Positions 1 to 64,000 of a stretch of DNA of 64,000 bases are shown in pieces; within the stretch, counting starts at the first letter, position 1, and each line of letters begins with the position of its first letter. The DNA comes from a virus: positions 186,001 to 250,000 of the IMG/VR virus record IMGVR_UViG_3300032242_000723. One strand, written 5' to 3'. The position numbers were made by a program, and so were the translations under genes. The notes beneath the pieces were generated by a model. That model made no database searches, had not been told where the DNA came from, and saw only the letters and a list, made by a program, of their open reading frames with translations.

Positions 1-223
1 CGGCAGCAGAAGCATCAGCCTCTGAGGTTGCTCGTCTTTGAGAGTTAGACATTGCAGTTGCACTTACTGCCGCTGCGTTTTGAGCACTAGAATTATTATT
101 GATTCCAGCAGTAGATGTTCCAGTTGCCTGAGTTTGTCTAGCCATGGCCGCGGCACTCTGACCTAAAGTATCATTTAGGGCACGTATCGCATCGTTTAAC
201 TGGGCTATCTGATCTGGATCCAT
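1..223 (-). CDS. partial low-complexity protein, 5' end only
   Basis: A leftward frame starts with ATG at 223 and stays open to the window edge (74 codons seen). A GGAAG ribosome binding site lies just upstream on that strand. The visible part begins MDPDQIAQLNDAIRALNDTL and then becomes rich in Ala, Ser, Thr, Gln and Asn. A short amphipathic helix followed by a low-complexity stretch is common at the start of phage structural or tape-measure proteins. The gene diverges from gp26, which in T4 lies near the tape-measure gene, so a tail protein is a reasonable guess. Nothing visible proves a function. The reading frame is likely real; the role is unknown. Confidence 0.5.
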   Translation of the reverse strand, partial: MDPDQIAQLNDAIRALNDTLGQSAAAMARQTQATGTSTAGINNNSSAQNAAAVSATAMSNSQRRATSEADASAA

Positions 224-261
224 GTCATCTTCCGGAAAAATTAAATAGTAGTTTTTTACCC

Positions 262-285
262 ACTAAATATGTAATAGTATTTAGT
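262..285. promoter_or_regulatory. possible divergent late promoters (ACTAAATA inverted pair)
   Basis: ACTAAATA at 262-269 reads rightward and the same octamer reads leftward at 285-278. Each resembles the T4 late promoter box TATAAATA. They sit between the divergent starts at 223 and 322, and the same head-to-head layout recurs at 7498-7526 with better boxes. The first base pairs deviate from consensus, so the call is tentative. Confidence 0.35.
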
Positions 286-321
286 ATTGGGCAAACACCC
301 AAATTTTATGAGGAAGTTAAT

Positions 322-1164
322 ATGGACAACAATCCACTAAGACAGTATTTCAGAAGACCAGCAGTATATCTAAAGCTACCAAGTGGTGGTAAAGACTATC
401 AACCGGGTATGATTGATATGCCTGAAATGGGTGAACTCCCTGTTTATCCAATGACTGCGATTGATGAGATCACTGCTAGAACGCCAGATGCACTTTATAA
501 CGGAACTGCATTGACTGAGTTGATCAAGAGTTGTATTCCTAGTATCAAAGACCCGTGGTCAATTAGTAGCAACGATTTAGATTCGATTCTTATTGCAATC
601 AAAGCAGCTTCGGGTAATGAAATATTAGAGATTGATTCTGAATGCACGTCATGTAGCGAAATCAATAGCTATGGCATCAATCTAATGGGGATACTATCTA
701 CCTTTACATTAGGTGATTATGACACTCCTCTAACTATCGGTGAACTTAAATTCAAGCTTAGACCACTTAATTATAGAGAAATGAATGAAGCGGCCTTAGG
801 ACAATTTGAGTTGCAGAAGGTATTTTATCAAGTAGACAGTGCAGAAACTGATGAAGAGAAAACTGCAATTACCAGATCAGCACTAGAAAAGCTAACACTA
901 TTAACTATGAAAATTATAGGCAAAGCTATCGAATACATTGAAACTCCAGCAAACGATTTAGGTCAATCAACTAGAGTAGAAGATCCTGATTTCATCTTAG
1001 ATTTCTTGAAGAGTTGTGATAGAAACGTTTATATTGGAGTAAGAGATCATAACACGAAACTAAAGTCCTCCGCAGAGATCAAGCCTCTACAAATGAAGTG
1101 TGCAGGTTGCGGACATGAATATGAGCAAGTATTTACATTGAGCCCAGTTGATTTTTTCGAATAA
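322..1164 (+). CDS. gp26: gp26-like baseplate hub / tail assembly protein
   Basis: 280 residues matching the T4 gp26 family of baseplate hub proteins as found in marine T4-like phages. Recognisable blocks are the N-terminal YLKLPSGGKDY, then TAIDEITARTPDALYNGTAL, a CTSC pair near residue 110 and a CAGCGHEY zinc-ribbon-like pair near the C-terminus before a terminal FFE. The two Cys pairs suggest a metal site. The start is set by GAGGAAG about 8 bases upstream. The last codons contain a T TTT TTC slip site, and a gp51-like frame lies in the -1 frame immediately after, the same order as 26-51 in T4. The product may therefore exist both as 280-residue gp26 and as a longer fusion. Confidence 0.85.
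   Translation: MDNNPLRQYFRRPAVYLKLPSGGKDYQPGMIDMPEMGELPVYPMTAIDEITARTPDALYNGTALTELIKSCIPSIKDPWSISSNDLDSILIAIKAASGNEILEIDSECTSCSEINSYGINLMGILSTFTLGDYDTPLTIGELKFKLRPLNYREMNEAALGQFELQKVFYQVDSAETDEEKTAITRSALEKLTLLTMKIIGKAIEYIETPANDLGQSTRVEDPDFILDFLKSCDRNVYIGVRDHNTKLKSSAEIKPLQMKCAGCGHEYEQVFTLSPVDFFE
1152..1158 (+). promoter_or_regulatory. candidate -1 programmed frameshift heptamer
   Basis: The bases read T TTT TTC in the gp26 frame, a perfect X XXY YYZ heptamer, two codons before the gp26 stop at 1162-1164. A slip of -1 gives Phe-Phe-Arg-Ile-Lys and enters the downstream frame, which ends at 1388. Comparable -1 shifts make the G/GT tail assembly chaperones in many tailed phages. No downstream pseudoknot was folded. 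Confidence 0.6.
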
Positions 1165-1388
1165 AGCTTCTCGTTTCCAACCCTGAAACTATTCAGAAGC
1201 TTATTGAACAATACGACAAAGACATCCAGGGAATCAAGAAAAATGCATTGACCATGGCATGGTACATGCGAGGAGGAGTTTCATACGAAGACATCTTGAA
1301 TATGGCCGAGACAGAAAGAGACGCAATAAGCGAGATTATAGATAATAATCTAGAGATAACAAAAACATCTCAATTGCCATTCTTCTAG
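1152..1388 (+). CDS. gp51: gp51-like frame, probably expressed by -1 frameshift from gp26
   Basis: This frame opens after a stop at 1149-1151 and ends at TAG 1386-1388. Its protein reads KLLVSNPETIQKLIEQYDKD, then a block with MAWYMRGG, and ends SQLPFF. I recall similar small proteins annotated as gp51 baseplate hub assembly catalyst beside gp26 in cyanophages, and 51 follows 26 in T4. There is no ATG, GTG or TTG before the conserved block: the first TTG and ATG codons fall inside it. Translation must therefore start at ATA/ATT or arrive from gp26 by frameshifting, giving a fusion of about 355 residues. The family assignment is moderate; that the frame is coding is fairly sure. Confidence 0.65.
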   Translation, partial: FFRIKLLVSNPETIQKLIEQYDKDIQGIKKNALTMAWYMRGGVSYEDILNMAETERDAISEIIDNNLEITKTSQLPFF

Positions 1389-1395
1389 CAAACAT

Positions 1396-1429
1396 AATAG
1401 AGAGAAGTATTCATTTATTTCTCTCTATT
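1396..1429 (+). terminator. stem-loop after gp26/gp51
   Basis: An 11-bp perfect stem (AATAGAGAGAA at 1396-1406 with TTCTCTCTATT at 1419-1429) with a 12-base loop begins eight bases after the gp51-like stop. It is AT-rich and has no long T run after it, so it could be a weak terminator or an mRNA 3'-end stabiliser. Confidence 0.45.
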
Positions 1430-1456
1430 TCCATATCATATCAGGGTATCTTTAAG

Positions 1457-1500
1457 AGTTGTCTTTCAGACAACTTAGACTTTCGCTATCGCTCAGTCTA
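1457..1500. repeat. two back-to-back hairpins
   Basis: AGTTGTCT (1457-1464) pairs with AGACAACT (1468-1475) around a 3-base loop. TAGACT (1476-1481) pairs with AGTCTA (1495-1500) around GC-rich TTCGCTATCGCTC. They lie directly next to each other with no spacer. No coding frame covers them. They may terminate transcription from either side or form a structured RNA. Confidence 0.5.
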
Positions 1501-1580
1501 CCGTTTCTAACAATCTATAATCTTTAACATTCTTTAACTGGGTACTCATACATCTATTACTCATTGCCGCTTTAAAGCCA

Positions 1581-1604
1581 TGGTAGTGCTAAAAAGCACT
1601 ACCA
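1581..1604 (+). terminator. strong hairpin followed by T run
   Basis: TGGTAGTGCT (1581-1590) pairs perfectly with AGCACTACCA (1595-1604) across an AAAA loop. The rightward strand continues AAGTTTTTGG, a short T run. This fits a Rho-independent terminator for rightward transcripts from gp26/gp51. Confidence 0.6.
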
Positions 1605-1928
1605 AAGTTTTTGGAAAGCATTGCCATGCCCCGTCACCTTTGCCATCTGTTCCCCGTCAATCTAGCTTTTAATGCTGATTAACGCCACCGGTTGCTCTGT
1701 AAAGTTTAATGGGACTGTAGTTGAGATCGGAACCTCAGCAACGCATGTTCTACACTTTCAAGATAGAGTATATGTGTAGACTCATTCCGGGTTCGCAAAA
1801 CCATGTCGAGAGCCCGGTCGGTGTTCCCTAGCAGGACATCCGTCGCTACTAGGCATGCTCCAGAATCTGTTCGCAGTATTTCATGCGTTCTCAAGGAGAG
1901 TCGAGGTACCCCGACCAAACAATAATGA

Positions 1929-1954
1929 AGGGTTCTGTGTTAGGGTTCTGTGTT
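1929..1954. repeat. 13-bp tandem direct repeat
   Basis: AGGGTTCTGTGTT occurs twice head to tail with no mismatch, just beyond the stop of the leftward nuclease gene at 1961. Its role is unknown. Confidence 0.8.
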
Positions 1955-1960
1955 TTGTAG

Positions 1961-2554
1961 TTAGCTGAGGGAGGGATTTATTGTGAGCATATTTGGTTGT
2001 GAACTAGGTGAGCTTTGTGTTGAGCTATATGCTTTGAGAAGGTCTCTGTTGAGCTGGAAAAAGTGATCGTATTCGATGAATACCCAATCCCCGTGTTCTG
2101 AGGATGTGTACAGAATGAAGTTGTCAGTTACCCAAGTGAACTTAGTTTGGACTGCAACATACTTGCCTTTTCTGTTAAACTTCATGAATAGTATGTTGCA
2201 GTCTTCTACTTCGGCTACGTCCATAAGTTGGCCTAACCAAGTATCAAACTGTTTGCACTTGCCCGTTAGCATTAGATGAAACGGGAAGTCTGCGTAACTT
2301 TTGCATTCCGCATTAAAGTTCACAAAAGATTGACCAGGTACGATATCGCCCTTAAAGCTACGCACCTGATCTTCATGCAAGTATTGCTTGCGTGATTGAT
2401 TCTTACCACCGATATATGCACCTGAACCAGGAGCACGAATGAAGCTTTCGTCATATGTCTTTGAAAGGAAGTTTGCAACTTCTCTTTCGAATGATGAGCC
2501 TTTTGCTTTTTGTGGTGAAGTCATACTAGTAGTTATCTCTTGTGAAGTAGTCAA
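1961..2554 (-). CDS. PD-(D/E)XK-type nuclease, possibly resolvase-like
   Basis: 197 residues. The core begins near residue 20 with SSFEREVANFLSKTY, then RAPGSGAYIGG, FKGDIVPG and FNAECKSYADFPF. The order Glu (FERE), Gly-Asp (KGD) and Glu-x-Lys (ECK) is that of PD-(D/E)XK nucleases such as archaeal Hjc-like Holliday junction resolvases. The last 30 residues are Ser/Pro-rich and probably disordered. It is the last gene of the leftward gp55-gp47-gp46 block, 9 bases after gp46, so a role in recombination or in trimming DNA ends fits. The substrate (branched DNA or broken host DNA) cannot be read from the sequence. Confidence 0.65.
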   Translation of the reverse strand: MTTSQEITTSMTSPQKAKGSSFEREVANFLSKTYDESFIRAPGSGAYIGGKNQSRKQYLHEDQVRSFKGDIVPGQSFVNFNAECKSYADFPFHLMLTGKCKQFDTWLGQLMDVAEVEDCNILFMKFNRKGKYVAVQTKFTWVTDNFILYTSSEHGDWVFIEYDHFFQLNRDLLKAYSSTQSSPSSQPNMLTINPSLS

Positions 2555-2563
2555 TATATTTTC

Positions 2564-4642
2564 TTATTCGATTTCAGTAGTAGGATGATATGAGGTAAAT
2601 CCGTTTTCTTTTATTACCTTGAGTACGCTAGGAACACGTCCTGCTAACTCTTCTCTGTGTGATACAAGCCAAATAGACTTATTACGACGACGAGACATAT
2701 CTTTAAGAATGGCCATAGAGTTTTCAACGCCAATCGTATCAAGACCTGAATCAATCAACTCATCAATGAAGAGTGTATTGATAGGATTGTATAAGTTTTC
2801 CCACACATCTCTAAACGCAAATGATAGACCCAAAATCAATCTGTTACGTTCTCCCCTGCTAAGGTTATCAAAATCCAGCTCACGACCAAGTTCAGTGATT
2901 TCAACTGTGAGGTCATTTTGGAAGACAACTGTGTGAGGCAGACCGATAGCATCAAGATAATGTGTTAGTCTTGCATTTAGGTATGATAGGTTCTGATCAA
3001 TGATCTTCTTACGAACAAACGAATCCTTGCTTGTCAATAGATCAAGTAGGAACTTTAGATGGTCGCCGTATCTAGTAAGTTCGTTGATCTTAGTAAACTC
3101 AATAACTTGTAGTGCCTTGAGTTCCATGTCATCAATCTGTTCGGCATATGGATCAGTTTCAGTGTTCTTTGTCTCGATCTGTTGCAATATATTAGTGACC
3201 ATGCTACGATGTTCTACCGCTTCAACTTCAGTGTCATATACTGTTTTTGGAGGTGAGCCGATATCTTCGTAAACACATTCCTCATCAATCTGTTCTGCAT
3301 AAGGATCAGTTTCAGACAACTTAGAGTTGATTTGATTTTGAATGTTTTCAAGTTCTGAACCATGCTTGATAGCATCAGCTTGTGATTTGTAATGCGTGGT
3401 AGGAGACAAACCCAAAACATAAACAGAACTTTTATTTTTTTCTAAATCAGTTTGGGTTTGGGCAAGCTCTACTACTGCGTTAGCACATTGGTTACGCTTC
3501 TCAGTCAGAACTTGATCATGCTTCTCATCGTGGAAATCTTGACCACACGCATAACAGGTGTGATCTTCAAGAGACTTGATTTCTGCTTCTAACTTAGCAA
3601 CGAGAGCCGTATCCTTGACGAATAGGTTCGTCAGTGACTTGATAGACTTTTCAATCGTTTCAAGTTCTAGCTTTTTGCGATTCCATTCAACTAGATCAAT
3701 ATGTGCTTGCAACTCACTATCAATATCAATCGTCTTTAATGTGTCATAACTAGCCTGCAAGGTCTTTACATCACTAGCCTGTTTTTGCTTCCATGCAACT
3801 TGTCTAGCGATCAAGGTGTTACAAGTATCTTGTTTACGCTTCTTCTCGTTGTAGACAACTAAGTCCTTGTGAGATTGAAGTTCAGACTCAATGTCGATCT
3901 TGCTAAGTTCATCATAATCGGCTACGAGGGTAGCCAGATCAGATTCGTGCTTAGTCATCCACAATCGTTGCCTACGCTTTAAACTTTCGATCTGTTCTTG
4001 TACACGCTTATTTGCTTCTTCGATAGCCTTGACTCGGAAGTCTTCTAACTGAATAAGTTCTTTGTTAGACTTCATCGCAGTCTTGATTGCTTCAGCCTTC
4101 TCAGAAAGCAAAGTAATACCAAGCAACTGTTCAATGATGTTGCGTTGTGCACCGGCACCTAAGGCAAGGAAAGGTTCAGAGTAAGTATTGAGGGCAACAA
4201 TATGCTTGAACATATCAATAGACATGCCAATAGCCTGCTCAATCTGTATCTGAGTTTCCTTGTTTTCTCCCTGAGCATCGTCTTTAGACTCTTGAAGATT
4301 ACTATTCACATAGAACTTAAGTGTATGAGGCTTGCGCCCTCGCTCGATTTTATATTCAATACCATTAGCATTGAACTCAAGCGTTACCATCATACCTTTA
4401 CCGTTAGTACGATTGATCAAGTTGTCCTTGCGAATGCTGTTGATGGGCGTACCAAACAACGCATAGCTAAGTGCCTGAATGAGCGAAGTTTTACCAGTAC
4501 CGTTACGAGCACCATCGCCACCTAAATCTAGGTTCTCACCTAAGATTAATGTGATTTCTTTGTTGTCAAAGTTGACTGCTTGGGTTAATGCACCGATAGA
4601 TAGGAAGTTACGAAGGGTGATATTCTTTAAGACAAGGCTCAT
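2564..4642 (-). CDS. gp46: gp46 recombination exonuclease ATPase (SbcC/Rad50-like)
   Basis: 692 residues with the layout of Rad50/SbcC/T4 gp46: Walker A (NGTGKTS, about residues 47-53), a long coiled coil, a zinc hook CYAC near residues 361-366, a return coiled coil, ABC signature LSRGERNRL near 591, Walker B LFIDEL near 622 and a switch His in VSHREE near 661. With gp47 it would form the complex that resects DNA ends for phage recombination and recombination-dependent replication. It overlaps the gp47 stop by ATGA. It is longer than T4 gp46 (about 560). Both arms carry an internal duplication: segments with IDIESELQSH and IDIDSELQAH before the hook, and two TDPYAEQID segments after it. Confidence 0.93.
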   Translation of the reverse strand: MSLVLKNITLRNFLSIGALTQAVNFDNKEITLILGENLDLGGDGARNGTGKTSLIQALSYALFGTPINSIRKDNLINRTNGKGMMVTLEFNANGIEYKIERGRKPHTLKFYVNSNLQESKDDAQGENKETQIQIEQAIGMSIDMFKHIVALNTYSEPFLALGAGAQRNIIEQLLGITLLSEKAEAIKTAMKSNKELIQLEDFRVKAIEEANKRVQEQIESLKRRQRLWMTKHESDLATLVADYDELSKIDIESELQSHKDLVVYNEKKRKQDTCNTLIARQVAWKQKQASDVKTLQASYDTLKTIDIDSELQAHIDLVEWNRKKLELETIEKSIKSLTNLFVKDTALVAKLEAEIKSLEDHTCYACGQDFHDEKHDQVLTEKRNQCANAVVELAQTQTDLEKNKSSVYVLGLSPTTHYKSQADAIKHGSELENIQNQINSKLSETDPYAEQIDEECVYEDIGSPPKTVYDTEVEAVEHRSMVTNILQQIETKNTETDPYAEQIDDMELKALQVIEFTKINELTRYGDHLKFLLDLLTSKDSFVRKKIIDQNLSYLNARLTHYLDAIGLPHTVVFQNDLTVEITELGRELDFDNLSRGERNRLILGLSFAFRDVWENLYNPINTLFIDELIDSGLDTIGVENSMAILKDMSRRRNKSIWLVSHREELAGRVPSVLKVIKENGFTSYHPTTEIE

Positions 4643-5652
4643 AGGTTACGATAAATCTCTAACAATAGTTTCGGGTCATAGAACTCACTTTCAATATTCG
4701 TGATTTGGTCTATGACGATCTGATCAACACTTTCAAACTTGATTTCTCCGGGTGAGAGATCCTGCGAATGCTGTTCTTGCTTAATAGGGATCAATGACAT
4801 CTCTCTTAGTTGGTGTTTAGGGATCAATGTTTCTCTGATAAAGTTTGCTTCTTCATATGAGATATCAATATCAAGATGCACTCTAACACTAGCCTTAGGT
4901 AAAAGCAAAGCATCTGGGTTTTCTAATACATCACTTAACTTGTAAACACGAAATAAAGGTTGATTAGGCCAAGAATAGAACTCAGGATCCTCTCCCCATT
5001 CAAGTACCATCATACCACGAGCGTCATCACCTGCGTCTGCATAGTTATGTGGGAATGCGTTACCAATATACCAGATGTTCTTGCGAGCCTGACGCTTATG
5101 GAAGTGACCAGAAAACACTGTTTCAAATCCTGCAACATGATCATCTTTTAGTTCACCATGATCAGGCATCGCAATATTTGCGTTCATGAAGAAATGCGGT
5201 AGTTCAAGATGCGAGAACAAATACTTGCCCTTCATCTTACCTAGCTTTTTATAGTCATCACCTACTAACCAAGGTGCAATCACTACATTGCCTTCTTCAA
5301 ACCAATCATTTACAATAGTGATGTTAGGAAGGTGATTAGCCCATTCTACTGAGTGAATGTCTCTGCGATCACGGTAGTAGAGATCATGGTTACCTGGAAT
5401 CAACAGGACGCGATCAAATGCGTTGTTTAGCTTTTCTATTAAACGAATAGAATATGATAACGAATGTATATTAATACTAGCACGGTGATGATGCCAATCT
5501 CCGAGAAACAAACAAGTTTCACAGTTTTCTGCTTTTGCTTTTTGAATAAACCAGTCAACAAATGATTCGCAATCGTCATTGTGTTGACTACTATTGGACT
5601 TTAGCCCTACATGCAGGTCTGTAAAAACAGCCGCTTTCCTAAACAAGTTCAT
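4639..5652 (-). CDS. gp47: gp47 recombination nuclease (SbcD/Mre11-like)
   Basis: 337 residues of the calcineurin-like phosphoesterase family. Metal-binding motifs are in order: FTDLHVG (Asp12, His14), LGDWHHHR (Asp52, His54), PGNHDLYY (Asn88, His89) and, near 180, SGHFHKR. It is the nuclease partner of gp46. The stop overlaps the gp46 ATG, and the start ATG at 5652 overlaps the TGA of the upstream homing endonuclease. The ribosome binding site AAGGA lies inside the last codons of that endonuclease, so gp47 translation is physically linked to it. Confidence 0.93.
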   Translation of the reverse strand: MNLFRKAAVFTDLHVGLKSNSSQHNDDCESFVDWFIQKAKAENCETCLFLGDWHHHRASINIHSLSYSIRLIEKLNNAFDRVLLIPGNHDLYYRDRRDIHSVEWANHLPNITIVNDWFEEGNVVIAPWLVGDDYKKLGKMKGKYLFSHLELPHFFMNANIAMPDHGELKDDHVAGFETVFSGHFHKRQARKNIWYIGNAFPHNYADAGDDARGMMVLEWGEDPEFYSWPNQPLFRVYKLSDVLENPDALLLPKASVRVHLDIDISYEEANFIRETLIPKHQLREMSLIPIKQEQHSQDLSPGEIKFESVDQIVIDQITNIESEFYDPKLLLEIYRNL

Positions 5653-6410
5653 ACATCATCCTTGAGTTTGTAACCATTATAAAATTCTCCATTTTTTGAT
5701 TTTTCTCGAATAGTACTCATCCATTGCCCTGTTTGTCTTTGAAACTCGCTAATGCTATTGTATACTTCTACTTCGCCGGAATCACGCAATACGGTAACTT
5801 TTTTAGACATTTTTTCAGCACCCTTTAACCCGTTTTGTATCCTATATTTTTTTGCAAGTTTTGGATTTTCTTTTTGCCATTGTTTAATTCCGGCACTATG
5901 TTTTTCTTTAGAACCTGGAACATTATCATAATAGTTCCTCAATGTTTCCGCACGATTACTATTGGCTTCTTCAGTATGACAATGCTGAATCATCTCTTTT
6001 CTCTGTTCTACTGTGGTTTCGGCCCATTTTTTCTTGTTAAACTCTCTCCATTTCTCGCCCAAAGCTTCTCTTATGATAAGAACTTCGGCGTCAGTAAACA
6101 TAGATAAGTCACTATTCAATCCGTCTCCACCTAAAGTGCTGTTTAACCCGTTTTTATAGGAATTATACTGCTTAATATAGTTTATTTCTGCTAGTGCGAG
6201 CCGTGCAATTGAAGTAAACCCTCTATCTATCACCTCATATACACAATTTTCAGGGCCGTGTTTATGCAACGCAATATGAAATTTTCCCTTAGGGTTCACT
6301 ATAGATTCTTTGCAGTGAGTTTTCCACCTAGATTTTTTATACTCTGGTTTTGTATCTAACCCGATGTAAACTTTGTTGATAGGAAGTACCGTTATTTTAT
6401 ATATGAACAT
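5649..6410 (-). CDS. GIY-YIG homing endonuclease with C-terminal DNA-binding module
   Basis: 253 residues. The N-terminus has the GIY-YIG core (IYKITVLPINKVYIGL, residues 3-18, followed by Arg and His in SRWKTHC). Residues around 190-250 form a NUMOD/IENR-like helix-turn-helix (VEVYNSISEFQRQTG, then STIREKSKNGEFYNGYKLK). This is the usual make-up of free-standing phage homing endonucleases, which spread by cutting related phage DNA. It sits between gp55 and gp47, and its stop is fused to the gp47 start. Its start codon abuts an 18-bp hairpin that contains its ribosome binding site, with a late promoter box in the loop. Confidence 0.88.
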   Translation of the reverse strand: MFIYKITVLPINKVYIGLDTKPEYKKSRWKTHCKESIVNPKGKFHIALHKHGPENCVYEVIDRGFTSIARLALAEINYIKQYNSYKNGLNSTLGGDGLNSDLSMFTDAEVLIIREALGEKWREFNKKKWAETTVEQRKEMIQHCHTEEANSNRAETLRNYYDNVPGSKEKHSAGIKQWQKENPKLAKKYRIQNGLKGAEKMSKKVTVLRDSGEVEVYNSISEFQRQTGQWMSTIREKSKNGEFYNGYKLKDDV

Positions 6411-6460
6411 ATTTTAGCCCTAAATGATTGTCATGTTTATTTATCATTTAGGGCTAAAAT
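6411..6460 (-). promoter_or_regulatory. hairpin masking the endonuclease ribosome binding site
   Basis: Positions 6411-6428 and 6443-6460 are perfect inverted repeats (18 bp, 20 if 6409-6410 and 6461-6462 are counted) with a 14-base loop. On the leftward strand the second arm contains AGGG about 7 bases before the ATG at 6410, so a transcript carrying both arms would bury the ribosome binding site. It may also act as a terminator or processing site for gp55 transcripts. Confidence 0.75.
6438..6445 (-). promoter_or_regulatory. late promoter box inside the hairpin loop
   Basis: GATAAATA on the leftward strand, one base from the T4 late consensus TATAAATA and identical to the boxes before other late genes here. 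Initiation about 6-8 bases downstream falls at roughly 6429-6431, the end of the loop. A late transcript would lack the first arm and leave the ribosome binding site free. Confidence 0.65.
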
Positions 6461-6518
6461 ATTTGTCATAGTATTACTATAGTTCTTTAAGTAATCTGAA
6501 TCAACTAGTTTGGTTACC

Positions 6519-7412
6519 TTAAGTTACTGTTTTAACTTTAACTTCACGCATTTGTCTTGAGAAGGATGGGTTGAGACCATTCATCTCTAGTATGTCATCG
6601 CGAATGTTTTGGTTCTTCTTTTCGGTATTGAGTACACGGCAGAAGCTATTAGTAATCGCTGCTGTATAGTAAGCAAACGGGTTAGCAGACTTTGCTTCGT
6701 TGAATCTAAGCCCAACATATGTCAACTGTAGAATCGCACTATTACGCATCTCATCGTTGTATGTGTAACCACGCCAGTTGTACTTCATGGCATACTTCTC
6801 GCATAGCATGATATACATACGAGCCAACTTGTTAGTGATATTGCCATGATCCTTTGAGAACTCACCGTTCTCGACACCATTGATCCAATGTGATTTACCA
6901 ACGCATCTAAAGTTGCTGGATTCGTCTAGCTTAAAATGCTGAAACGGTGGAAAGTTGACCTTGACATGAACCATGTCATCGACTTCTGCTTTAGTTGTCT
7001 TGTCTTCAAGATCAGCGAAATCTTCGTCATCAGATTCATCAAACAATAGTATGTCTTTTGCCGTCTTTTTCTTTGCAGACTTTCTAGGTTGCTTTTTTGC
7101 AACTGGAATGTGATCCCATGTCATAACACGAAAGATTAAGTCTTCAGTTACGATAGTGTCAGGACTGATCTTTTCGCCAGCTTCAATTGATAGTCTGACC
7201 GCTCTTGTTTCTTTTGCTTGTGTGATTTGTTCAGGTAAGATGGCAAATGCTAAACTATCTTCAACCGTGCTTTCTGGCATGTCAATGATGAGATCATATC
7301 TATGATATTCTGGCAAAGTATAGTAACAATAGGTCGTCTTGCTTGCATGAATCTCTTTAAGAATGTCTTTGTTGTTAAGATAGTTGATTGGTTTCTTTGG
7401 TTTGATAGACAA
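6519..7412 (-). CDS. gp55: late transcription sigma factor gp55-like, with insertion
   Basis: 297 residues. The C-terminal 120 residues match gp55: KLARMYIMLCEKYAMKYNW, then GYTYNDEMRNSAIL, a NPFAYYTAAI block and LNPSFSRQM at the end. gp55 directs host RNA polymerase to late promoters, several of which are visible here. T4 gp55 is about 185 residues. The extra length lies between an N-terminal NYLNNKDILKEI, which resembles the usual gp55 start, and the sigma core; part of it is a Lys-rich then acidic linker (KKQPRKSAKKKT, then DESDDEDFADLED). The start is TTG at 7412 with AGAGG seven bases upstream; no in-frame ATG fits. Confidence 0.82.
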   Translation of the reverse strand: MSIKPKKPINYLNNKDILKEIHASKTTYCYYTLPEYHRYDLIIDMPESTVEDSLAFAILPEQITQAKETRAVRLSIEAGEKISPDTIVTEDLIFRVMTWDHIPVAKKQPRKSAKKKTAKDILLFDESDDEDFADLEDKTTKAEVDDMVHVKVNFPPFQHFKLDESSNFRCVGKSHWINGVENGEFSKDHGNITNKLARMYIMLCEKYAMKYNWRGYTYNDEMRNSAILQLTYVGLRFNEAKSANPFAYYTAAITNSFCRVLNTEKKNQNIRDDILEMNGLNPSFSRQMREVKVKTVT

Positions 7413-7449
7413 TGATAATCCTCTTTACTATTCATAGTATACTACAACC

Positions 7450-7465
7450 GTTGCATTTATGCAAC
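7450..7465 (-). promoter_or_regulatory. hairpin in the gp55 leader
   Basis: GTTGCAT and ATGCAAC are perfect inverted repeats around two T bases. They lie in the roughly 100-base leader of gp55, downstream of the leftward late box at 7526. The function is unknown; it may be a small mRNA structure. Confidence 0.4.
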
Positions 7466-7497
7466 AGTTATGGGTAAATTTTCGGTTATTTTGAAGC

Positions 7498-7505
7498 GAT
7501 AAATA
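7498..7505 (+). promoter_or_regulatory. late promoter box for the rightward virion genes
   Basis: GATAAATA, followed by ACTATTG. Initiation about 7 bases downstream gives a leader of about 25 bases with AGAGG before the ATG at 7538. Confidence 0.65.
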
Positions 7506-7518
7506 CTATTGAACTAAT

Positions 7519-7526
7519 ATTTATCA
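7519..7526 (-). promoter_or_regulatory. late promoter box facing gp55
   Basis: GATAAATA read leftward (7526 to 7519), forming an inverted pair with the box at 7498. A transcript from here would run into gp55, so gp55 would feed its own late expression. Confidence 0.5.
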
Positions 7527-7537
7527 GAGGAAAAAGT

Positions 7538-9205
7538 ATGGCAGTCACCGCAAAAGCTTCAGCGTCAGTAGACGGTTTTGCTCTTAACGCATCCGCATTC
7601 TCGCCCGGAAACACTCACTATGAACTTAAGCTTCCAGACGGAAGCATTAGATATGTAAGCAACAATGCGACATTGACAGTGACGGAACGAGCGGGCTACC
7701 CTCCATTGTATTCACTTGGCTCGGATGGGTTTGTCCTTACAACAGAACAAGCTACCACTCTTAAAGCAGGCCTCGCTGGTATGTTTTCTCAGGTAAATAG
7801 TAGCATAGCGTCACAATTTACAACTGCTGCTCCTGCTCCCGCACCAGCTCCGGCACCTACTACAACGGCAAAGCCAGCAACGACCACTTCCACTACTCCT
7901 GTCATCAAAACTGTAACTCCGGTACCTGTAACTGCTCCAGTTGCTATTCCTGCTCCTAAAGTGCTACCAGCAACAATTACTAATCCATTCGTGAAGCCGA
8001 CTCCTGCTTATCAATTACCGATAACTAATACTGTTCCTAATCCTGTACTGAAACCACCGACAGCGGCATCAGCTAGAACGCTGATCACCCCTACCCCTAC
8101 AATCACTGCAAATCAACCAGCACTTATTCCTGCACCTAAACCAGTTGCTCCAACAGTCACTAACCCGTTCGCCAAACCAGTACCTGATCCTAATGCGATT
8201 GTTAATGCTGTACCGAATCCTAAGTTGAATACAAAAGTACCACCTGGAAACTATATAGCCGTAACTAATCCTCCAATTATAACAGCTGGTACGCCTCCAT
8301 TAGTAGCAGCAATACCAACCGATGCAAAACTTCCACTATCAACGTTTGTCTTTAATCCTGGTAATGGTCTTACTGGTGCAAAAACATCCGCAGCAGTTAA
8401 GCCTACTCAACAAGATCAGGCAAACTTCTTAGCGAGAAAAGATTGGAGAGTTAGACTTGCTCTTGCTCCAGATGGACCTACTACTAAGTACATGTATCGT
8501 GCAACTGATCCAGGCATACTTCAACCACTTATTGCCACAGATGGTGTCGTATTCCCGTATACTCCAACTATTAATGTTAACTACTCAGCGGCATATGAAT
8601 CAGTATCTCCTGTTCATAGTAACTACAAGATCAATCAATATACTAGTAGTTCGGTTGATTCAGTTTCAATTACTTGTGACTTTACTGCACAGGACGCAGA
8701 TGAAGCTAGATATGTATTAGCAGTTATTCACTTCTTTAGGTCAATGACTAAGATGTTCTATGGTCAAGATAAAATGCCGAAAAACGGTACTCCTCCACCA
8801 TTGTGCTATCTATTTGGATTAGGGGAATTTCAGTTTAGTGCATTACCATTAGCGATCACTACGTTCAACTATGTTCTACCTACTGATGTAGATTACATCA
8901 AAACAACGACTGCATCACCTGCAGGCTCACCACAAACTGCTATTAAAAATGCATCCAATACGATTAATAGGTTAGGATCAATATTAGGCGTAGGTGGAGT
9001 GAAAAACCCCACTAATTACGGTGCTACTCCTTCTTCAGCAGGAGAAGCTCCAACATATGTCCCTACTAAAATCCAACTATCAATCACTTGCTTGCCAATG
9101 ATGAGTAGAAATATGGTATCTAACAAGTTTAGCTTGAAAGATTACGCGAATGGAAAACTCTTACAAGGAACTGGGGCACAACACTTAGGCGGAGGGATGT
9201 GGTAA
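7538..9205 (+). CDS. gp48: gp48-like baseplate tail-tube cap protein
   Basis: 555 residues in three parts: an N-terminal domain (1-90), a Pro/Thr/Ala-rich linker (about 95-280) and a conserved C-terminal domain. The C-terminal domain has WRVRLALAPDG, VVFPYTPTINVNYSA, SVSITCDFTAQDADEA, VIHFFRSMTKMFYGQD, PPPLCYLFGLGEFQFS and VPTKIQLSITCLP. I recall these blocks from proteins annotated as gp48 in marine T4-like phages. gp48 caps the baseplate and starts tail-tube growth. The linker contains an internal duplication (TNPFVKPTP ... VPNPVLKPP and TNPFAKPVP ... VPNPKLNTKVP). gp53 follows without a gap. The exact gp number is less sure than the baseplate role. Confidence 0.72.
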   Translation: MAVTAKASASVDGFALNASAFSPGNTHYELKLPDGSIRYVSNNATLTVTERAGYPPLYSLGSDGFVLTTEQATTLKAGLAGMFSQVNSSIASQFTTAAPAPAPAPAPTTTAKPATTTSTTPVIKTVTPVPVTAPVAIPAPKVLPATITNPFVKPTPAYQLPITNTVPNPVLKPPTAASARTLITPTPTITANQPALIPAPKPVAPTVTNPFAKPVPDPNAIVNAVPNPKLNTKVPPGNYIAVTNPPIITAGTPPLVAAIPTDAKLPLSTFVFNPGNGLTGAKTSAAVKPTQQDQANFLARKDWRVRLALAPDGPTTKYMYRATDPGILQPLIATDGVVFPYTPTINVNYSAAYESVSPVHSNYKINQYTSSSVDSVSITCDFTAQDADEARYVLAVIHFFRSMTKMFYGQDKMPKNGTPPPLCYLFGLGEFQFSALPLAITTFNYVLPTDVDYIKTTTASPAGSPQTAIKNASNTINRLGSILGVGGVKNPTNYGATPSSAGEAPTYVPTKIQLSITCLPMMSRNMVSNKFSLKDYANGKLLQGTGAQHLGGGMW

Positions 9206-9526
9206 ATGTCATCTTCTAATCAAAATCTTTATACAGCAACTAGTCCTTATCGTGATACAAATGTAGTTGAGGGCAAGTTCCTTGATGTTCTAGAATATAG
9301 AGCAGTTCCACAAAATTCAAATGATGTATATTATGAGATTACAGCAGTTTATCAATATCGTCCTGATCTACTTGCATATGATCTATACAATGATGCAAGA
9401 TTGTGGTGGGTATTTGCTGCCCGTAATCCTAATCGTTTAGGACCTGATCCTTACTTTAGTTTTGTTGCTGGTGTAGGCATATATATACCTAATATAGACA
9501 CACTACGGACAGTACTAGGAATCTAA
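9206..9526 (+). CDS. gp53: gp53-like baseplate wedge protein
   Basis: 106 residues. The signature is in the C-terminal half: YQYRPDLLAYDLYNDARLWW, FAARNPNRLGPDPYFSFVAG and GIYIPN. This RPDLLAY...LWWVFA...NP...I.IP pattern is that of gp53/LysM-like wedge proteins of contractile tails. T4 gp53 is about 196 residues, so this is a short version, as in other marine relatives. It starts directly after the gp48 stop and ends one base before the next ATG, so these genes form one operon. Confidence 0.85.
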   Translation: MSSSNQNLYTATSPYRDTNVVEGKFLDVLEYRAVPQNSNDVYYEITAVYQYRPDLLAYDLYNDARLWWVFAARNPNRLGPDPYFSFVAGVGIYIPNIDTLRTVLGI

Positions 9527-9527
9527 C

Positions 9528-12365
9528 ATGGCCACTGTAGCTGAAACATTAGCACTTCTTGCCCAGTGTAATACACTAGCATCTGAGGTTGTTCCTAAAG
9601 CAGAAGCATTAATCGCAAAGATGCAAGCGGTAAATCCTGCTGACTCTGATGCTATACTAATACTGGCTGGATTAGAACGAGAATATCAAGCATTAAGAAA
9701 TGCATATAATACTGAAAATGGTGCAAAGTTTCAGATATACACAGATGCATTTAACACTTTAACTGAGGCTGAAAAAAAAGAAGCAAATAAAAGTCCTATT
9801 TCAAAAGCAACAGAAGGTCTTCAAACACAAATTGGAGTTACCGCTAAAAAACACAAAGCGGTATACGCTGAACAAGATGCCGCAATCACTGCTGCAACAC
9901 AAGCAACTAAACCATCAGCCCCTGAAACTCTTAAAGTTCCGGCACCAACAGCTAATACTAAAGCGAAGTTGGCAGGCGCGGCAGACGGAGACAGCGGAGC
10001 AAAACAAGCTAATCCAGCCGGTACGACTGGGGCTCCGCCTAATCAGACACCTAGTCCTGGTGGAACCAATCCTAACGTTAGTTCTTCCGGCGGTGCAAGT
10101 ACTCCTCAAAATGCGACATCAAAGGAAAATCCTCCCCCTAATAAGCCCGTAACGGTTGTTAATTCTAAACCAGGAAAACGGCTATCTAATCCATTGGGTG
10201 AATTTTCAAGCTATACATATCAGATTAGCTTGTACATGATCACTCCTGATGCATACGATGTATTCGTTGCGGGTGGCAGAAAGAAGATTGATGCATTTAA
10301 CAGTTTAACAGAAGGTGCAGGCGGGGCCTTTTTAATTGCTCAAAGCGGGGGAATTAATAATACTACTAGCAAACGTGCTCCAGGGTTTGATCTTGATTAT
10401 TACATTGATAATTTAGAACTAACATCTAATATTACAGGAAAATCTACAGGTTCGGCAGCTAACATTCTCAGTGTTAAATTTAAAATTATTGAACCTTATG
10501 GATTTTCCTTTATCAATAAGTTGAAGAACGCATCCGATGATTTAATCGATTATCGTAAGCAGATAGGCGGACCAGAAAATGCTTCTAAGCAGTTTTTCAT
10601 CTTAGGATTAAGATTTTTCGGATATGACGCATCAGGTAGACTTGTGACAGGTGAAACTGATTTTGGTAAATCTTTGGACCCTAATGCAACTGATAGTGGA
10701 ATGTTTGAAACTTTTTATGATATTTCTATCAATTCTATACAGTTTAAGATTGATGGAAAATCAACTACATATCAGGTCGAAGCCGCAGGTTTGGCTCCTG
10801 GTAAAGCATTTGGCGTAAAGAAAGGTAGAATAAGTGTTCCGCAATCGGTTACTGGTAACACGGTAGGAGAATCATTGGGAATGCTAATGGAACAACTTAA
10901 TAAAAATCAAAAAGACCTACATGCAAAGGGAACTGTAGAATTTGCAACAACTTATGATATTGATTGGTCTGCACCCGGCGCAGAAACTATCCGAGATGCT
11001 ACGATAGTATCTCCTGCAGATTTAGACAAATCAAAATGGGCAAGTAGTGGCGCCAAATCTACGGTACAATCAAATGTTCAAAAAGAAGTGAGTTCAATAC
11101 CTAAAGATAACTATAGATTGATTAGTTTTGGAGCCGATCAACCTATTTTAGCAGCCATCAATCAAGTGATTGCTCAAAGTTCATATCTAGAAAATGCGTT
11201 ACAAGTAGTAAACACTACTGCACTTGAATCAGGACCTGACGGTCAGGGTGTCCCTTCAATAGTGAAAAACACTAATAAAAATATTGCTTGGTATAACTGT
11301 AGTCCTATAATATCAAATGCAAGATGGGACGGTGCAATATCTGATTGGGCATATGATATTACCTATCGTATTCAACAATATGAAACACCGGTCATTAACA
11401 GCCCATATGCAAATCCTGGTCAAAGCTATTATGGTCCGCATAAACGTTATGAGTATTGGTATACTGGAAAAAACTCTGAAATATTATCATACGAACAGAC
11501 GATGAATAACTCATATTATGGTGCAATTGCTGCTATACCAATACCAGCTGATTCGTCTACAGGCGGCAGTAATCCAGCAGGTGCTGCAACAAAACCTGCA
11601 CAAGGTGCATCAGGTAACGCTACCAAATCTTCATTCAACATTGCTCAAGTGCCACAAATGAGAACGAATCAGAATCGTCAAGGTAAGATAGGCGACGGCA
11701 TGGAAGCTCAAAACAACTATGTAAACAATCTGTACGATATGGGAAGCTTCATTGAAGCAAAGATCAAAATTATGGGTGACCCTGACTTTTTGATTCAAGA
11801 TTCTGAATCGCGAGAATCTCAAATCTATGATAAATTTTACGGGGGTGCAAACGGATTTAATATTAATCCAAACGGTGGTCAGGTCTTTATTGAAATTGAT
11901 TTTAAAGAAGCAGTAGATTATACAGGTGACGGCTCAGCGGCTTCAGGTGGATCGGGAGGAACATTGAACATCAATGATTCAATCGTATTTGTAAAGTATC
12001 CAAAAAGTGTGAAGGATCTGATTAAGGGAGTTAGTTATCACCTTTTAACCGTTGTTAGTACTTTTCAAAACGGATCATTCACTCAGTCTCTTAGTGCATC
12101 TGTCAACAGCTTTGCTCCTGATGGGGCAGATACTACTAACTCAGCAAGACCAGCGGAACCAGCATCTAATCCTCCTGCAGGTCCTGCACCAGGTAATGGT
12201 GCTGCTGCGAAGGGAAGCACGGGTACGCCACAGAGTGCTCCTTATAACACAGGTAACCCCAAATTACCTTCATCTAATACAACAAATGCATCACCTAGTC
12301 AACCAGCAAGTACGACCGGACCGTCCGCTACACCAGTAGCTGATGATGATGGCGGTAAAAAATAA
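9528..12365 (+). CDS. large baseplate hub-type structural protein
   Basis: 945 residues. Residues 1-125 are helical, 130-220 are a Pro/Gly/Ser/Asn linker, and the rest is folded, with blocks such as EFSSYTYQISLYMITPDAYD, DLDYYIDNLELTSNITG, FFILGLRFFGYDASG and FYDISINSIQFKIDG. A late block ending SYHLLTVVSTFQNGSFTQSL resembles the C-terminal strand of hub proteins that carry the spike. The last 60 residues are again Pro/Ser/Thr/Asn-rich. Its place between gp53 and gp5 suits a gp27-like hub subunit that anchors the gp5 spike. I cannot show homology to gp27, so the role is inferred from position and general features. Confidence 0.6.
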   Translation: MATVAETLALLAQCNTLASEVVPKAEALIAKMQAVNPADSDAILILAGLEREYQALRNAYNTENGAKFQIYTDAFNTLTEAEKKEANKSPISKATEGLQTQIGVTAKKHKAVYAEQDAAITAATQATKPSAPETLKVPAPTANTKAKLAGAADGDSGAKQANPAGTTGAPPNQTPSPGGTNPNVSSSGGASTPQNATSKENPPPNKPVTVVNSKPGKRLSNPLGEFSSYTYQISLYMITPDAYDVFVAGGRKKIDAFNSLTEGAGGAFLIAQSGGINNTTSKRAPGFDLDYYIDNLELTSNITGKSTGSAANILSVKFKIIEPYGFSFINKLKNASDDLIDYRKQIGGPENASKQFFILGLRFFGYDASGRLVTGETDFGKSLDPNATDSGMFETFYDISINSIQFKIDGKSTTYQVEAAGLAPGKAFGVKKGRISVPQSVTGNTVGESLGMLMEQLNKNQKDLHAKGTVEFATTYDIDWSAPGAETIRDATIVSPADLDKSKWASSGAKSTVQSNVQKEVSSIPKDNYRLISFGADQPILAAINQVIAQSSYLENALQVVNTTALESGPDGQGVPSIVKNTNKNIAWYNCSPIISNARWDGAISDWAYDITYRIQQYETPVINSPYANPGQSYYGPHKRYEYWYTGKNSEILSYEQTMNNSYYGAIAAIPIPADSSTGGSNPAGAATKPAQGASGNATKSSFNIAQVPQMRTNQNRQGKIGDGMEAQNNYVNNLYDMGSFIEAKIKIMGDPDFLIQDSESRESQIYDKFYGGANGFNINPNGGQVFIEIDFKEAVDYTGDGSAASGGSGGTLNINDSIVFVKYPKSVKDLIKGVSYHLLTVVSTFQNGSFTQSLSASVNSFAPDGADTTNSARPAEPASNPPAGPAPGNGAAAKGSTGTPQSAPYNTGNPKLPSSNTTNASPSQPASTTGPSATPVADDDGGKK

Positions 12366-12378
12366 AGAGAACTAACAA

Positions 12379-15300
12379 ATGGCAGAAGATATCATTAAAC
12401 TAAAAGGCCCGCTAAAGTCAACTTCCCCAACAGCAGGCGGCGCCGTTACTCAAGGTTATCCTGTATTTGGTATCGTAAAAGACAATATTGATCCTACTCG
12501 TGCAGGACGAATCAGAGTTTTACTCGGCGACAGAAGCCCGGAAAATTCTGACAGATCAGACAACTGGGTAACAGTAAGTTATCTGAGTAATTTCTTCGGA
12601 GTAGTAGGTTCTACATCTGGCGGGACTGGACATGGGTCATATAAAACTAATCCTAGCTCATATGGTGAATGGCACGCGCCTCCCGATATTGGTACTAAAG
12701 TAATCTGTATCTTTATCAACGGTGACCCTAACTATGGTTTCTACATCGGTTGTGTGCCTGAAGCAGAATCACTTCACATGGTTCCAGCTATTGGCTCATC
12801 TGATAACATTGTTCCTAATGAAGGAGAAGCAAAGAGCTATGGCGGCGCCGTTAGACTTCCAGTGACTAATATTAACACAAATAATGCCTCAACTGTAAAT
12901 AGTCCTGGATTTAATTCTGCACCGCGCCCGGTACATAGTTATTCTGCTGCTATCATGAATCAACAAGGTGTATTAAGAGATCCAATCAGAGGTCCGATCT
13001 CATCAAGTGCATCACGAGAAGCAGCCAGTCGCGTTGGCTGGGGCGTTTCAACTCCAGGCAGACCTATCTATGAAGGCGGATTTGACGATTCAACTGTTGT
13101 AAAAAACTTAGATCCTAGTAAAGCACAAGACTTAACTGTCATTGCTCGTAGAGGTGGACATTCGTTTGTGATGGATGACGGAGACGTTATTGGTAGAGAT
13201 CAATTAGTCAGAATCAGAACATCATTGGGTCATCAGATTTTAATGAGTGATGACGGACAAACACTAATGATCTTGCATTCTAACGGTCAATCATATATTG
13301 AGTTGGGAAAAGAGGGTACGATTGACATGTATTCTACTAACTCAGTAAACATTAGAACTCACGGTGATTTGAATCTTCATGCTGATCGTAATGTTAATAT
13401 AAATGCAGCAGAAAACTTTAATATACAAGCTAAGAATATTCAAACGAACTCTGAAGAAGCAACCCAGATGAAAGCTGGCCAAGATATCAAACTCAGTACA
13501 TCAGGTAAACTAACAGGGTTAGCTGCTGGAGCAATTGCTTGGGCTGCCGGCGGCGATGCTTCTATGGTAGCAGGTGGACAATCATATGTCAATGGTTCTA
13601 AAGTCAATTTAAACAGCGGTGCGCCAGGAACGAACCCCGAAGCGGTACCTAGTATTCCTCTGGTAGCACAAACTGATACGCTATATGATAAAGAAAAAGG
13701 CTTCATGGCCTCACCTGGTAAATTGTTAACTATCGTATCTCGTGCGCCAGCTCACGCCCCATGGGCCAATGCAGGACAAGGGGTCGATGTTCAGGTTGAT
13801 TTAGGAGCATCAAGTCAACTTCCTCCTGCTCCTCCAGCAGATGTAGCTGCAACAACTGAAGCAGCAGCATCAACCTCTCCCGCACCACCGGCAGTAGCAA
13901 CGGTAGCCTCAGCACCTGAAGTTCCACCTGTATCATCTGCTATAGATAAAAATACTACAAGTGCGTTGATGGGTGCAGCAGCTACTAGTGCAGCGACCGG
14001 TCCACTTGCAGCAGCTACTAAACAGGGTGCCGCTATTGTAGAGACAGCAGCAGGAAAAGTTGCAGCAGTTGGAGCATTTGCACAAACAGCGACCCAGCTC
14101 GTAACAGGCGGCGTATTAAAGCCTGGAGCCGATACTCTTGTTAACGGACTTGTTCAGCAAGGTAAATCTCTTGCACAATCCATGCCAGCATCATTATTTG
14201 CAGGAGTACCAGGTGCTCAAAATTTAACATCGCTTATCAAAAACACTACTGCACAAGCAACTTCAGTCGTAAACAACTTACAACAAGCACAGACTGCTTT
14301 AGGAAAAGTAGGTATTTTAACTGGCAAAGAAGCTCCGACTGTAGTTGCAGGCATGGTAAACGCAGTTGCAACAGTTGGACTACAATCAACAGTCGCCGCT
14401 GTTAATCAAATTGCAGGTGCAGCTTCATCTCAGCTTGCAGGTGCATTAAACGAAGTAACAAGTGGCGCTGCGTCAGGTGCCGTAGGAGCATTAGCAAACG
14501 GCGTAAAAGGTGCGTTGACTACTGCGGCTGCTGGTGCAATTACCGGAGCTGTTAGTGGTGCATTAGGTAAAGTTTCAGGTGCATTAGGTGCAGCAACAGG
14601 TGCATTAGGTGCAGCAACAGGTGCGGCCGCTAACATAAAGGGCGCACTTAACTCAATAGGACAAGGTGGAGCAGCAGCCGCACTTGCCACAAGCGTTACC
14701 GGTGGATTAGGGGGAATTGCAAATGCTCTTACTGCAATGGGAACAGTACCTAACTTAGCTGGATTGTTAGATCAAGCTAAGGGTGTCGCAGGCTCAGCGT
14801 TCGCAGCAGTTAAAGATTCGTTTAAAGAATTAGAAGCAGGGGTGCCACAAAATCTTACACAGATTGCAAAAGATAATGCAGCGGAAGCAGCGGCAGTAGC
14901 GGATCAAGCAACAGGAGCTGCTACTACTTTAGGAGTCGCAGCTTCTAAAAAAACAGGCTTATTAGGTGGTGCAGCAGGTACTTTAGGTGGTGCTGCGGCA
15001 GCAGCTACCGGACTACTAGGTGGTGCAGCAGGTGCATTAAATACAGCAAAAGGTGCATTGAGTTCAGCAACAGGTGTGTTGAATACTGTATCTCAATTAG
15101 GAGATAATGTTGCACCATTTGCAAATGCGGCTGAAACACTAAACAATAGTGTAGCCAGTATAACAGGTGAAGCTACTGGTGCACTATCTCAAGTATCAAC
15201 CACATTGACTTCCGCAGCGAGCACCATCACTTCTACTATAAACAATGTAAGTGCAGTATCAAGTTCATTCAGTGGCTCAATCAAATCTGCGGTTAATACT

Positions 15301-16110
15301 ACAATCGGTGGCATTGAACATGCTACCAATGCAGTAGGGGCGATTGCTGGCGCGGGTGCGAAACTAACAGATGGATTAAAATCATTGTCTAATCAAGCAT
15401 CTGCTATTCAAGCAGGAGCTTCAGCTTCAGTGTCCTCTATTCTTGCTAGCGGAATGAGTAGTCTACCGGGAGGACTCAATACTGCTGCATCAGTGATGAA
15501 TAATGCTGCAGGAGCACTCAATAAAATTCCAGGCACAGGTGGATTAACTAGTCTAATCAAAAATGCACAATCATCAGCTATGAACGGATTAACTTCTAAG
15601 TTGAATGGGACATTAGGAGAAATTCAAGGTAAGTTGGGTGGACTAACTGCGTTTGCATCAGCGGGTTTACCCGTTGGGGCGGTAGCACAGCTACAGTCTG
15701 CTATATCTTCATTGTCGTCTGGCAGCCCAGCAGCAATCTCGTTACCAACAGTTGCATTCAACACTAACAACCGTGCAGAAATTACCGCACAAACTGATTC
15801 AGTTATCGGTGATCCAGGTATCCCGTCTCCTAATTTGACTGGTGCAATTCCTACCGAAGCAGCAGATAATCTTGCAGAATACCGTAAGGTACTATCGGAA
15901 GGTTCAGATTTGGGGTTAGCCTTCCTAAAAGCATCAACGGCGAAAGACAAAGCATTAACAGCTTACGATAAAGCTGTCAAGAAATTTCCCGCAGGTGACT
16001 CTGCAATTGCAGCGGCTCTTGCTACGTATGAAGCCGCCGCCGCAGCTAGTCTTGCTGCCCGCAACGCCTTTGACAAATTCCGCAACGATCACCCAGAGCA
16101 ATTCGCTTAA
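12379..16110 (+). CDS. gp5: gp5-like baseplate spike protein with long Ala/Gly-rich tail
   Basis: 1243 residues. Residues about 25-150 form a gp5/VgrG-type OB domain (GYPVFGIVKDNIDPTRAGRI, WHAPPDIGTKVICIFINGDP). Residues about 260-360 form the spike, with short repeats such as GHQILMSDDG, NSVNIRTHGDLNLHADRNV and NINAAENFNIQA typical of the gp5 C-terminal beta-helix. No tail lysozyme domain is visible between them, unlike T4 gp5. From about 475 to 1125 the protein is Ala/Gly/Thr/Ser-rich with repeats of the GALGAATGALGAATGAA kind, and it ends in a charged helical segment. The long tail is unusual for a spike and may be a fibrous or coiled extension. Start supported by AGAG upstream. Confidence 0.8.
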   Translation: MAEDIIKLKGPLKSTSPTAGGAVTQGYPVFGIVKDNIDPTRAGRIRVLLGDRSPENSDRSDNWVTVSYLSNFFGVVGSTSGGTGHGSYKTNPSSYGEWHAPPDIGTKVICIFINGDPNYGFYIGCVPEAESLHMVPAIGSSDNIVPNEGEAKSYGGAVRLPVTNINTNNASTVNSPGFNSAPRPVHSYSAAIMNQQGVLRDPIRGPISSSASREAASRVGWGVSTPGRPIYEGGFDDSTVVKNLDPSKAQDLTVIARRGGHSFVMDDGDVIGRDQLVRIRTSLGHQILMSDDGQTLMILHSNGQSYIELGKEGTIDMYSTNSVNIRTHGDLNLHADRNVNINAAENFNIQAKNIQTNSEEATQMKAGQDIKLSTSGKLTGLAAGAIAWAAGGDASMVAGGQSYVNGSKVNLNSGAPGTNPEAVPSIPLVAQTDTLYDKEKGFMASPGKLLTIVSRAPAHAPWANAGQGVDVQVDLGASSQLPPAPPADVAATTEAAASTSPAPPAVATVASAPEVPPVSSAIDKNTTSALMGAAATSAATGPLAAATKQGAAIVETAAGKVAAVGAFAQTATQLVTGGVLKPGADTLVNGLVQQGKSLAQSMPASLFAGVPGAQNLTSLIKNTTAQATSVVNNLQQAQTALGKVGILTGKEAPTVVAGMVNAVATVGLQSTVAAVNQIAGAASSQLAGALNEVTSGAASGAVGALANGVKGALTTAAAGAITGAVSGALGKVSGALGAATGALGAATGAAANIKGALNSIGQGGAAAALATSVTGGLGGIANALTAMGTVPNLAGLLDQAKGVAGSAFAAVKDSFKELEAGVPQNLTQIAKDNAAEAAAVADQATGAATTLGVAASKKTGLLGGAAGTLGGAAAAATGLLGGAAGALNTAKGALSSATGVLNTVSQLGDNVAPFANAAETLNNSVASITGEATGALSQVSTTLTSAASTITSTINNVSAVSSSFSGSIKSAVNTTIGGIEHATNAVGAIAGAGAKLTDGLKSLSNQASAIQAGASASVSSILASGMSSLPGGLNTAASVMNNAAGALNKIPGTGGLTSLIKNAQSSAMNGLTSKLNGTLGEIQGKLGGLTAFASAGLPVGAVAQLQSAISSLSSGSPAAISLPTVAFNTNNRAEITAQTDSVIGDPGIPSPNLTGAIPTEAADNLAEYRKVLSEGSDLGLAFLKASTAKDKALTAYDKAVKKFPAGDSAIAAALATYEAAAAASLAARNAFDKFRNDHPEQFA
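14578..14619 (+). repeat. 21-bp perfect tandem repeat within gp5
   Basis: GGTGCATTAGGTGCAGCAAC plus A (14578-14598) is repeated exactly at 14599-14619, in frame, giving two GALGAAT units. Related, imperfect units lie on both sides, so the Ala/Gly-rich tail seems to grow by repeat slippage. Confidence 0.85.
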
Positions 16111-16140
16111 TATGATTAAATAATATAAAGGAATAACAAT

Positions 16141-16605
16141 ATGCCACAATATATAGGATTCAGTACGATAAATGCATGTCAACCAAAAAGTACCAATCCA
16201 ATATCACTAAACGGTGTTGCAACATCTGGTTCCGGTACCGGAACTATCGGTCAGCCTATATATTGGGGAAAAAAGTTTCGGTTGCTAGACGAACAATTGG
16301 TTGCACAAGATTTCATTAATGCTCTTAATATACCATATGGTCAAAAGGTTGGTCAACCTGGATATGGAACGACACTTTGGGATTTTATCTTTGAACCGAA
16401 TACCGCAGACGTACAATTTCAAATTGAAACAGAGATAAGAAGATTAGCTGCCCAGGATCCTAGAATCGATATCAATTATGTTAAAGCATATCCGCAAGAC
16501 AATGGTATGTTAGTAGAAGTGCAACTGTCAGTTGTTCCCTTCAATAATCCAGCAGTATTAAACGTGTATTTCAATCAACAAACTGGTACTGCATCACTTC
16601 AATAA
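16141..16605 (+). CDS. gp25: gp25-like baseplate wedge protein
   Basis: 154 residues. The central region has GTTLWDFIFEPNTADVQFQ, then IRRLAAQDPRIDI and VEVQLSVVPFNNP, the pattern of the gp25 family (GPW_gp25), a lysozyme-like fold that links baseplate to sheath. gp25 triggers sheath polymerisation. The N-terminal 45 residues (SLNGVATSGSGTGT) are an extra flexible segment. AAAGGA lies 9 bases before the ATG. It sits between gp5 and gp6, usual for this group. Confidence 0.85.
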   Translation: MPQYIGFSTINACQPKSTNPISLNGVATSGSGTGTIGQPIYWGKKFRLLDEQLVAQDFINALNIPYGQKVGQPGYGTTLWDFIFEPNTADVQFQIETEIRRLAAQDPRIDINYVKAYPQDNGMLVEVQLSVVPFNNPAVLNVYFNQQTGTASLQ

Positions 16606-16628
16606 TAGAAAAGCTCTTTTTTGATTAT

Positions 16629-16636
16629 GATAAATA
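16629..16636 (+). promoter_or_regulatory. late promoter box before gp6
   Basis: GATAAATA, 19 bases before the gp6 ATG at 16655. AAAAGAGAG follows as the ribosome binding site, so the leader would be very short. Confidence 0.6.
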
Positions 16637-16654
16637 TATCAAAAGAGAGTTACT

Positions 16655-19600
16655 ATGGCAACCAGTTCAAGACAATCAGCATTATTCGGGCTCAATGATT
16701 GGAAGACTATCTACCAAACATTCCAGCAAGCAGACTTTCGCAGCTACGACTATGAGACCCTTCGCAAGAGTTTCGTAGACTACCTTCGTCTCTACTATCC
16801 TGAAACGTTCAACGACTATACTGAATCTTCTGAATATATTGCGTTGCTTGATGTCATGGCATTCATGGGGCAAGGCCTCGCTTTCCGTGATGACCTTAAC
16901 GCTCGTGAAAACTTCATCGATACCGCTGAACGTCGCGACTCTGTTATCAAACTTGCTAATCTAGTAGGATATACTCCTAAGCGTAACCTTGCTGGTCAAG
17001 GCTATCTCAAAGTAACAAGTATCTCTACTACTCAGAATATCAATGACATTAACGGGATGAATTTGAGCAATATTCCTGTTCTTTGGAATGACCCTGCTAA
17101 CCCAAACTGGTTAGAGCAAATGAACACGATTTGGAATGCTACACTTATTAACACTCAGCGTATAGGTAAACCTGGTAACGTGTCTGATCTACTTGGTGTT
17201 ACGACTAGTGAATATGCCATGCAGATTACTCCTAACGCTCTTCCTATTATCCCATTCAATTCCACGATTGACGGACAAACAATGAATTTCGAATTATGTA
17301 GCGTGACTTCTATGGATGAAGATTACGTTTATGAGATTCCACCTGCTCCGTCTGGCAAGTTCAATATGCTATATCGCAATGATAAGTTAGGCTTCGGTAG
17401 CCCTGCAACTGGTTTCTTCTTCTACTTTAAGCAAGGTAGCTTACAGAATTATGACTTCACCTTACAGCAACAGATTTCTAACCAGCTCGTTGATGTCAAC
17501 ATTCAGGGAATCAATAACACTGACACTTGGTTATATCAAGTTAACAGCGATAGAACAAACACACTTTGGAAGAAAGTAGATAGCATTTATGCTGATGCAT
17601 ACTTACAGACTGAAACTTCTGGTAAAAAAATCTTCTCAGTAAACTCAAGATTCAATGATCAGGTAAGTTACGTATTCGGTGACGGTGTATTCTCTGAGAT
17701 TCCAGTTGGTAACTTTAGAGCATATGTTCGTGCAGGTAATGCATTGACCTATGTTATCGACCCTAGCGAAATGAACGGGGTCTCCGTTGCGTTCACTTAT
17801 ATTGATCGTACTGGTCGCCCGCAAACTCTTACGGTTGGACTATCGTTGCCATTAACTGTATCAAACGCACAGGCCCGAGAAACACTTGCTGATATCAAGC
17901 AACGTGCTCCTACTCGCTATTATTCGCAAAACAGAATGGTAAACGGTGAAGATTACAACAACTTCCCATATACGCTTTATAGCTCAATCATCAAATCAAA
18001 ATCGATCAATCGTTCTTCAGTTGGTGTATCAAAGAATTTAGATTTACTTGACCCAACTGGTAAGTATTCAAGCACAAACTCGTTTGGTGCTGATGGTGCT
18101 TTGTACCAAACCAATACTGATGGGTTCTTGTCACTAACCGTAAACAACACCAGTGATATTATCTCTTTCTTTACTAATACGCTTGCATCTGTCCTTTCGT
18201 TGAATCGTGCAACACAGTATTATATTCAGAACTACCCAAGATATAATGTCAATACTTCAACTGGTGATGGCACTGTTTATTGGAAAACGAGTACAGTGGA
18301 TACCGGACAAGAATCTGGCTATCTGTATACTATATTAGGTGCAATTAAGACACCTACATCAGTCGGTACATATTCAAGTACTAATGTCAAATATGTAACA
18401 GTTGGGGCTATCTGTAGATTTGATGCTCCTACTGGTTATTACTTTGACAACAATAATAGATTGGTAGCAGGTATTGCACCTTCTGGCAGTTCTACGTTTG
18501 TTTGGACAACTATACTTGATGTTATCGGAGACGGTAGTAATAATGGTGAAGGCGGCTTTGCAAATGGCTCTGGTCCAATTAAGATCAATGGTTATTTGCC
18601 TGATGGAGTAGTATTGACCCAGATCATTCCCGCATTTGATAATGCTTTATCACAAAATATCATCAACGAAGCAATCATTCGTATCGAATTACAACAAAAT
18701 TTCACATTATTGTTTAACAATTCACTATTGATCAATCAAGAACGCTGGTCAATCAATAATTACACTGACACTAATTATTTTGTTAAGTTCACTAGTGATG
18801 GCAACAATAATTATACTGTTACCTATAAATCATTGACTTACTATTTCGGATCAGTTGCTGATACTAGATTTACGCTCAACAAGAATGAGTTGGTATATGA
18901 TCCTTTCTCGGGTAAAATCATACAAGACTTCATTAATATGCTTGCAATCAACAGTCAACCTGGCTCAAGTAGTCCTTTGGGAAAAGACACTAAGGTAAAC
19001 ATCTTAGGTCAAACAGTTGAATCAGACGGATACATCAATGACTTCCAAGTTGAAGTTGCTGCAACTGACGTGAATAATAGACAGCTTATATTAAATCCTG
19101 ATTTCTTTAATACTATCACCGGATACGGCAGCGTTGCAGGTGCATATGTATTCTTTGAAACAGTACAAGATCCAATCAATCTAACTCGTCAATATATTAT
19201 TCCTACATCAACTGTTGTATATCAGTATCCAACTATTACTCAAATTGAGGTCGCGAAGTATGACTATCCTCTCGGTCAAATCTTCTATGCAACTACTGAA
19301 AATGTGTTCTACACTACTATCCAAAATCCAGTAGTATTGACCCCTTCATATATTGTTATACCTCAACTACAATATTCAATGAAGCCTGGTCGTCAGGCAC
19401 TGTCATTTCAGTATAGACATAACTCAAACAATACAAATCGTATCGATCCGGTAACAACTAACATCATTGATCTATACGTTGTAACTCAGGCATATTATAC
19501 TGCATATCAAAATTGGATTAAAGATACAACTGGAACAGTAGCAGAACCTACTCGCCCAACAATCAATGAACTTAGCCAAGATTACGGAAAAGTTCAAGAT

Positions 19601-20014
19601 TACAAAATGTTGTCGGATGCAGTTATATTAAATAGTGTAGTGTTCAAACCACTGTTCGGTCCTAAAGCGGCCCCTGCATTGCGAGGCACTATTAAAGTTA
19701 TTAAAGCAAGCAATACAAGTGCAAGTGACAGTGAAATAAGAAGTGCAGCGTTAACTGCAATGAACTCATACTTCAATGTCAACAACTGGAATTTCGGAGA
19801 TACGTTCTATTTCTCTGAGTTAAGTGCATATCTTCACGCTGAAGTAGGTGAGTTGATTAGTTCTGCTGTATTAGTATCAAACGACCCGACTAAACCTTTT
19901 GGAGATTTATATGAGATCAAATGCTTACCTTATGAGATTTTCGTGAACGCAGCAACCGCCGATGATGTGTTGGTAGTCCCAGCACTTACCCCAGTTGAAT
20001 TACAGGTTAGATAA
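16655..20014 (+). CDS. gp6: gp6-like baseplate wedge protein
   Basis: 1119 residues. The N-terminus has FLGLNDW-like FGLNDWKTIYQTFQQADFRS, FVDYLRLYYPETFNDY and DVMAFMGQGLAFRDDLNARE, the hallmark of gp6/gpJ-type wedge proteins, which form the inner baseplate ring. Later blocks, such as RAPTRYYSQNRMVNGEDYNN, and a C-terminal NSYFNVNNWNFGDTFYFSEL also suit gp6. T4 gp6 is 660 residues; the extra middle (about 430-900) is beta-rich and may expose decorations at the baseplate rim. A late promoter box and ribosome binding site lie directly upstream. Confidence 0.9.
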   Translation: MATSSRQSALFGLNDWKTIYQTFQQADFRSYDYETLRKSFVDYLRLYYPETFNDYTESSEYIALLDVMAFMGQGLAFRDDLNARENFIDTAERRDSVIKLANLVGYTPKRNLAGQGYLKVTSISTTQNINDINGMNLSNIPVLWNDPANPNWLEQMNTIWNATLINTQRIGKPGNVSDLLGVTTSEYAMQITPNALPIIPFNSTIDGQTMNFELCSVTSMDEDYVYEIPPAPSGKFNMLYRNDKLGFGSPATGFFFYFKQGSLQNYDFTLQQQISNQLVDVNIQGINNTDTWLYQVNSDRTNTLWKKVDSIYADAYLQTETSGKKIFSVNSRFNDQVSYVFGDGVFSEIPVGNFRAYVRAGNALTYVIDPSEMNGVSVAFTYIDRTGRPQTLTVGLSLPLTVSNAQARETLADIKQRAPTRYYSQNRMVNGEDYNNFPYTLYSSIIKSKSINRSSVGVSKNLDLLDPTGKYSSTNSFGADGALYQTNTDGFLSLTVNNTSDIISFFTNTLASVLSLNRATQYYIQNYPRYNVNTSTGDGTVYWKTSTVDTGQESGYLYTILGAIKTPTSVGTYSSTNVKYVTVGAICRFDAPTGYYFDNNNRLVAGIAPSGSSTFVWTTILDVIGDGSNNGEGGFANGSGPIKINGYLPDGVVLTQIIPAFDNALSQNIINEAIIRIELQQNFTLLFNNSLLINQERWSINNYTDTNYFVKFTSDGNNNYTVTYKSLTYYFGSVADTRFTLNKNELVYDPFSGKIIQDFINMLAINSQPGSSSPLGKDTKVNILGQTVESDGYINDFQVEVAATDVNNRQLILNPDFFNTITGYGSVAGAYVFFETVQDPINLTRQYIIPTSTVVYQYPTITQIEVAKYDYPLGQIFYATTENVFYTTIQNPVVLTPSYIVIPQLQYSMKPGRQALSFQYRHNSNNTNRIDPVTTNIIDLYVVTQAYYTAYQNWIKDTTGTVAEPTRPTINELSQDYGKVQDYKMLSDAVILNSVVFKPLFGPKAAPALRGTIKVIKASNTSASDSEIRSAALTAMNSYFNVNNWNFGDTFYFSELSAYLHAEVGELISSAVLVSNDPTKPFGDLYEIKCLPYEIFVNAATADDVLVVPALTPVELQVR

Positions 20015-20022
20015 GTATATAC

Positions 20023-23000
20023 ATGGCTAGAATTAGGACACTAAACTTTCTCCCGGATATTTTCCAAACACCGTCGAACGCTGAGTTCTTCGGAGCAACT
20101 CTTGATCAGCTAGTAAATCCACCTAGCATCACAAAGATTCAAGGTTATGTAGGTAGCCGTTTTGGAACGGGAGTCAACGCGAAAGATTATTATGTAGTTG
20201 AACCTACAAAAACTCGTGTTGATTACCAACTTGATCCTGGCGTAGTGTTTACAAAGCCCAATGAATCTGTAGCAAAAGACTTTATCAGTTATCCTGGTAT
20301 TCTCGACTCTATTGCAATGCAAGGTGGCATCGTTGACAACAATAGCAGACTATTCACTAGTCAGTTCTATTCATGGGATTCATTTACTGATCTAGACAAG
20401 ACCATCAACTTCAATCAGTACTACTGGTTGCCAGAAGGTCCTCCTGCTGTTACTGTTGCCGCTGCGTCGGTTTTCTCTAAGGAAAATTACACCGTTACTG
20501 ACTTGCCTAATGGCTATAGCATCGCTGCAGGTGCAGGTGCAGGAACTATTAATCCTACTCTTACTCTATTGAGAGGCGGTACGTATACATTCTCAGTAAG
20601 TCAAACCTCACAGTTTTGGATTCAAGGGGCACCCGGTGTATCAGGATATTCTCCTCTTCAACCTAATCAGCCTGTACGAGATGTGTTTGGTGTTAGTAAC
20701 AATGGAGCTTCTACTGGCATCGTTACCTTTGCAGTTCCTTCTAAAACTGCACAAGACGAATATGCATTTCCCGGTAACAACGTTGTTGATGTAGTAAGTA
20801 CTACTCCTTTTGATCAAGTCAACGGAATGCCTGTTACTTCTACTACAAATATCGATGGCGTAACTGCATTAGAAGGTCTACGTGTTATGTTTTATAACAC
20901 GGGAGTAGTGAATGAGATAGGATATATTTCATCTTATTTCGGCGAAACATCGTTTGATACCAACAATGATTTGATTGTTGCTCCGATCACGCTTACCGTA
21001 GGTAGCTCATCGACTACCGCATTCAGTTTATCGTCAGGTACAACTGCGTTACTAAATGTAGGTAACACAATTACCTTTGATAATCCCGTGTTCGGTGGCA
21101 TCACCGGCGGGCAAGTTTACTATATTAACGAAATCGTAAATTCAACCGATTTCAAGATTTCTCTGACATTGGGCGGAACAAACATCGCGTTAACTTCTGG
21201 TTCAGGTACGATGACCGTGAACATTAATCAGGGCCTATATGAAGAAGGATTCTATACTACAGTAGCACAGAATTTCTATCGTGTAACATATGTAGGTGAT
21301 CCTGACAGCCCAGTAATCAGATTAGTTCCAGATGGATTGATTCCGTCTGAGCAACGAATCACACCTACTTACGGCAATACATGGCACAATCTTCCATTTT
21401 ATCGTAATACTCTAGGCGTTATTAATCTAATCCCTTACATCACGGCTCCTTTGGATGTCCTGTATTATCAAGATGGTACTAGCAGTAACAAAATAGGTAT
21501 CATCCGTCTTATTGAAAACAATTTAAACAATACTATCAATGTTGAGACTCAAATTTTAGGTAAAACTAATTATACCTCAACTACTGGTGTAGCGTTTACT
21601 AATGGATTAAAAGTTAAGTTTGACGGCGACGTTATCCCTTCAAGTTATCTAACGGGTGAATACTATGTCGAAGGTGTAGGTACTGCAATCGAACTAGTAC
21701 CAGTGATAGATTTAGTTTCTCCGGAAAAATTTACAATCAACCAATATATTCTGTACGACTTGCTGAAGTATGATATAGAAAATTTCGACTCGACTTTGAA
21801 TATTCCGGTTACACCTGATTACATTACTATAGCTAGAAATTCTATTAGCAAGAATGCATGGTCGAGAAGCAATAGATGGTTCCACATCGATGTTATCAAT
21901 GCGACTGCAACTTACAATAATGATCCTACAATCACGACAAAATATGCGACCGGAACAAACAAAGCAGTTCGTCCTATCGTTGAGTTTTATCCAAACTTGA
22001 AGTTATGGGATTCAGGCATTATTGGTAAAAACCCAGTTGACTTTATTGATTATCGCACAACTGACGCACTATCAACTGTGTCAGGATCACTAAACTACTA
22101 TCCTGACGTTCAAGTGTATTCTACCAATACAGCAACTATTACTGCAAGTTCAGTAATTCCGATTGCTGCATCAGCAATGGTGCCTGGCACTACTTACAAG
22201 ATCACTGAGGTCGGCACAACAAATTGGAATACAGTAGCAGGCACTATAGATCAATACTACTATGTCGGTCAATCTGTTCTATGTGCTGTCGCAGGTACTG
22301 GAACGGGTAAAGGTCTTCCGTTAACTACTTCAACTACTATCACTGTACCTGCAAGTGCAGTGACAGGTAGTTTGGTTAACTATATGTTCATAGCAGATTC
22401 ATTGAATTTGTTGCCGCCCAACTCACAGATTACTAATATTTCAGGAACAACCACATTAACTCTAACGATCAGTTGGGAGACACCGCAACAGATAGTAGGA
22501 GGAACTTCGGTATCTATAGTAGCATCTGACACTACTGTAAACAACTATGGATTGTTTCCTGGCGCAAGAGTAGTCTTTGCAGCAGATACTGAAGTAAGTA
22601 TTCGTAACAAGATTTATGTTGCAAATTTCTCATCTATAACTCCATTCTCTGCTCCTGTTATTACTTTAACATTGGCTGAAGATGGGGTCTGTTTACCCGA
22701 TAGTCAAATAGTAGTAACACGTGGATTTACAAATCAAGGTTTAAGCTTTCACTTTGACGGCCTAAACTGGAATGCATCTCAGCAAAAAACTAACTTAAAC
22801 CAAGCTCCATTATTTGACATATTCGATGAGAACGGAATCAGTTTAGGTGATACTGATATCTACCAAAGTACATCGTTTGCAGGATGCAAATTGTTTGCAT
22901 ATGGATATGGCTCTGGTACTGAAGATACTGTTTTAGGTTTCCCAATTCGTTATAGTTCGTTCGATAATGTAGGGGACATCAGTTTTGACATTTCATTCAA

Positions 23001-26000
23001 TTTAGATACGTTTGATTATGTACGCAACGGTGCCCCTATCAATAGTAAGGTAAATATTGGTTATGTGTATAATTACACATCGGCTACTACCAACATAAGA
23101 CAATTAGGTTGGCAAACTGCTATTGCACCTAGTATACAATATCAAAACTTTAGTTTCAACTATGTAGCATCTGCTCCTAATGCAACATTTGCATGTAATA
23201 TCGCAGCACTTGCTAATCTTGCGACTGGAGAAAAAGGTTGGCCAAGAGTACAAGTGTATATTAATAATGTATACCAAAATTCAGATACTTATAAGGTTGA
23301 CATCGGAACAAACACCACTATTATTACCCTATTAGGTGATCTCCCTACTGTGGATACTGTAGTACAGATTCAAGTATTGAGTGATCAAGTAAGTAATGTT
23401 GCATATTATAGTGTACCTAATAACCTAAATAATAACCCATTCAATGCTGATTTGACCACTGCAAATATCGGAGACATTAGAGCACAGTATAAAGATATCT
23501 TTATTAATGCTCCTAATACAACAGGTTCTATTTTTGGTGCAAACAACTACAGAGATTGCGGTGATCTAGTTCCTTACGGCACAAAGATCATTCAAAACTC
23601 AGCATCACTAGCTATTCCTGGAGCATTCTTACGCAATCAAGAGCATAACTTATTTGATGCATTGTTGTTTAATAGCAGAGAATACGTTAAGTTCAAGCAG
23701 TTATTAGTTGACACCGTTCAAAACTCTGACTACGTACAGCGGTATGCCCCGTCGCAGATTCTTGACGATGCATTAGATCAAATCACTGCGGCTAAAAGTC
23801 AAATCAATGCATTCTTTTGGTCAGACATGTTACCATCTAAGTCACCTTATATTGGCAACACCTATATATTTAATAATGCCCTTGAAAACACTTTCTATCC
23901 ACTAAGTAAGATTTATAATTTTAGTAGTGCAAACTATGATGGTGTTTTAGTATATCTGTCAAGAACTGTTGACAATGTATTAGTACAAAAACAATTGACT
24001 GTTAATGTTGATTATGTTATTAGTGCCGATTCTCCGTCTCTTGAAATCATTCTTCCAATGCAAGCCGGTGATCAGATAACAATCAAGGAATATAACCAAA
24101 CATACGGTTCATATGTTCCTAATACTCCTACTAAGTTAGGTGTATATCCTGCATTTGAGCCTACTGTTGTTCTTGATTCTGACTATATGGTTCCTACTTA
24201 TTTTATCAAGGGACATGACGGATCATTTAATAAGCTATACGGCGACTACAATGAAACATTAGGTGTGCTTATTGACTTCAGAGACCAAGCACTACTAGAA
24301 TTTGAACTAAGAGTTTACAACAATCTTAAATTAAGTGCTAAGGTTCCAATTGCTCGTTACGAAGTTGTGCCTGGGTATTTTAGGAACCCAACGTATTCTT
24401 GGGATAATTTCTTAGATATCTATAGCACTTCCTTCTTGAACTGGATCGGGCAAAATCATTTAGATTATAAGACTCAATACTTCACGAAGAACAACGAATT
24501 TAGTTATAACTATACTAACTCAGCAAACAAACTTGATCAAACTCCAATCAAGCAGGGATATTGGAGAGGTGTTTATGAGTATTTCTATGATACTACAACT
24601 CCAAATGAAACTCCTTGGGAAATGCTTGCATTTGCTAACATGCCAACTTGGTGGACTGCACGATATGGTCCGGCACCATATACAAGCGACAACGGCGTCC
24701 TTTGGGGTGACTTAGAACTAGGCTTGATTTGGAATAACGGGAATCCGTATATTCAACCTGAACTTGCTCGTCCTGGGTTGTCAAATATTATTCCAGTAGA
24801 CTCAACAGGCGCTCTTCTTTCACCATTGATTTCTATCGTAGGTAATTACAACCCAAGTACATTCAACAAAGATTGGGTAGTAGGCGACGATGCTCCTACT
24901 GAACTTAGCTATCGTCGTAGCTCAACTTACCCGTTCGACCTAACTCGCATCTTTGCGTTGACTCGTCCTGCTGAGTTCTTCAACTTAGCAGTTGATTTAG
25001 ACAACTACAAATACAATGCAGAGTTTAATCAATATTTGGTCAATGATCGCAGTCACTTAGTGCCATCTAACATTGAAATCTATGGTAACGGTACTGCAAA
25101 GACATCTTACATCAACTGGATTGTTGACTACGAAAAGCAACAGGGCGTTGACGCGACAACCAACATTACGACTCTGCTTAACAATCTAGATGTTAGACTT
25201 GTCTATAGACTTGCAGGTTATAGCGACAAGACCCTTCTTAAGTTTTATGTTGAAAAAGCATCACCGAACAGTAGAAATGCTTCTCTTCTAATTCCAGACG
25301 AAAGCTATTCAGTATTACTTTACGAGAATCAACCCTTCGATCAACTTATGTTTAGTGGTGTTGTCATTCAGCAAAACAAAGACTATTGGACAGTATTCGG
25401 CAACTCACAGAACGTTGCTTATTTTGAAACACTAGATCCTAGATATAATGGACAAACGGAAACACTTACAGTAGAAAATAAAACGGTAAAGCTTGCCAAA
25501 GATTATGGAACAACTGTTACATTAGTACCGTATGGTACTAAGTTCTACAGTACACAAGATGTTGCTCAGTTCTTAGTAAGTTATGGCAAAAATCTTGAAT
25601 CTAAAGGAATGATGTTTGATGAGATTCAAAATGGAGTTCCTATCACCTGGGCTCAAATGGTTAATGAATTCTTGTATTGGACTCAAACTGGTTGGGAAGA
25701 TGGCAGCATCATTACGGTAAATCCAGCAGCAACTAAGATGCAGATCAATCCACCTAGTGCGATTGTGCAGCCGCTGACCATCCAACAACAGAACTTCATT
25801 CTGAATCAGAACCTATATCCTATCAATTTAAAGGACCTGTGCGTAAATCGTGACGGCACATTATTCAGTGCTCATACGTTAAGCGACGGTGATGCAATGT
25901 CATACGCACAGTTTAATATTAGTAACTTTGAGCACGGTATCGTATTTGATAATGTGACAATGTTCAATGATGTCATCTATAATCTTACGACTGGTCTTCG

Positions 26001-29000
26001 TCAAAACCGTATTAGTGTTCGAGGCACGAAGACTGCTGAATGGAACGGTACTGTAAACGCTTATGGATTCATTCTTAATCAAGATAACGTGAAAGAGTGG
26101 AACGGTAATCTTAAGTATACTAAGGGTGTAATCGTTAAGTACAAGAACAAGTATTGGACAGCATTGAAGGTTATTGAACCTACTATCAAGTTTAATGATC
26201 AAGATTGGAAAGAAGTTGACTACGCTAATATTCAAAAAGGATTATTATCAAACCCGTCAACTCGTGCATACGAAAGTGTGTTGTATTATGATGTCAATCA
26301 AGCAAATCTTGAACAAGACGCTGATCTATTGTCGTTCTCGTTGATAGGATATCGCCCAAGAGATTACCTTGCTTTAGTTGATTTAACTGATACTGCTCAG
26401 GTTCAGGTTTATAAGAACCTAATCAAGAATAAGGGTACTCGCAATTCAATTAATGCGTTCAAGGGAGCTAATCTACCTCAAGGGGGTATTCAGTACGATG
26501 CATATGAAAACTGGTCTATCAAGACTGGTAAGTTTGGTGGCGTACTAAACGAAAACTTCGTTGAGTTCAAAGTCAATCAAGAGTACATGACTGGTAATCC
26601 ATCAATCGTAAGCTTGACTGAGGGAACATATACGGTTGGCTCTATGCAAGAAGTTCCACTTTACAGCTTGTTTAACTATGGTAGTACAATAGATTCTCCT
26701 AATATACTAAGCACCACTAATGCTGAGCCTCATACATATCTGTACCCAAGTGCAGGTTACGTGAACTTTAACGATGTCAAGATGTCATCATATTTCTATT
26801 CTGGTCTGCCATTCGCAGTAGACGGAAACGGCATCACAGTTCCTATTCAAAGTTTCTACGTTGGCGAGTACATGTGGCTCGCAAACTTCAAAGAACGTTG
26901 GGAAGTTTACAGATGGAAGCCAGTTGGACAAGTTGTTCAAGTTAGAAATAATCTGAATGCAACTGCTACTGTTACATTTAGCACACCTCATGGTTTGTCC
27001 AAGTACGATCCTATGTCAATCATTAATTTTGCAGACAACATCAACGGGTATTATATCGTAACCGAAATTGTTAGTTTGACAGAGATATTAATTAATCTAA
27101 CTGCCAACGTGAGCGGCACTTCAGCCATTCAAGGTCGTGGTATTGGTATGAAGTTCGAATCGCAACGTGTGGCTACACCTGCTGACATTGCTGCACTTGA
27201 TTTAACTGAAAATGAGTTCATCAAGAATACTGTTTGGGTTGATACCAACAACGACGGTAACTGGGCAGTGTATCGCAAGAGTATTAACTATCTATATCAA
27301 ACTGAACTTGAAAAATCAGGTACAACTACATTAGGTTCAGCAGTTGCTTATACTCCTCAAATGGGTTATTTGGTAAGTGATGCTGCCGCAGGCAAACTAT
27401 ATCGATATGCGTATGATGCACTCACTGAAACATATGCACTTGCTGAAACAAAAACTGGATCAACTTCGTTTGGTTCTACCATCGTTTATGCACAAGCAAG
27501 TAACATTTACGTAGTATCCGAACCAACTAGCGGTTCCCCTAAAGTTTACATCTATGTGTTGAACAATACTGTTGTGTCAGATGACATCGTAACTTACCAG
27601 ACTCCAATAGCTGCTCCAGGTGGAGTAACAAACTGGGGTAGCAAGTTAGCATTATCAGACGATGCTAGATGGTTGTATGTGTCGGATTCAGCTAATAACA
27701 AAGTTTATGTTTATCGTCAAGATAGAATCAAACTAAATGCAGGATACTTTGTTGTTGGTCAAACTTATATCATCACGTCAGTTGGCACTACCGATTTTAC
27801 TGCGATCGGCGCAATCGACAACCAAATAGGCATTACATTTGTCGCGACTGGTGTCGGCACAGGTAATGGTACTGCTACCCAAATCACTTATCGTCAATCG
27901 ACTATAATTGACGGTGCATCATATGGTCTTACATTAGGTGATGGTTTCGGTAAAGCAATCGCGACTGGTAGCGATAGCAGTGTATTGGTAGTTGGCGCAC
28001 CAGAGGTAGATTACAGTGCGACTATCACTGACTGGGGTAAAGCATATGCGTTTACAAGAACAGTACAAAACTTTAACGTACAGTCTAGCAGCCTGCCTAA
28101 TCAACCACAAACTTATAAGTTAGGTTGGACTCCTACTGCTGGAACTGCACGAACAGCAAGTGCGACATCAGCATCTACCAATCGTATTACTTGTAGCGGA
28201 TCAATGACTGGATTTGCAGTGAACGATCCTGTTGTCTTTGCAGGCGCAACATTCGGCGATAGTAATGTTTCTCCTACTCAAGTTTATTATATTCACGGTA
28301 TTTCAGGTAGCGAAATCTCAATCAAGCTTTCGCGTTCTTCAACTACTGCGGTGCAGTTAAAAAATGCATCAAGTCTATCATTCTCAGTTTATGTTCAAGT
28401 TGATCCCCTCTATGTTCAAATTAACGGTATCATGGTTGATGACAACAACTATGGTGTAATCGGTAGCAACTTTGTATATTATGGAACAACATTTGCAGGT
28501 GATATCATCAATGTAAGTGATAATCAGTTCTACCTAACTCAAACATTCAACTCTAAATATACCGATAGAGTAGGTGCACATTTTGGTTATGCGATTGATT
28601 GTACAAGTCGTTGCACTGATATTCTCATCGGTTCACCTTTTGAAATTGATACTGCTGACCAAGAAGGTGCTGCATATAGATTTACTAACGGCGGCGCAAG
28701 ATATGGTCTAGTAGTAGGTGCAGCAGTGTGTAATATAACTGCACCAACTCAAGTATTGATCAATGGTTATTTGACCTATCTACCTATCGGCAACGCTACA
28801 GTGATTGCTAAAGCAATCAATCAAAGCCAGATTATTAATGTTCAAGCAACCGCAACTGCTGACAACAAGTTGATCATTCAACTGATTGATACTACACTTG
28901 CACAGGTAAATGATAAATTAGTAATCACTGCGTTTGATACGACTACTCTAACTCAACTTGGTATTCAAGTTTACACGAATACTCAGATCATCAAGTGTCC

Positions 29001-32000
29001 ACATACCCAAGGACCATCACAGTTCGGAACTAACATCAAATATAACGAGTTTGATAGTGTATTGATTTCAGCTCCTGCAGGAACTCGTTATGAAGGTACA
29101 GTATTTGACTTCACTGATGATGAAAACTTCGACAATGATACGGTGTTTGATAATAATGCAACTCGTTTTGTAGAATCATATCCAAATGCTGGTGCAGTAT
29201 ACATGTTTGATTATCTAGAAGAATATAACGAAAGCGTTATTACTTCTGGCGCATACGTATATGCACAAAGCGTAAATAATACTTCAACTGATTATGGTTA
29301 TAATCCAAACTATGGTGCCGCACTTGAGTTCAATGATAACATTGTAGTCGTTGGTGCACCTGACTATTTGCCAGCTTCAGTCGGCGGACAGGTTACTGTC
29401 TACAATAACGCAACAGGAATCACTGACTGGGCTATATTCAGACAGTCAGCGGCTGTTGTTGATATTGAGAAGATTCAAAACACTCAACTGTTTAGTGCAA
29501 CAACAAATAATACTCTTATAAATTTTGATTACATTGATCCATTGCAAGGTAAGATTCTAGGCGCGGCTCGCGAAAACCTTGACTTCGTAACAAGCGTTGA
29601 TCCTGCAAAGTACAACAGTGATGTAAATGCACCAACCAATTATATTTGGGGTGCTGATCACGTGGGTATGCTTTGGTTCAATACTGCTAATACTCGTTTC
29701 GTCAACTATCATCAAAATGATGTCGTATACAATAGCAAGCATTGGGGACAATTGTTCCCTGGTTCAGACGTTGCAGTTTATAGTTGGATCGCAAGTTTCA
29801 TTCCACCTGTAAACTATCAAGGTCCTGGCGTCCCGCTTGACATTAACAAGTTCTGTGTTAACGCCGTACTAAACTCATCAGATGTACTATCTCCTATCTA
29901 CTATTTTTGGGTTCGTAACACTAATGTCATCTTTACTCAAACCGGTAAAACACTATCTGATAATGTAGTAGCATCGTATATTGCTAATCCAGCAGCTTCA
30001 GGTATCGCATACATGGCACCGTTACTTCCGAACACGTTTGCTATGTATAATGCAGGAGACTATTTCAACGCGAATGATACTGTATTCCATATCGGATATG
30101 CTAACGGCACAACTGATGATGTATCTCACCAAGAGTTTGCACTTATCAGAGAAGATTATGCAGATGACTTCTTGCCAGGCATCCCAGGTATCACTGACAC
30201 ATTGACATATGCATCAATTGACGGTAAAACTACTTATAGTAAGTACGGTCACCCCGAAGGACTATATGCTAAACTATTAGACAGTTTATCTGGTGCAGAC
30301 GGTGCAGGACAAGTTGTTCCTAATCCTTATCTACCGTTTGCAGTGCAATCAGGTGTGCTTGCTCGCCCAAGACAGAGTTTATTCTATAATAGATTTATGG
30401 CACTTGACAACTATTTGTCATATGCCAATACGATACTAGCACAATATCCAATTACTGAACTTAGAGAAGAACTTTCGTTCTTATTTACCTCAGGTGAATT
30501 CTTCAACACTCCTGATTATTGGGAATATGTAAACTGGTGGGCAACTGGGTACGACAACAATACAAAGTCATCGTCTCAAGTTCCTATATATGCTGATCTG
30601 TCATCGTTGAATGTAGTTATCAACACTATTGTCACGGTAATGCAAAACGGTGCAGGTAAAGCTGAAGTTTATCGTTATGACGGCAACGGTGTATGGACAC
30701 GTATCGGTCTTGCACAAGGTACGATTGCATTCAAGAATACTCTTTGGGATTACTCAGCAGGTAAATTAGGATTCAGTGGAAACTTCTTTGATACTTCTCC
30801 GTTCGATGAGTATCCAAGTGAAGAAACTCGCAATATCATTCGTGCTCTTAATGAGCAAATCTATATTCAAGATTTGTTGATCTATCGTAATAAGAGCTTG
30901 ATTCTATTGTTTGAATATATTCAGAGTGAAACTGCTGAATCTCAAAACTTCTTACCTTGGTTGAACAAGACTTCATTGGTAGATGTCGCACACACTATTC
31001 GCGAGTTGAAGCCATACGAAGTCTTTAAGACTGACAATCAAGAGTTTTTAGCAGGATATATTAACGAAGTAAAACCATATCACGTGGTAATCAAGGATTT
31101 CTTGTTTAAGTATACTGGTGCTGAAGTATTTGAGGGTGATATCACTGACTTTGATCTTCCTGCAACTTATAACTCGGCGTATCAAGAGTTTATTACTCCT
31201 GAACTTGTATATGGAGTTCCAGAAAATCAATATGAGTTTGCGTTAAGCGACAACATTTGGTCTACTGCTCCGTATTCGCAATGGTTCGCAAACTACGGTG
31301 TTTCTATCGAAGGACAAGAAAACTATAATATCACTACACTAACATCGTATCTAAATCGTAGCTCTAAGTACATACTAGTTGATAATGCACAAGGTTTCCC
31401 AATCAATGGCGTTATGATGATCGGTACCGAGCAAATTGGTTACTCATTAGTAGATCGTGCATTGAATAAGATATCGGGATTGATTAGAGGTGTTAACGGT
31501 ACCGCAGTAGTAGATCATATTCCCGGAACCCCGATCATCATGGATCTTCCGGCAGTATTGCTATTAAGCGGAGGACGAGGATATTCAAATCCTCCTCGCG
31601 TTACTGCGTACATCGATACTGGTAAATATCCTGAACCAACTGTACCTGCTGAATTTGAAGCTGTTATGAATCTTGATTCGGTACTCAGTGTAAACTTGGT
31701 TAATCCAGGACAAGGTTATGCAGTGCTTCCTGAAATCATTATTGAACCTGCTGAGCAGATTTATTTCGATACAACTGCTGTAAATTCTAGTCTTCACACT
31801 ATTACCATGTATGCTCCTAACTTGAGAACAGGTGATATGCTACAATATAAGGTGATTACGGGTACTAGCGTGGGACTTCTTGCAGACAATCAATGGTATT
31901 ATATTAATGTGTTGGAAGACACTCCAACAGCTATAGTAGCTTTATATAAGAATTACAGCAATGCAATAAATGACCATGATCGAATCATGTTGTACTATCA

Positions 32001-35000
32001 AGGCATCGGTAATGTTTCATTAAACTTGGGCGCAAGAGCGTCGGCTGTTACGAGTGCTAAACCGATCAGAGAAAATAGCATTTCTATCAAGTTTGACCGC
32101 ACCACCTATACTTCTCAGGTCGTTGATTGGAAGACGGGCGCATTTTATGGTTCTTTCTTTGCTGGCAACTACAGCGTGGCCACTACGTCTTCTAGTTCAT
32201 CGCTGTTGCTTGAAAGTACTCAACCTGATATCAATACAGTTTTAGCTAGTGCTCAAGGTACATTGTTTGAAATCGCTAAAGTCAATAACGATAGAAATCT
32301 TACTTGGTCATCATTTGTTCGTAGTGTGTATAGCACAGTCGGTGGAACAGATGACATCGTTCGTTTGCGACCATTAGACGGTATTGGTAACCCATTCTCT
32401 TATGAAGTGAACGCATCTGGTACTACTATTGGTTTCTATGTTGGCATGCCGATAAAGTTTGCCGGAGCTGTTGCCGGTGGCATCATAGAAAATCAAATCT
32501 ATTATGTACATAACATTGTTAACGGCACTGATTTCCAATTAACACTCAACGAAGATGGCAGTGGACCAGCTGTAAACTTAACTACTGCTACCATCAATGC
32601 AGCAGGTTTAGGTTGTTATACTGGTCAAGTGACGGATACTGCGGTATTGACTGTAAACTATCCTGGCATTCTTCAAGTGACCAACACTGCAAAAACAACA
32701 AACTATCTTACTGTACCAATGAGTTTAATCGGAACAGGTGGGACACGTGGGTTCTACACTAATTTGCCTATCTTCTTTACTGGAAAAGTATTCGGCAATA
32801 TAGTAGAAAATGAAACCTACTATATCACTACAGTAGTAGATAACGAAACATTCACTATGTCATTACATACTGATCCAGTGACCACCATGGTAACTGCCAC
32901 TACTACTTCAACTAATATAATAACAGTAGACTCAACTGATGGCTTTACTATTAACGACCCGATCATCTTCAATACAATGGTGATTTCAGGTTCATCAGTA
33001 GCTACGTTTGGTAATATTGTATCTGGTACTACTTACTATGTCAGTCAAATCATTAGCCCAACTCAAATGACTATTTCTACAATAGTCAACGGTGCAGTAT
33101 TTACTTTAGCTAATGCTACCGGAACCGCAGTTGTTACCAATCAGAAAGATGTATTGCAACTAACTACAGCATCAGGTTCAATGACGATGAACGTGTCTCT
33201 GCCAGTAAGTCCTGGACAAGTGGACGGGCAGTTGTTTACCCTTTACTCATCGTCTGTTCAATATCCTAATATCAGTTCAGGAATCATTGCTAATCTATTA
33301 GAAAGACAAGTAACAGCGAGTATCACATCTGTTAATAGATTGGCAATCAGCGAACTTTCGGGCGGCACAGATTTGTTCTATACTAATATGCCATTCCAAC
33401 TAAGTACGTCAACCGGTGGAATACCAGCAAGCACTACTTACTACGTAGTTGATTATTCAGGAATGCCTATTCCAGATGTAGATCACCCGGGCGAGTATAT
33501 TCCATTACCGAATATTCAAACTCTTGTTTCTTTTGCGTCATCAACTGGAAATCTATTAACGTGTGATTCTACTGCTTCGTTATATGCAGGAATGCCTATC
33601 GTATTCTCTGGTATTTCATTGGGCGGAATTGAAATCGGCGTTACTTACTTTGTTCGTACTATTCCTAGCGGCACAACATTTACTATCAGTGCGATTAAGA
33701 ATGGTTCAACCTTTGTATTGACGAATCAAGGTGGCATTATGTTAGGTACAGGTGAGCCGTACATCACTGTAACTAACATATTGGGCAATCCTGCTGTTGC
33801 ACTTTCAAATGGAATAGGCACAACATTAACACAACATGTGACAGGTACACCTTCGTTCGATCTTTCATATATGGCAGGCGGATACAGTGCAATCATCTCA
33901 TCTGCCGGTTCAGGATTTGCGATTAATAACACGATTGCAATCGCAGGCACAGCAGTCGGTGGTACTAGCCCTACTAACGATGTCACTCTAACAGTCAGTG
34001 CAATCAGTTCAACTGGTGCTATCACTCACGTTATTCCTGCAGGAACTGTTCCCGGTACGGACGCACAATATTATCTCAAGGTTAGATCACCAAATACATT
34101 CGGTGTCTACTCAAATGCATTGATGACAGTTCCGGTAAGTGGTATTGATTTCGGCTATGTGGGCTTTACTTCAGCGAAAATAACTAACATCAACTCATCT
34201 AACAATAGATTAACTGTTGCTGATACAAGTATATTTGCGGTAAATGATGCTGTCGTGTTCACCGGAACTGTACAAACATCTTTGACAAACATCATTGCTG
34301 GTGAAACATATTACATATATGATATACCGAACGCAACTCAGTTTAGAATTTGTACAAACCCAGGTGATGTTGGAACTATTGTAACAATGGTAACAACCAT
34401 TGCAGTTGACTTTACAATGACAACTCCTGGCAGTTATGCATTCCTAGCAGAGCCATTCTACTTCAATCAGTCAATCGTTCGCTTCAACAACCGAATCTAT
34501 GTCTGCGTTGTGTCAAACAATGATGACACTTTTGTTCTTGGTAAATGGGAACAACTTGATTCAGGTGATCGCAGAATGAATGCTATGGATAGAACTATTG
34601 GTTACTATCAGCCAACCATCAACATGCCTGGTCTCGACTTGACTCAGTTGTTTGAGGGTGTAACTTATCCTAACTCAACTTATAAAGGTAATGCATTCGA
34701 ACCTTCTCAACAGTTTACTCTTGACACTATATTGCAAGATCGCCCATTCTACCCAACACAGGTAAATACAGTCGCGTCAGCTTATAAAGAAGGTATATAT
34801 TATGCTGTTGCTAATTTACCAGACTACACCGGAATATTAAAGAGTAATGATGGCATAATTTGGGATATCACTAAGTTAACTAGTTCCAATCTTAATGCAA
34901 CTTCAATATTCAATACATCTGCTTTTTATCTGATCGGCACAACTAATACAGCTACTCCTATCTTTAGAAGTGAATACAACTTAGATCCAACATGGTCTGC

Positions 35001-38000
35001 ATTAACTGTTGCCCCTTCTACTGTACAAGCATTTGGATATAACGGTGCAAGTTGGATCGCAGTAGGTAGCTCTATCATGAGGAGCACTAACACTATTGAT
35101 TGGAATACTGTCTATACGTATAATCCAACTTATGATATTGAACTTTACGGTGTTACTAACGTCAACTCAGCTTCGTTCACTGGATATGTTGCTGTAGGTT
35201 CTGGTCTACGTCCAGACTATACAACTGGTGTAACCGAGTTAGTACCTACAAACATAATCTCGTACAGCACAACTGGTGAATATTGGAATGATGTTGCGTC
35301 ACTTACTCCGAAAGGAATGTACAGTGTAGCAGTAGAACAGAGTACAGGTAAGTTGATCGCAGTAGGTCAATCGGGCATTGTATATACGAGCTTGAATGGT
35401 GCTAGTTGGTTAGGAATAACTGAAGTGACAGTCACCTCAGTTAACGCAGCAACTGACACATTAAACGTAACAAATACTTCTGGTTTAGTACTAAATCAAA
35501 CAGTTCGTTTCAGTGCTTCATTCTCGTCAATCGTAGCAGGAACAACTTATTACGTAAAAACTATCGTATCTGCAACGCAAGTGGAGCTTTCAGCAACATC
35601 GGGCGGAACATTATTTGACTTGACTACTGGTTCTCCTGTCGCACAAACAATGATGAATGTGTATGATGATACTGATCCTACTCCGGCAACATTACGTAGT
35701 GTCATCAATCCAGATGGAGTATGGGTAGCAGTAGGTGATTCAGGCACCATCAAGACATCAACTGATGGTAATGTTTGGACTGCAGGATTATCAGGTACTA
35801 CTGAAAACCTAAACAGCGTAACATACGCTGACGGCACATATATAGTGACTGGCGATAACGATACTATATTGACTAGCAATAGCTTAACTTTAGGCGGAGT
35901 TATTTCTGCTATACAATATGACACTATTACAGGGTTCAATGGTCAATCAAATCTTGTTATCACTGCTGGAAACGGTGCTAATGATGCAAGATGTAGTGTA
36001 AGTGGGGGAGTCATCTCAATAACAACTCCGGGTACAGGTTATCCAGTAGGACAAACAATAGCCTATCTTGGTAGCGGTGGAACACGTATAGTCATAACAG
36101 TTTCAAACTGGATCAACTCTTCAGTCTTTGTTGATGCTCCTGCTATCTATACTGTTAAAGGTGCAGACTTCTCGTATGGTTACGGACCAGAAGAGTTAGT
36201 ACCTGGTGTAATCACTGATAATCTAGCGATGACTGTTATTACATCACCAGGTACTAACTGGCCAATAACAGAATATTCACACAGTGGGTATAACGTTGCA
36301 TCAGTAGAACTATCACCTACTTCAGGAACACAAACCGTATACAGCTTTAACAATGTACTTCAGTATCCTATTCAAATAGCGGTACAGGTTCTTGATTCAA
36401 CTGACTATTGTGGGACAACACTTCCTGCAACAGCATATACAGTTAACTGGATCAACAAAACAATCACGCTTGCTACTCCGCTCGCATTTTCTCCTGCGAT
36501 GCAAAAGCTAAGAATTGATGTGTACGAAGTCGGCAACGGGAACCAAATCGTTAAGTCTAATACTGATACTGATCCTATTAGAATTAGCGTAACAGGTTCT
36601 GGCTTCAATGATATCTACTTAAGCTGTAACTATAGTGCGACAATCACTGAAGGTAGCGGAGTAATCAGACCTGAAACGTTCGATGTAACTATCACTGCAT
36701 TAGAAACCTACAGTGGTACAGATCGTATCTTATGCGACGACACTGGCAAACTTTCGTTGAATATCCCAGTAACCTTCAGTGGTGCAGTATTCGGTGGGTT
36801 AGTAGAAGATACTACCTACTATGTCAAGTCAATCAGTGCTGCGACCAGTTCGTTTACTGTTTCTGCTTCGTTTATCTCTGGAGCCGGTCTAGCTGGTCCT
36901 GTGTATAACTTATCAGATGCAACTGGTTCAATGACTGTAAACATACAGAATGGTACTGGAACAACATGGTCTACTCCTATCGTCTATCACAATGGTACAA
37001 AGTTGATTCCAGGTGGAACTACAGTCGTTACTAAAACTACTTCAGGCACAAACACGATCACTACAAACTCGACTAGTGGATTTATTGTGAATAATCCAAT
37101 CACGTTTAGTCAGACAATGTTCGGCAATGATATCGTACCATTCACGAGATATTATATCAAATCAATCGTTAGTGGATCTAAGTTTACTATTTCTGCTACA
37201 CCGGGCGGAAGCACTTTGGTATTAGCAGATGCAACTGGAAGTGCAAAAATCATCACAAATGACTATGCATTCGGCATTCAACCAAATGGCTTTGCTGCAA
37301 GAATCATCTTCGCGACAAACACATATACTAATGCAACTGACTATCTAGCATACTCAATGTTCGGTGAAACTGTTCCCGTTCAATATGGTTATACTCTTCC
37401 TGAAACTCAAGTGTTTGCAGGTAACGGTTCTACTGCATCGTATATATTAGATAACTATATAGGTCAAGAAAATGCACAGAACGCGATAGTCGAAATCAAC
37501 GGAGTGCGTGTAACAAGTTCACGTTATAATATAAACTTTAGTACCAATACTATTCTATTCAATAGTCCTCCACCTGCTAGCTCGGTTGTAACTGTGACTA
37601 CGTTCAATGATACTTCAAGACAATATTTGAATACTCAGTTCGGTATTACAGGTTCACCTGGATCTGCGTATACTTCATTGACCGTAGGAACTACTACTCA
37701 CGTTACTGGTACGTTTGACCAAAATACTCCTACTGCCCAGTCATACGATCAAAACACTCCTAGCGTGATATCGTTTGACGAAAACTATAGTTGGTTAACG
37801 CTATCGTCGGGAAATACAAGTTCTCTTACTATCAATGGATCAATCGCATTTGATGCTCCTACTATTGGTGGCGTTGTTGCAGGACAAGTTTACTATGTTT
37901 CTCAGATTTTGAACTCAACTGAGTTTACTATTTCTGAATTGGTAGATGGCGAAATATTCCAGTTAACAAATGCAACAGGTTCAATGACATCTAAGTCAAA

Positions 38001-39840
38001 CGGACTTCTTGTTACCCCGATATCAACTATAACTAACAACATTACTGGTCCCGTCGCAGTCACATATTCAACTGCTACAGACGGAACAACTGAAGTCATT
38101 ACATGTGGTGATACAGCAGGATTCGTTGTAAATCAAACAGTAGAGTTCAAAGGGGTAACGTTTGGCGGGATACAAGTTAACGGAACTGTTTACTTTATAG
38201 ATAGTATCTTGAGCGCCACTACTTTCAAGATAAAAAATGCTGCCGGAGTTATAGTGAATCTATCAACAGGTACAGGCAACCTACAAACTATAGTAGGAGG
38301 AACCCCTGCTGTTAGAGTGGTAACTACAATAAAGCATAATCTAACTGAAAACATTCTAACTAGAATTGATGGTACAACTGGATCAGTGCAACTTAACAAT
38401 AATTCATATTATGTTCACATTATTGACGACTACACATTTGATCTATATACCCAACCATATGATCCGGCATTCGGCGCAGTAAACTATCCTGTAACTACTA
38501 TTGCAGCATATACAGGTGGAGGCTATGTTTGGAGAGCAGGAACATTTAGAATCTATAATACAACAGCGACTGCCACTACCAATGATAGTAGCATTTCTAC
38601 TATCAATTCTGGTATAATAACTGGTTACACTATGACGTTTGGATCGGTTACTGGTGACCCAATAAGAATTGGCATGGTAGTTACTGGATCAGGTATTCTA
38701 CCTAATACAACTATTATTGGAGGTGCAGGTCTATCTTGGACGGTTGACAAATATCAAAATACTTCAGCAACAACTCTTACTGGAACATATCACGCATATC
38801 CAATCACTTGTGCAAGTACTTCTAAGTTAGTAGTTGACACTCCAGTTTACTTTGCTGTAACCGGAGCATTAAACGGAACTGCAATATTAGGTGGTCTAGT
38901 TCAAGCGACTGAATACTATATTAAAGAAATCTTAAGTTCAACTTCGTTTACAGTTTCGGCTACAAAAGGTGGAGATGCATATGCATTAACTACAGCTACT
39001 GGCATAATGACTGTAGCACAATGGAGTCAGATCAACGTAGATCGTTTATGGGTAACATTAAATGGCACCCGTGTTCCTTCTTCTAAGTTAAAAGTAAATC
39101 CGGTTAATGAGCTAAGTATCCTAACACAGATCGTGCCAGGTGATGAAGTCATAATCACAAGCATGATAACACATGGAACGCCAGATCAAGAAACTTACAT
39201 CAACTTTGTCGATCCGACCGGAGAAGCGTCAGTGTATAGAGCAAATACTAAAACAAGAACTTGGTTGACTCATGCATTATACGAACAAAGTACTGAGATA
39301 CAAGTTCAAGACATTGGTACAGTAACTAATATTGTGGTTCAAAATACAACTGCGCCTAATATCGTAGATAATTACTATAGTATAGGTATGACAGTTGATA
39401 AACAAACAATGGCAGGAACAACAGTGCTAAACAATAGAACAGGAAATTATATCAGTAGCTTGTACTATAAAGTTGTAGTGGAAGAGTTATCTCCTGTCCT
39501 AAAGATTACGCCAGGTGCTTATATCTCTAGCGGAGATTCATTGACAATCACTACACTTGAGGGTAACACTATATTGATCAACGGTGAACAAATCAAGTTT
39601 AGCACAGTTAACTTTGCTACCAATACACTTAGTGGCTTACAACGCGGTGCTAACGGTACAGGTGTTCAGTCGGTAATCGCAAAGTACAGTGAAGTGTACG
39701 GTCTACTTTCAGCCAATAAACTACCAGTTGCTTACTACGATCAAACATGGAACTCAAATGTTTGGAACGTGACAGATGGTGATCCATTGCAGATCAGTGA
39801 TACAGTACCTGCACAATTCTTGCATGTGGACATAACCTAA
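20023..39840 (+). CDS. giant virion protein (gp7-position wedge/fibre protein), 6605 residues
   Basis: One uninterrupted frame of 19.8 kb. The first part (RTLNFLPDIFQTPSNAEFFG, QGYVGSRFGTGVNAKDYYV, FNQYYWLPEGP) matches the large structural protein that follows gp6 in marine T4-like phages, in the place of gp7. Around residues 2420-3140 there are FG-GAP or propeller-like repeats (FGSTIVYAQASNIYVVSEP, GSKLALSDDARWLYVSD). Around 4905-5300 there are BNR-like repeats (SNDGIIWDI, SNTIDWNTV, TSTDGNVWTAG). A module of about 70 residues with FxVNxPVxF, FGG...YYV and LTxATGSM recurs about 13 times, mostly after residue 4100. It is likely a baseplate-attached fibre or host-contact protein. The length is extreme for a phage protein; no frameshift or stop is seen. 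Confidence 0.8.
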   Translation: MARIRTLNFLPDIFQTPSNAEFFGATLDQLVNPPSITKIQGYVGSRFGTGVNAKDYYVVEPTKTRVDYQLDPGVVFTKPNESVAKDFISYPGILDSIAMQGGIVDNNSRLFTSQFYSWDSFTDLDKTINFNQYYWLPEGPPAVTVAAASVFSKENYTVTDLPNGYSIAAGAGAGTINPTLTLLRGGTYTFSVSQTSQFWIQGAPGVSGYSPLQPNQPVRDVFGVSNNGASTGIVTFAVPSKTAQDEYAFPGNNVVDVVSTTPFDQVNGMPVTSTTNIDGVTALEGLRVMFYNTGVVNEIGYISSYFGETSFDTNNDLIVAPITLTVGSSSTTAFSLSSGTTALLNVGNTITFDNPVFGGITGGQVYYINEIVNSTDFKISLTLGGTNIALTSGSGTMTVNINQGLYEEGFYTTVAQNFYRVTYVGDPDSPVIRLVPDGLIPSEQRITPTYGNTWHNLPFYRNTLGVINLIPYITAPLDVLYYQDGTSSNKIGIIRLIENNLNNTINVETQILGKTNYTSTTGVAFTNGLKVKFDGDVIPSSYLTGEYYVEGVGTAIELVPVIDLVSPEKFTINQYILYDLLKYDIENFDSTLNIPVTPDYITIARNSISKNAWSRSNRWFHIDVINATATYNNDPTITTKYATGTNKAVRPIVEFYPNLKLWDSGIIGKNPVDFIDYRTTDALSTVSGSLNYYPDVQVYSTNTATITASSVIPIAASAMVPGTTYKITEVGTTNWNTVAGTIDQYYYVGQSVLCAVAGTGTGKGLPLTTSTTITVPASAVTGSLVNYMFIADSLNLLPPNSQITNISGTTTLTLTISWETPQQIVGGTSVSIVASDTTVNNYGLFPGARVVFAADTEVSIRNKIYVANFSSITPFSAPVITLTLAEDGVCLPDSQIVVTRGFTNQGLSFHFDGLNWNASQQKTNLNQAPLFDIFDENGISLGDTDIYQSTSFAGCKLFAYGYGSGTEDTVLGFPIRYSSFDNVGDISFDISFNLDTFDYVRNGAPINSKVNIGYVYNYTSATTNIRQLGWQTAIAPSIQYQNFSFNYVASAPNATFACNIAALANLATGEKGWPRVQVYINNVYQNSDTYKVDIGTNTTIITLLGDLPTVDTVVQIQVLSDQVSNVAYYSVPNNLNNNPFNADLTTANIGDIRAQYKDIFINAPNTTGSIFGANNYRDCGDLVPYGTKIIQNSASLAIPGAFLRNQEHNLFDALLFNSREYVKFKQLLVDTVQNSDYVQRYAPSQILDDALDQITAAKSQINAFFWSDMLPSKSPYIGNTYIFNNALENTFYPLSKIYNFSSANYDGVLVYLSRTVDNVLVQKQLTVNVDYVISADSPSLEIILPMQAGDQITIKEYNQTYGSYVPNTPTKLGVYPAFEPTVVLDSDYMVPTYFIKGHDGSFNKLYGDYNETLGVLIDFRDQALLEFELRVYNNLKLSAKVPIARYEVVPGYFRNPTYSWDNFLDIYSTSFLNWIGQNHLDYKTQYFTKNNEFSYNYTNSANKLDQTPIKQGYWRGVYEYFYDTTTPNETPWEMLAFANMPTWWTARYGPAPYTSDNGVLWGDLELGLIWNNGNPYIQPELARPGLSNIIPVDSTGALLSPLISIVGNYNPSTFNKDWVVGDDAPTELSYRRSSTYPFDLTRIFALTRPAEFFNLAVDLDNYKYNAEFNQYLVNDRSHLVPSNIEIYGNGTAKTSYINWIVDYEKQQGVDATTNITTLLNNLDVRLVYRLAGYSDKTLLKFYVEKASPNSRNASLLIPDESYSVLLYENQPFDQLMFSGVVIQQNKDYWTVFGNSQNVAYFETLDPRYNGQTETLTVENKTVKLAKDYGTTVTLVPYGTKFYSTQDVAQFLVSYGKNLESKGMMFDEIQNGVPITWAQMVNEFLYWTQTGWEDGSIITVNPAATKMQINPPSAIVQPLTIQQQNFILNQNLYPINLKDLCVNRDGTLFSAHTLSDGDAMSYAQFNISNFEHGIVFDNVTMFNDVIYNLTTGLRQNRISVRGTKTAEWNGTVNAYGFILNQDNVKEWNGNLKYTKGVIVKYKNKYWTALKVIEPTIKFNDQDWKEVDYANIQKGLLSNPSTRAYESVLYYDVNQANLEQDADLLSFSLIGYRPRDYLALVDLTDTAQVQVYKNLIKNKGTRNSINAFKGANLPQGGIQYDAYENWSIKTGKFGGVLNENFVEFKVNQEYMTGNPSIVSLTEGTYTVGSMQEVPLYSLFNYGSTIDSPNILSTTNAEPHTYLYPSAGYVNFNDVKMSSYFYSGLPFAVDGNGITVPIQSFYVGEYMWLANFKERWEVYRWKPVGQVVQVRNNLNATATVTFSTPHGLSKYDPMSIINFADNINGYYIVTEIVSLTEILINLTANVSGTSAIQGRGIGMKFESQRVATPADIAALDLTENEFIKNTVWVDTNNDGNWAVYRKSINYLYQTELEKSGTTTLGSAVAYTPQMGYLVSDAAAGKLYRYAYDALTETYALAETKTGSTSFGSTIVYAQASNIYVVSEPTSGSPKVYIYVLNNTVVSDDIVTYQTPIAAPGGVTNWGSKLALSDDARWLYVSDSANNKVYVYRQDRIKLNAGYFVVGQTYIITSVGTTDFTAIGAIDNQIGITFVATGVGTGNGTATQITYRQSTIIDGASYGLTLGDGFGKAIATGSDSSVLVVGAPEVDYSATITDWGKAYAFTRTVQNFNVQSSSLPNQPQTYKLGWTPTAGTARTASATSASTNRITCSGSMTGFAVNDPVVFAGATFGDSNVSPTQVYYIHGISGSEISIKLSRSSTTAVQLKNASSLSFSVYVQVDPLYVQINGIMVDDNNYGVIGSNFVYYGTTFAGDIINVSDNQFYLTQTFNSKYTDRVGAHFGYAIDCTSRCTDILIGSPFEIDTADQEGAAYRFTNGGARYGLVVGAAVCNITAPTQVLINGYLTYLPIGNATVIAKAINQSQIINVQATATADNKLIIQLIDTTLAQVNDKLVITAFDTTTLTQLGIQVYTNTQIIKCPHTQGPSQFGTNIKYNEFDSVLISAPAGTRYEGTVFDFTDDENFDNDTVFDNNATRFVESYPNAGAVYMFDYLEEYNESVITSGAYVYAQSVNNTSTDYGYNPNYGAALEFNDNIVVVGAPDYLPASVGGQVTVYNNATGITDWAIFRQSAAVVDIEKIQNTQLFSATTNNTLINFDYIDPLQGKILGAARENLDFVTSVDPAKYNSDVNAPTNYIWGADHVGMLWFNTANTRFVNYHQNDVVYNSKHWGQLFPGSDVAVYSWIASFIPPVNYQGPGVPLDINKFCVNAVLNSSDVLSPIYYFWVRNTNVIFTQTGKTLSDNVVASYIANPAASGIAYMAPLLPNTFAMYNAGDYFNANDTVFHIGYANGTTDDVSHQEFALIREDYADDFLPGIPGITDTLTYASIDGKTTYSKYGHPEGLYAKLLDSLSGADGAGQVVPNPYLPFAVQSGVLARPRQSLFYNRFMALDNYLSYANTILAQYPITELREELSFLFTSGEFFNTPDYWEYVNWWATGYDNNTKSSSQVPIYADLSSLNVVINTIVTVMQNGAGKAEVYRYDGNGVWTRIGLAQGTIAFKNTLWDYSAGKLGFSGNFFDTSPFDEYPSEETRNIIRALNEQIYIQDLLIYRNKSLILLFEYIQSETAESQNFLPWLNKTSLVDVAHTIRELKPYEVFKTDNQEFLAGYINEVKPYHVVIKDFLFKYTGAEVFEGDITDFDLPATYNSAYQEFITPELVYGVPENQYEFALSDNIWSTAPYSQWFANYGVSIEGQENYNITTLTSYLNRSSKYILVDNAQGFPINGVMMIGTEQIGYSLVDRALNKISGLIRGVNGTAVVDHIPGTPIIMDLPAVLLLSGGRGYSNPPRVTAYIDTGKYPEPTVPAEFEAVMNLDSVLSVNLVNPGQGYAVLPEIIIEPAEQIYFDTTAVNSSLHTITMYAPNLRTGDMLQYKVITGTSVGLLADNQWYYINVLEDTPTAIVALYKNYSNAINDHDRIMLYYQGIGNVSLNLGARASAVTSAKPIRENSISIKFDRTTYTSQVVDWKTGAFYGSFFAGNYSVATTSSSSSLLLESTQPDINTVLASAQGTLFEIAKVNNDRNLTWSSFVRSVYSTVGGTDDIVRLRPLDGIGNPFSYEVNASGTTIGFYVGMPIKFAGAVAGGIIENQIYYVHNIVNGTDFQLTLNEDGSGPAVNLTTATINAAGLGCYTGQVTDTAVLTVNYPGILQVTNTAKTTNYLTVPMSLIGTGGTRGFYTNLPIFFTGKVFGNIVENETYYITTVVDNETFTMSLHTDPVTTMVTATTTSTNIITVDSTDGFTINDPIIFNTMVISGSSVATFGNIVSGTTYYVSQIISPTQMTISTIVNGAVFTLANATGTAVVTNQKDVLQLTTASGSMTMNVSLPVSPGQVDGQLFTLYSSSVQYPNISSGIIANLLERQVTASITSVNRLAISELSGGTDLFYTNMPFQLSTSTGGIPASTTYYVVDYSGMPIPDVDHPGEYIPLPNIQTLVSFASSTGNLLTCDSTASLYAGMPIVFSGISLGGIEIGVTYFVRTIPSGTTFTISAIKNGSTFVLTNQGGIMLGTGEPYITVTNILGNPAVALSNGIGTTLTQHVTGTPSFDLSYMAGGYSAIISSAGSGFAINNTIAIAGTAVGGTSPTNDVTLTVSAISSTGAITHVIPAGTVPGTDAQYYLKVRSPNTFGVYSNALMTVPVSGIDFGYVGFTSAKITNINSSNNRLTVADTSIFAVNDAVVFTGTVQTSLTNIIAGETYYIYDIPNATQFRICTNPGDVGTIVTMVTTIAVDFTMTTPGSYAFLAEPFYFNQSIVRFNNRIYVCVVSNNDDTFVLGKWEQLDSGDRRMNAMDRTIGYYQPTINMPGLDLTQLFEGVTYPNSTYKGNAFEPSQQFTLDTILQDRPFYPTQVNTVASAYKEGIYYAVANLPDYTGILKSNDGIIWDITKLTSSNLNATSIFNTSAFYLIGTTNTATPIFRSEYNLDPTWSALTVAPSTVQAFGYNGASWIAVGSSIMRSTNTIDWNTVYTYNPTYDIELYGVTNVNSASFTGYVAVGSGLRPDYTTGVTELVPTNIISYSTTGEYWNDVASLTPKGMYSVAVEQSTGKLIAVGQSGIVYTSLNGASWLGITEVTVTSVNAATDTLNVTNTSGLVLNQTVRFSASFSSIVAGTTYYVKTIVSATQVELSATSGGTLFDLTTGSPVAQTMMNVYDDTDPTPATLRSVINPDGVWVAVGDSGTIKTSTDGNVWTAGLSGTTENLNSVTYADGTYIVTGDNDTILTSNSLTLGGVISAIQYDTITGFNGQSNLVITAGNGANDARCSVSGGVISITTPGTGYPVGQTIAYLGSGGTRIVITVSNWINSSVFVDAPAIYTVKGADFSYGYGPEELVPGVITDNLAMTVITSPGTNWPITEYSHSGYNVASVELSPTSGTQTVYSFNNVLQYPIQIAVQVLDSTDYCGTTLPATAYTVNWINKTITLATPLAFSPAMQKLRIDVYEVGNGNQIVKSNTDTDPIRISVTGSGFNDIYLSCNYSATITEGSGVIRPETFDVTITALETYSGTDRILCDDTGKLSLNIPVTFSGAVFGGLVEDTTYYVKSISAATSSFTVSASFISGAGLAGPVYNLSDATGSMTVNIQNGTGTTWSTPIVYHNGTKLIPGGTTVVTKTTSGTNTITTNSTSGFIVNNPITFSQTMFGNDIVPFTRYYIKSIVSGSKFTISATPGGSTLVLADATGSAKIITNDYAFGIQPNGFAARIIFATNTYTNATDYLAYSMFGETVPVQYGYTLPETQVFAGNGSTASYILDNYIGQENAQNAIVEINGVRVTSSRYNINFSTNTILFNSPPPASSVVTVTTFNDTSRQYLNTQFGITGSPGSAYTSLTVGTTTHVTGTFDQNTPTAQSYDQNTPSVISFDENYSWLTLSSGNTSSLTINGSIAFDAPTIGGVVAGQVYYVSQILNSTEFTISELVDGEIFQLTNATGSMTSKSNGLLVTPISTITNNITGPVAVTYSTATDGTTEVITCGDTAGFVVNQTVEFKGVTFGGIQVNGTVYFIDSILSATTFKIKNAAGVIVNLSTGTGNLQTIVGGTPAVRVVTTIKHNLTENILTRIDGTTGSVQLNNNSYYVHIIDDYTFDLYTQPYDPAFGAVNYPVTTIAAYTGGGYVWRAGTFRIYNTTATATTNDSSISTINSGIITGYTMTFGSVTGDPIRIGMVVTGSGILPNTTIIGGAGLSWTVDKYQNTSATTLTGTYHAYPITCASTSKLVVDTPVYFAVTGALNGTAILGGLVQATEYYIKEILSSTSFTVSATKGGDAYALTTATGIMTVAQWSQINVDRLWVTLNGTRVPSSKLKVNPVNELSILTQIVPGDEVIITSMITHGTPDQETYINFVDPTGEASVYRANTKTRTWLTHALYEQSTEIQVQDIGTVTNIVVQNTTAPNIVDNYYSIGMTVDKQTMAGTTVLNNRTGNYISSLYYKVVVEELSPVLKITPGAYISSGDSLTITTLEGNTILINGEQIKFSTVNFATNTLSGLQRGANGTGVQSVIAKYSEVYGLLSANKLPVAYYDQTWNSNVWNVTDGDPLQISDTVPAQFLHVDIT

Positions 39841-39999
39841 ATGATAAATAAAGAGATGAACAAGCATAACTCGAACAGTGAACCTAACATTCCAGAACGC
39901 AAACCAAATGAGGTTAGTGGTTTCTATTTCTCGTCTGGCGTAAAGATTTTTGATCCAAACACGAAGGAAGTCATTGTACAAAAAAGAGGGGACGACTAA
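39841..39999 (+). CDS. small conserved virion-region protein, 52 residues
   Basis: Starts ATG directly after the stop of the giant gene and ends TAA at 39997-39999, overlapping the next ATG (TAATG). The protein is hydrophilic at first (MINKEMNKHNSNSEPNIPER) and ends GFYFSSGVKIFDPNTKEVIV followed by QKRGDD. The C-terminal block resembles KIYDPNNGEIFVDKKN at the start of the next protein, suggesting a small paralogous or paired domain. Similar short proteins are known to me from the same place in cyanophages, without a function. A second ATG at 39856 would fit if the late box at 39843 drives it. Confidence 0.7.
   Translation: MINKEMNKHNSNSEPNIPERKPNEVSGFYFSSGVKIFDPNTKEVIVQKRGDD
39843..39850 (+). 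promoter_or_regulatory. late promoter box overlapping a small gene start
   Basis: GATAAATA, same as other late boxes. Its expected start point near 39856 lies after the ATG at 39841, so it would serve the downstream genes, or the second ATG of the small gene. Confidence 0.5.
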
Positions 40000-40619
40000 T
40001 GTCTTTGATCACATTATCTTATAAGGTTGAAGGCTTCCTAAAAATCTACGACCCCAACAACGGGGAAATCTTTGTAGACAAGAAGAATGCGATCAACTAT
40101 GAAAATATGTCGGTAGCGATTGCAGATACGCTTAGTAGTCGTGGCTACGGTGAAATATATCAAATGGCATTTGGTAATGGCGGTGCATCTGTTGACCAAA
40201 CAGGGGTTATCACCTACTTGCCACCTAACGTTACTGGACAGAACGCAGCACTATATAATGAGACATACGCTAAGATCGTAGACGATACTAGCGTATTCAA
40301 CTTAGACCCTACTAGAAACAAGATGACAGTTTATCACACTGCTGGTCGCTTGTACACTGACATTCTTGTACAATGCTTGCTTGACTACGGTGAACCTTCT
40401 GGTCAAGCCGCATTTGATAATAGTACACAAACAGATTCGGCATACATATTCGATGAGTTAGGCTTATTAGCAAATTACGGTACTGATAGCAATGGTATTC
40501 CGATCACTCGATTACTGACTCATGTAATCTTTCACCCTGTTCAGAAATCACTGAATAGACAGATTCAAATCGATTATACTGTTCGTATTCAAAGCTTGAC
40601 TAACTTAGTAACTATATAA
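39999..40619 (+). CDS. virion structural protein of T4-like marine phages
   Basis: 206 residues. Blocks KVEGFLKIYDPNNGEIFVDK, GEIYQMAFGNGGASVDQTG, ITYLPPNVTGQNAALYNETY, ILVQCLLDYGEPSGQAAFDN and HVIFHPVQKSLNRQIQIDYT resemble a conserved structural protein that I remember next to the large wedge/fibre gene in cyanophages, never given a T4 number. A connector between baseplate and fibre is possible but is inference. It overlaps the preceding small gene by one base (TAATG). Confidence 0.7.
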   Translation: MSLITLSYKVEGFLKIYDPNNGEIFVDKKNAINYENMSVAIADTLSSRGYGEIYQMAFGNGGASVDQTGVITYLPPNVTGQNAALYNETYAKIVDDTSVFNLDPTRNKMTVYHTAGRLYTDILVQCLLDYGEPSGQAAFDNSTQTDSAYIFDELGLLANYGTDSNGIPITRLLTHVIFHPVQKSLNRQIQIDYTVRIQSLTNLVTI

Positions 40620-40622
40620 GAT

Positions 40623-40630
40623 GATAAATA
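40623..40630 (+). promoter_or_regulatory. late promoter box before the fibre-like gene
   Basis: GATAAATA four bases after the preceding stop. The predicted start near 40637 leaves a leader of about 16 bases with CGGAGC before the ATG at 40653. Confidence 0.6.
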
Positions 40631-40652
40631 AAGATAACGGAGCAATTTAAAG

Positions 40653-41879
40653 ATGGCATATACAATTGTAAAAAGTAATGGTACGGTATTGACCACCATT
40701 GCTGACGGTACGATCAACACTACGAGTACCTCTTTAGGGTTGCCTGGTAGAAACTACGCAGGATATGGTCAATCGCTTGACACTAATCAGGTACATTTGC
40801 TTGAAAATTTCGCAGATGTCACTCCACCTGCTAATCCGCTAAGAGGTCAGCTTTGGTACAACACTAATAGTAGCACATTGTACGTTTGTCCTACTGACGG
40901 ACAATCAAACGGATTAGCTTGGTTAGCATTGACATCGACTTCATCAGGCGGAACGACTACATTCGGTGCTGTTACTGTCACTGGCAACCTAACTGCTAAT
41001 AATATTTCTGCTACTAATAATAGCAACGCAAATGCAATGTCAACTAGCTACCTAACTGTTTCTATTCAAGCTGATATTGGTAATGCAAATGTTACCTCTG
41101 CTAATATAGGAACTTTAAAAACTACTGCAATTACGACAGGTGCAGCAACATCAGGTGGAACACTTACTGGTGTTTGGACTGTTACGGGTTCAGCAGGTGG
41201 TTCAGGTGCGAATGCAGTAGTATTTGATACTGGCGGTATCTATATCAGTAACTCAGCAGGCGCTAACTTATACGGTATCAAGACTGACAAGTACATGTAT
41301 GCGAACGGTGCTCCGATCTCGTTTGCTGGTACATATAGCAACTCAAATGTCGCTTCTTACTTGCCTACTTATAATGGAAACATTCTTACTACACAAACGC
41401 AAGCAATCGTTCTTACTACTGGTGCAAACACTACCGCCGGCAACATTACTGGTAACTGGTCACTCACTGCTGGTTCACGACTCAACGCTACATACGCTGA
41501 CTTGGCCGAACGTTTCGAAGCTGATGAAATCTATTCTGCCGGTACAGTAGTTCAGATTGGTGGTATTAAAGAGATTACTGCTGTTAAGTATGAACTCGCT
41601 GAAGATGTCTTCGGTGTTATCTCTGATAGTGCTGGTTTCGTTATGAACTCTTCAGCAGGAAACAACGACACTCACCCTGCTGTAGCTGTTTCTGGTCGTG
41701 TTCCTGTTAATGTAACTGGTAAAGTAGCTAAAGGTCAACGTCTTGTTAGTGCAGGTGAAGGTGTCGCTCGTGCTGCTAGAGTAGGTGAAGCGACTGCGTT
41801 CAACACAATCGGCAGAGCATTAGAAGCAAAAACCACAGATGGTCTCGGATACGTCGAAGCCTTTGTTACGATTCGTTAA
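40653..41879 (+). CDS. tail-fibre-like virion protein with conserved C-terminal domain
   Basis: 408 residues. The N-terminal 100 residues have a virion-attachment feel (TSLGLPGRNYAGYGQSLDTN, HLLENFADVTPPANPLRGQL, WYNTNSSTLYVC). The middle (about 105-275) is Thr/Asn/Gly/Ala-rich and repetitive, as in fibre shafts. The C-terminal 130 residues (TYADLAERFEADEIYSAGTV, then VFGVISDSAGFVMN, AVAVSGRVPVNVTGKVAKGQ, IGRALEAKT and EAFVTIR) form a domain that ends many phage fibre and structural proteins and resembles peptidase G2-like or chaperone tails. I cannot say whether it is cut off after folding. Likely a side fibre or fibre-associated protein. Confidence 0.7.
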   Translation: MAYTIVKSNGTVLTTIADGTINTTSTSLGLPGRNYAGYGQSLDTNQVHLLENFADVTPPANPLRGQLWYNTNSSTLYVCPTDGQSNGLAWLALTSTSSGGTTTFGAVTVTGNLTANNISATNNSNANAMSTSYLTVSIQADIGNANVTSANIGTLKTTAITTGAATSGGTLTGVWTVTGSAGGSGANAVVFDTGGIYISNSAGANLYGIKTDKYMYANGAPISFAGTYSNSNVASYLPTYNGNILTTQTQAIVLTTGANTTAGNITGNWSLTAGSRLNATYADLAERFEADEIYSAGTVVQIGGIKEITAVKYELAEDVFGVISDSAGFVMNSSAGNNDTHPAVAVSGRVPVNVTGKVAKGQRLVSAGEGVARAARVGEATAFNTIGRALEAKTTDGLGYVEAFVTIR

Positions 41880-41891
41880 TAGGAAGCACAG

Positions 41892-42845
41892 ATGAGTTAC
41901 GCACAATTTGGTACAATCCAAGCTTCTGACTTCAATACTCTTGTCGGTGGCAACCCTACAACAACGTCAGGTACATTAAATGCTGTATGGGCAACAGGCG
42001 GAACAACTGCTGGATATGGACAAACTGCGGTAGCTAACGTTACTGTAGGACAAACAGTTGCATCAACTGCACAATGGACGGCTCTTGTTTCTAATACCGC
42101 ATCTGCTGCGACTCATCAAGGAACATCAATCACTGCTGTTACTGCCCCTGCTGCTGGCGGTGTTGTAACATACCTTTCTGCTATTCCAACTAACTTGACA
42201 TCGATTTATACTGGAAGATTAAATGCTGCAACACAAGGCGGCACATCTGCAAACACTGTAACGTTTGCGTCAACTTGGTCATCATTGTTGACCTTTACTC
42301 ATACTGCTACATTTGCAAACGGTGACGCTGCTAGATATTTCTTTAATTCAGGTGGACAGATCAAGATGACTGTTTCGCATCCTTCAGGTACTGGTATCGA
42401 CTTACTCTTTAACAACTTAGCATCAAACGTAGGTACGGTTGCAATGAGTGCAGTAACTTCGGGTACCCAAACTATCAGTGCAGTATCATACAACGGCATC
42501 ACTAAGATAGGCGGCGGCGGTAACGCTCCTACGATTGACTCGACTAAGGGCTATTTCGGACAAACAGTGTCAAATGCTAACGTATTCACTCAGCTTGCAT
42601 CAACTGGTCCTGCAGGTTACTTAAGTACATTCATTCGCTTCATCACCAAATCAAACGGTACTCAAGGTGCAAACGGTGATGCTGGTTCAGTCATTACTAT
42701 CTACACAGTATGGGACGAAGTTCCTGATGGTCTAGTTGTATCAGCCGGTTCTGCAACTACTATGACTCTTGTACCTCCTGAGTCAACAAACATCGCCAAT
42801 ACATGGGGTGCTGTTACCCTTGCTGGTACTGCGTCAGGCGTATAA
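41892..42845 (+). CDS. Thr/Ala/Ser-rich virion structural protein
   Basis: 317 residues starting MSYAQFGTIQASDFNTLVGG, a start shared in my memory by structural proteins of marine T4-like phages. The body is beta-rich with many small residues, with FASTWSSLLTFTHTATF, ARYFFNSGGQIKMTVSHPSG, FIRFITKSNGTQGANGDAGS and VITIYTVWDEVPDG as recognisable blocks. It lacks membrane segments and catalytic motifs. It follows the fibre-like protein after 12 bases with an AGGAAG ribosome binding site and precedes the accessory operon. A distal fibre or tip protein is likely. Confidence 0.65.
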   Translation: MSYAQFGTIQASDFNTLVGGNPTTTSGTLNAVWATGGTTAGYGQTAVANVTVGQTVASTAQWTALVSNTASAATHQGTSITAVTAPAAGGVVTYLSAIPTNLTSIYTGRLNAATQGGTSANTVTFASTWSSLLTFTHTATFANGDAARYFFNSGGQIKMTVSHPSGTGIDLLFNNLASNVGTVAMSAVTSGTQTISAVSYNGITKIGGGGNAPTIDSTKGYFGQTVSNANVFTQLASTGPAGYLSTFIRFITKSNGTQGANGDAGSVITIYTVWDEVPDGLVVSAGSATTMTLVPPESTNIANTWGAVTLAGTASGV

Positions 42846-42871
42846 CTTTTTTACTAGCAACATAGTGTCCA

Positions 42872-42879
42872 TATAAATA
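42872..42879 (+). promoter_or_regulatory. late promoter box heading the accessory operon
   Basis: TATAAATA, the exact T4 late consensus, 17 bases before the ATG at 42896, with AAGAGG between. It is the only clear box before a run of overlapping genes reaching the end of the window. Confidence 0.7.
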
Positions 42880-42895
42880 CTCGTAAGAGGATCAG

Positions 42896-43201
42896 ATGGA
42901 TACCAAAACATTAATTGCAGACGCTAAAGCCAGATTCAATCACAACTCCGCTAAAGCATATCTTAAAGAAAAATATGAAGCAAAACTGTTCGTAGCAGAA
43001 CAAGGTGGCTTGTGGAAAGCCGACCAACAAACAATTGCTTTCTTACATGCTAGTCCAGCCCGTGAAGTTGTGATAGTTGACACCTTTGGAAATCCAGTAT
43101 TGGTTGACCCAAAATCTTTAGTAACGAAATTAGGGGAAACTTATGAGACCGTTATGCTTGAATGGCATACTGAATGGCAGGAACTTGAAGGTAAACGATG
43201 A
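42896..43201 (+). CDS. conserved T4-like phage protein, fibre-region
   Basis: 101 residues, soluble, with DAKARFNHNSAKAYLKEKYE, AEQGGLWKADQQTIAFL, VVIVDTFGNPVLVDPKSL and EWHTEWQELEGKR. I remember close relatives beside the tail-fibre genes of cyanophages, annotated only as hypothetical or structural. No catalytic motif. AAGAGG lies 6 bases before the ATG, and the stop overlaps the next ATG by four bases. It may help fibre assembly, but this rests on position only. Confidence 0.65.
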   Translation: MDTKTLIADAKARFNHNSAKAYLKEKYEAKLFVAEQGGLWKADQQTIAFLHASPAREVVIVDTFGNPVLVDPKSLVTKLGETYETVMLEWHTEWQELEGKR

Positions 43202-44013
43202 CTCGCGGAGTACTACTGTTCGCCTTTAACTCTCTCAAATATAACTACTATGAAATGGCATTACACACTGCCAAACGTGCTAATCACTTCTTGGGACTAC
43301 CAGTAACGCTTGTTACTGATGAAGAATCGTATCCAGATGATGAGACATATGTTTGGGATAAGGTGATTAAAGTAGTACCCGATAAAGATAACTTTAGAGA
43401 TTGGGGACAGTGGATCAACAAAGGCAGATACATGGCCTATGATCTTAGCCCATACGATGAGACTATTCTATTAGACGTAGATTACGTTATCAACTCTGAC
43501 AAACTACTGACAACCTTTAACATATATGAAGACTTTGCTTGTCACAATAAGACTAACTTTTTGATGCACCCTGATGCTTCGCAAGAGTTATTGTCAGCAT
43601 ACAGCTATGAGACATTGTGGGCCACTGTGGTTACATTCAAAAAGTCAACTAGGGCAGAGCAAATCTTTAGATCACTAGAAATGGTTCAGAAGAACTATGA
43701 TCACTATGCTAATATACATTCATTCATTGCTGGTGTATACCGTAATGACTATGCACTAACACTTGCGTTACGCATTGTTAACGGACACAGTACTAATCCT
43801 AGTGATGTAATACCATGGGACCTAGTGCATGTCGGTAAGAACACTCAAATCTATGCGAATACCACGGATGAGTTCAATACAGAATATACAGTAATGTTTG
43901 ACAACTGGCAGCGTGGTAAAATTCGCAAAGAGTATATCACTATCAAGGATATGGATTTCCACCTCATGAACAAGGATTTATTTAAGGAGATTATTAATGG
44001 AACTGACGACTAG
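43198..44013 (+). CDS. GT-A-type glycosyltransferase-like protein
   Basis: 271 residues. The N-terminus GVLLFAFNSLKYNYYEMALH fits the nucleotide-sugar domain of GT-A enzymes, and ETILLDVDYVINSD (around residues 88-100) carries an Asp-x-Asp metal motif. Later blocks include CHNKTNFLMHPDASQE and VIPWDLVHVGK. The likely act is transfer of a sugar from a nucleotide-sugar to a virion protein or glycan; neither donor nor acceptor can be read. Its start overlaps the preceding stop (ATGA), and it overlaps the next small gene by 17 bases. Confidence 0.65.
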   Translation: MTRGVLLFAFNSLKYNYYEMALHTAKRANHFLGLPVTLVTDEESYPDDETYVWDKVIKVVPDKDNFRDWGQWINKGRYMAYDLSPYDETILLDVDYVINSDKLLTTFNIYEDFACHNKTNFLMHPDASQELLSAYSYETLWATVVTFKKSTRAEQIFRSLEMVQKNYDHYANIHSFIAGVYRNDYALTLALRIVNGHSTNPSDVIPWDLVHVGKNTQIYANTTDEFNTEYTVMFDNWQRGKIRKEYITIKDMDFHLMNKDLFKEIINGTDD

Positions 44014-44224
44014 TATGTTAAATGTACAACCCTATATTACTGGAAACGCATTTGGCTATTTTAACCCAAGTACTCTTACTACGGCTTTTCCAGATTTTGT
44101 AGGTAAGTATAAGGCGATACCAGTATTTGACCCGATAGAAGCACCGTTCGGTGGGCATATACTAGAGTTTGAAAATAGTGCAGATAAGATGTGGTTTATA
44201 TTAAAGCATGTTAAACATGGATAA
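43997..44224 (+). CDS. small protein with C-terminal FEN..DKMWF signature
   Basis: 75 residues, starting inside the end of the glycosyltransferase gene with AAGGAG 8 bases upstream. Most of it is unremarkable (NAFGYFNPSTLTTAFPDFVG), but the end LEFENSADKMWFILKHVKHG has the pattern seen at the end of the ten small proteins at 48094-50482 (Phe, Glu, Asp, aromatic, Phe-x-Leu). This looks like a stray relative of that family. No function is known. Confidence 0.65.
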   Translation: MELTTSMLNVQPYITGNAFGYFNPSTLTTAFPDFVGKYKAIPVFDPIEAPFGGHILEFENSADKMWFILKHVKHG

Positions 44225-44972
44225 AGGTTTTGTAATAATGGCTCAAGGTGATGACTATGTTAAGTGTGCTGTAGCACTTGAGCGTAGCATCAAGAATGTA
44301 ATGCCAGATGCCAATGTAACGATCATTACTACAGAGATGCTTCCATATGGGGATCAAGCATCTGATACTGATTGGAAGTTACAAAACGATTGGCAGGTAT
44401 ATGAGAGCAGTCCGTACGAATACACGATCAAGTTAGAAGCCGATATGTATATCCCACGGTCTATTGACTTCTGGTGGGATATATTGAAAGATCGTGATGT
44501 TGTGGTATCTACTACAGCTAGAAATTTTAAGCAAGAGATAACGGGTATCAACGCATATCGTAGATTCATCGTTGATAACAATCTGCCAAACTGCTATAAC
44601 GGTATCACATATTTCCATAAGTCGGATACAGCCAAACAGTTCTACGAGACAGTGCGAACTATCTTTGAAAACTGGGGAGAGTTTCGTAATACATTAAAAT
44701 GTAACGTTGATGAACAAGCTACCACAGACTGGGTGTATGCACTCGCATGTCATATGATGGGAGTAGAAAATACCACTTTGCCTCATGCTGATTTTATGTC
44801 AATGGTACATATGAAACAGTTCATCAACGGTCTTCCAACTGAAAACTGGACAGACACCTTGATCTACGAGATTCTCCCACATACATTAAGAGTCAATACG
44901 ATTCCTCAAATGTATCCTTTCCACTATCATATCAAGTCATTTGCTGATACATTATTGGAGAATGTTAAATGA
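44217..44972 (+). CDS. GT-A-type glycosyltransferase-like protein
   Basis: 251 residues from ATG 44217; an in-frame ATG at 44208 would add MLN. I prefer 44217 because MDKGFVIMAQGDDYVKCAVA is a clean start for the domain. IKLEADMYIPRSIDFWWDIL holds a Glu-Ala-Asp (DxD-like) site near residue 73, and YNGITYFHKSDTAKQFYETV resembles the acceptor half of such enzymes. Together with the genes at 43198 and 45297 it makes a set of three sugar-transfer genes. The target may be fibre proteins or a host glycan. Confidence 0.65.
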   Translation: MDKGFVIMAQGDDYVKCAVALERSIKNVMPDANVTIITTEMLPYGDQASDTDWKLQNDWQVYESSPYEYTIKLEADMYIPRSIDFWWDILKDRDVVVSTTARNFKQEITGINAYRRFIVDNNLPNCYNGITYFHKSDTAKQFYETVRTIFENWGEFRNTLKCNVDEQATTDWVYALACHMMGVENTTLPHADFMSMVHMKQFINGLPTENWTDTLIYEILPHTLRVNTIPQMYPFHYHIKSFADTLLENVK

Positions 44973-45310
44973 GTGATGAAGAACACGTAATCGTATGGCA
45001 AGCCCCAGAAATCATTGCACCTGAGTTTAGACTCTACTATGATGACAAGGGCTATCTCATTTGTTATACTTGTGAAAAACTTGATGGTAACTATATCGTC
45101 ATCGATGCACTAACATTCGCTGAAGGTAGACCAGATGTCAGAGTAGCAGATGGCAGACTTGTTAGAGCTAGTACTGGTTCGGTTGTCTCTAAACTACAAA
45201 TTGAACTTGACCCAGAATCTGGAAGTGTATTATGCGAAGTAGAAGACATCAGTATCATTACTGAAACAAATGGAAAATATTGGAAACTAAGGACCTATGA
45301 GCTTAGATAA
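44969..45310 (+). CDS. conserved phage protein of unknown function
   Basis: 113 residues beginning MSDEEHVIVWQAPEIIAPEF, then CYTCEKLDGNYIVIDALTFA and EGRPDVRVADGRLVR. I remember very similar proteins in marine T4-like phages, with no function. The single CYTC pair is not enough for a zinc site. It starts on the ATGA of the preceding glycosyltransferase and its stop overlaps the next start by 14 bases, so it belongs to the sugar-transfer group by position. Confidence 0.6.
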   Translation: MSDEEHVIVWQAPEIIAPEFRLYYDDKGYLICYTCEKLDGNYIVIDALTFAEGRPDVRVADGRLVRASTGSVVSKLQIELDPESGSVLCEVEDISIITETNGKYWKLRTYELR

Positions 45311-46244
45311 TATAGTAGACATTGCTGATCTTGATGTGATTTATCTGTCCTATGATGAACCACAGAAGGAGGAGTTCTGGCTTAAGATTAAGAACATGGT
45401 ACCCTGGGCGGTTCGTGTTGATAGCGTTAAGGGATCAGATGCAGCACATAAAGCAGCAGCAGAAATGTCAACGACTGAACGCTTTATTCTCATTGACGGT
45501 GACAACATGCCCAACGAGAACTTCTTTAATCTGCAACTAGACTTCACTGACAAAGACCCTAGCTACCATCTAGCACAGTATCGTTGGAGAGCGATCAACT
45601 CTATCAATGGACTACGCTATGGTAATGGTGGCATGTCAAGCTGGACTAAGACTTATGTTGCGAATATGCACACACACGAGACTAGCGACGGGAGTGACGC
45701 TACAACGGTAGATTTCTGCATGGATTCTACTAATAGTTTGTATTGGAGTATGTACGACTGCTATTCAACTACGTATCCGAACTACACTCCTTTCCAAGCA
45801 TGGCGAGCAGGATTCCGTGAAGGTGTAAAGATGGTGCTTGATCGTGGCGCAAAGCCTAGCATTGAAGACCTCAAAGATAGAGTAGCATCACGCAATCTAA
45901 ACAATCTCACGATCTGGCAGAATGTTGGCATGGACGTAGAGAACGGTGCATGGGCTATTTATGGAGCAAGACTTGGTACTCATATGACTATGCTATCAGA
46001 CTGGGACTACAGAGACGTAGCATGGTTTGACAACTTTCCTGAACTATGGGAAAAGCATAAGACAAACCCTATTCATTACGCAGAAGAGATTGGCGAAGAC
46101 TTGCAAGACAAGCTCGGTCTACCCATCTGCACACTTGACGCAAAGCAGTCAGCATTCTTCAAGCGGCATTATAATGCTGACAAGCACAACTTGGGTCCCC
46201 TCGTTAAAGAGATGGACATTATCAGAAAAATAGAAGGATGGTAA
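45297..46244 (+). CDS. glycosyltransferase-like protein with DGD motif
   Basis: 315 residues. DLDVIYLSYDEPQKEEFWLK and DSVKGSDAAHKAAAEMSTTE, then FILIDGDNMPNENFF with Asp-Gly-Asp near residue 66, suit a GT-A fold. Relatives are common in marine T4-like phages, where they are usually left as hypothetical. AAGGA lies 5 bases before the ATG. It is longer than the other two transferases here and has an extra C-terminal helical half. The donor and acceptor are unknown. Confidence 0.6.
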   Translation: MSLDNIVDIADLDVIYLSYDEPQKEEFWLKIKNMVPWAVRVDSVKGSDAAHKAAAEMSTTERFILIDGDNMPNENFFNLQLDFTDKDPSYHLAQYRWRAINSINGLRYGNGGMSSWTKTYVANMHTHETSDGSDATTVDFCMDSTNSLYWSMYDCYSTTYPNYTPFQAWRAGFREGVKMVLDRGAKPSIEDLKDRVASRNLNNLTIWQNVGMDVENGAWAIYGARLGTHMTMLSDWDYRDVAWFDNFPELWEKHKTNPIHYAEEIGEDLQDKLGLPICTLDAKQSAFFKRHYNADKHNLGPLVKEMDIIRKIEGW

Positions 46245-46247
46245 GGT

Positions 46248-46727
46248 ATGAATAACTGGAAAGACTATGTGGGATATCAACCACTAAACGAAGAAGAATT
46301 ACCTAGAGCTTATTATTCCTTAGTTTATACTACTACAACAAATGAAGACGGATCATTAAACGTTTCTACTCGTATCAATACAGTAGCAATAGGCATATCT
46401 GAAATGACGTTGACTGAAAATGAAGTGGGGAAGGCAGTAGAAGATGTACTATCAACATTTCCAAAACGAGAAATCAAAAATATTGTTGAACTACAACGGG
46501 CTAAAAACGAGATTGCTCTTACTACGCGACACACCTTTCCGGATACTAACTTCAATGATGTTTGGTATTATAATGGTCCTGGATCAATCGACAGTGCAAT
46601 TTATGTTATCAGTTATATGGGGCATTATGCAGTTAAAAAGCATGTTGATTTTGAAAAGTATGGTTTTATTGTAACATCTACTCCCACAGCCAGTGAACAA
46701 CCTATCAAGTTTGTACCGCTAGAATAA
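46248..46727 (+). CDS. unrecognised protein
   Basis: 159 residues, soluble, alpha/beta-like, starting MNNWKDYVGYQPLNEEELPR. The middle has AIGISEMTLTENEVGKAVED and FPKREIKNIVELQRAKNEIA. I recognise no family. It starts 3 bases after the preceding gene with AAGG and its stop overlaps the ATG of a radical SAM gene (TAATG), so it is co-translated with it. It could be a partner or substrate of that enzyme, but that is only position. Confidence 0.5.
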   Translation: MNNWKDYVGYQPLNEEELPRAYYSLVYTTTTNEDGSLNVSTRINTVAIGISEMTLTENEVGKAVEDVLSTFPKREIKNIVELQRAKNEIALTTRHTFPDTNFNDVWYYNGPGSIDSAIYVISYMGHYAVKKHVDFEKYGFIVTSTPTASEQPIKFVPLE

Positions 46728-48127
46728 TGTCAAACGAAACCAATAGAATCAAGGATATCCAGATCAGAGTAGAGAACGAGGCTACTCCTACATTCTGTAT
46801 GGCTAAGTGGCACCATGTGACATTATATCTACAAACTGGCGAAACACATTCTTGTTATCACCCACAACCACACAAGATTCCTTTTGCTGAACTCAAAGAT
46901 AATCCTTCTGCATTACACAATACAATGCACAAGAAACTTGAGCGTAAAGAGATGCTTGAAGGCAAGAAGCCAACTGGTTGCGAATATTGCTGGAAGATTG
47001 AAGCACTTGGCAAAGACTATATCTCTGATCGTCATATTAGAAACAGTTCTATCTTTACTGAAGAACGCTTTGAACAGACGGTCAGAGGACCCTGGGACCA
47101 GAACATCAACCCAGAATATCTTGAGATTAATTTTGGTAACGAGTGTAACTTTCAATGTGGTTACTGTCATCCAAAGTACTCTACTAAGTTCTATAAAGAG
47201 ATTGAGAAGTTCGGCCCAGTAGAAAGTGTAAAGAATCATCGCTGCGATATTGACTGGATGAAGTTATATCAGCGTGAAGAAGAAAATCCATATGTAGATG
47301 CATTCTGGAAGTGGTGGCCTGAACTTAGGCAGACACTAAACATCATGCGTGTTACTGGTGGCGAGCCAACACTGCACAAGAGTACATGGCAACTGTTAGA
47401 CAAGATTGAGGCAGACCCCATGCCCTGGTTAGAACTTAACATCAATAGCAATCTTGGTACAAAGAACATATTGATTGATCGTCTTGCAACTAAGGTAAAG
47501 AAGTTCTGTGACGAGGATAAGATTCAATCGTTCAAGTTGTTCACATCGCTTGACACCTGGGGACCTCGTGCCGAGTACATTCGCAATGGTCTTGACCTTG
47601 AACTATGGGAACAGAACTTCCACACATATCTGACAAAGAGTGACAGTCCAATCACATTCATGGTCACGTTCAATATCTTCTCAGTAACGACATTCAAATC
47701 ACTGTTAGAGAAGTTCTTAGAGTGGCGTAGACAGTATGGCTGGTACGAGCACAAGACAAGCGACAAGCATAGAGTACGCTTTGACACCCCATACCTTCGT
47801 GATCCATTACAATATGATATGAACATCCTTCCCAAAGAAGAGTACATGCCCTATATGCATGACGCATTGAAGTTCATGGAAGACAACCTAGACGATAATA
47901 GACACGACGCATTTACCACGATTGAGTACGAAAAGTTCAAAAGAGTGGTTGACTATATGGCAGAAACCGTTTACAGTGAAGACAAGTTAGTTGAAGGTCG
48001 TAGAGATTTCTACAACTGGTTCAATGAGTTGGATGATCGCAGAGAGACAGATTTCTTGTCAGTCTTTCCAGAAATGTTGGAGTTCTATAGGCTATGTCAA
48101 CAAACGAACTTATCAAACCCGATGTAA
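46727..48127 (+). CDS. radical SAM protein (N-terminal twitch-like type)
   Basis: 466 residues. The iron-sulfur motif is CNFQCGYC (Cys140, Cys144, Cys147) after LEINFGNE, with TGGEPTLHKSTW as the SAM-binding GGE. The N-terminus FCMAKWHHVTLYLQTGETHS followed by CYHP, and GCEYCW near residue 85, resembles the N-terminal twitch region of the twitch radical SAM family and may bind an extra cluster. Such enzymes make radicals on peptides or sugars. It has a different motif context from the three paralogs at 50479, 51744 and 53583, and is the most divergent of the four. Confidence 0.8.
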   Translation: MSNETNRIKDIQIRVENEATPTFCMAKWHHVTLYLQTGETHSCYHPQPHKIPFAELKDNPSALHNTMHKKLERKEMLEGKKPTGCEYCWKIEALGKDYISDRHIRNSSIFTEERFEQTVRGPWDQNINPEYLEINFGNECNFQCGYCHPKYSTKFYKEIEKFGPVESVKNHRCDIDWMKLYQREEENPYVDAFWKWWPELRQTLNIMRVTGGEPTLHKSTWQLLDKIEADPMPWLELNINSNLGTKNILIDRLATKVKKFCDEDKIQSFKLFTSLDTWGPRAEYIRNGLDLELWEQNFHTYLTKSDSPITFMVTFNIFSVTTFKSLLEKFLEWRRQYGWYEHKTSDKHRVRFDTPYLRDPLQYDMNILPKEEYMPYMHDALKFMEDNLDDNRHDAFTTIEYEKFKRVVDYMAETVYSEDKLVEGRRDFYNWFNELDDRRETDFLSVFPEMLEFYRLCQQTNLSNPM

Positions 48128-48357
48128 AAGCTGGCTGGTCTATGGATTACCAGATGATCCGTTTGGACAACTTCGCACGACGAGGATGGTCTAAGGATGC
48201 GAACGGTGTAACATACAGTGTCAGTGCGAGAGTGAGGCCTGAGATTGAACGCTGGGTTAGACAACAAAATATTGATATGTATGAAATATTAGATAATCGT
48301 TACATTTGGTTCAAGGACCCTGAACTTGAAACTCTCTTCCTGTTGAGATGGTCATGA
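48094..48357 (+). CDS. small tandem-family protein 1
   Basis: 87 residues, overlapping the radical SAM stop by 34 bases with AGG before the ATG. Shared family features are RGWSKD near 30, a Trp-Val-Arg-Gln-Gln-Asn in the middle (ERWVRQQN) and the end WFKDPELETLFLLRWS. The stop overlaps the next ATG (ATGATGG). It is closest to the next protein in the row. Function unknown. Confidence 0.7.
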   Translation: MSTNELIKPDVKAGWSMDYQMIRLDNFARRGWSKDANGVTYSVSARVRPEIERWVRQQNIDMYEILDNRYIWFKDPELETLFLLRWS

Positions 48358-48623
48358 TGGCGCTTTGTGAGACCGAGGCCGACGAGATCATTCGCACCGC
48401 CGCCGTCGATATATTCGGTGACGCCGGAAATCTGGACCACTATATTGATCGAGGTTGGCACAAAAAGACAAAAAGTACCTATATTATAGCTGCCCTTTTT
48501 CCTGAGATTAATGAGTGGATCAAGCAACAAAATCCTGACATGATTGAAGAAGTTGTAGAGGAATATTGTTATCGTTTCAAGAACCCTGAACTTGAAACCC
48601 TCTTTCTGTTAAGGTGGGGATGA
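48354..48623 (+). CDS. small tandem-family protein 2
   Basis: 89 residues. I chose the ATG at 48354 that overlaps the preceding stop; an in-frame ATG at 48348 is possible. It shares RGWHKKTK, NEWIKQQNPDM and the end FKNPELETLFLLRWG with protein 1, so the two are a recent duplicate pair. The first 30 residues differ and are acidic. The codons for Arg-Trp-Gly supply AGGTGGGG just before the next ATG. Function unknown. Confidence 0.7.
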   Translation: MMALCETEADEIIRTAAVDIFGDAGNLDHYIDRGWHKKTKSTYIIAALFPEINEWIKQQNPDMIEEVVEEYCYRFKNPELETLFLLRWG

Positions 48624-48850
48624 CTATAAAAAGACTACCATACGAAGTCATACTTGAAGACTTCCACGGGTCCGCACATGCTGAAGTATGGTGTGAAGAA
48701 CAGTTTGGTAAACGCTGGGGTCCATCTAGTGATCGTTTTGGTAACTGGGCGGCCCTTAGTGTCCCACGCCTCCTTTCAGCGCCTACTAAAATCAAGTTTC
48801 TCTTCGCAAATGAAAAGGACGCTATATTCTTTAAGTTGAGATGGTCATGA
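48620..48850 (+). CDS. small tandem-family protein 3
   Basis: 76 residues from the ATG in GGGGATGA. It has VWCEEQFGKRWGP in the middle and ends FANEKDAIFFKLRWS, the family signature. The N-terminal half (MTIKRLPYEVILEDFHGSAH) is unlike its neighbours. An in-frame GTG at 48614 is unlikely to be used, since it lies in the preceding gene's last codons. Function unknown. Confidence 0.7.
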   Translation: MTIKRLPYEVILEDFHGSAHAEVWCEEQFGKRWGPSSDRFGNWAALSVPRLLSAPTKIKFLFANEKDAIFFKLRWS

Positions 48851-49113
48851 AGTTTAAGTTACGAGAAAATACAAATCATGTAACCGATTTCGTGACCCAG
48901 GAACTAAAATTAAGATCCATATGGGAAAGAGGTTACGCATTTTGTGGAACGGCTTTGGGCAGGTACAAGGTTTACCAGCTAAGAAATGACGTTGCTGAAT
49001 GGGTGCATCAGCAAGATCCTACTAAGTGGACACGGTATGAAGTAGAGTACTCGCACGATGTTTACCACTTTAGCGATGAACTCATGATGCTACTAATATT
49101 AAGATGGTCATGA
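48847..49113 (+). CDS. small tandem-family protein 4
   Basis: 88 residues from the ATG overlapping the preceding TGA. It shares WERGYAF, AEWVHQQDPTKW and the ending FSDELMMLLILRWS with the family. The central Trp-Val-x-Gln-Gln-Asp matches proteins 1, 2 and 9. No transmembrane or signal segment. Function unknown. Confidence 0.7.
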   Translation: MKFKLRENTNHVTDFVTQELKLRSIWERGYAFCGTALGRYKVYQLRNDVAEWVHQQDPTKWTRYEVEYSHDVYHFSDELMMLLILRWS

Positions 49114-49361
49114 GTACAATAGCACAAAACAATAAGTTCATTCTTTTTCGCAAAAAGTTTCAGCGTCCCAAAGGCGGCAGCAAGAACATGTTTGTTGTCT
49201 CGCTATTGCTGCCTTATTATTATACCCAAGATGAACGATCAGAAGTACTAAACACTTTGGTATCCTTTAACGGACGAGAGTGGGGAAGTTTGTCTGCTGT
49301 ATTTCGCAAGAAAGTAGATGCTGAAAAGGCATGGATATTTATAACGTTGAAATGGGGATGA
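49110..49361 (+). CDS. small tandem-family protein 5
   Basis: 83 residues. It is basic at the N-terminus (FRKKFQRPKGGSKN), has a hydrophobic strand FVVSLLLPYYY and ends KVDAEKAWIFITLKWG, so the signature keeps Asp, Ala, Phe and Lys-Trp-Gly. It lacks the Trp-x-x-Gln-Gln middle. The start overlaps the preceding stop. Function unknown. Confidence 0.65.
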   Translation: MSTIAQNNKFILFRKKFQRPKGGSKNMFVVSLLLPYYYTQDERSEVLNTLVSFNGREWGSLSAVFRKKVDAEKAWIFITLKWG

Positions 49362-49603
49362 CTAAGAAATATTTCATTCCTATTAGCGATAGTGAAAAAC
49401 GGTTCCGTCCCGGAAACTTTCCTTCTGGTACCAAATTCTATCTTACGATTGAAAGTTGGAGAAACTTTGTCAAGGCATGTGAGTATGATGACAAAGTAAT
49501 CAAAGTTTGGTTAGAAACCGAATATAACGCTAAGCTAATAAATGATGTTATTGTCTTTGAGGATGAAAAAGATAAAATCATGTGGTTATTGAGGTGGGGA
49601 TGA
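49358..49603 (+). CDS. small tandem-family protein 6
   Basis: 81 residues from the ATG in GGGGATGA; an upstream in-frame ATG at 49331 lies deep in the previous gene and is less likely. It has KVWLETEYNAKL and ends FEDEKDKIMWLLRWG, one of the clearest copies of the signature. Function unknown. Confidence 0.7.
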   Translation: MTKKYFIPISDSEKRFRPGNFPSGTKFYLTIESWRNFVKACEYDDKVIKVWLETEYNAKLINDVIVFEDEKDKIMWLLRWG

Positions 49604-49830
49604 GTGTCACATATATAACTGATGAAGACATTACTGATAAGCTTTGGGACGAGTATGAGGCGGGCTGGCCAGTAATGCCGGGCTTTACAGAATGGTTGCG
49701 TGATGTTAGAATCCCATATGCTGTTACGATAAAGACTGTTCATTCCGGCGATATCAATGGCTTTACCTATGGATGTAGCATCAGATTCAAAGAGGAGAAA
49801 GACTTGACTTACTTTCTGTTGACGATATGA
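49600..49830 (+). CDS. small tandem-family protein 7
   Basis: 76 residues. It shares ITDKLWDEYEAGWP, EWLRDVRIPYA and FKEEKDLTYFLLTI with protein 8, its duplicate. The signature keeps Phe-x-Glu-Glu-Lys-Asp and Phe-Leu-Leu but has lost Arg-Trp-Gly. The start overlaps the previous stop; its own stop overlaps the next ATG. Function unknown. Confidence 0.7.
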   Translation: MSVTYITDEDITDKLWDEYEAGWPVMPGFTEWLRDVRIPYAVTIKTVHSGDINGFTYGCSIRFKEEKDLTYFLLTI

Positions 49831-50039
49831 GCATAATCTACACTGTAGATCCTGATCTTGTTACTCGTCTTTGGGAAGAATGGCTTTGGTTACCACAAAA
49901 GCTACACTTTGATAACTGGATGCGTGAAGTCAGGGTTCCATATGCCGATGATGTTAATATACATATAAGCTCCTTAATTGACTCTCAAATAATATTCAAA
50001 GAGGAGAAAGACTTGACATACTTTCTGCTGACGCTTTAA
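49827..50039 (+). CDS. small tandem-family protein 8
   Basis: 70 residues, paralogous to protein 7: VTRLWEEW, NWMREVRVPYADD, FKEEKDLTYFLLTL. The pair must be a recent duplication, since the DNA of the last 40 bases is nearly identical. It is followed by the only gap in the row (21 bases). Function unknown. Confidence 0.7.
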   Translation: MSIIYTVDPDLVTRLWEEWLWLPQKLHFDNWMREVRVPYADDVNIHISSLIDSQIIFKEEKDLTYFLLTL

Positions 50040-50040
50040 A

Positions 50041-50057
50041 TAATATGATATATATTA
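50041..50057 (+). promoter_or_regulatory. inverted repeat in the only gap of the small-gene row
   Basis: TAATAT (50041-50046) and ATATTA (50052-50057) are inverted around GATAT. TTTAAATA at 50035-50042 resembles a late promoter box with one mismatch. A weak internal promoter or mRNA structure is possible; the signal is weak in such AT-rich sequence. Confidence 0.25.
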
Positions 50058-50060
50058 TGT

Positions 50061-50300
50061 ATGAGATTAGTCTTTGATCCAGTACCTGATAATCCATTAG
50101 TACTACAGTATACACTATTACATCCTAATGGGGTCCGTAGTGTAACTGGACTTAGAGGTCCATATACTGATCACATAGAAAAATGGTGCAAAGAACAAAA
50201 TTGCGGGACCTTTCTTCAGTACGAGAATCCCGGATTCATGTACCATGTAAAATTTGAGAATACTGAAAAGTTAGCGTTCTTTCTACTGAGGTGGGGATGA
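50061..50300 (+). CDS. small tandem-family protein 9
   Basis: 79 residues with EKWCKEQNCGTF in the middle and FENTEKLAFFLLRWG at the end. The N-terminus starts MRLVFDPVPDNPLVLQYTLL. The ATG has no strong ribosome binding site and follows the 21-base gap. It ends in AGGTGGGGATGA, which starts protein 10. Function unknown. Confidence 0.65.
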   Translation: MRLVFDPVPDNPLVLQYTLLHPNGVRSVTGLRGPYTDHIEKWCKEQNCGTFLQYENPGFMYHVKFENTEKLAFFLLRWG

Positions 50301-50482
50301 GCGTAAAGCTTTACACTGTCTCAGGTGTCATAATGCTTGACTGGATAGAAAACGAGATCAGAGAAAAAGAGCCGGGCAACTATAGGGTAGTAGCAGTGCA
50401 GAAAGCTAATAAAGTATATGAATATTGGCTAGAGTTTGACGATCCTGCAGAAGAAACGTTTTGGAGATTGAAATACCAATGA
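50297..50482 (+). CDS. small tandem-family protein 10
   Basis: 61 residues, the shortest in the row. It ends YWLEFDDPAEETFWRLKYQ, a weakened form of the signature (Phe-Asp-Asp, Glu, Phe-x-x-Leu). IMLDWIENEIREKEPGN gives the central Trp. The stop overlaps the ATG of the next radical SAM gene, tying the small-protein row to the enzymes. Function unknown. Confidence 0.65.
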   Translation: MSVKLYTVSGVIMLDWIENEIREKEPGNYRVVAVQKANKVYEYWLEFDDPAEETFWRLKYQ

Positions 50483-51747
50483 ATATAGATAAAAATCATC
50501 TGTTAAACGAGAGTAAAGAATTCTGCATGATGCCATGGATACATATGCATACCACGCCATCTGGTGCTAGTGCTCCTTGCTGTATAGGCAGATCAATTGC
50601 AAGTACAGATGGCATGGGCAATGCAGCTAATCATAGTCTACTAGAACTTGTCAACTCAGAAAAAATGAATCAACTACGATTAGATATGTTGTCCGGAGTT
50701 CGCAACAATGAATGTAACAGTTGCCATGTTCAAGAAGAGCACGGGCAAAAATCTCACCGAATACATATGAATCAGCAACGCGATCATTTCTTTGACGAAG
50801 CAGTATTAAACACTAATGTAGACGGGTCACTAACTAACTTCAAGATGCGAGAGTTTGATATGCGTTTCTCTAACCTATGCAACTTTAAATGCCGAACCTG
50901 TACTCAAGAATATAGTTCAGCATGGGAACAAGAGAACAAAATACACGACAAACTGCATTATAGACGTATCACTAGAAACAATAACAAACAACTATTACAA
51001 GAAGTAATCGATCATATTCCCCATATGGAACATGCATACTTTGCAGGTGGTGAACCACTGATCATGGAAGAGCATTATATCTTATTAGAAGAGATGATAC
51101 GTCAACAACGCACTGACATTCAATTGAGATATAGCACTAACTTTAGTAACCTCAAGTTCAAGAATAAAGATTTGCTTGGTTTATGGAAACAGTTTGATAA
51201 GCATATATTAGTTTTTGCTAGTATTGATCACGTAGGTGAACGTGCAGAATATATACGAGCAGGTACAGATTGGGGAAAAGTAGAAGAAAATTACATACAT
51301 GCATCTGCTATTCCCAATATTACAATGAGCATCAATGCAGTATTAAGCGTATTTAATTACTTAACCTTTGACAAGTTCTATCAACACTTAATTGACAAAA
51401 AAATGTATCTACCTACCGGATTTATCAATACTGTATACTTCATGCAGGATCCTTCATATCTAACATGTCACTTACTTCCTACGGATGATTTACGAAATAA
51501 AGGTAAAGAAAGTATGAGATTCACAGTTGACCTTATGAAGAGTAATGGATTTGATAATAGACATACCGATCCTTTAGAGTTATCACATGCTTGGCTAGAC
51601 TCAAGTAACACATGGAACAATAGGTATGATCATGAAATTACTATAGGTGAGAAGTTTAAGCAAGAGATATTACGATTAGATAAGATTAGGGGTCAGGACT
51701 TCACTAAAGTATTCCCTGAATTAGCAGTATTATTGGATACTAAATGA
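50479..51747 (+). CDS. N-terminal twitch-type radical SAM protein, copy 1
   Basis: 422 residues. The N-terminus MNIDKNHLLNESKEFCMMPW and PCC (Cys34, Cys35), then CNSCH near 75, form the twitch-like region that usually holds an auxiliary cluster. The core motif is CNFKCRTC (Cys134, Cys138, Cys141) after FDMRFSNL, and YFAGGEPLIMEEHY is the GGE motif. The ATG overlaps the previous stop, so the 18-base upstream extension in frame is ignored. It is a tandem duplicate of the next gene. It should use SAM to act on a peptide or small molecule; the substrate is unknown. Confidence 0.83.
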   Translation: MNIDKNHLLNESKEFCMMPWIHMHTTPSGASAPCCIGRSIASTDGMGNAANHSLLELVNSEKMNQLRLDMLSGVRNNECNSCHVQEEHGQKSHRIHMNQQRDHFFDEAVLNTNVDGSLTNFKMREFDMRFSNLCNFKCRTCTQEYSSAWEQENKIHDKLHYRRITRNNNKQLLQEVIDHIPHMEHAYFAGGEPLIMEEHYILLEEMIRQQRTDIQLRYSTNFSNLKFKNKDLLGLWKQFDKHILVFASIDHVGERAEYIRAGTDWGKVEENYIHASAIPNITMSINAVLSVFNYLTFDKFYQHLIDKKMYLPTGFINTVYFMQDPSYLTCHLLPTDDLRNKGKESMRFTVDLMKSNGFDNRHTDPLELSHAWLDSSNTWNNRYDHEITIGEKFKQEILRLDKIRGQDFTKVFPELAVLLDTK

Positions 51748-52976
51748 ATATAGATAAGAATCATCTATTGAACGAGAGCAAAGAGTTCTGCATGTTTCCT
51801 TGGCTACACTTAAATGTAACGCCAAAAGGTGATATCTATCCATGTTGTTCTAATGACTATTCTGATCCTTTTGGTAATACCAAAGAAACATCACTTAAAG
51901 AAGCATTTAACAATAAGAGAATGAAGCAACTTCGTCTTGACATGTTAAGTGGTAAAAAGAGTAAAATTTGCGACTTCTGTTATAAGCATGAAGACTCTGG
52001 TCCGCATAGCTTTCGTACCTATAGTAAAGAGATGTTTGCCCATCGTTTTGATGAGACCGTACCGACTACTCTTGAAGACGGTACAGTGCCCGACTTCAAC
52101 ATGCACTACTTTGATATACGCTTTTCTAATATCTGCAACTTTAAATGCCGCACATGTGGCTCAGAGTTTTCTAGTAAGTGGGGAGAAGAAATGCGTAAGC
52201 ACCACGACCCAAAGCATCCTGTAGTTATTCATGCTGACATTAAAGGCAATCTATTACAAGAAGTACTCGATCAAGTAGATAACATCGATCTTGCATACTT
52301 TGCGGGTGGCGAACCATTGATCACTGATGAGCATTATGTTATGCTGGAAGAGATGATCAGAAAAGGCCGCACGGATATCACACTTAGATATAATACAAAT
52401 GCGAGCAATATCAAGTATAAGAAGCATGATATCCTAGAGTTATGGAAACATTTCAAGAAGGTAGAATTATCCTGCTCAATAGATCATTATGGTGAACGTG
52501 CTGAGTGGCTACGTAAAGGAACTGACTGGGGAAAGATAGAAGAAAATCTATTATTATTCCGTGAGCTAGAACAAGTTTCATTTCAGATGAATACTGTCTT
52601 CTCTATCTTTAACTACAGTACTATCGGTGAGTTCTATCAATATCTAAAAGACAAGAATATTGTTCGTAAAGATGATTGGTATCACAGTCTTTATCTCGCG
52701 GTTAATCCTGAATACTATTGCGCCAAATCATTGCCGAAAGAACTTAAGATAGAAGCAAAGATCAAAGCGTTAGCATGGGCAGAATCTAATGCAAATGATA
52801 GTACATGTTTACCAAGACTTATTACTGATGCAGTGAACTTCGCAAATGAATCAGATGATTGGGCTAAGATAAAAAAAGACATGCTACAGCACACTAACTC
52901 TATTGATCGTATCAGAGATGAAAACTTTTGGTCCGTGTTTCCCGAGTTAAATAAATTAAGAGATTTGGAGGAATAA
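51744..52976 (+). CDS. N-terminal twitch-type radical SAM protein, copy 2
   Basis: 410 residues. The first 16 residues are identical to copy 1 (MNIDKNHLLNESKEFC), followed by FPWLHLNVTPKGDIYPCC and CDFCYKHE. The core motif is CNFKCRTC (Cys131, Cys135, Cys138), with YFAGGEPLITDEHY. Similarity runs the whole length, so the two genes arose by duplication and then diverged, perhaps to handle different substrates. The start overlaps the stop of copy 1 (ATGA). GGAGG at the very end is the ribosome binding site of the next small gene. Confidence 0.83.
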   Translation: MNIDKNHLLNESKEFCMFPWLHLNVTPKGDIYPCCSNDYSDPFGNTKETSLKEAFNNKRMKQLRLDMLSGKKSKICDFCYKHEDSGPHSFRTYSKEMFAHRFDETVPTTLEDGTVPDFNMHYFDIRFSNICNFKCRTCGSEFSSKWGEEMRKHHDPKHPVVIHADIKGNLLQEVLDQVDNIDLAYFAGGEPLITDEHYVMLEEMIRKGRTDITLRYNTNASNIKYKKHDILELWKHFKKVELSCSIDHYGERAEWLRKGTDWGKIEENLLLFRELEQVSFQMNTVFSIFNYSTIGEFYQYLKDKNIVRKDDWYHSLYLAVNPEYYCAKSLPKELKIEAKIKALAWAESNANDSTCLPRLITDAVNFANESDDWAKIKKDMLQHTNSIDRIRDENFWSVFPELNKLRDLEE

Positions 52977-52977
52977 A

Positions 52978-53262
52978 ATGGCAGTAGTTGATAACACTAA
53001 TAGTGAAAATCTAGACTATGTTGACTATAACATGGGCAACAAGGTTAAGAACATTATGGAAAAGTATGTAGGAAATATGCTTACAGAAGAAACAGCAGAT
53101 CAAGTAATGACAGACCTCATTGAGGAGTTCGGAAATGATATCGAAGCCCAGGTAGTTATTGACGATGAGATCAATGATATCGAAGTTATCATCCGCGATT
53201 CAAACGGTGTGTTGATGAAGTGTTCATCGCTTAAACTGTTTGCAGAAAAACTGAGCGTATGA
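52978..53262 (+). CDS. small acidic protein between radical SAM genes
   Basis: 94 residues, acidic (DLIEEFGNDIEAQVVIDDEI), with a helical first half and a beta-rich second half (DIEVIIRDSNGVLMKCSSLK). It starts two bases after the preceding stop, behind GGAGG, the best ribosome binding site in this stretch, so it may be made in quantity. It has no family I recognise. As the first of three small genes between enzymes it could be a substrate, chaperone or carrier; this is only an idea from position. Confidence 0.6.
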   Translation: MAVVDNTNSENLDYVDYNMGNKVKNIMEKYVGNMLTEETADQVMTDLIEEFGNDIEAQVVIDDEINDIEVIIRDSNGVLMKCSSLKLFAEKLSV

Positions 53263-53429
53263 CGGAAGTAACGGATCCCGTTCAACGGTTGATCGACTCT
53301 AACGAACGATTGCTTATCGAGTTAAAGAAACGTTATAAGGGCAATACTGCCGAAGACGTTAAAAAGATTTTGCAACATGAAATCGATGAGATGACCGACA
53401 AGATTAAAAGATTAAAGGCAAAACTATGA
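53259..53429 (+). CDS. small helical protein, 56 residues
   Basis: ATG overlaps the previous stop (ATGA). The product MTEVTDPVQRLIDSNERLLI continues as a charged helix (ELKKRYKGN, then KKILQHEIDEMTDKIKRLKA) and ends KL, typical of a coiled coil. Its stop overlaps the next ATG. No family recognised; a structural partner is likely. Confidence 0.6.
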   Translation: MTEVTDPVQRLIDSNERLLIELKKRYKGNTAEDVKKILQHEIDEMTDKIKRLKAKL

Positions 53430-53593
53430 AGATTGAATTTGATAGACAGTTTATTAGAGATATGATTAGCACATTAGGTGTTAACCACGCTATTTCAGAA
53501 ATGACGTTATCATTTCAGGCATTGCTTGATACTGTAATTGAAGAAATCGAAAAAGAAGTCCAAGAAGAGATCAAGGCAAGACGTGACCGATAA
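53426..53593 (+). CDS. small helical protein, 55 residues
   Basis: Starts on the ATGA of the previous gene. The product begins MKIEFDRQFIRDMISTLGVN and is helical to the end (VIEEIEKEVQEEIKARRDR). The next radical SAM gene starts inside its last codons at GTG 53583. With the 53259 gene it may form a small heteromeric coil. No family recognised. Confidence 0.6.
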   Translation: MKIEFDRQFIRDMISTLGVNHAISEMTLSFQALLDTVIEEIEKEVQEEIKARRDR

Positions 53594-54857
53594 AGCAACG
53601 ATTACTGCTCTAGTAGAAAGCGGTAAGCACTTCTGTGTATTACCCTGGGTACACTTCCATGCCTGGCCAGATTCAAGAGTCATGCCTTGCTGCGTTGCAG
53701 ACAGTGACAAGCCAGTATCGTATCTTAAGCCTGAAGAGTCTATCATCGAAATGATGAATAGTGACGACTACAAGAAAATGCGTACTGAGATGCTCAAGGA
53801 TGAGCCGGTTGAAGCATGTAAGCGTTGTTATGATCTTGAAATATTAGGAAATTGGACGATGCGGCAATCTCACAATGCACGTCGTGGACTAGAATATGTA
53901 GATTATATAGCAGATGTAACACAAGAAGACGGTGCTCTTTCTGAGTTCGAAATGAAATATATGGACATTCGTTTCAGTAATCTATGCAACATGAAGTGTC
54001 GGTCATGCGGTCCAAGCTGTTCAAGTCAAATGGCACAAGAATATTCTGACAAGCATGGTAAAGAAAAGTTCGAGAAGTACTTTCCTAATCAAAAGATCAT
54101 TGTTAACAACAATGAAGATCAGCAGTTTATGCTCAAGCTTAAGCCATACTTAGCAGACGTTACAGAAGTATACTTTGCAGGCGGCGAGATTGTTATTACC
54201 GCAGAACACTATGAGTGTCTTGACTACTGGATCGAGAATGGTTTAACTGATCAGATCGAACTAAACTATACAACAAACTTCTCAACTCTAAGATATAAGA
54301 AGAATAAAGATTTGATTGAATACTGGAAGAAGTTTCCGAACATTCAAATTTGGGCGTCATTAGATGCACACGGTGATCTAGCTGAGTGTATGCGTAAAGG
54401 TACTGACTGGCCTAAGATAGTAGCGAACATGCGAGAACTTAAAGAAAAGCTTCCGCATGTAAAGTTTCAGATCACGCCTACTATCTCTATTTGGAATATC
54501 TTTCACTTTGCTGATTTCTTTGACTATATGATTGAGAACGGGTTTATTGACACCACTACTAGTCCTAGATTCAATCTTGCAACATCGCCCTGGTATGCTA
54601 ATATCATGATTCTTCCAAATAATGTAAAGCGTGATCTCATCGCGTTATATAGAAAATATCAAATAAAGTACAAAAAGAATGCTGAATTGTGTAATGGATT
54701 TAAAGTCATCGCAAAAAATTTAGATTCTGGCGAAGAGAACAAAGGTGGAATACTAGAGTTCAAAGCATACAATGATGAACTAGATACCTTTCGTAACGAG
54801 AAGTTTGAAGACATCGTGCCAGAGATCAAGGAAGTATACAAGTGGGCCATGAGCTAG
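53583..54857 (+). CDS. N-terminal twitch-type radical SAM protein, copy 3
   Basis: 424 residues from GTG 53583, chosen because AAGG lies 8 bases upstream and the alternative TTG at 53538 would add a Lys-rich leader that is only the other frame of the preceding gene. It has FCVLPWVHFHAWPDSRVMPC, then CKRCYDLE, and the core CNMKCRSC (Cys135, Cys139, Cys142) after MDIRFSNL. The GGE block reads FAGGEIVITAEHY instead of FAGGEPLI, so the Pro is changed. It is more distant from copies 1 and 2. Substrate unknown. Confidence 0.8.
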   Translation: MTDKATITALVESGKHFCVLPWVHFHAWPDSRVMPCCVADSDKPVSYLKPEESIIEMMNSDDYKKMRTEMLKDEPVEACKRCYDLEILGNWTMRQSHNARRGLEYVDYIADVTQEDGALSEFEMKYMDIRFSNLCNMKCRSCGPSCSSQMAQEYSDKHGKEKFEKYFPNQKIIVNNNEDQQFMLKLKPYLADVTEVYFAGGEIVITAEHYECLDYWIENGLTDQIELNYTTNFSTLRYKKNKDLIEYWKKFPNIQIWASLDAHGDLAECMRKGTDWPKIVANMRELKEKLPHVKFQITPTISIWNIFHFADFFDYMIENGFIDTTTSPRFNLATSPWYANIMILPNNVKRDLIALYRKYQIKYKKNAELCNGFKVIAKNLDSGEENKGGILEFKAYNDELDTFRNEKFEDIVPEIKEVYKWAMS

Positions 54858-55825
54858 TAGCGATTGAGACGCCGGAACCTTATCTTGCTATAACCTGGCA
54901 GGTGAACAACTATTGCAACTATAGCTGTAGCTATTGTAATCCAGGCAACTGGGCCGGTGCCAATCCTAATAACGGCAATCTTGATCTTTATATTCAAAAT
55001 CTCTCTGCAATCGTAGAGAAGTATAAACAAGTAGGCTATAAGCATTTCAAGTTCTTCTTTAGTGGCGGCGAACCCACAGCCTGGAGAAACTTTATTCCTA
55101 TCTGTGAATGGATATATAAAGAACTTCCACAAGCAACACTAGCAGTCAACACAAATCTAAGCAGACCTAAAGCATGGTGGGAGAAACATCATTATCTATT
55201 TGATGATATCGTTGCAAGCTTCCACGTAGAGTATGCAAACAAAGATCGCTATAAAGAGAATAGTATCTATCTATGTGATAAGGTCAACTATCTGTCATCT
55301 AAGATGCTACTACATGATGATCGATTCTGGGAGGTTGTAGAGTATGCTGAAGAGTTAAAGACAGTAATGCCAAACTATTTCATAGAGTGGACGCCACTGT
55401 ATGATGAGTTGTCTAATGATGCTAAGCCTTGGGAATACAATGACGACAAGAAAACAGAGTTTCTATCTACTCATAACATAGAATCAGTGCAGACATTACC
55501 GAAGCCAAACAAACGTACAGAAAACACCGTTAGCTATAATAGATATGATACCTGCACAGACAAGTATAGTATTCCTACTAACTCTAACGAGATCATTGTA
55601 GAGCGACAGAACTTCTTTACTGGATGGAAATGTCAAGTAGGTGACTGTATATTCATCAGTCCAGTAGGAAATATTACTCTTGCTAGCTGCGGTGCAACAA
55701 AGGATATGGGACACATACTAAATGACATCAGTAAAGTAGGTCCACTAGAGATTACATGTCCTAAACAACATTGTTATTGCGGTACGGATATCATTATTCC
55801 CAAATACAAGGTAGAGCAATCATGA
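54842..55825 (+). CDS. radical SAM protein with C-terminal Cys-rich (SPASM-like) tail
   Basis: 327 residues from GTG 54842, overlapping the previous stop. The core is near the start: CNYSCSYC (Cys25, Cys29, Cys32) and FFSGGEPTAW. The C-terminus has WKCQVGDCIFISPVGNITLA, SCG and CPKQHCYCGTDI, about seven Cys that can hold auxiliary clusters, like SPASM or twitch tails. The arrangement is the reverse of the other four (core first, Cys-rich tail last). It resembles enzymes that modify peptides or activate others, but the target is unknown. Confidence 0.78.
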   Translation: MGHELVAIETPEPYLAITWQVNNYCNYSCSYCNPGNWAGANPNNGNLDLYIQNLSAIVEKYKQVGYKHFKFFFSGGEPTAWRNFIPICEWIYKELPQATLAVNTNLSRPKAWWEKHHYLFDDIVASFHVEYANKDRYKENSIYLCDKVNYLSSKMLLHDDRFWEVVEYAEELKTVMPNYFIEWTPLYDELSNDAKPWEYNDDKKTEFLSTHNIESVQTLPKPNKRTENTVSYNRYDTCTDKYSIPTNSNEIIVERQNFFTGWKCQVGDCIFISPVGNITLASCGATKDMGHILNDISKVGPLEITCPKQHCYCGTDIIIPKYKVEQS

Positions 55826-56940
55826 TAGAAGAAAATTACTTCTTAGGATTTAATGGAAAAATTACCAAACGAAATTCAGTAGTAGAACATATAACAAAAC
55901 ATTTGCGAGAGAAAAAATATGTGTTTATTGAATTTTTTGCGGACTATTCTCTTGCAGACGTTCATCAATGCTTAACAGACACTCAGTTACAGCAGATTCG
56001 TGACGGCGACGCTATTCTTGTATTGTCTAATACGCACGAGGCCTTTCATAACATAGTTGAACCTATCTATGTTGAAGTAGTAATCAAACTACGTATTCCG
56101 CCTAACAATGTTATATTAATGAGTGAATCCGCAATTATTGATCAGGAAGTAAACCGAATTGCTGCTAAGCTAGGTCTACCTAGAATACAATGCGAATGGT
56201 TTAGAGTATTTGAATATAATCTACAAATATATAATGTGACAACTACATCTCCAACATTAGTAAATAAAACTTACGAAAAGAAGTTTCTTAACTTAAATAG
56301 ACGCTGGAGATTACATAGACCTGTGTTTGTTAGTTTACTTAAAGTGCATGGGCTGTTAGATTCAGGTTATGTGAGTTTTGCAGACGCAGACGACGGGAAA
56401 AATTGGGATAATCTATGGAATGAAGTTGAGAAAGTTGAACCCTCATTAGCTAAACATAAAGACGAGATTGTTAATATGCCATGGCTATATCTAGATACCG
56501 AAGACTTAACGGTTAATCGAGTTGTTTTAACCCCCTCTACTTACGACTATTATGCAAATACTTATTTCAGCATAGTAAGCGAAACTAACTTTTACTTGCT
56601 TAAAGATCATCCTTATCTAGAGTGCTCTCCTGGCATATTTGCAAGCGAGAAGACCTTTAAGCCTATTAAGATGAAGCATCCTTTTATCTTATTGAATCGT
56701 CCACACTCATTAGATATGTTACGAAAGATAGGCTATCAAACGTTCGACGGTATCATCGATGAATCATACGACAAAGAAGAAGATGATCAAAAACGTATGA
56801 TGATGGTACTAGAAGAGACCAAACGATTATCATCATTGAATACAGATGAGCTAACCGATTTCCTTAATAAGGCTAGGGTTATATGCGAGCATAATTATCA
56901 AACACTAAATACCAAAACAGAATGGATAACACGACTATGA
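55822..56940 (+). CDS. glycosyltransferase-like protein (EKTFKPI type), copy 1
   Basis: 372 residues from the ATG that overlaps the radical SAM stop. The C-terminal half has TYFSIVSETNFYL, FASEKTFKPIKMKHPFILLN and DIGYQTFDG-like KIGYQTFDGIIDESYD, a pattern I know from viral proteins with a GT-B-like, fucosyltransferase-related C-terminus, where the Glu-Lys-x-x-Lys-Pro block holds the donor sugar. The N-terminal half is divergent. It is followed by an SGNH-like gene, and this pair is repeated downstream. The sugar and acceptor are unknown. Confidence 0.55.
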   Translation: MIEENYFLGFNGKITKRNSVVEHITKHLREKKYVFIEFFADYSLADVHQCLTDTQLQQIRDGDAILVLSNTHEAFHNIVEPIYVEVVIKLRIPPNNVILMSESAIIDQEVNRIAAKLGLPRIQCEWFRVFEYNLQIYNVTTTSPTLVNKTYEKKFLNLNRRWRLHRPVFVSLLKVHGLLDSGYVSFADADDGKNWDNLWNEVEKVEPSLAKHKDEIVNMPWLYLDTEDLTVNRVVLTPSTYDYYANTYFSIVSETNFYLLKDHPYLECSPGIFASEKTFKPIKMKHPFILLNRPHSLDMLRKIGYQTFDGIIDESYDKEEDDQKRMMMVLEETKRLSSLNTDELTDFLNKARVICEHNYQTLNTKTEWITRL

Positions 56941-57728
56941 ATATCGACTTTAGTAAGTATAAGAGAATCTTTACTTTTGGATGCAGCTTCGCGAAATGGA
57001 CTTATCCGACTTGGGCTAATGTATTGAGTAAATGTTTGCCAGGGGCAGAATTCATCCATTTAGGACAATGCGGCGGCGGAAACTCGTATATCTCAAATAG
57101 AATGACTCAAGCAAATCGTACATATAATTTCTGTGAAACTGATCTAGTTGTCACAATGTGGACGACCTATTGCAGAGAAGATAGATTTGTCAACGGCAGA
57201 TGGCTGACACCTGGTAACATCTATTATCAAACAGACTATGATGAAAAGTTCGTGAAAAAGTTCTGCGATCCTGTAGGATATCTAGTCAAAGATTTGTCTA
57301 TTATCGATCTTGCGACTACGTACATGAGTACGTTACCTTGCGACTATATTGATATGCTAGCAGTTCCGTTAGACCATCAGGTTCTCGATATAGATGATAT
57401 TACATACAAAGATGTTATTCACACTTATAGAGAACTTATCGCTCACTTTGATAAACCAACAATGTTTGACTTTCTCGGGAAAGAATGGCACGGCGGGTAT
57501 ACTTATATTCGTAATCATAACAATGAAACAACTCCTAGATATGACTATCATCCTAACACTCTTCAATATTGCAATTATCTTAAAATAGTAGGATTTCCCT
57601 TGACTACAGTAGCAATTGAGTATGCTGAAGCTTCACACAATAAAGCTCTCTTACTTAAACATCAAAATGAGTTCGATGTAACCTTTGCAGACATCAACTT
57701 TAATTCAGGCTTTGTGTGGAATATTTAA
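56937..57728 (+). CDS. SGNH-hydrolase-like protein, copy 1
   Basis: 263 residues from the ATG overlapping the previous stop. It has the SGNH order: FGCSFAKW (Ser17) at the start, LGQCGGGNSYI (Gly, Asn) near 50, and DYHPN near 203-207, giving Asp and His of the triad. The Asp-x-His spacing (rather than Asp-x-x-His) is also seen in some viral relatives. Such enzymes remove or add acyl groups on sugars. The protein is over 50 percent identical by eye to the copy at 58851 in its first 160 residues. Acylated glycan editing on the virion or host surface is a fair guess. Confidence 0.65.
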   Translation: MNIDFSKYKRIFTFGCSFAKWTYPTWANVLSKCLPGAEFIHLGQCGGGNSYISNRMTQANRTYNFCETDLVVTMWTTYCREDRFVNGRWLTPGNIYYQTDYDEKFVKKFCDPVGYLVKDLSIIDLATTYMSTLPCDYIDMLAVPLDHQVLDIDDITYKDVIHTYRELIAHFDKPTMFDFLGKEWHGGYTYIRNHNNETTPRYDYHPNTLQYCNYLKIVGFPLTTVAIEYAEASHNKALLLKHQNEFDVTFADINFNSGFVWNI

Positions 57729-57729
57729 T

Positions 57730-58854
57730 ATGTCAATCAAGTTACTGTCAATTTGGGATTATTCTTTAAATATCAACGAATGCTTAGCAGATATAGAACT
57801 CAATCATCAAACGATTGATGAGATCATAATTGATCAAACACCTGAGCATCAGTATAATCAACTTTGTGCAGTTGAAACTGGCGTTGCTAGTGTAGTAGAA
57901 CTTGCAGGAAGGTATAACATACCTATAACTATATTGACCTCTGCTAGTACATTTGACCCAACCGTTAATAACTTCAACCATCCTACTGTAGATTGTCCAA
58001 CTTGGTGGCTATCCAGAACTCTGATATTATCGTTCTACTACCTTAGAACACTAGCTTTTCCCATTGATATGCTTGATGATACTATTGGTACTGGATACCC
58101 TATTCAACACTTGTTTATCTCTATGAACAATGTAGCACACTATCATCGATGTGTCTTTATCGACCTAATGGCCAAACATGATCTAATCGATTTAGGCATG
58201 ATAAGCTGGCGTGATGTGTTGCGTGAGTATGATAATAGTAGAGATACACTACCGAATAACATACTAGAAAGTATTCAAGCTAACGTATATTCTTTCAAGT
58301 ATTGGACTCCTATAAGAATGATATTAGATCAACCACTAGACGGCACATCGACCGTGCCAAATCAATATAAGATACCAGAACAATATCATAACTCATTCAT
58401 GCAAATTGTCACAGAATCCACGACTGATCGTTTCTTTATTACAGAGAAAACAGCTACACCCTTATTCTATAACAAGTTGTTCCTAGTTGTTGGAAGTAGA
58501 TACTTTCATCGTAATTTAAAGTCACTTGGCTTTGAACTGTATGACGAGTTGTTTGACTATATGTTTGATGATGAAGAAAGTATTGAACTACGTGTTGAAG
58601 GCGTTGCCCAAAACTTAAACAAGTTTAGAGACAAAACTAATGAAGAGTTAGAACAGATTCTATTGTCGGTCGGTGATAAGATCACCCGTAACAGAAAACT
58701 AGCAGTACAGTATGCACTTAACCCGCCTGAAATATTTAAGGCATTAGCTAATAGGTTAGAAGATGACGGTCACCCATCTCAGTCTACACATTTAATTCAA
58801 ATTACTAAAGGTATTACACAATGTATTAAGAATTTGGGTGAGAGAACAAAGTGA
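57730..58854 (+). CDS. glycosyltransferase-like protein, copy 2 (divergent)
   Basis: 374 residues from ATG 57730. The C-terminal half has FMQIVTESTTDRFFITEKTA, TPLFYNKLFLVVG and LKSLGFELYDELFDY, the same pattern as copy 1 but with Lys-Pro changed, so activity may have shifted. The first half (MSIKLLSIWDYSLNINECLA) is different. It lies between two SGNH-like copies, so the gene order transferase-SGNH occurs twice. It overlaps the next GTG start. Confidence 0.5.
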   Translation: MSIKLLSIWDYSLNINECLADIELNHQTIDEIIIDQTPEHQYNQLCAVETGVASVVELAGRYNIPITILTSASTFDPTVNNFNHPTVDCPTWWLSRTLILSFYYLRTLAFPIDMLDDTIGTGYPIQHLFISMNNVAHYHRCVFIDLMAKHDLIDLGMISWRDVLREYDNSRDTLPNNILESIQANVYSFKYWTPIRMILDQPLDGTSTVPNQYKIPEQYHNSFMQIVTESTTDRFFITEKTATPLFYNKLFLVVGSRYFHRNLKSLGFELYDELFDYMFDDEESIELRVEGVAQNLNKFRDKTNEELEQILLSVGDKITRNRKLAVQYALNPPEIFKALANRLEDDGHPSQSTHLIQITKGITQCIKNLGERTK

Positions 58855-59648
58855 TCGACTTAAGTAAGTATAATCGTATCTTTACTTTTGGATGTAGCTT
58901 TACGAACTGGTATTATCCAACTTGGGCTAATATTGTTCATCAATGTGCACCTGATACTACTATGATTAATTTAGGTCAAGGCGGGGGAGGAAACTCTTTT
59001 ATTGCAAATAGAATGACACAGGCCAATAGAACCTATAACTTCTGTGAAACTGATCTAGTTATGGTAATGTGGTCTACTCTATGCAGAGAAGATAGATATT
59101 ATAATCTTAGATGGAGAACGGTAGGCAATGTGTTCTCGCAAAGTGAATATGATGAGAAGTTCGTAAAGAGTTACTGTGATCCAATCGGTTATCTGATCAA
59201 GGACCTATCAACTATTGACCTTGCAACATCATATATGAAGAATCTACCATGCGATTACTTTGACATGTTGTCGGTTCCATTCAATCATCAGATTATTGAT
59301 GAAAAAGATGAAGTGTACAAAGATGTTATACATACATATAAAGATTTGATATCACAATTTCCACCTTCTATGTATGATTTAATGGGATCATATTTCGGTA
59401 TACTAAAGTATGCTATGGACGACGGTAAAATAATGGAAGACTATCATCCGAATCCAAAAACTTTTGTTGACTATCTACAGAAGATAAAATTTCCGGTAAC
59501 TCCTGCAGCAATTGTATATGCAGAAGATGCATATAGCAAAGTGCAAACAGTTAAACATTATTTTTGGTTCGCTGCGACATTCCCAGAAATACAACATGCA
59601 TCTTCTAACTATTATACATATCAACATGAATGGAAAATCAAAGAATGA
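58851..59648 (+). CDS. SGNH-hydrolase-like protein, copy 2
   Basis: 265 residues starting at GTG 58851, which overlaps the previous stop. It has FGCSFTNWYYPTWANIV (Ser16), LGQGGGGNSFIANRMTQANR and DYHPNPKTF. Blocks such as NRMTQANRTYNFCETDLV are identical in copy 1, so this is a segmental duplicate. The C-terminal 60 residues diverge. Likely the same chemistry, perhaps on another glycan. Confidence 0.65.
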   Translation: MIDLSKYNRIFTFGCSFTNWYYPTWANIVHQCAPDTTMINLGQGGGGNSFIANRMTQANRTYNFCETDLVMVMWSTLCREDRYYNLRWRTVGNVFSQSEYDEKFVKSYCDPIGYLIKDLSTIDLATSYMKNLPCDYFDMLSVPFNHQIIDEKDEVYKDVIHTYKDLISQFPPSMYDLMGSYFGILKYAMDDGKIMEDYHPNPKTFVDYLQKIKFPVTPAAIVYAEDAYSKVQTVKHYFWFAATFPEIQHASSNYYTYQHEWKIKE

Positions 59649-60829
59649 CTAAAGTAGCAATGATTGGTGTAGGAAAGCTAGGTCAAGACTGTGCAGAGAT
59701 CATGGCACAACAGTACGATGTCGTAGGCTATGACGTAGAGGTAAGAACACCTTCGTTTCCTATGCGTTATACTATACAAGAAGCCGTACAAGATAGAGAC
59801 ATTATCTTTATCGCTGCACCCACTCCACATGACCCTATGTACGGTGGAGAGACACCTACTAGCCATCTACCCAATAAAGACTTTGACTATACTATTGTCA
59901 AGGATATTCTTAGCGTAGTCAACCAGTTTGTTAACAAAGATCAGCTTGTTGTCCTTATTAGCACAGTATTGCCAGGCACTATTCGTAGACAGTTAAAGCA
60001 TTATATTACCAACAGTAGATTTATCTATAACCCATACTTGATCGCAATGGGCACGATCAAATATGACATGGTGAACCCTGAAATGATTATTATCGGGACT
60101 GAAGATGGCTCGGCAACAGGTGACGCTAAAGAACTAATTGATTTCTATCAACCACTCATGCAGAACGATCCACGTATCGAGATCGGAACCTGGGATGAAG
60201 CTGAAGCTATCAAGATATTCTATAATACATTTATCTCTGCTAAAGTCGCAATTGTTAACATGATACAAGATGTTGCCGAACGCAATGGTAATATGTGCGT
60301 TGATGTTGTCACCGGTGCATTAGAACGTTCAACATATCGTATCACGGGTCCAGCTTATATGAAGGCAGGTATGGGCGATGGTGGTGCATGTCATCCCCGT
60401 GATAATATCGCACTACGACATCTTGCTGAAGAGCTTGATCTCGGCTACGATTTGTTTGATAGTATCATGCGAGCAAGAGAAGTGCAAGCCGAAAATATGG
60501 CTATGACTATTCTTAACTACGGAAAGAATGTGACTATCGTGGGCAAAGCTTATAAGCCCGGAGTCCATTATACTAACGGGTCGTCTTCTATGCTTGTGGG
60601 ATATTATATTGAACAACAAGGTGGCACAGTAAACTACTACGATGAACACACTGGTGATACTGATATGAAAGCCGACACTACTGATGTATACTTGATCGGT
60701 TATTGGGATGACTATGTAGAGAAGCTAACGTTCCCAATCAATAGCACAGTAATAGACCCTTGGCGTAAGATGACATCTGAACAACATAAGGGCAAGATCG
60801 TCCATTACGGTAATACTAGGAAGATATAA
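59645..60829 (+). CDS. UDP-sugar dehydrogenase (UDP-Glc/ManNAc 6-dehydrogenase family)
   Basis: 394 residues from the ATG overlapping the previous stop. The NAD-binding site is VAMIGVGKLGQ at residues 4-14. APTPHDPM, STVLPGTIRRQ and the lysine region EAIKIFYNTFISAKVAIVN follow. The catalytic cysteine is Cys249 in GDGGACHPRDN. A C-terminal domain ends in VIDPWRKM. The family oxidises a UDP- or GDP-sugar twice to the uronic acid. It supplies an acidic sugar donor for the neighbouring transferases. Which sugar it uses cannot be told from motifs alone. The stop overlaps the next ATG. Confidence 0.88.
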   Translation: MTKVAMIGVGKLGQDCAEIMAQQYDVVGYDVEVRTPSFPMRYTIQEAVQDRDIIFIAAPTPHDPMYGGETPTSHLPNKDFDYTIVKDILSVVNQFVNKDQLVVLISTVLPGTIRRQLKHYITNSRFIYNPYLIAMGTIKYDMVNPEMIIIGTEDGSATGDAKELIDFYQPLMQNDPRIEIGTWDEAEAIKIFYNTFISAKVAIVNMIQDVAERNGNMCVDVVTGALERSTYRITGPAYMKAGMGDGGACHPRDNIALRHLAEELDLGYDLFDSIMRAREVQAENMAMTILNYGKNVTIVGKAYKPGVHYTNGSSSMLVGYYIEQQGGTVNYYDEHTGDTDMKADTTDVYLIGYWDDYVEKLTFPINSTVIDPWRKMTSEQHKGKIVHYGNTRKI

Positions 60830-61446
60830 TGGGAATGAACTTTACGTTAATTAAACAGTACATAGAACAACTAACCCTCGAAGGCGACATATTAGAGATA
60901 GGCTCTAATAGAGGCGAGGGAAGTACCACGATTTTAGGTCAAGTTGCACTTCATAACAATAGAGTACTATATTCAGTCGATATGGATTCAATGCTCATTG
61001 ACGGAAACAAGAATTTTAATAACTCGGCTTCAGAAATTCTTCCGATTCAATTCTATAACATGAAGGGCGAAGATTTCCTTAAACAGAATAAACACCTAAA
61101 GTTCAGTGTAGTTCTACTAGATAACTTTGACTGGGACTCGTGTGCAGGATTGCCAAATACTAGTCAAGATTGGATGAAAATCATCATGGATCAAAAAGCT
61201 ATGTATCTAAGATTGATAGATACCGACATGACTAACTTAAATAGCCAAATGACTCATTTAGAGCAAGCAATGTTGTGCATTGAGTTGTTGACTGACAATT
61301 CTGTTATTATATGTGATGACACCTATAGAAGAGTTGACGGAACATATGATGGTAAGTGCGGCGCCGCAGTCCCGTATTTGATGTTACATGGATTTGAAGT
61401 CATACATTCTGATGGTTTAGGAACTATTTTAAGTAGAAGAAAATAA
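60829..61446 (+). CDS. SAM-dependent methyltransferase
   Basis: 205 residues. Motif I is ILEIGSNRGEGSTTILGQVA (about 21-40), followed by LYSVDMDSM as the acidic strand 2 and VVLLDNFD as strand 4. VIICDDTYRR resembles the region of the TylF or Methyltransf_24 group, which methylates small molecules and sugars. With the dehydrogenase just before, it probably O-methylates a sugar or glycan end. It starts at the TAATG of the dehydrogenase stop. Confidence 0.7.
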   Translation: MGMNFTLIKQYIEQLTLEGDILEIGSNRGEGSTTILGQVALHNNRVLYSVDMDSMLIDGNKNFNNSASEILPIQFYNMKGEDFLKQNKHLKFSVVLLDNFDWDSCAGLPNTSQDWMKIIMDQKAMYLRLIDTDMTNLNSQMTHLEQAMLCIELLTDNSVIICDDTYRRVDGTYDGKCGAAVPYLMLHGFEVIHSDGLGTILSRRK

Positions 61447-61448
61447 AT

Positions 61449-62630
61449 ATGGAAACAGTTGAACTCGACAGATATCGTCAACAGGTTGGTTACCCTGATC
61501 AGGTAAATAGATACCTAGATTCATTATGGCTAGAACTAAAACCTCATGAGGATACATGCTATTTCATCTACGCAGGCCTCAATGCAGTATACACTATATT
61601 ATTACGTAGTGATGAATCTATCATAGAACAAATCAAAAATGCTATCCTATCTGGTAAACGTAATATACTGTTTGACTGTTGCACAGAAGGTTTAGATATT
61701 AGAATCATCACTAGACTCAACAGTATAGTAGATATTGCTAGTTCATTATTTCCTGAAATCAAATTCTTTCTTATTACAGGCGCGTCAAACGGTGAAGATG
61801 CATATATAAAGGCATGTGAACAACTACAACTGACACCTAATATGAGTATAATTTCTTGTAGGTTCTTTGAGTTCAAAGCCAAAGAAGATTACGTTAAAGA
61901 ATTTATACCAACTGAGTATGCCGTGACGGTCAGACCTAAAACATATGTATGCTTGAACAATGTGCTTAGATCGCATAGACTTAGACTATTAGACGGTTTA
62001 CTATATGAAAATCTAGTAAACGACGATTGTTATTACTCGTTTTATAATCCTGCACTACCCTTTAATACTGATACTACACTGCAAGAACAAATAGTTGAAT
62101 GTTTACCTAATATACATAAGAACATAGATTATGTTGGTAAGCTTAGACTGAATTTCGATGATAATAGAACTAATCCAGTGGACGTTATACCAGAAGACAT
62201 GCCACTATTCGATGATACGTACTTCTCTCTAGTTACTGAAACAATGTACTATGATTGTACTGTACCTAAATATAAACTCGGATATGATCTACCATTCTTG
62301 AACTGTACATTCTTCTCTGAGAAGGTTTACAAGCCAATTATCATGATGCATCCTTTTCTATTGGTCGCTCGCCCACACTCTATTAGAATGCTCAAAGAAC
62401 ATGGCTTCAAAACGTTTCATCCCTATATAGATGAGAGCTATGACAGTATAGAAGAAGATGGCGATAGAATGCAAGCTATCATCGCTGAAGTTAAGAGATT
62501 ATCTAACCAAACTCCATTGGAATGGTTAATATGGTGTTCTAATGTTAAATCTATCGTAGAATATAATCAAAAATATCTCAAGGAAAACGTCAGTTACATT
62601 GTGAATAAAGATTTGTCAGTATTCAAGTGA
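61449..62630 (+). CDS. glycosyltransferase-like protein (EKxxKPI type), copy 3
   Basis: 393 residues. The C-terminal half has TYFSLVTETMYYD, FFSEKVYKPIIMMHPFLLVA and RMLKEHGFKTFHPYIDESYD, the same pattern as copy 1 at 55822. The N-terminal half differs. It starts three bases after the methyltransferase stop. The three copies suggest a short glycan built in several steps. Function by family pattern only. Confidence 0.55.
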   Translation: METVELDRYRQQVGYPDQVNRYLDSLWLELKPHEDTCYFIYAGLNAVYTILLRSDESIIEQIKNAILSGKRNILFDCCTEGLDIRIITRLNSIVDIASSLFPEIKFFLITGASNGEDAYIKACEQLQLTPNMSIISCRFFEFKAKEDYVKEFIPTEYAVTVRPKTYVCLNNVLRSHRLRLLDGLLYENLVNDDCYYSFYNPALPFNTDTTLQEQIVECLPNIHKNIDYVGKLRLNFDDNRTNPVDVIPEDMPLFDDTYFSLVTETMYYDCTVPKYKLGYDLPFLNCTFFSEKVYKPIIMMHPFLLVARPHSIRMLKEHGFKTFHPYIDESYDSIEEDGDRMQAIIAEVKRLSNQTPLEWLIWCSNVKSIVEYNQKYLKENVSYIVNKDLSVFK

Positions 62631-62631
62631 T

Positions 62632-62639
62632 TCTAAATA
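62632..62639 (+). promoter_or_regulatory. possible late promoter box before the last gene
   Basis: TCTAAATA, one base from the late consensus, in the only gap (38 bases) near the end of the accessory operon. AAAGGA follows before the TTG start at 62669. Tentative. Confidence 0.35.
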
Positions 62640-62668
62640 GCTGTATGACTCTAAAGGAATTTTAACAG

Positions 62669-64000
62669 TTGGTAGATTTCAAGCTAACCTCTTTGGCTAA
62701 CAAAAATACCAAGCCAAAAGAAAGACCAACTGTAGACATAACTGATTCTAGTCATCAATCAATGCTAGAAGCCATCTCTCCCTATGTTAAGCCTGCCGTT
62801 CAGAAAAATCTAACACCGATTTATGTAGATTACAAGACACGCAAGTCATCGATGGTACTTGTCACCTGTCCACTTTGGAGTCCTTATATTCCCCCGTTAG
62901 CAATAGCTAGACTGTCGGGTATAGCTAAAGCAGCAGGATACGAGACACATATCATGGATTTGAATGTGAAGGCTTATACTATTTTCCGTGATGATTGGAT
63001 CGTACACCAAAAGGTACCATTCACATTGTGGGACACATCATCAGCATGGCATTGGGCAGGCGGCATATATTATAATGATGTTCATCCTGTACTAGAACCT
63101 ATGCTCATGGAAGCAGTTGATCAGATCATTTCACTAAAGCCCTCAATAGTTAATTTCACTGTATACAGCAGTAGTGAAGAACCCACTAAGTGGATGTGTC
63201 AAGAGATCAAGCGTAGAGACCCTAATATACTAATCGCAGTAAATGGACCTAATGTACACAAAGCTTGGTATACTATCCAACCCTACTATGATTATGTTAT
63301 TGTCGGTGAAGCTGAGAAAAATCTATTGGTAATGCTTACTGAGATTGAAGAAGGTAAACTTCATACTGAACCAAGAGTATTAACACAGCCAGAGAACGAA
63401 CGTATCAATATTAATAATCTTCCTATGCCAGACTATGACTCAATCGATTTCTCATTGTATGAAATACCTAACGGCATTAATAGTGAAATTAGTAGGGGAT
63501 GTACTGCTAAATGTACCTTTTGTGATGAAACACACTTTGTACGTTATAGACAACGGCAAGCAATAGATTTGATTACAGAAATAGAGTGGCTCTATTATAA
63601 TAAAGGTACTGACGTAATATGGTTTATTGATAGTCTTATCAATGGTGACTTAAATGAACTAAGAGCGTTTGCGATAGCTTTACGAGAAAAAGACTTAAAG
63701 GTTAAGTTCACTGGATATGCCCGATGCGACGGTAGAATGAATCTAGAATATCTACAAGATTTAGCAGACGGCGGCTGTATCATGTTTAATTTTGGATGCG
63801 AAAGTGGAAGCCAAAAAGTACTTAACGATATGCACAAGGGTGTGACTATTGCCGAGATGGAGCAGAACTTCATCGACTGTAAGAAGGTTGGTATCTACTG
63901 TGCTACGAACTGGGTAGTTGGATTTCCTACTGAGAACTTTCAAGATTACTCTGACACGATGACATTCATGTGGCGTATGCGTAATATGAACATCAATAAT
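62669..64000 (+). CDS. B12-binding-type radical SAM protein, 3' end outside window
   Basis: 444 codons seen, no stop. The start is TTG 62669, behind a stop at 62663 and AAAGGA about 10 bases upstream. The N-terminal 240 residues fit a cobalamin-binding domain (VLVTCPLWSPYIPPLAIARL, KAAGYETHIMDLN, VIVGEAEKNLL). The radical SAM core begins SRGCTAKCTFCDE (Cys278, Cys282, Cys285) and continues with DVIWFIDSLING and FNFGCESGSQKVLNDM. Members methylate, rearrange or otherwise change unreactive carbons, and several act on sugars and natural products. No His of a DxHxxG cobalamin motif was found, so B12 may not be bound by that route. Confidence 0.8.
   Translation, partial: MVDFKLTSLANKNTKPKERPTVDITDSSHQSMLEAISPYVKPAVQKNLTPIYVDYKTRKSSMVLVTCPLWSPYIPPLAIARLSGIAKAAGYETHIMDLNVKAYTIFRDDWIVHQKVPFTLWDTSSAWHWAGGIYYNDVHPVLEPMLMEAVDQIISLKPSIVNFTVYSSSEEPTKWMCQEIKRRDPNILIAVNGPNVHKAWYTIQPYYDYVIVGEAEKNLLVMLTEIEEGKLHTEPRVLTQPENERININNLPMPDYDSIDFSLYEIPNGINSEISRGCTAKCTFCDETHFVRYRQRQAIDLITEIEWLYYNKGTDVIWFIDSLINGDLNELRAFAIALREKDLKVKFTGYARCDGRMNLEYLQDLADGGCIMFNFGCESGSQKVLNDMHKGVTIAEMEQNFIDCKKVGIYCATNWVVGFPTENFQDYSDTMTFMWRMRNMNINN

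Follow-up and report, generated by a model that had tools for sequence, protein, structure and literature searches.

The ten small genes that follow each other on the plus strand at positions 48094-50482 of the analysed stretch of phage DNA (64,000 nucleotides, hereafter the window) were shown by profile comparison to belong to one homologous family. The chances appear about even that such rows are translationally coupled sets of small, diversified binding proteins, with the host as their probable target.

Layout of the row and homology of its genes

Row 1 comprises ten genes of 61-89 codons each. Counted from the overlapping ATG codons, these are member 1 (48094..48357, 87 codons, leave-one-out E 5e-11), member 2, a duplicate of member 1 (48354..48623, 89 codons, E 7e-10), member 3 (48620..48850, 76 codons, E 3e-12), which falls into the most widely shared single-linkage cluster (cluster A), member 4 (48847..49113, 88 codons, E 3e-7), the most divergent member 5 (49110..49361, 83 codons), member 6 (49358..49603, 81 codons, E 4e-6), member 7 (49600..49830, 76 codons, E 3e-5) and its duplicate member 8 (49827..50039, 70 codons, E 6e-4), member 9 (50061..50300, 79 codons, E 2e-9) and member 10 (50297..50482, 61 codons). 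ATGA stop/start overlaps are present at nine of the ten forward junctions (1/2 to 7/8, 9/10 and 10/radical SAM), the 21 nt between members 8 and 9 being the sole gap. Member 1 starts 34 nt ahead of the stop codon of the upstream radical SAM gene SAM1 (46727..48127, plus strand; phrog_14086, E 3e-10), which is part of a conserved operon and holds the restart codon for member 1 in its 3' end. The end of member 10 overlaps the ATG (50479) of the downstream radical SAM gene SAM2 (50479..51747, plus strand; phrog_14086, E 7e-14). The ORFs as placed bear out the first-pass annotation, which had described ten tandem frames, all but one overlapping, in a row beginning inside one radical SAM gene and ending on the start of another. 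The setting is a glycosyltransferase and radical SAM operon downstream of a 6,605-codon gene. The isoelectric points of the members extend from 4.5 to 10.1; the charge varies widely, and a common basic character is absent.

Profiles built solely from sequences beyond the window (outside-only profiles) were tested on 262 window ORFs. They matched nothing beyond the row 1 genes and one isolated member (43997..44224, plus strand, between two glycosyltransferase-like genes; E 4e-4), with a best E of 4e-13, and gave zero matches to 2,200 shuffled copies. The leave-one-out test recovered nine of the eleven window members at E 3e-12 to 1.5e-3, the latter value belonging to the isolated member. Members 5 and 10 (ORFs 49104-49361 and 50291-50482) were not recovered alone; member 5 is placed by its position, its overlaps and its C-terminal ITLKWG, and member 10 was nonetheless matched by two outside-only profiles, one from Phosso and PA5oct only (E 8e-4) and one from the phage's own other loci (E 2e-4). 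The profile-profile comparison of row 1 with other rows gave E 3e-11. The earlier claim of a single family is supported by the outside-only profiles, the leave-one-out test and the clean shuffled controls, and the profile search suggested with it returned a large coherent set of relatives outside the window.

The family proteins are single domains of about 60-110 aa. Their conserved core comprises a Trp helix, a Phe-x-Phe strand, an Asp-Ala-x-x-Phe-x-Leu helix and an Arg-Trp end, the remainder being variable. The C-terminal pattern previously ascribed to the row is present in seven of the ten genes and missing from members 7 and 8 (LLTI/LLTL) and 10 (LKYQ). In their second halves, members 1 and 2 share 62% amino-acid identity (68% at the DNA level) and members 7 and 8 share 57% (62% at the DNA level); both pairs are duplicates, as had been proposed, but with such amino-acid identity not very recent ones. 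The nearest relative of member 6 belongs to row 2 of this phage (L001:13584-13802), with 61% amino-acid identity over the second half. The earlier suggestion that the genes arose by duplication and divergence is supported.

No convincing model was found in Pfam, PHROGs or NCBIfam (best E 0.0066-0.016, in isolated members), the best Pfam matches lying below the curated cut-offs where such cut-offs are given. The family is absent from PDB sequences, and PADLOC models gave no convincing match (one of 82 members, only at E 0.008). Weak matches to DUF7435, phrog_1387, LPD3 and AAA_21 were discarded as chance, and identity with ribosomal protein S6, from a PDB sequence profile at E about 1, was not accepted. 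A description of the family was not found in a literature search, outside whose coverage lay most subscription journals and bioRxiv preprints. Within the scope of these databases and literature, the family is undescribed, in agreement with the earlier view.

The dual-coded C-terminus

The Phe-x-Leu-Arg-Trp-Ser/Gly end is encoded as YTG-AGG-TGG-NNA-TGA and thereby holds both a Shine-Dalgarno sequence and the start codon of the next gene. The junction 15-mer TTRAGRTGGKSATGA, comprising the Leu-Arg-Trp-Ser/Gly codons, the stop and the next ATG, lies at 48343..48357 on the plus strand and again at 48609, 48836, 49099 and 49589. It has 11 exact matches in the 333-kb record, every one at a family gene end, and none elsewhere in the record or on its other strand.

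AGG is used at Leu-Arg-Trp in 8 of 12 cases in this phage, against a background of 10 of 365 (binomial p 1.4e-10). In a wider test of 245 members, none chosen by the DNA pattern, AGG was used in 64% vs 7% and the Leu codon was TTG or CTG in 84% vs 36%, while codon usage at the conserved Phe, Glu, Asp and Ala further upstream was near background. Shared ancestry was ruled out as the source of the AGG bias because these upstream codons show little of it. An ORF start falls within -12 to +25 nt in 233 of the 245 members. The codon bias was shown to be concentrated in the last codons, where it sets a Shine-Dalgarno sequence together with the start codon of the following gene, and we infer that the row may be read as a translationally coupled chain.

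A scan of 257 Gb of cellular genomes for the junction pattern yielded 25 stretches, 24 of which were set aside as chance since they contain no family gene. The remaining stretch, on a 6.4-kb MAG contig, does carry the family; the contig has 15 copies and is probably of phage origin.

Distribution among phages

The 333-kb record contains about 22 family copies (21 profile matches and member 5). Eight of them form row 2 at record position 72.2-74.1 kb, 160 kb from row 1, and single copies occur beyond the two rows, including 43997-44224, a position at which relatives have no family gene. Row 2 adjoins a DNA ligase gene, and expression timing may differ between it and row 1 in its glycosyltransferase/radical SAM operon. 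Sinorhizobium phage Phosso gave 48 profile matches in a record of 735 annotated features, and PA5oct and Atu_ph07 contain four copies apiece; the copy number per phage spans 1 to 48. Ten other jumbo or T4-like phages searched by profile had no copies. The DNA search of IMG/VR revealed at least 660 further distinct members and 102 arrays with three or more members. Besides, tblastn of single proteins against INPHARED found no match for three queries and only insignificant ones for two, the consensus query matched weakly and solely Phosso and PA5oct-like phages, and the IMG/VR degenerate-protein scan with member 2 gave no match. The family is widespread in jumbo phages.

With many homologous tandem copies in one large genome, the family belongs with the lineage-specific paralogue arrays of jumbo phages. 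The part of Hua et al. (2017, PMC5646251) drawn on here describes arrays in which over 30 similar genes stand in tandem, in phages G and 121Q, explains these jumbo-phage paralogue rows by tandem duplication and, unlike the present case, does not mention C-terminal dual coding. The present profile had no match in these phages (JN638751, KM507819) at E 0.01 or better, and the two families differ as far as tested with it. The zinc-ribbon expansion of phage G, with about 35 copies (Iyer et al. 2021, PMC7824862), is likewise a lineage-specific multiplication of one small domain in a single jumbo phage, but the family described here has no conserved zinc-ligand set and a predicted alpha/beta fold.

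Predicted fold, selection and candidate functions

It seems that a repertoire of binding proteins against different, mainly host, targets is the most likely function. Gene copies would arise through tandem duplication and be taken up into operons already present. The end of each gene carries the Shine-Dalgarno sequence and start for the next, and the row would be translated as a coupled chain. On a common scaffold, each protein would be adapted to a different target, with a role in host takeover or counter-defence. Anti-defence or other host-directed action is possible; no neighbour genes tying the family to defence or a host process were found. A more specific proposal, plausible although a little short of even, is a self-linking module whose C-terminal residues would be under dual selection, in the protein as the last part of the fold and in the RNA as ribosome-binding site and start codon for the gene that follows. 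Units could then be added at stop/start junctions, and jumbo phages could build rows of up to about 15 diversified small proteins against different host targets.

AlphaFold2 models of moderate confidence were obtained for member 3 (pLDDT 79, beta-alpha-beta-beta-alpha) and member 2 (pLDDT 73); in the predicted fold, the conserved part makes up the core and is no separate tag. Foldseek returned about 20 small uncharacterised phage proteins with a probability of 0.98 or more. BFVD proteins of uncultured Caudovirales (e.g. A0A6J5L980 and A0A6J7WGT2) resemble the predicted fold at TM 0.74-0.77 and similar length and, judging by the models, are probably members of the same family. The Foldseek suggestions from Burkholderia phage BcepSauron and Tenacibaculum phage pT24 had no profile match. 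The model has the strand-helix-strand-strand-helix order of ACT and ferredoxin-like domains (TM about 0.5 to an ACT domain), but no significant structural or sequence match to them.

A rather unlikely alternative is that the proteins serve the phage's own processes, as small nucleic-acid- or ligand-binding modules of ferredoxin-like, ACT-like or S6-like fold regulating phage translation or replication. The PDB fold resemblances, which include ACT, KH and RRM-type domains, the weak S6 matches and a syntenic single-copy relative in the DNA-metabolism region of distant phages point in this direction; however, every PDB match is insignificant (best E 0.7), and neither the widely varying charge nor the range in copy number agrees with it.

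Orthologues are under purifying selection: in comparisons between related phages, the median dN/dS is 0.10-0.30 for five of the six groups. The label 'fast-evolving' suits the highly diverged paralogues but not the orthologues, and decoys or hypervariability, raised earlier, are not favoured because of this selection. The same selection and the partly conserved gene order within rows between phages also speak against largely selfish cassettes, whose 3' end would give a start signal to the downstream gene with little benefit to the phage. This explanation, which would suit the entry of the row at a stop/start junction of a conserved operon, the restriction of the junction signal to the family in this phage and very long rows such as the 15 copies on one 6.4-kb contig, is considered improbable.

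Still more doubtful is a role as virion or injected proteins with a common C-terminal targeting domain. The constant C-terminus, the variable N-terminus and the location of row 1 downstream of the 6,605-codon gene among glycosyltransferase-like genes would be consistent with it, but the conserved part is the predicted fold core, DNA ligase and further metabolic genes are found near other rows, and the PA5oct members checked have no ESI-MS/MS note, which marks detected proteins in that record.

The radical SAM adjacency of row 1 is incidental, because 34 of the 36 classifiable relatives have the same operon without a family gene after SAM1. Both radical SAM genes are adjacent to each other in most relatives, and the restart site 34-40 nt ahead of the SAM1 stop is used in many of them. 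Operon comparison shows the family genes as inserted between the radical SAM genes, with apparent reuse of a pre-existing restart codon. The first-pass annotation had listed adaptors or enzyme substrates among the possible roles and had suggested a check of neighbours in other genomes. As substrates or adaptors of the adjacent radical SAM enzymes, the proteins would be peptide-modification precursors. Radical SAM genes on both sides of row 1 invite this explanation, and radical SAM is the commonest Pfam family flanking other arrays, but at 4 of 109 genes, a modest share given eight radical SAM matches in this one phage; a radical SAM neighbour is absent from row 2 and most other arrays. A conserved association with the modifying enzyme, expected of such precursors, is lacking in this family; a leader peptide plus a modified core would also be expected of them. 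In this family the conservation lies at the C-terminus, in what is modelled as the core of the fold. The explanation is largely refuted and very improbable.

Scarcely credible, and already contradicted, is a set of unrelated small ORFs alike only in a short C-terminal motif dictated by the ribosome-binding site: the Leu-Arg-Trp codons do double as that site and the leave-one-out test misses two members, but the biased codons do not cover the Trp helix, the Phe-x-Phe strand or the Asp-Ala helix, codon usage for the conserved Phe, Glu, Asp and Ala is near background, shuffled proteins are rejected by the outside-only profiles, and Leu-Arg-Trp persists in members without ATGA coupling.

The function of the many small uncharacterised genes of jumbo phages was named as an open question in a review of 2026 (PMC13282480). 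Dozens of such genes in individual genomes belong to this one family, and the profile together with the junction signal makes it annotatable. With its dual-coded end, the family provides a clear example, amenable to testing, in which the ribosome-binding site for a downstream gene would have shaped a protein C-terminus, and the rows are natural sets for binding-partner screens.

Layout and homology of the row

The ten small frames reported by the first-pass annotation are present on the plus strand at positions 48094-50482 of the window, which spans bases 186001-250000 of a 333,115-base virus record. Members 1 to 10 of this row (row 1) comprise 87, 89, 76, 88, 83, 81, 76, 70, 79 and 61 codons, counted from the ATG overlapping the preceding stop. 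The claimed stop/start overlaps were borne out, ATGA occurring at nine of ten forward junctions, including that of member 10 with the downstream radical SAM gene (SAM2, 50479-51747); the one row 1 junction without it is a 21-nt gap 3' of member 8.

The assignment of the row to a single family is supported by profiles built only from outside sequences, by leave-one-out tests and by a profile-profile comparison of row 1 with other rows (E 3e-11). Among 262 window ORFs, the outside-only profiles (Phosso and PA5oct; IMG/VR only; other loci of the same phage; all combined) matched only row 1 members and an isolated eleventh member at 43997-44224; the 2,200 shuffled versions gave no match. Leave-one-out recovered nine of the 11 window members, excluding members 5 (49104-49361) and 10 (50291-50482); member 10 was matched by two outside-only profiles, and member 5 was placed by its position, overlaps and ITLKWG end. 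The family has no convincing match in Pfam, PHROGs, NCBIfam, PADLOC or PDB sequences.

The expectation of a shared fold appears to hold for the two members modelled, as judged by the order of elements. AlphaFold2 predicted a strand-helix-strand-strand-helix arrangement for member 3 (pLDDT 79, pTM 0.68); in the model of member 2 (pLDDT 73, pTM 0.57) the core elements follow a similar order, preceded by additional N-terminal helices. Foldseek matched member 3 to about 20 short uncharacterised phage proteins (probability ≥ 0.98) and member 2 to phage proteins more weakly, with nothing significant in the PDB.

Distribution of the family

A further eight members, likewise linked by stop/start overlaps, form row 2 at record positions 72218-74127 (72.2-74.1 kb; L001:12219-14128), with a DNA ligase gene downstream. 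The exact junction 15-mer ends six of the eight. Single copies occur near 100.2, 268.2 and 296.8 kb of the record, which holds 21 profile matches, or about 22 counting member 5; this census profile includes window and row 2 members, whose scores there are by construction, and the independent homology tests are the outside-only and leave-one-out ones.

Profile searches found the family in the jumbo phages Phosso, PA5oct and Atu_ph07 and in at least 660 distinct IMG/VR ORFs. An 82-sequence profile gave 48, four and four matches in these phages, respectively, 1-8 in related IMG/VR contigs, 31 in a 240-kb IMG/VR contig, and none in RaK2, SCTP-2, 121Q, XbC2, P-SSM2, T4, phiKZ, phage G and two Vibrio jumbo phages. 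At least 119 IMG/VR stretches contain a 21-nt pattern made up of the codons for Phe-x-Leu-Arg-Trp-Ser, the stop and the next ATG; among those listed, 112 loci contain 690 family ORFs (660 distinct) and 102 arrays of at least three genes, with a maximum of 13, and 151 of the 174 pattern matches lie at the end of a recognised family ORF. In a control scan of cellular genomes, 24 of 25 stretches lacked family genes. The contig DLXM01000070.1 (6.4 kb, labelled Bacteroidetes MAG) carries 15 family genes in ~3.5 kb and is probably phage DNA that was binned with a bacterial genome.

Single-copy relatives in distant phages (L003:18158-18403 and minus-strand genes in L047, L062, L063 and L070) share a conserved gene context, preceding the same ~210-230-aa gene, and are a candidate founder of the family. 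In two related phages the family array encloses a gene for a subtilisin-like serine protease of 671 aa that has an apparent signal peptide (L096:4152-6167, L099:3645-5660); the L096 copy matches PDB subtilisins (E 1e-19).

Phages G and 121Q, with their arrays of > 30 similar genes (PMC5646251), and the zinc-ribbon expansion of phage G (PMC7824862) are the nearest known cases. As far as tested, the present family differs from both.

The dual-coded C-terminus

The sequence TTRAGRTGGKSATGA occurs 11 times in the record, each time at a family gene end. The Leu-Arg-Trp arginine codon is AGG in eight of 12 cases, versus 10 of 365 in a long-gene set of the same phage. Among 245 members not selected by the 21-nt pattern, AGG accounts for 64% versus a 7% background (1.8 bits), the preceding Leu carries 0.86 bits and the final Ser 0.94 bits; Lys at -9 and Leu at -5 and -3 carry 0.15-0.34 bits, and the conserved upstream Phe, Glu, Asp and Ala codons 0.00-0.09 bits. 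Inherited similarity would bias all codons, whereas the bias seen is local, which fits selection for a putative GAGGTGG ribosome-binding site. An ORF starts within -12 to +25 nt in 233 of the 245. AGG is also found in 72 of 109 cases where the next start lacks the ATGA overlap, which would fit other nearby starts. We infer that translation is probably coupled along the row.

Probable insertion, turnover and putative function

Relatives were sampled as 80 IMG/VR loci that carry the upstream radical SAM gene (SAM1, 46727-48127). Of the 40 nearest, which were tabulated, 36 could be classified, the few others having no recognised SAM1 or ending at it. The operon order, glycosyltransferase-like genes followed by radical SAM genes, is kept. 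Another gene, nearly always radical SAM, directly follows SAM1 in 34 of the 36, and one family gene does so in two (L010, L014). Member 1 begins at a restart codon 34 nt 5' of the SAM1 stop, and this restart site serves other genes in several relatives. Taken together, the operons without the row and this other use of the restart codon favour reading row 1 as inserted into an operon that already existed. The radical SAM link proposed by the first-pass annotation is thus not supported, given the 34 relatives and row 2, which has no radical SAM neighbour. Nor was a constant neighbour found elsewhere: the Pfam matches of 109 sampled flanking genes cover 38 families, none with more than four cases, a spread that argues against one dedicated partner.

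Other features of the region include a 159-aa gene (46248-46727) between a glycosyltransferase-like gene and SAM1, absent there in the relatives surveyed, and, upstream of the operon, one ORF of 6,605 codons (20023-39840). In a related phage, a 394-aa gene directly 5' of a family array (L098:4199-5383) has an N-terminus (CSLAHSG...CCAI) resembling that of the operon's radical SAM genes.

The earlier suggestion of decoys fares poorly. Of six groups of orthologues from related phages, five have a median dN/dS of 0.10-0.30 (the sixth has one usable pair), and single-linkage clusters recur across phages in partly conserved order; hence the genes appear to be functional paralogues that persist for long periods, with copies gained and lost, rather than hypervariable decoys. 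By the same clustering, most row members of the studied phage are peculiar to it. The PA5oct members checked lack the ESI-MS/MS mark in the annotation of the PA5oct record. Isoelectric points in row 1 range from 4.5 to 10.1, a spread consistent with one shared scaffold bearing different surfaces. The best inference, with about an even chance of being right, is that the family consists of putative host-directed binding proteins.
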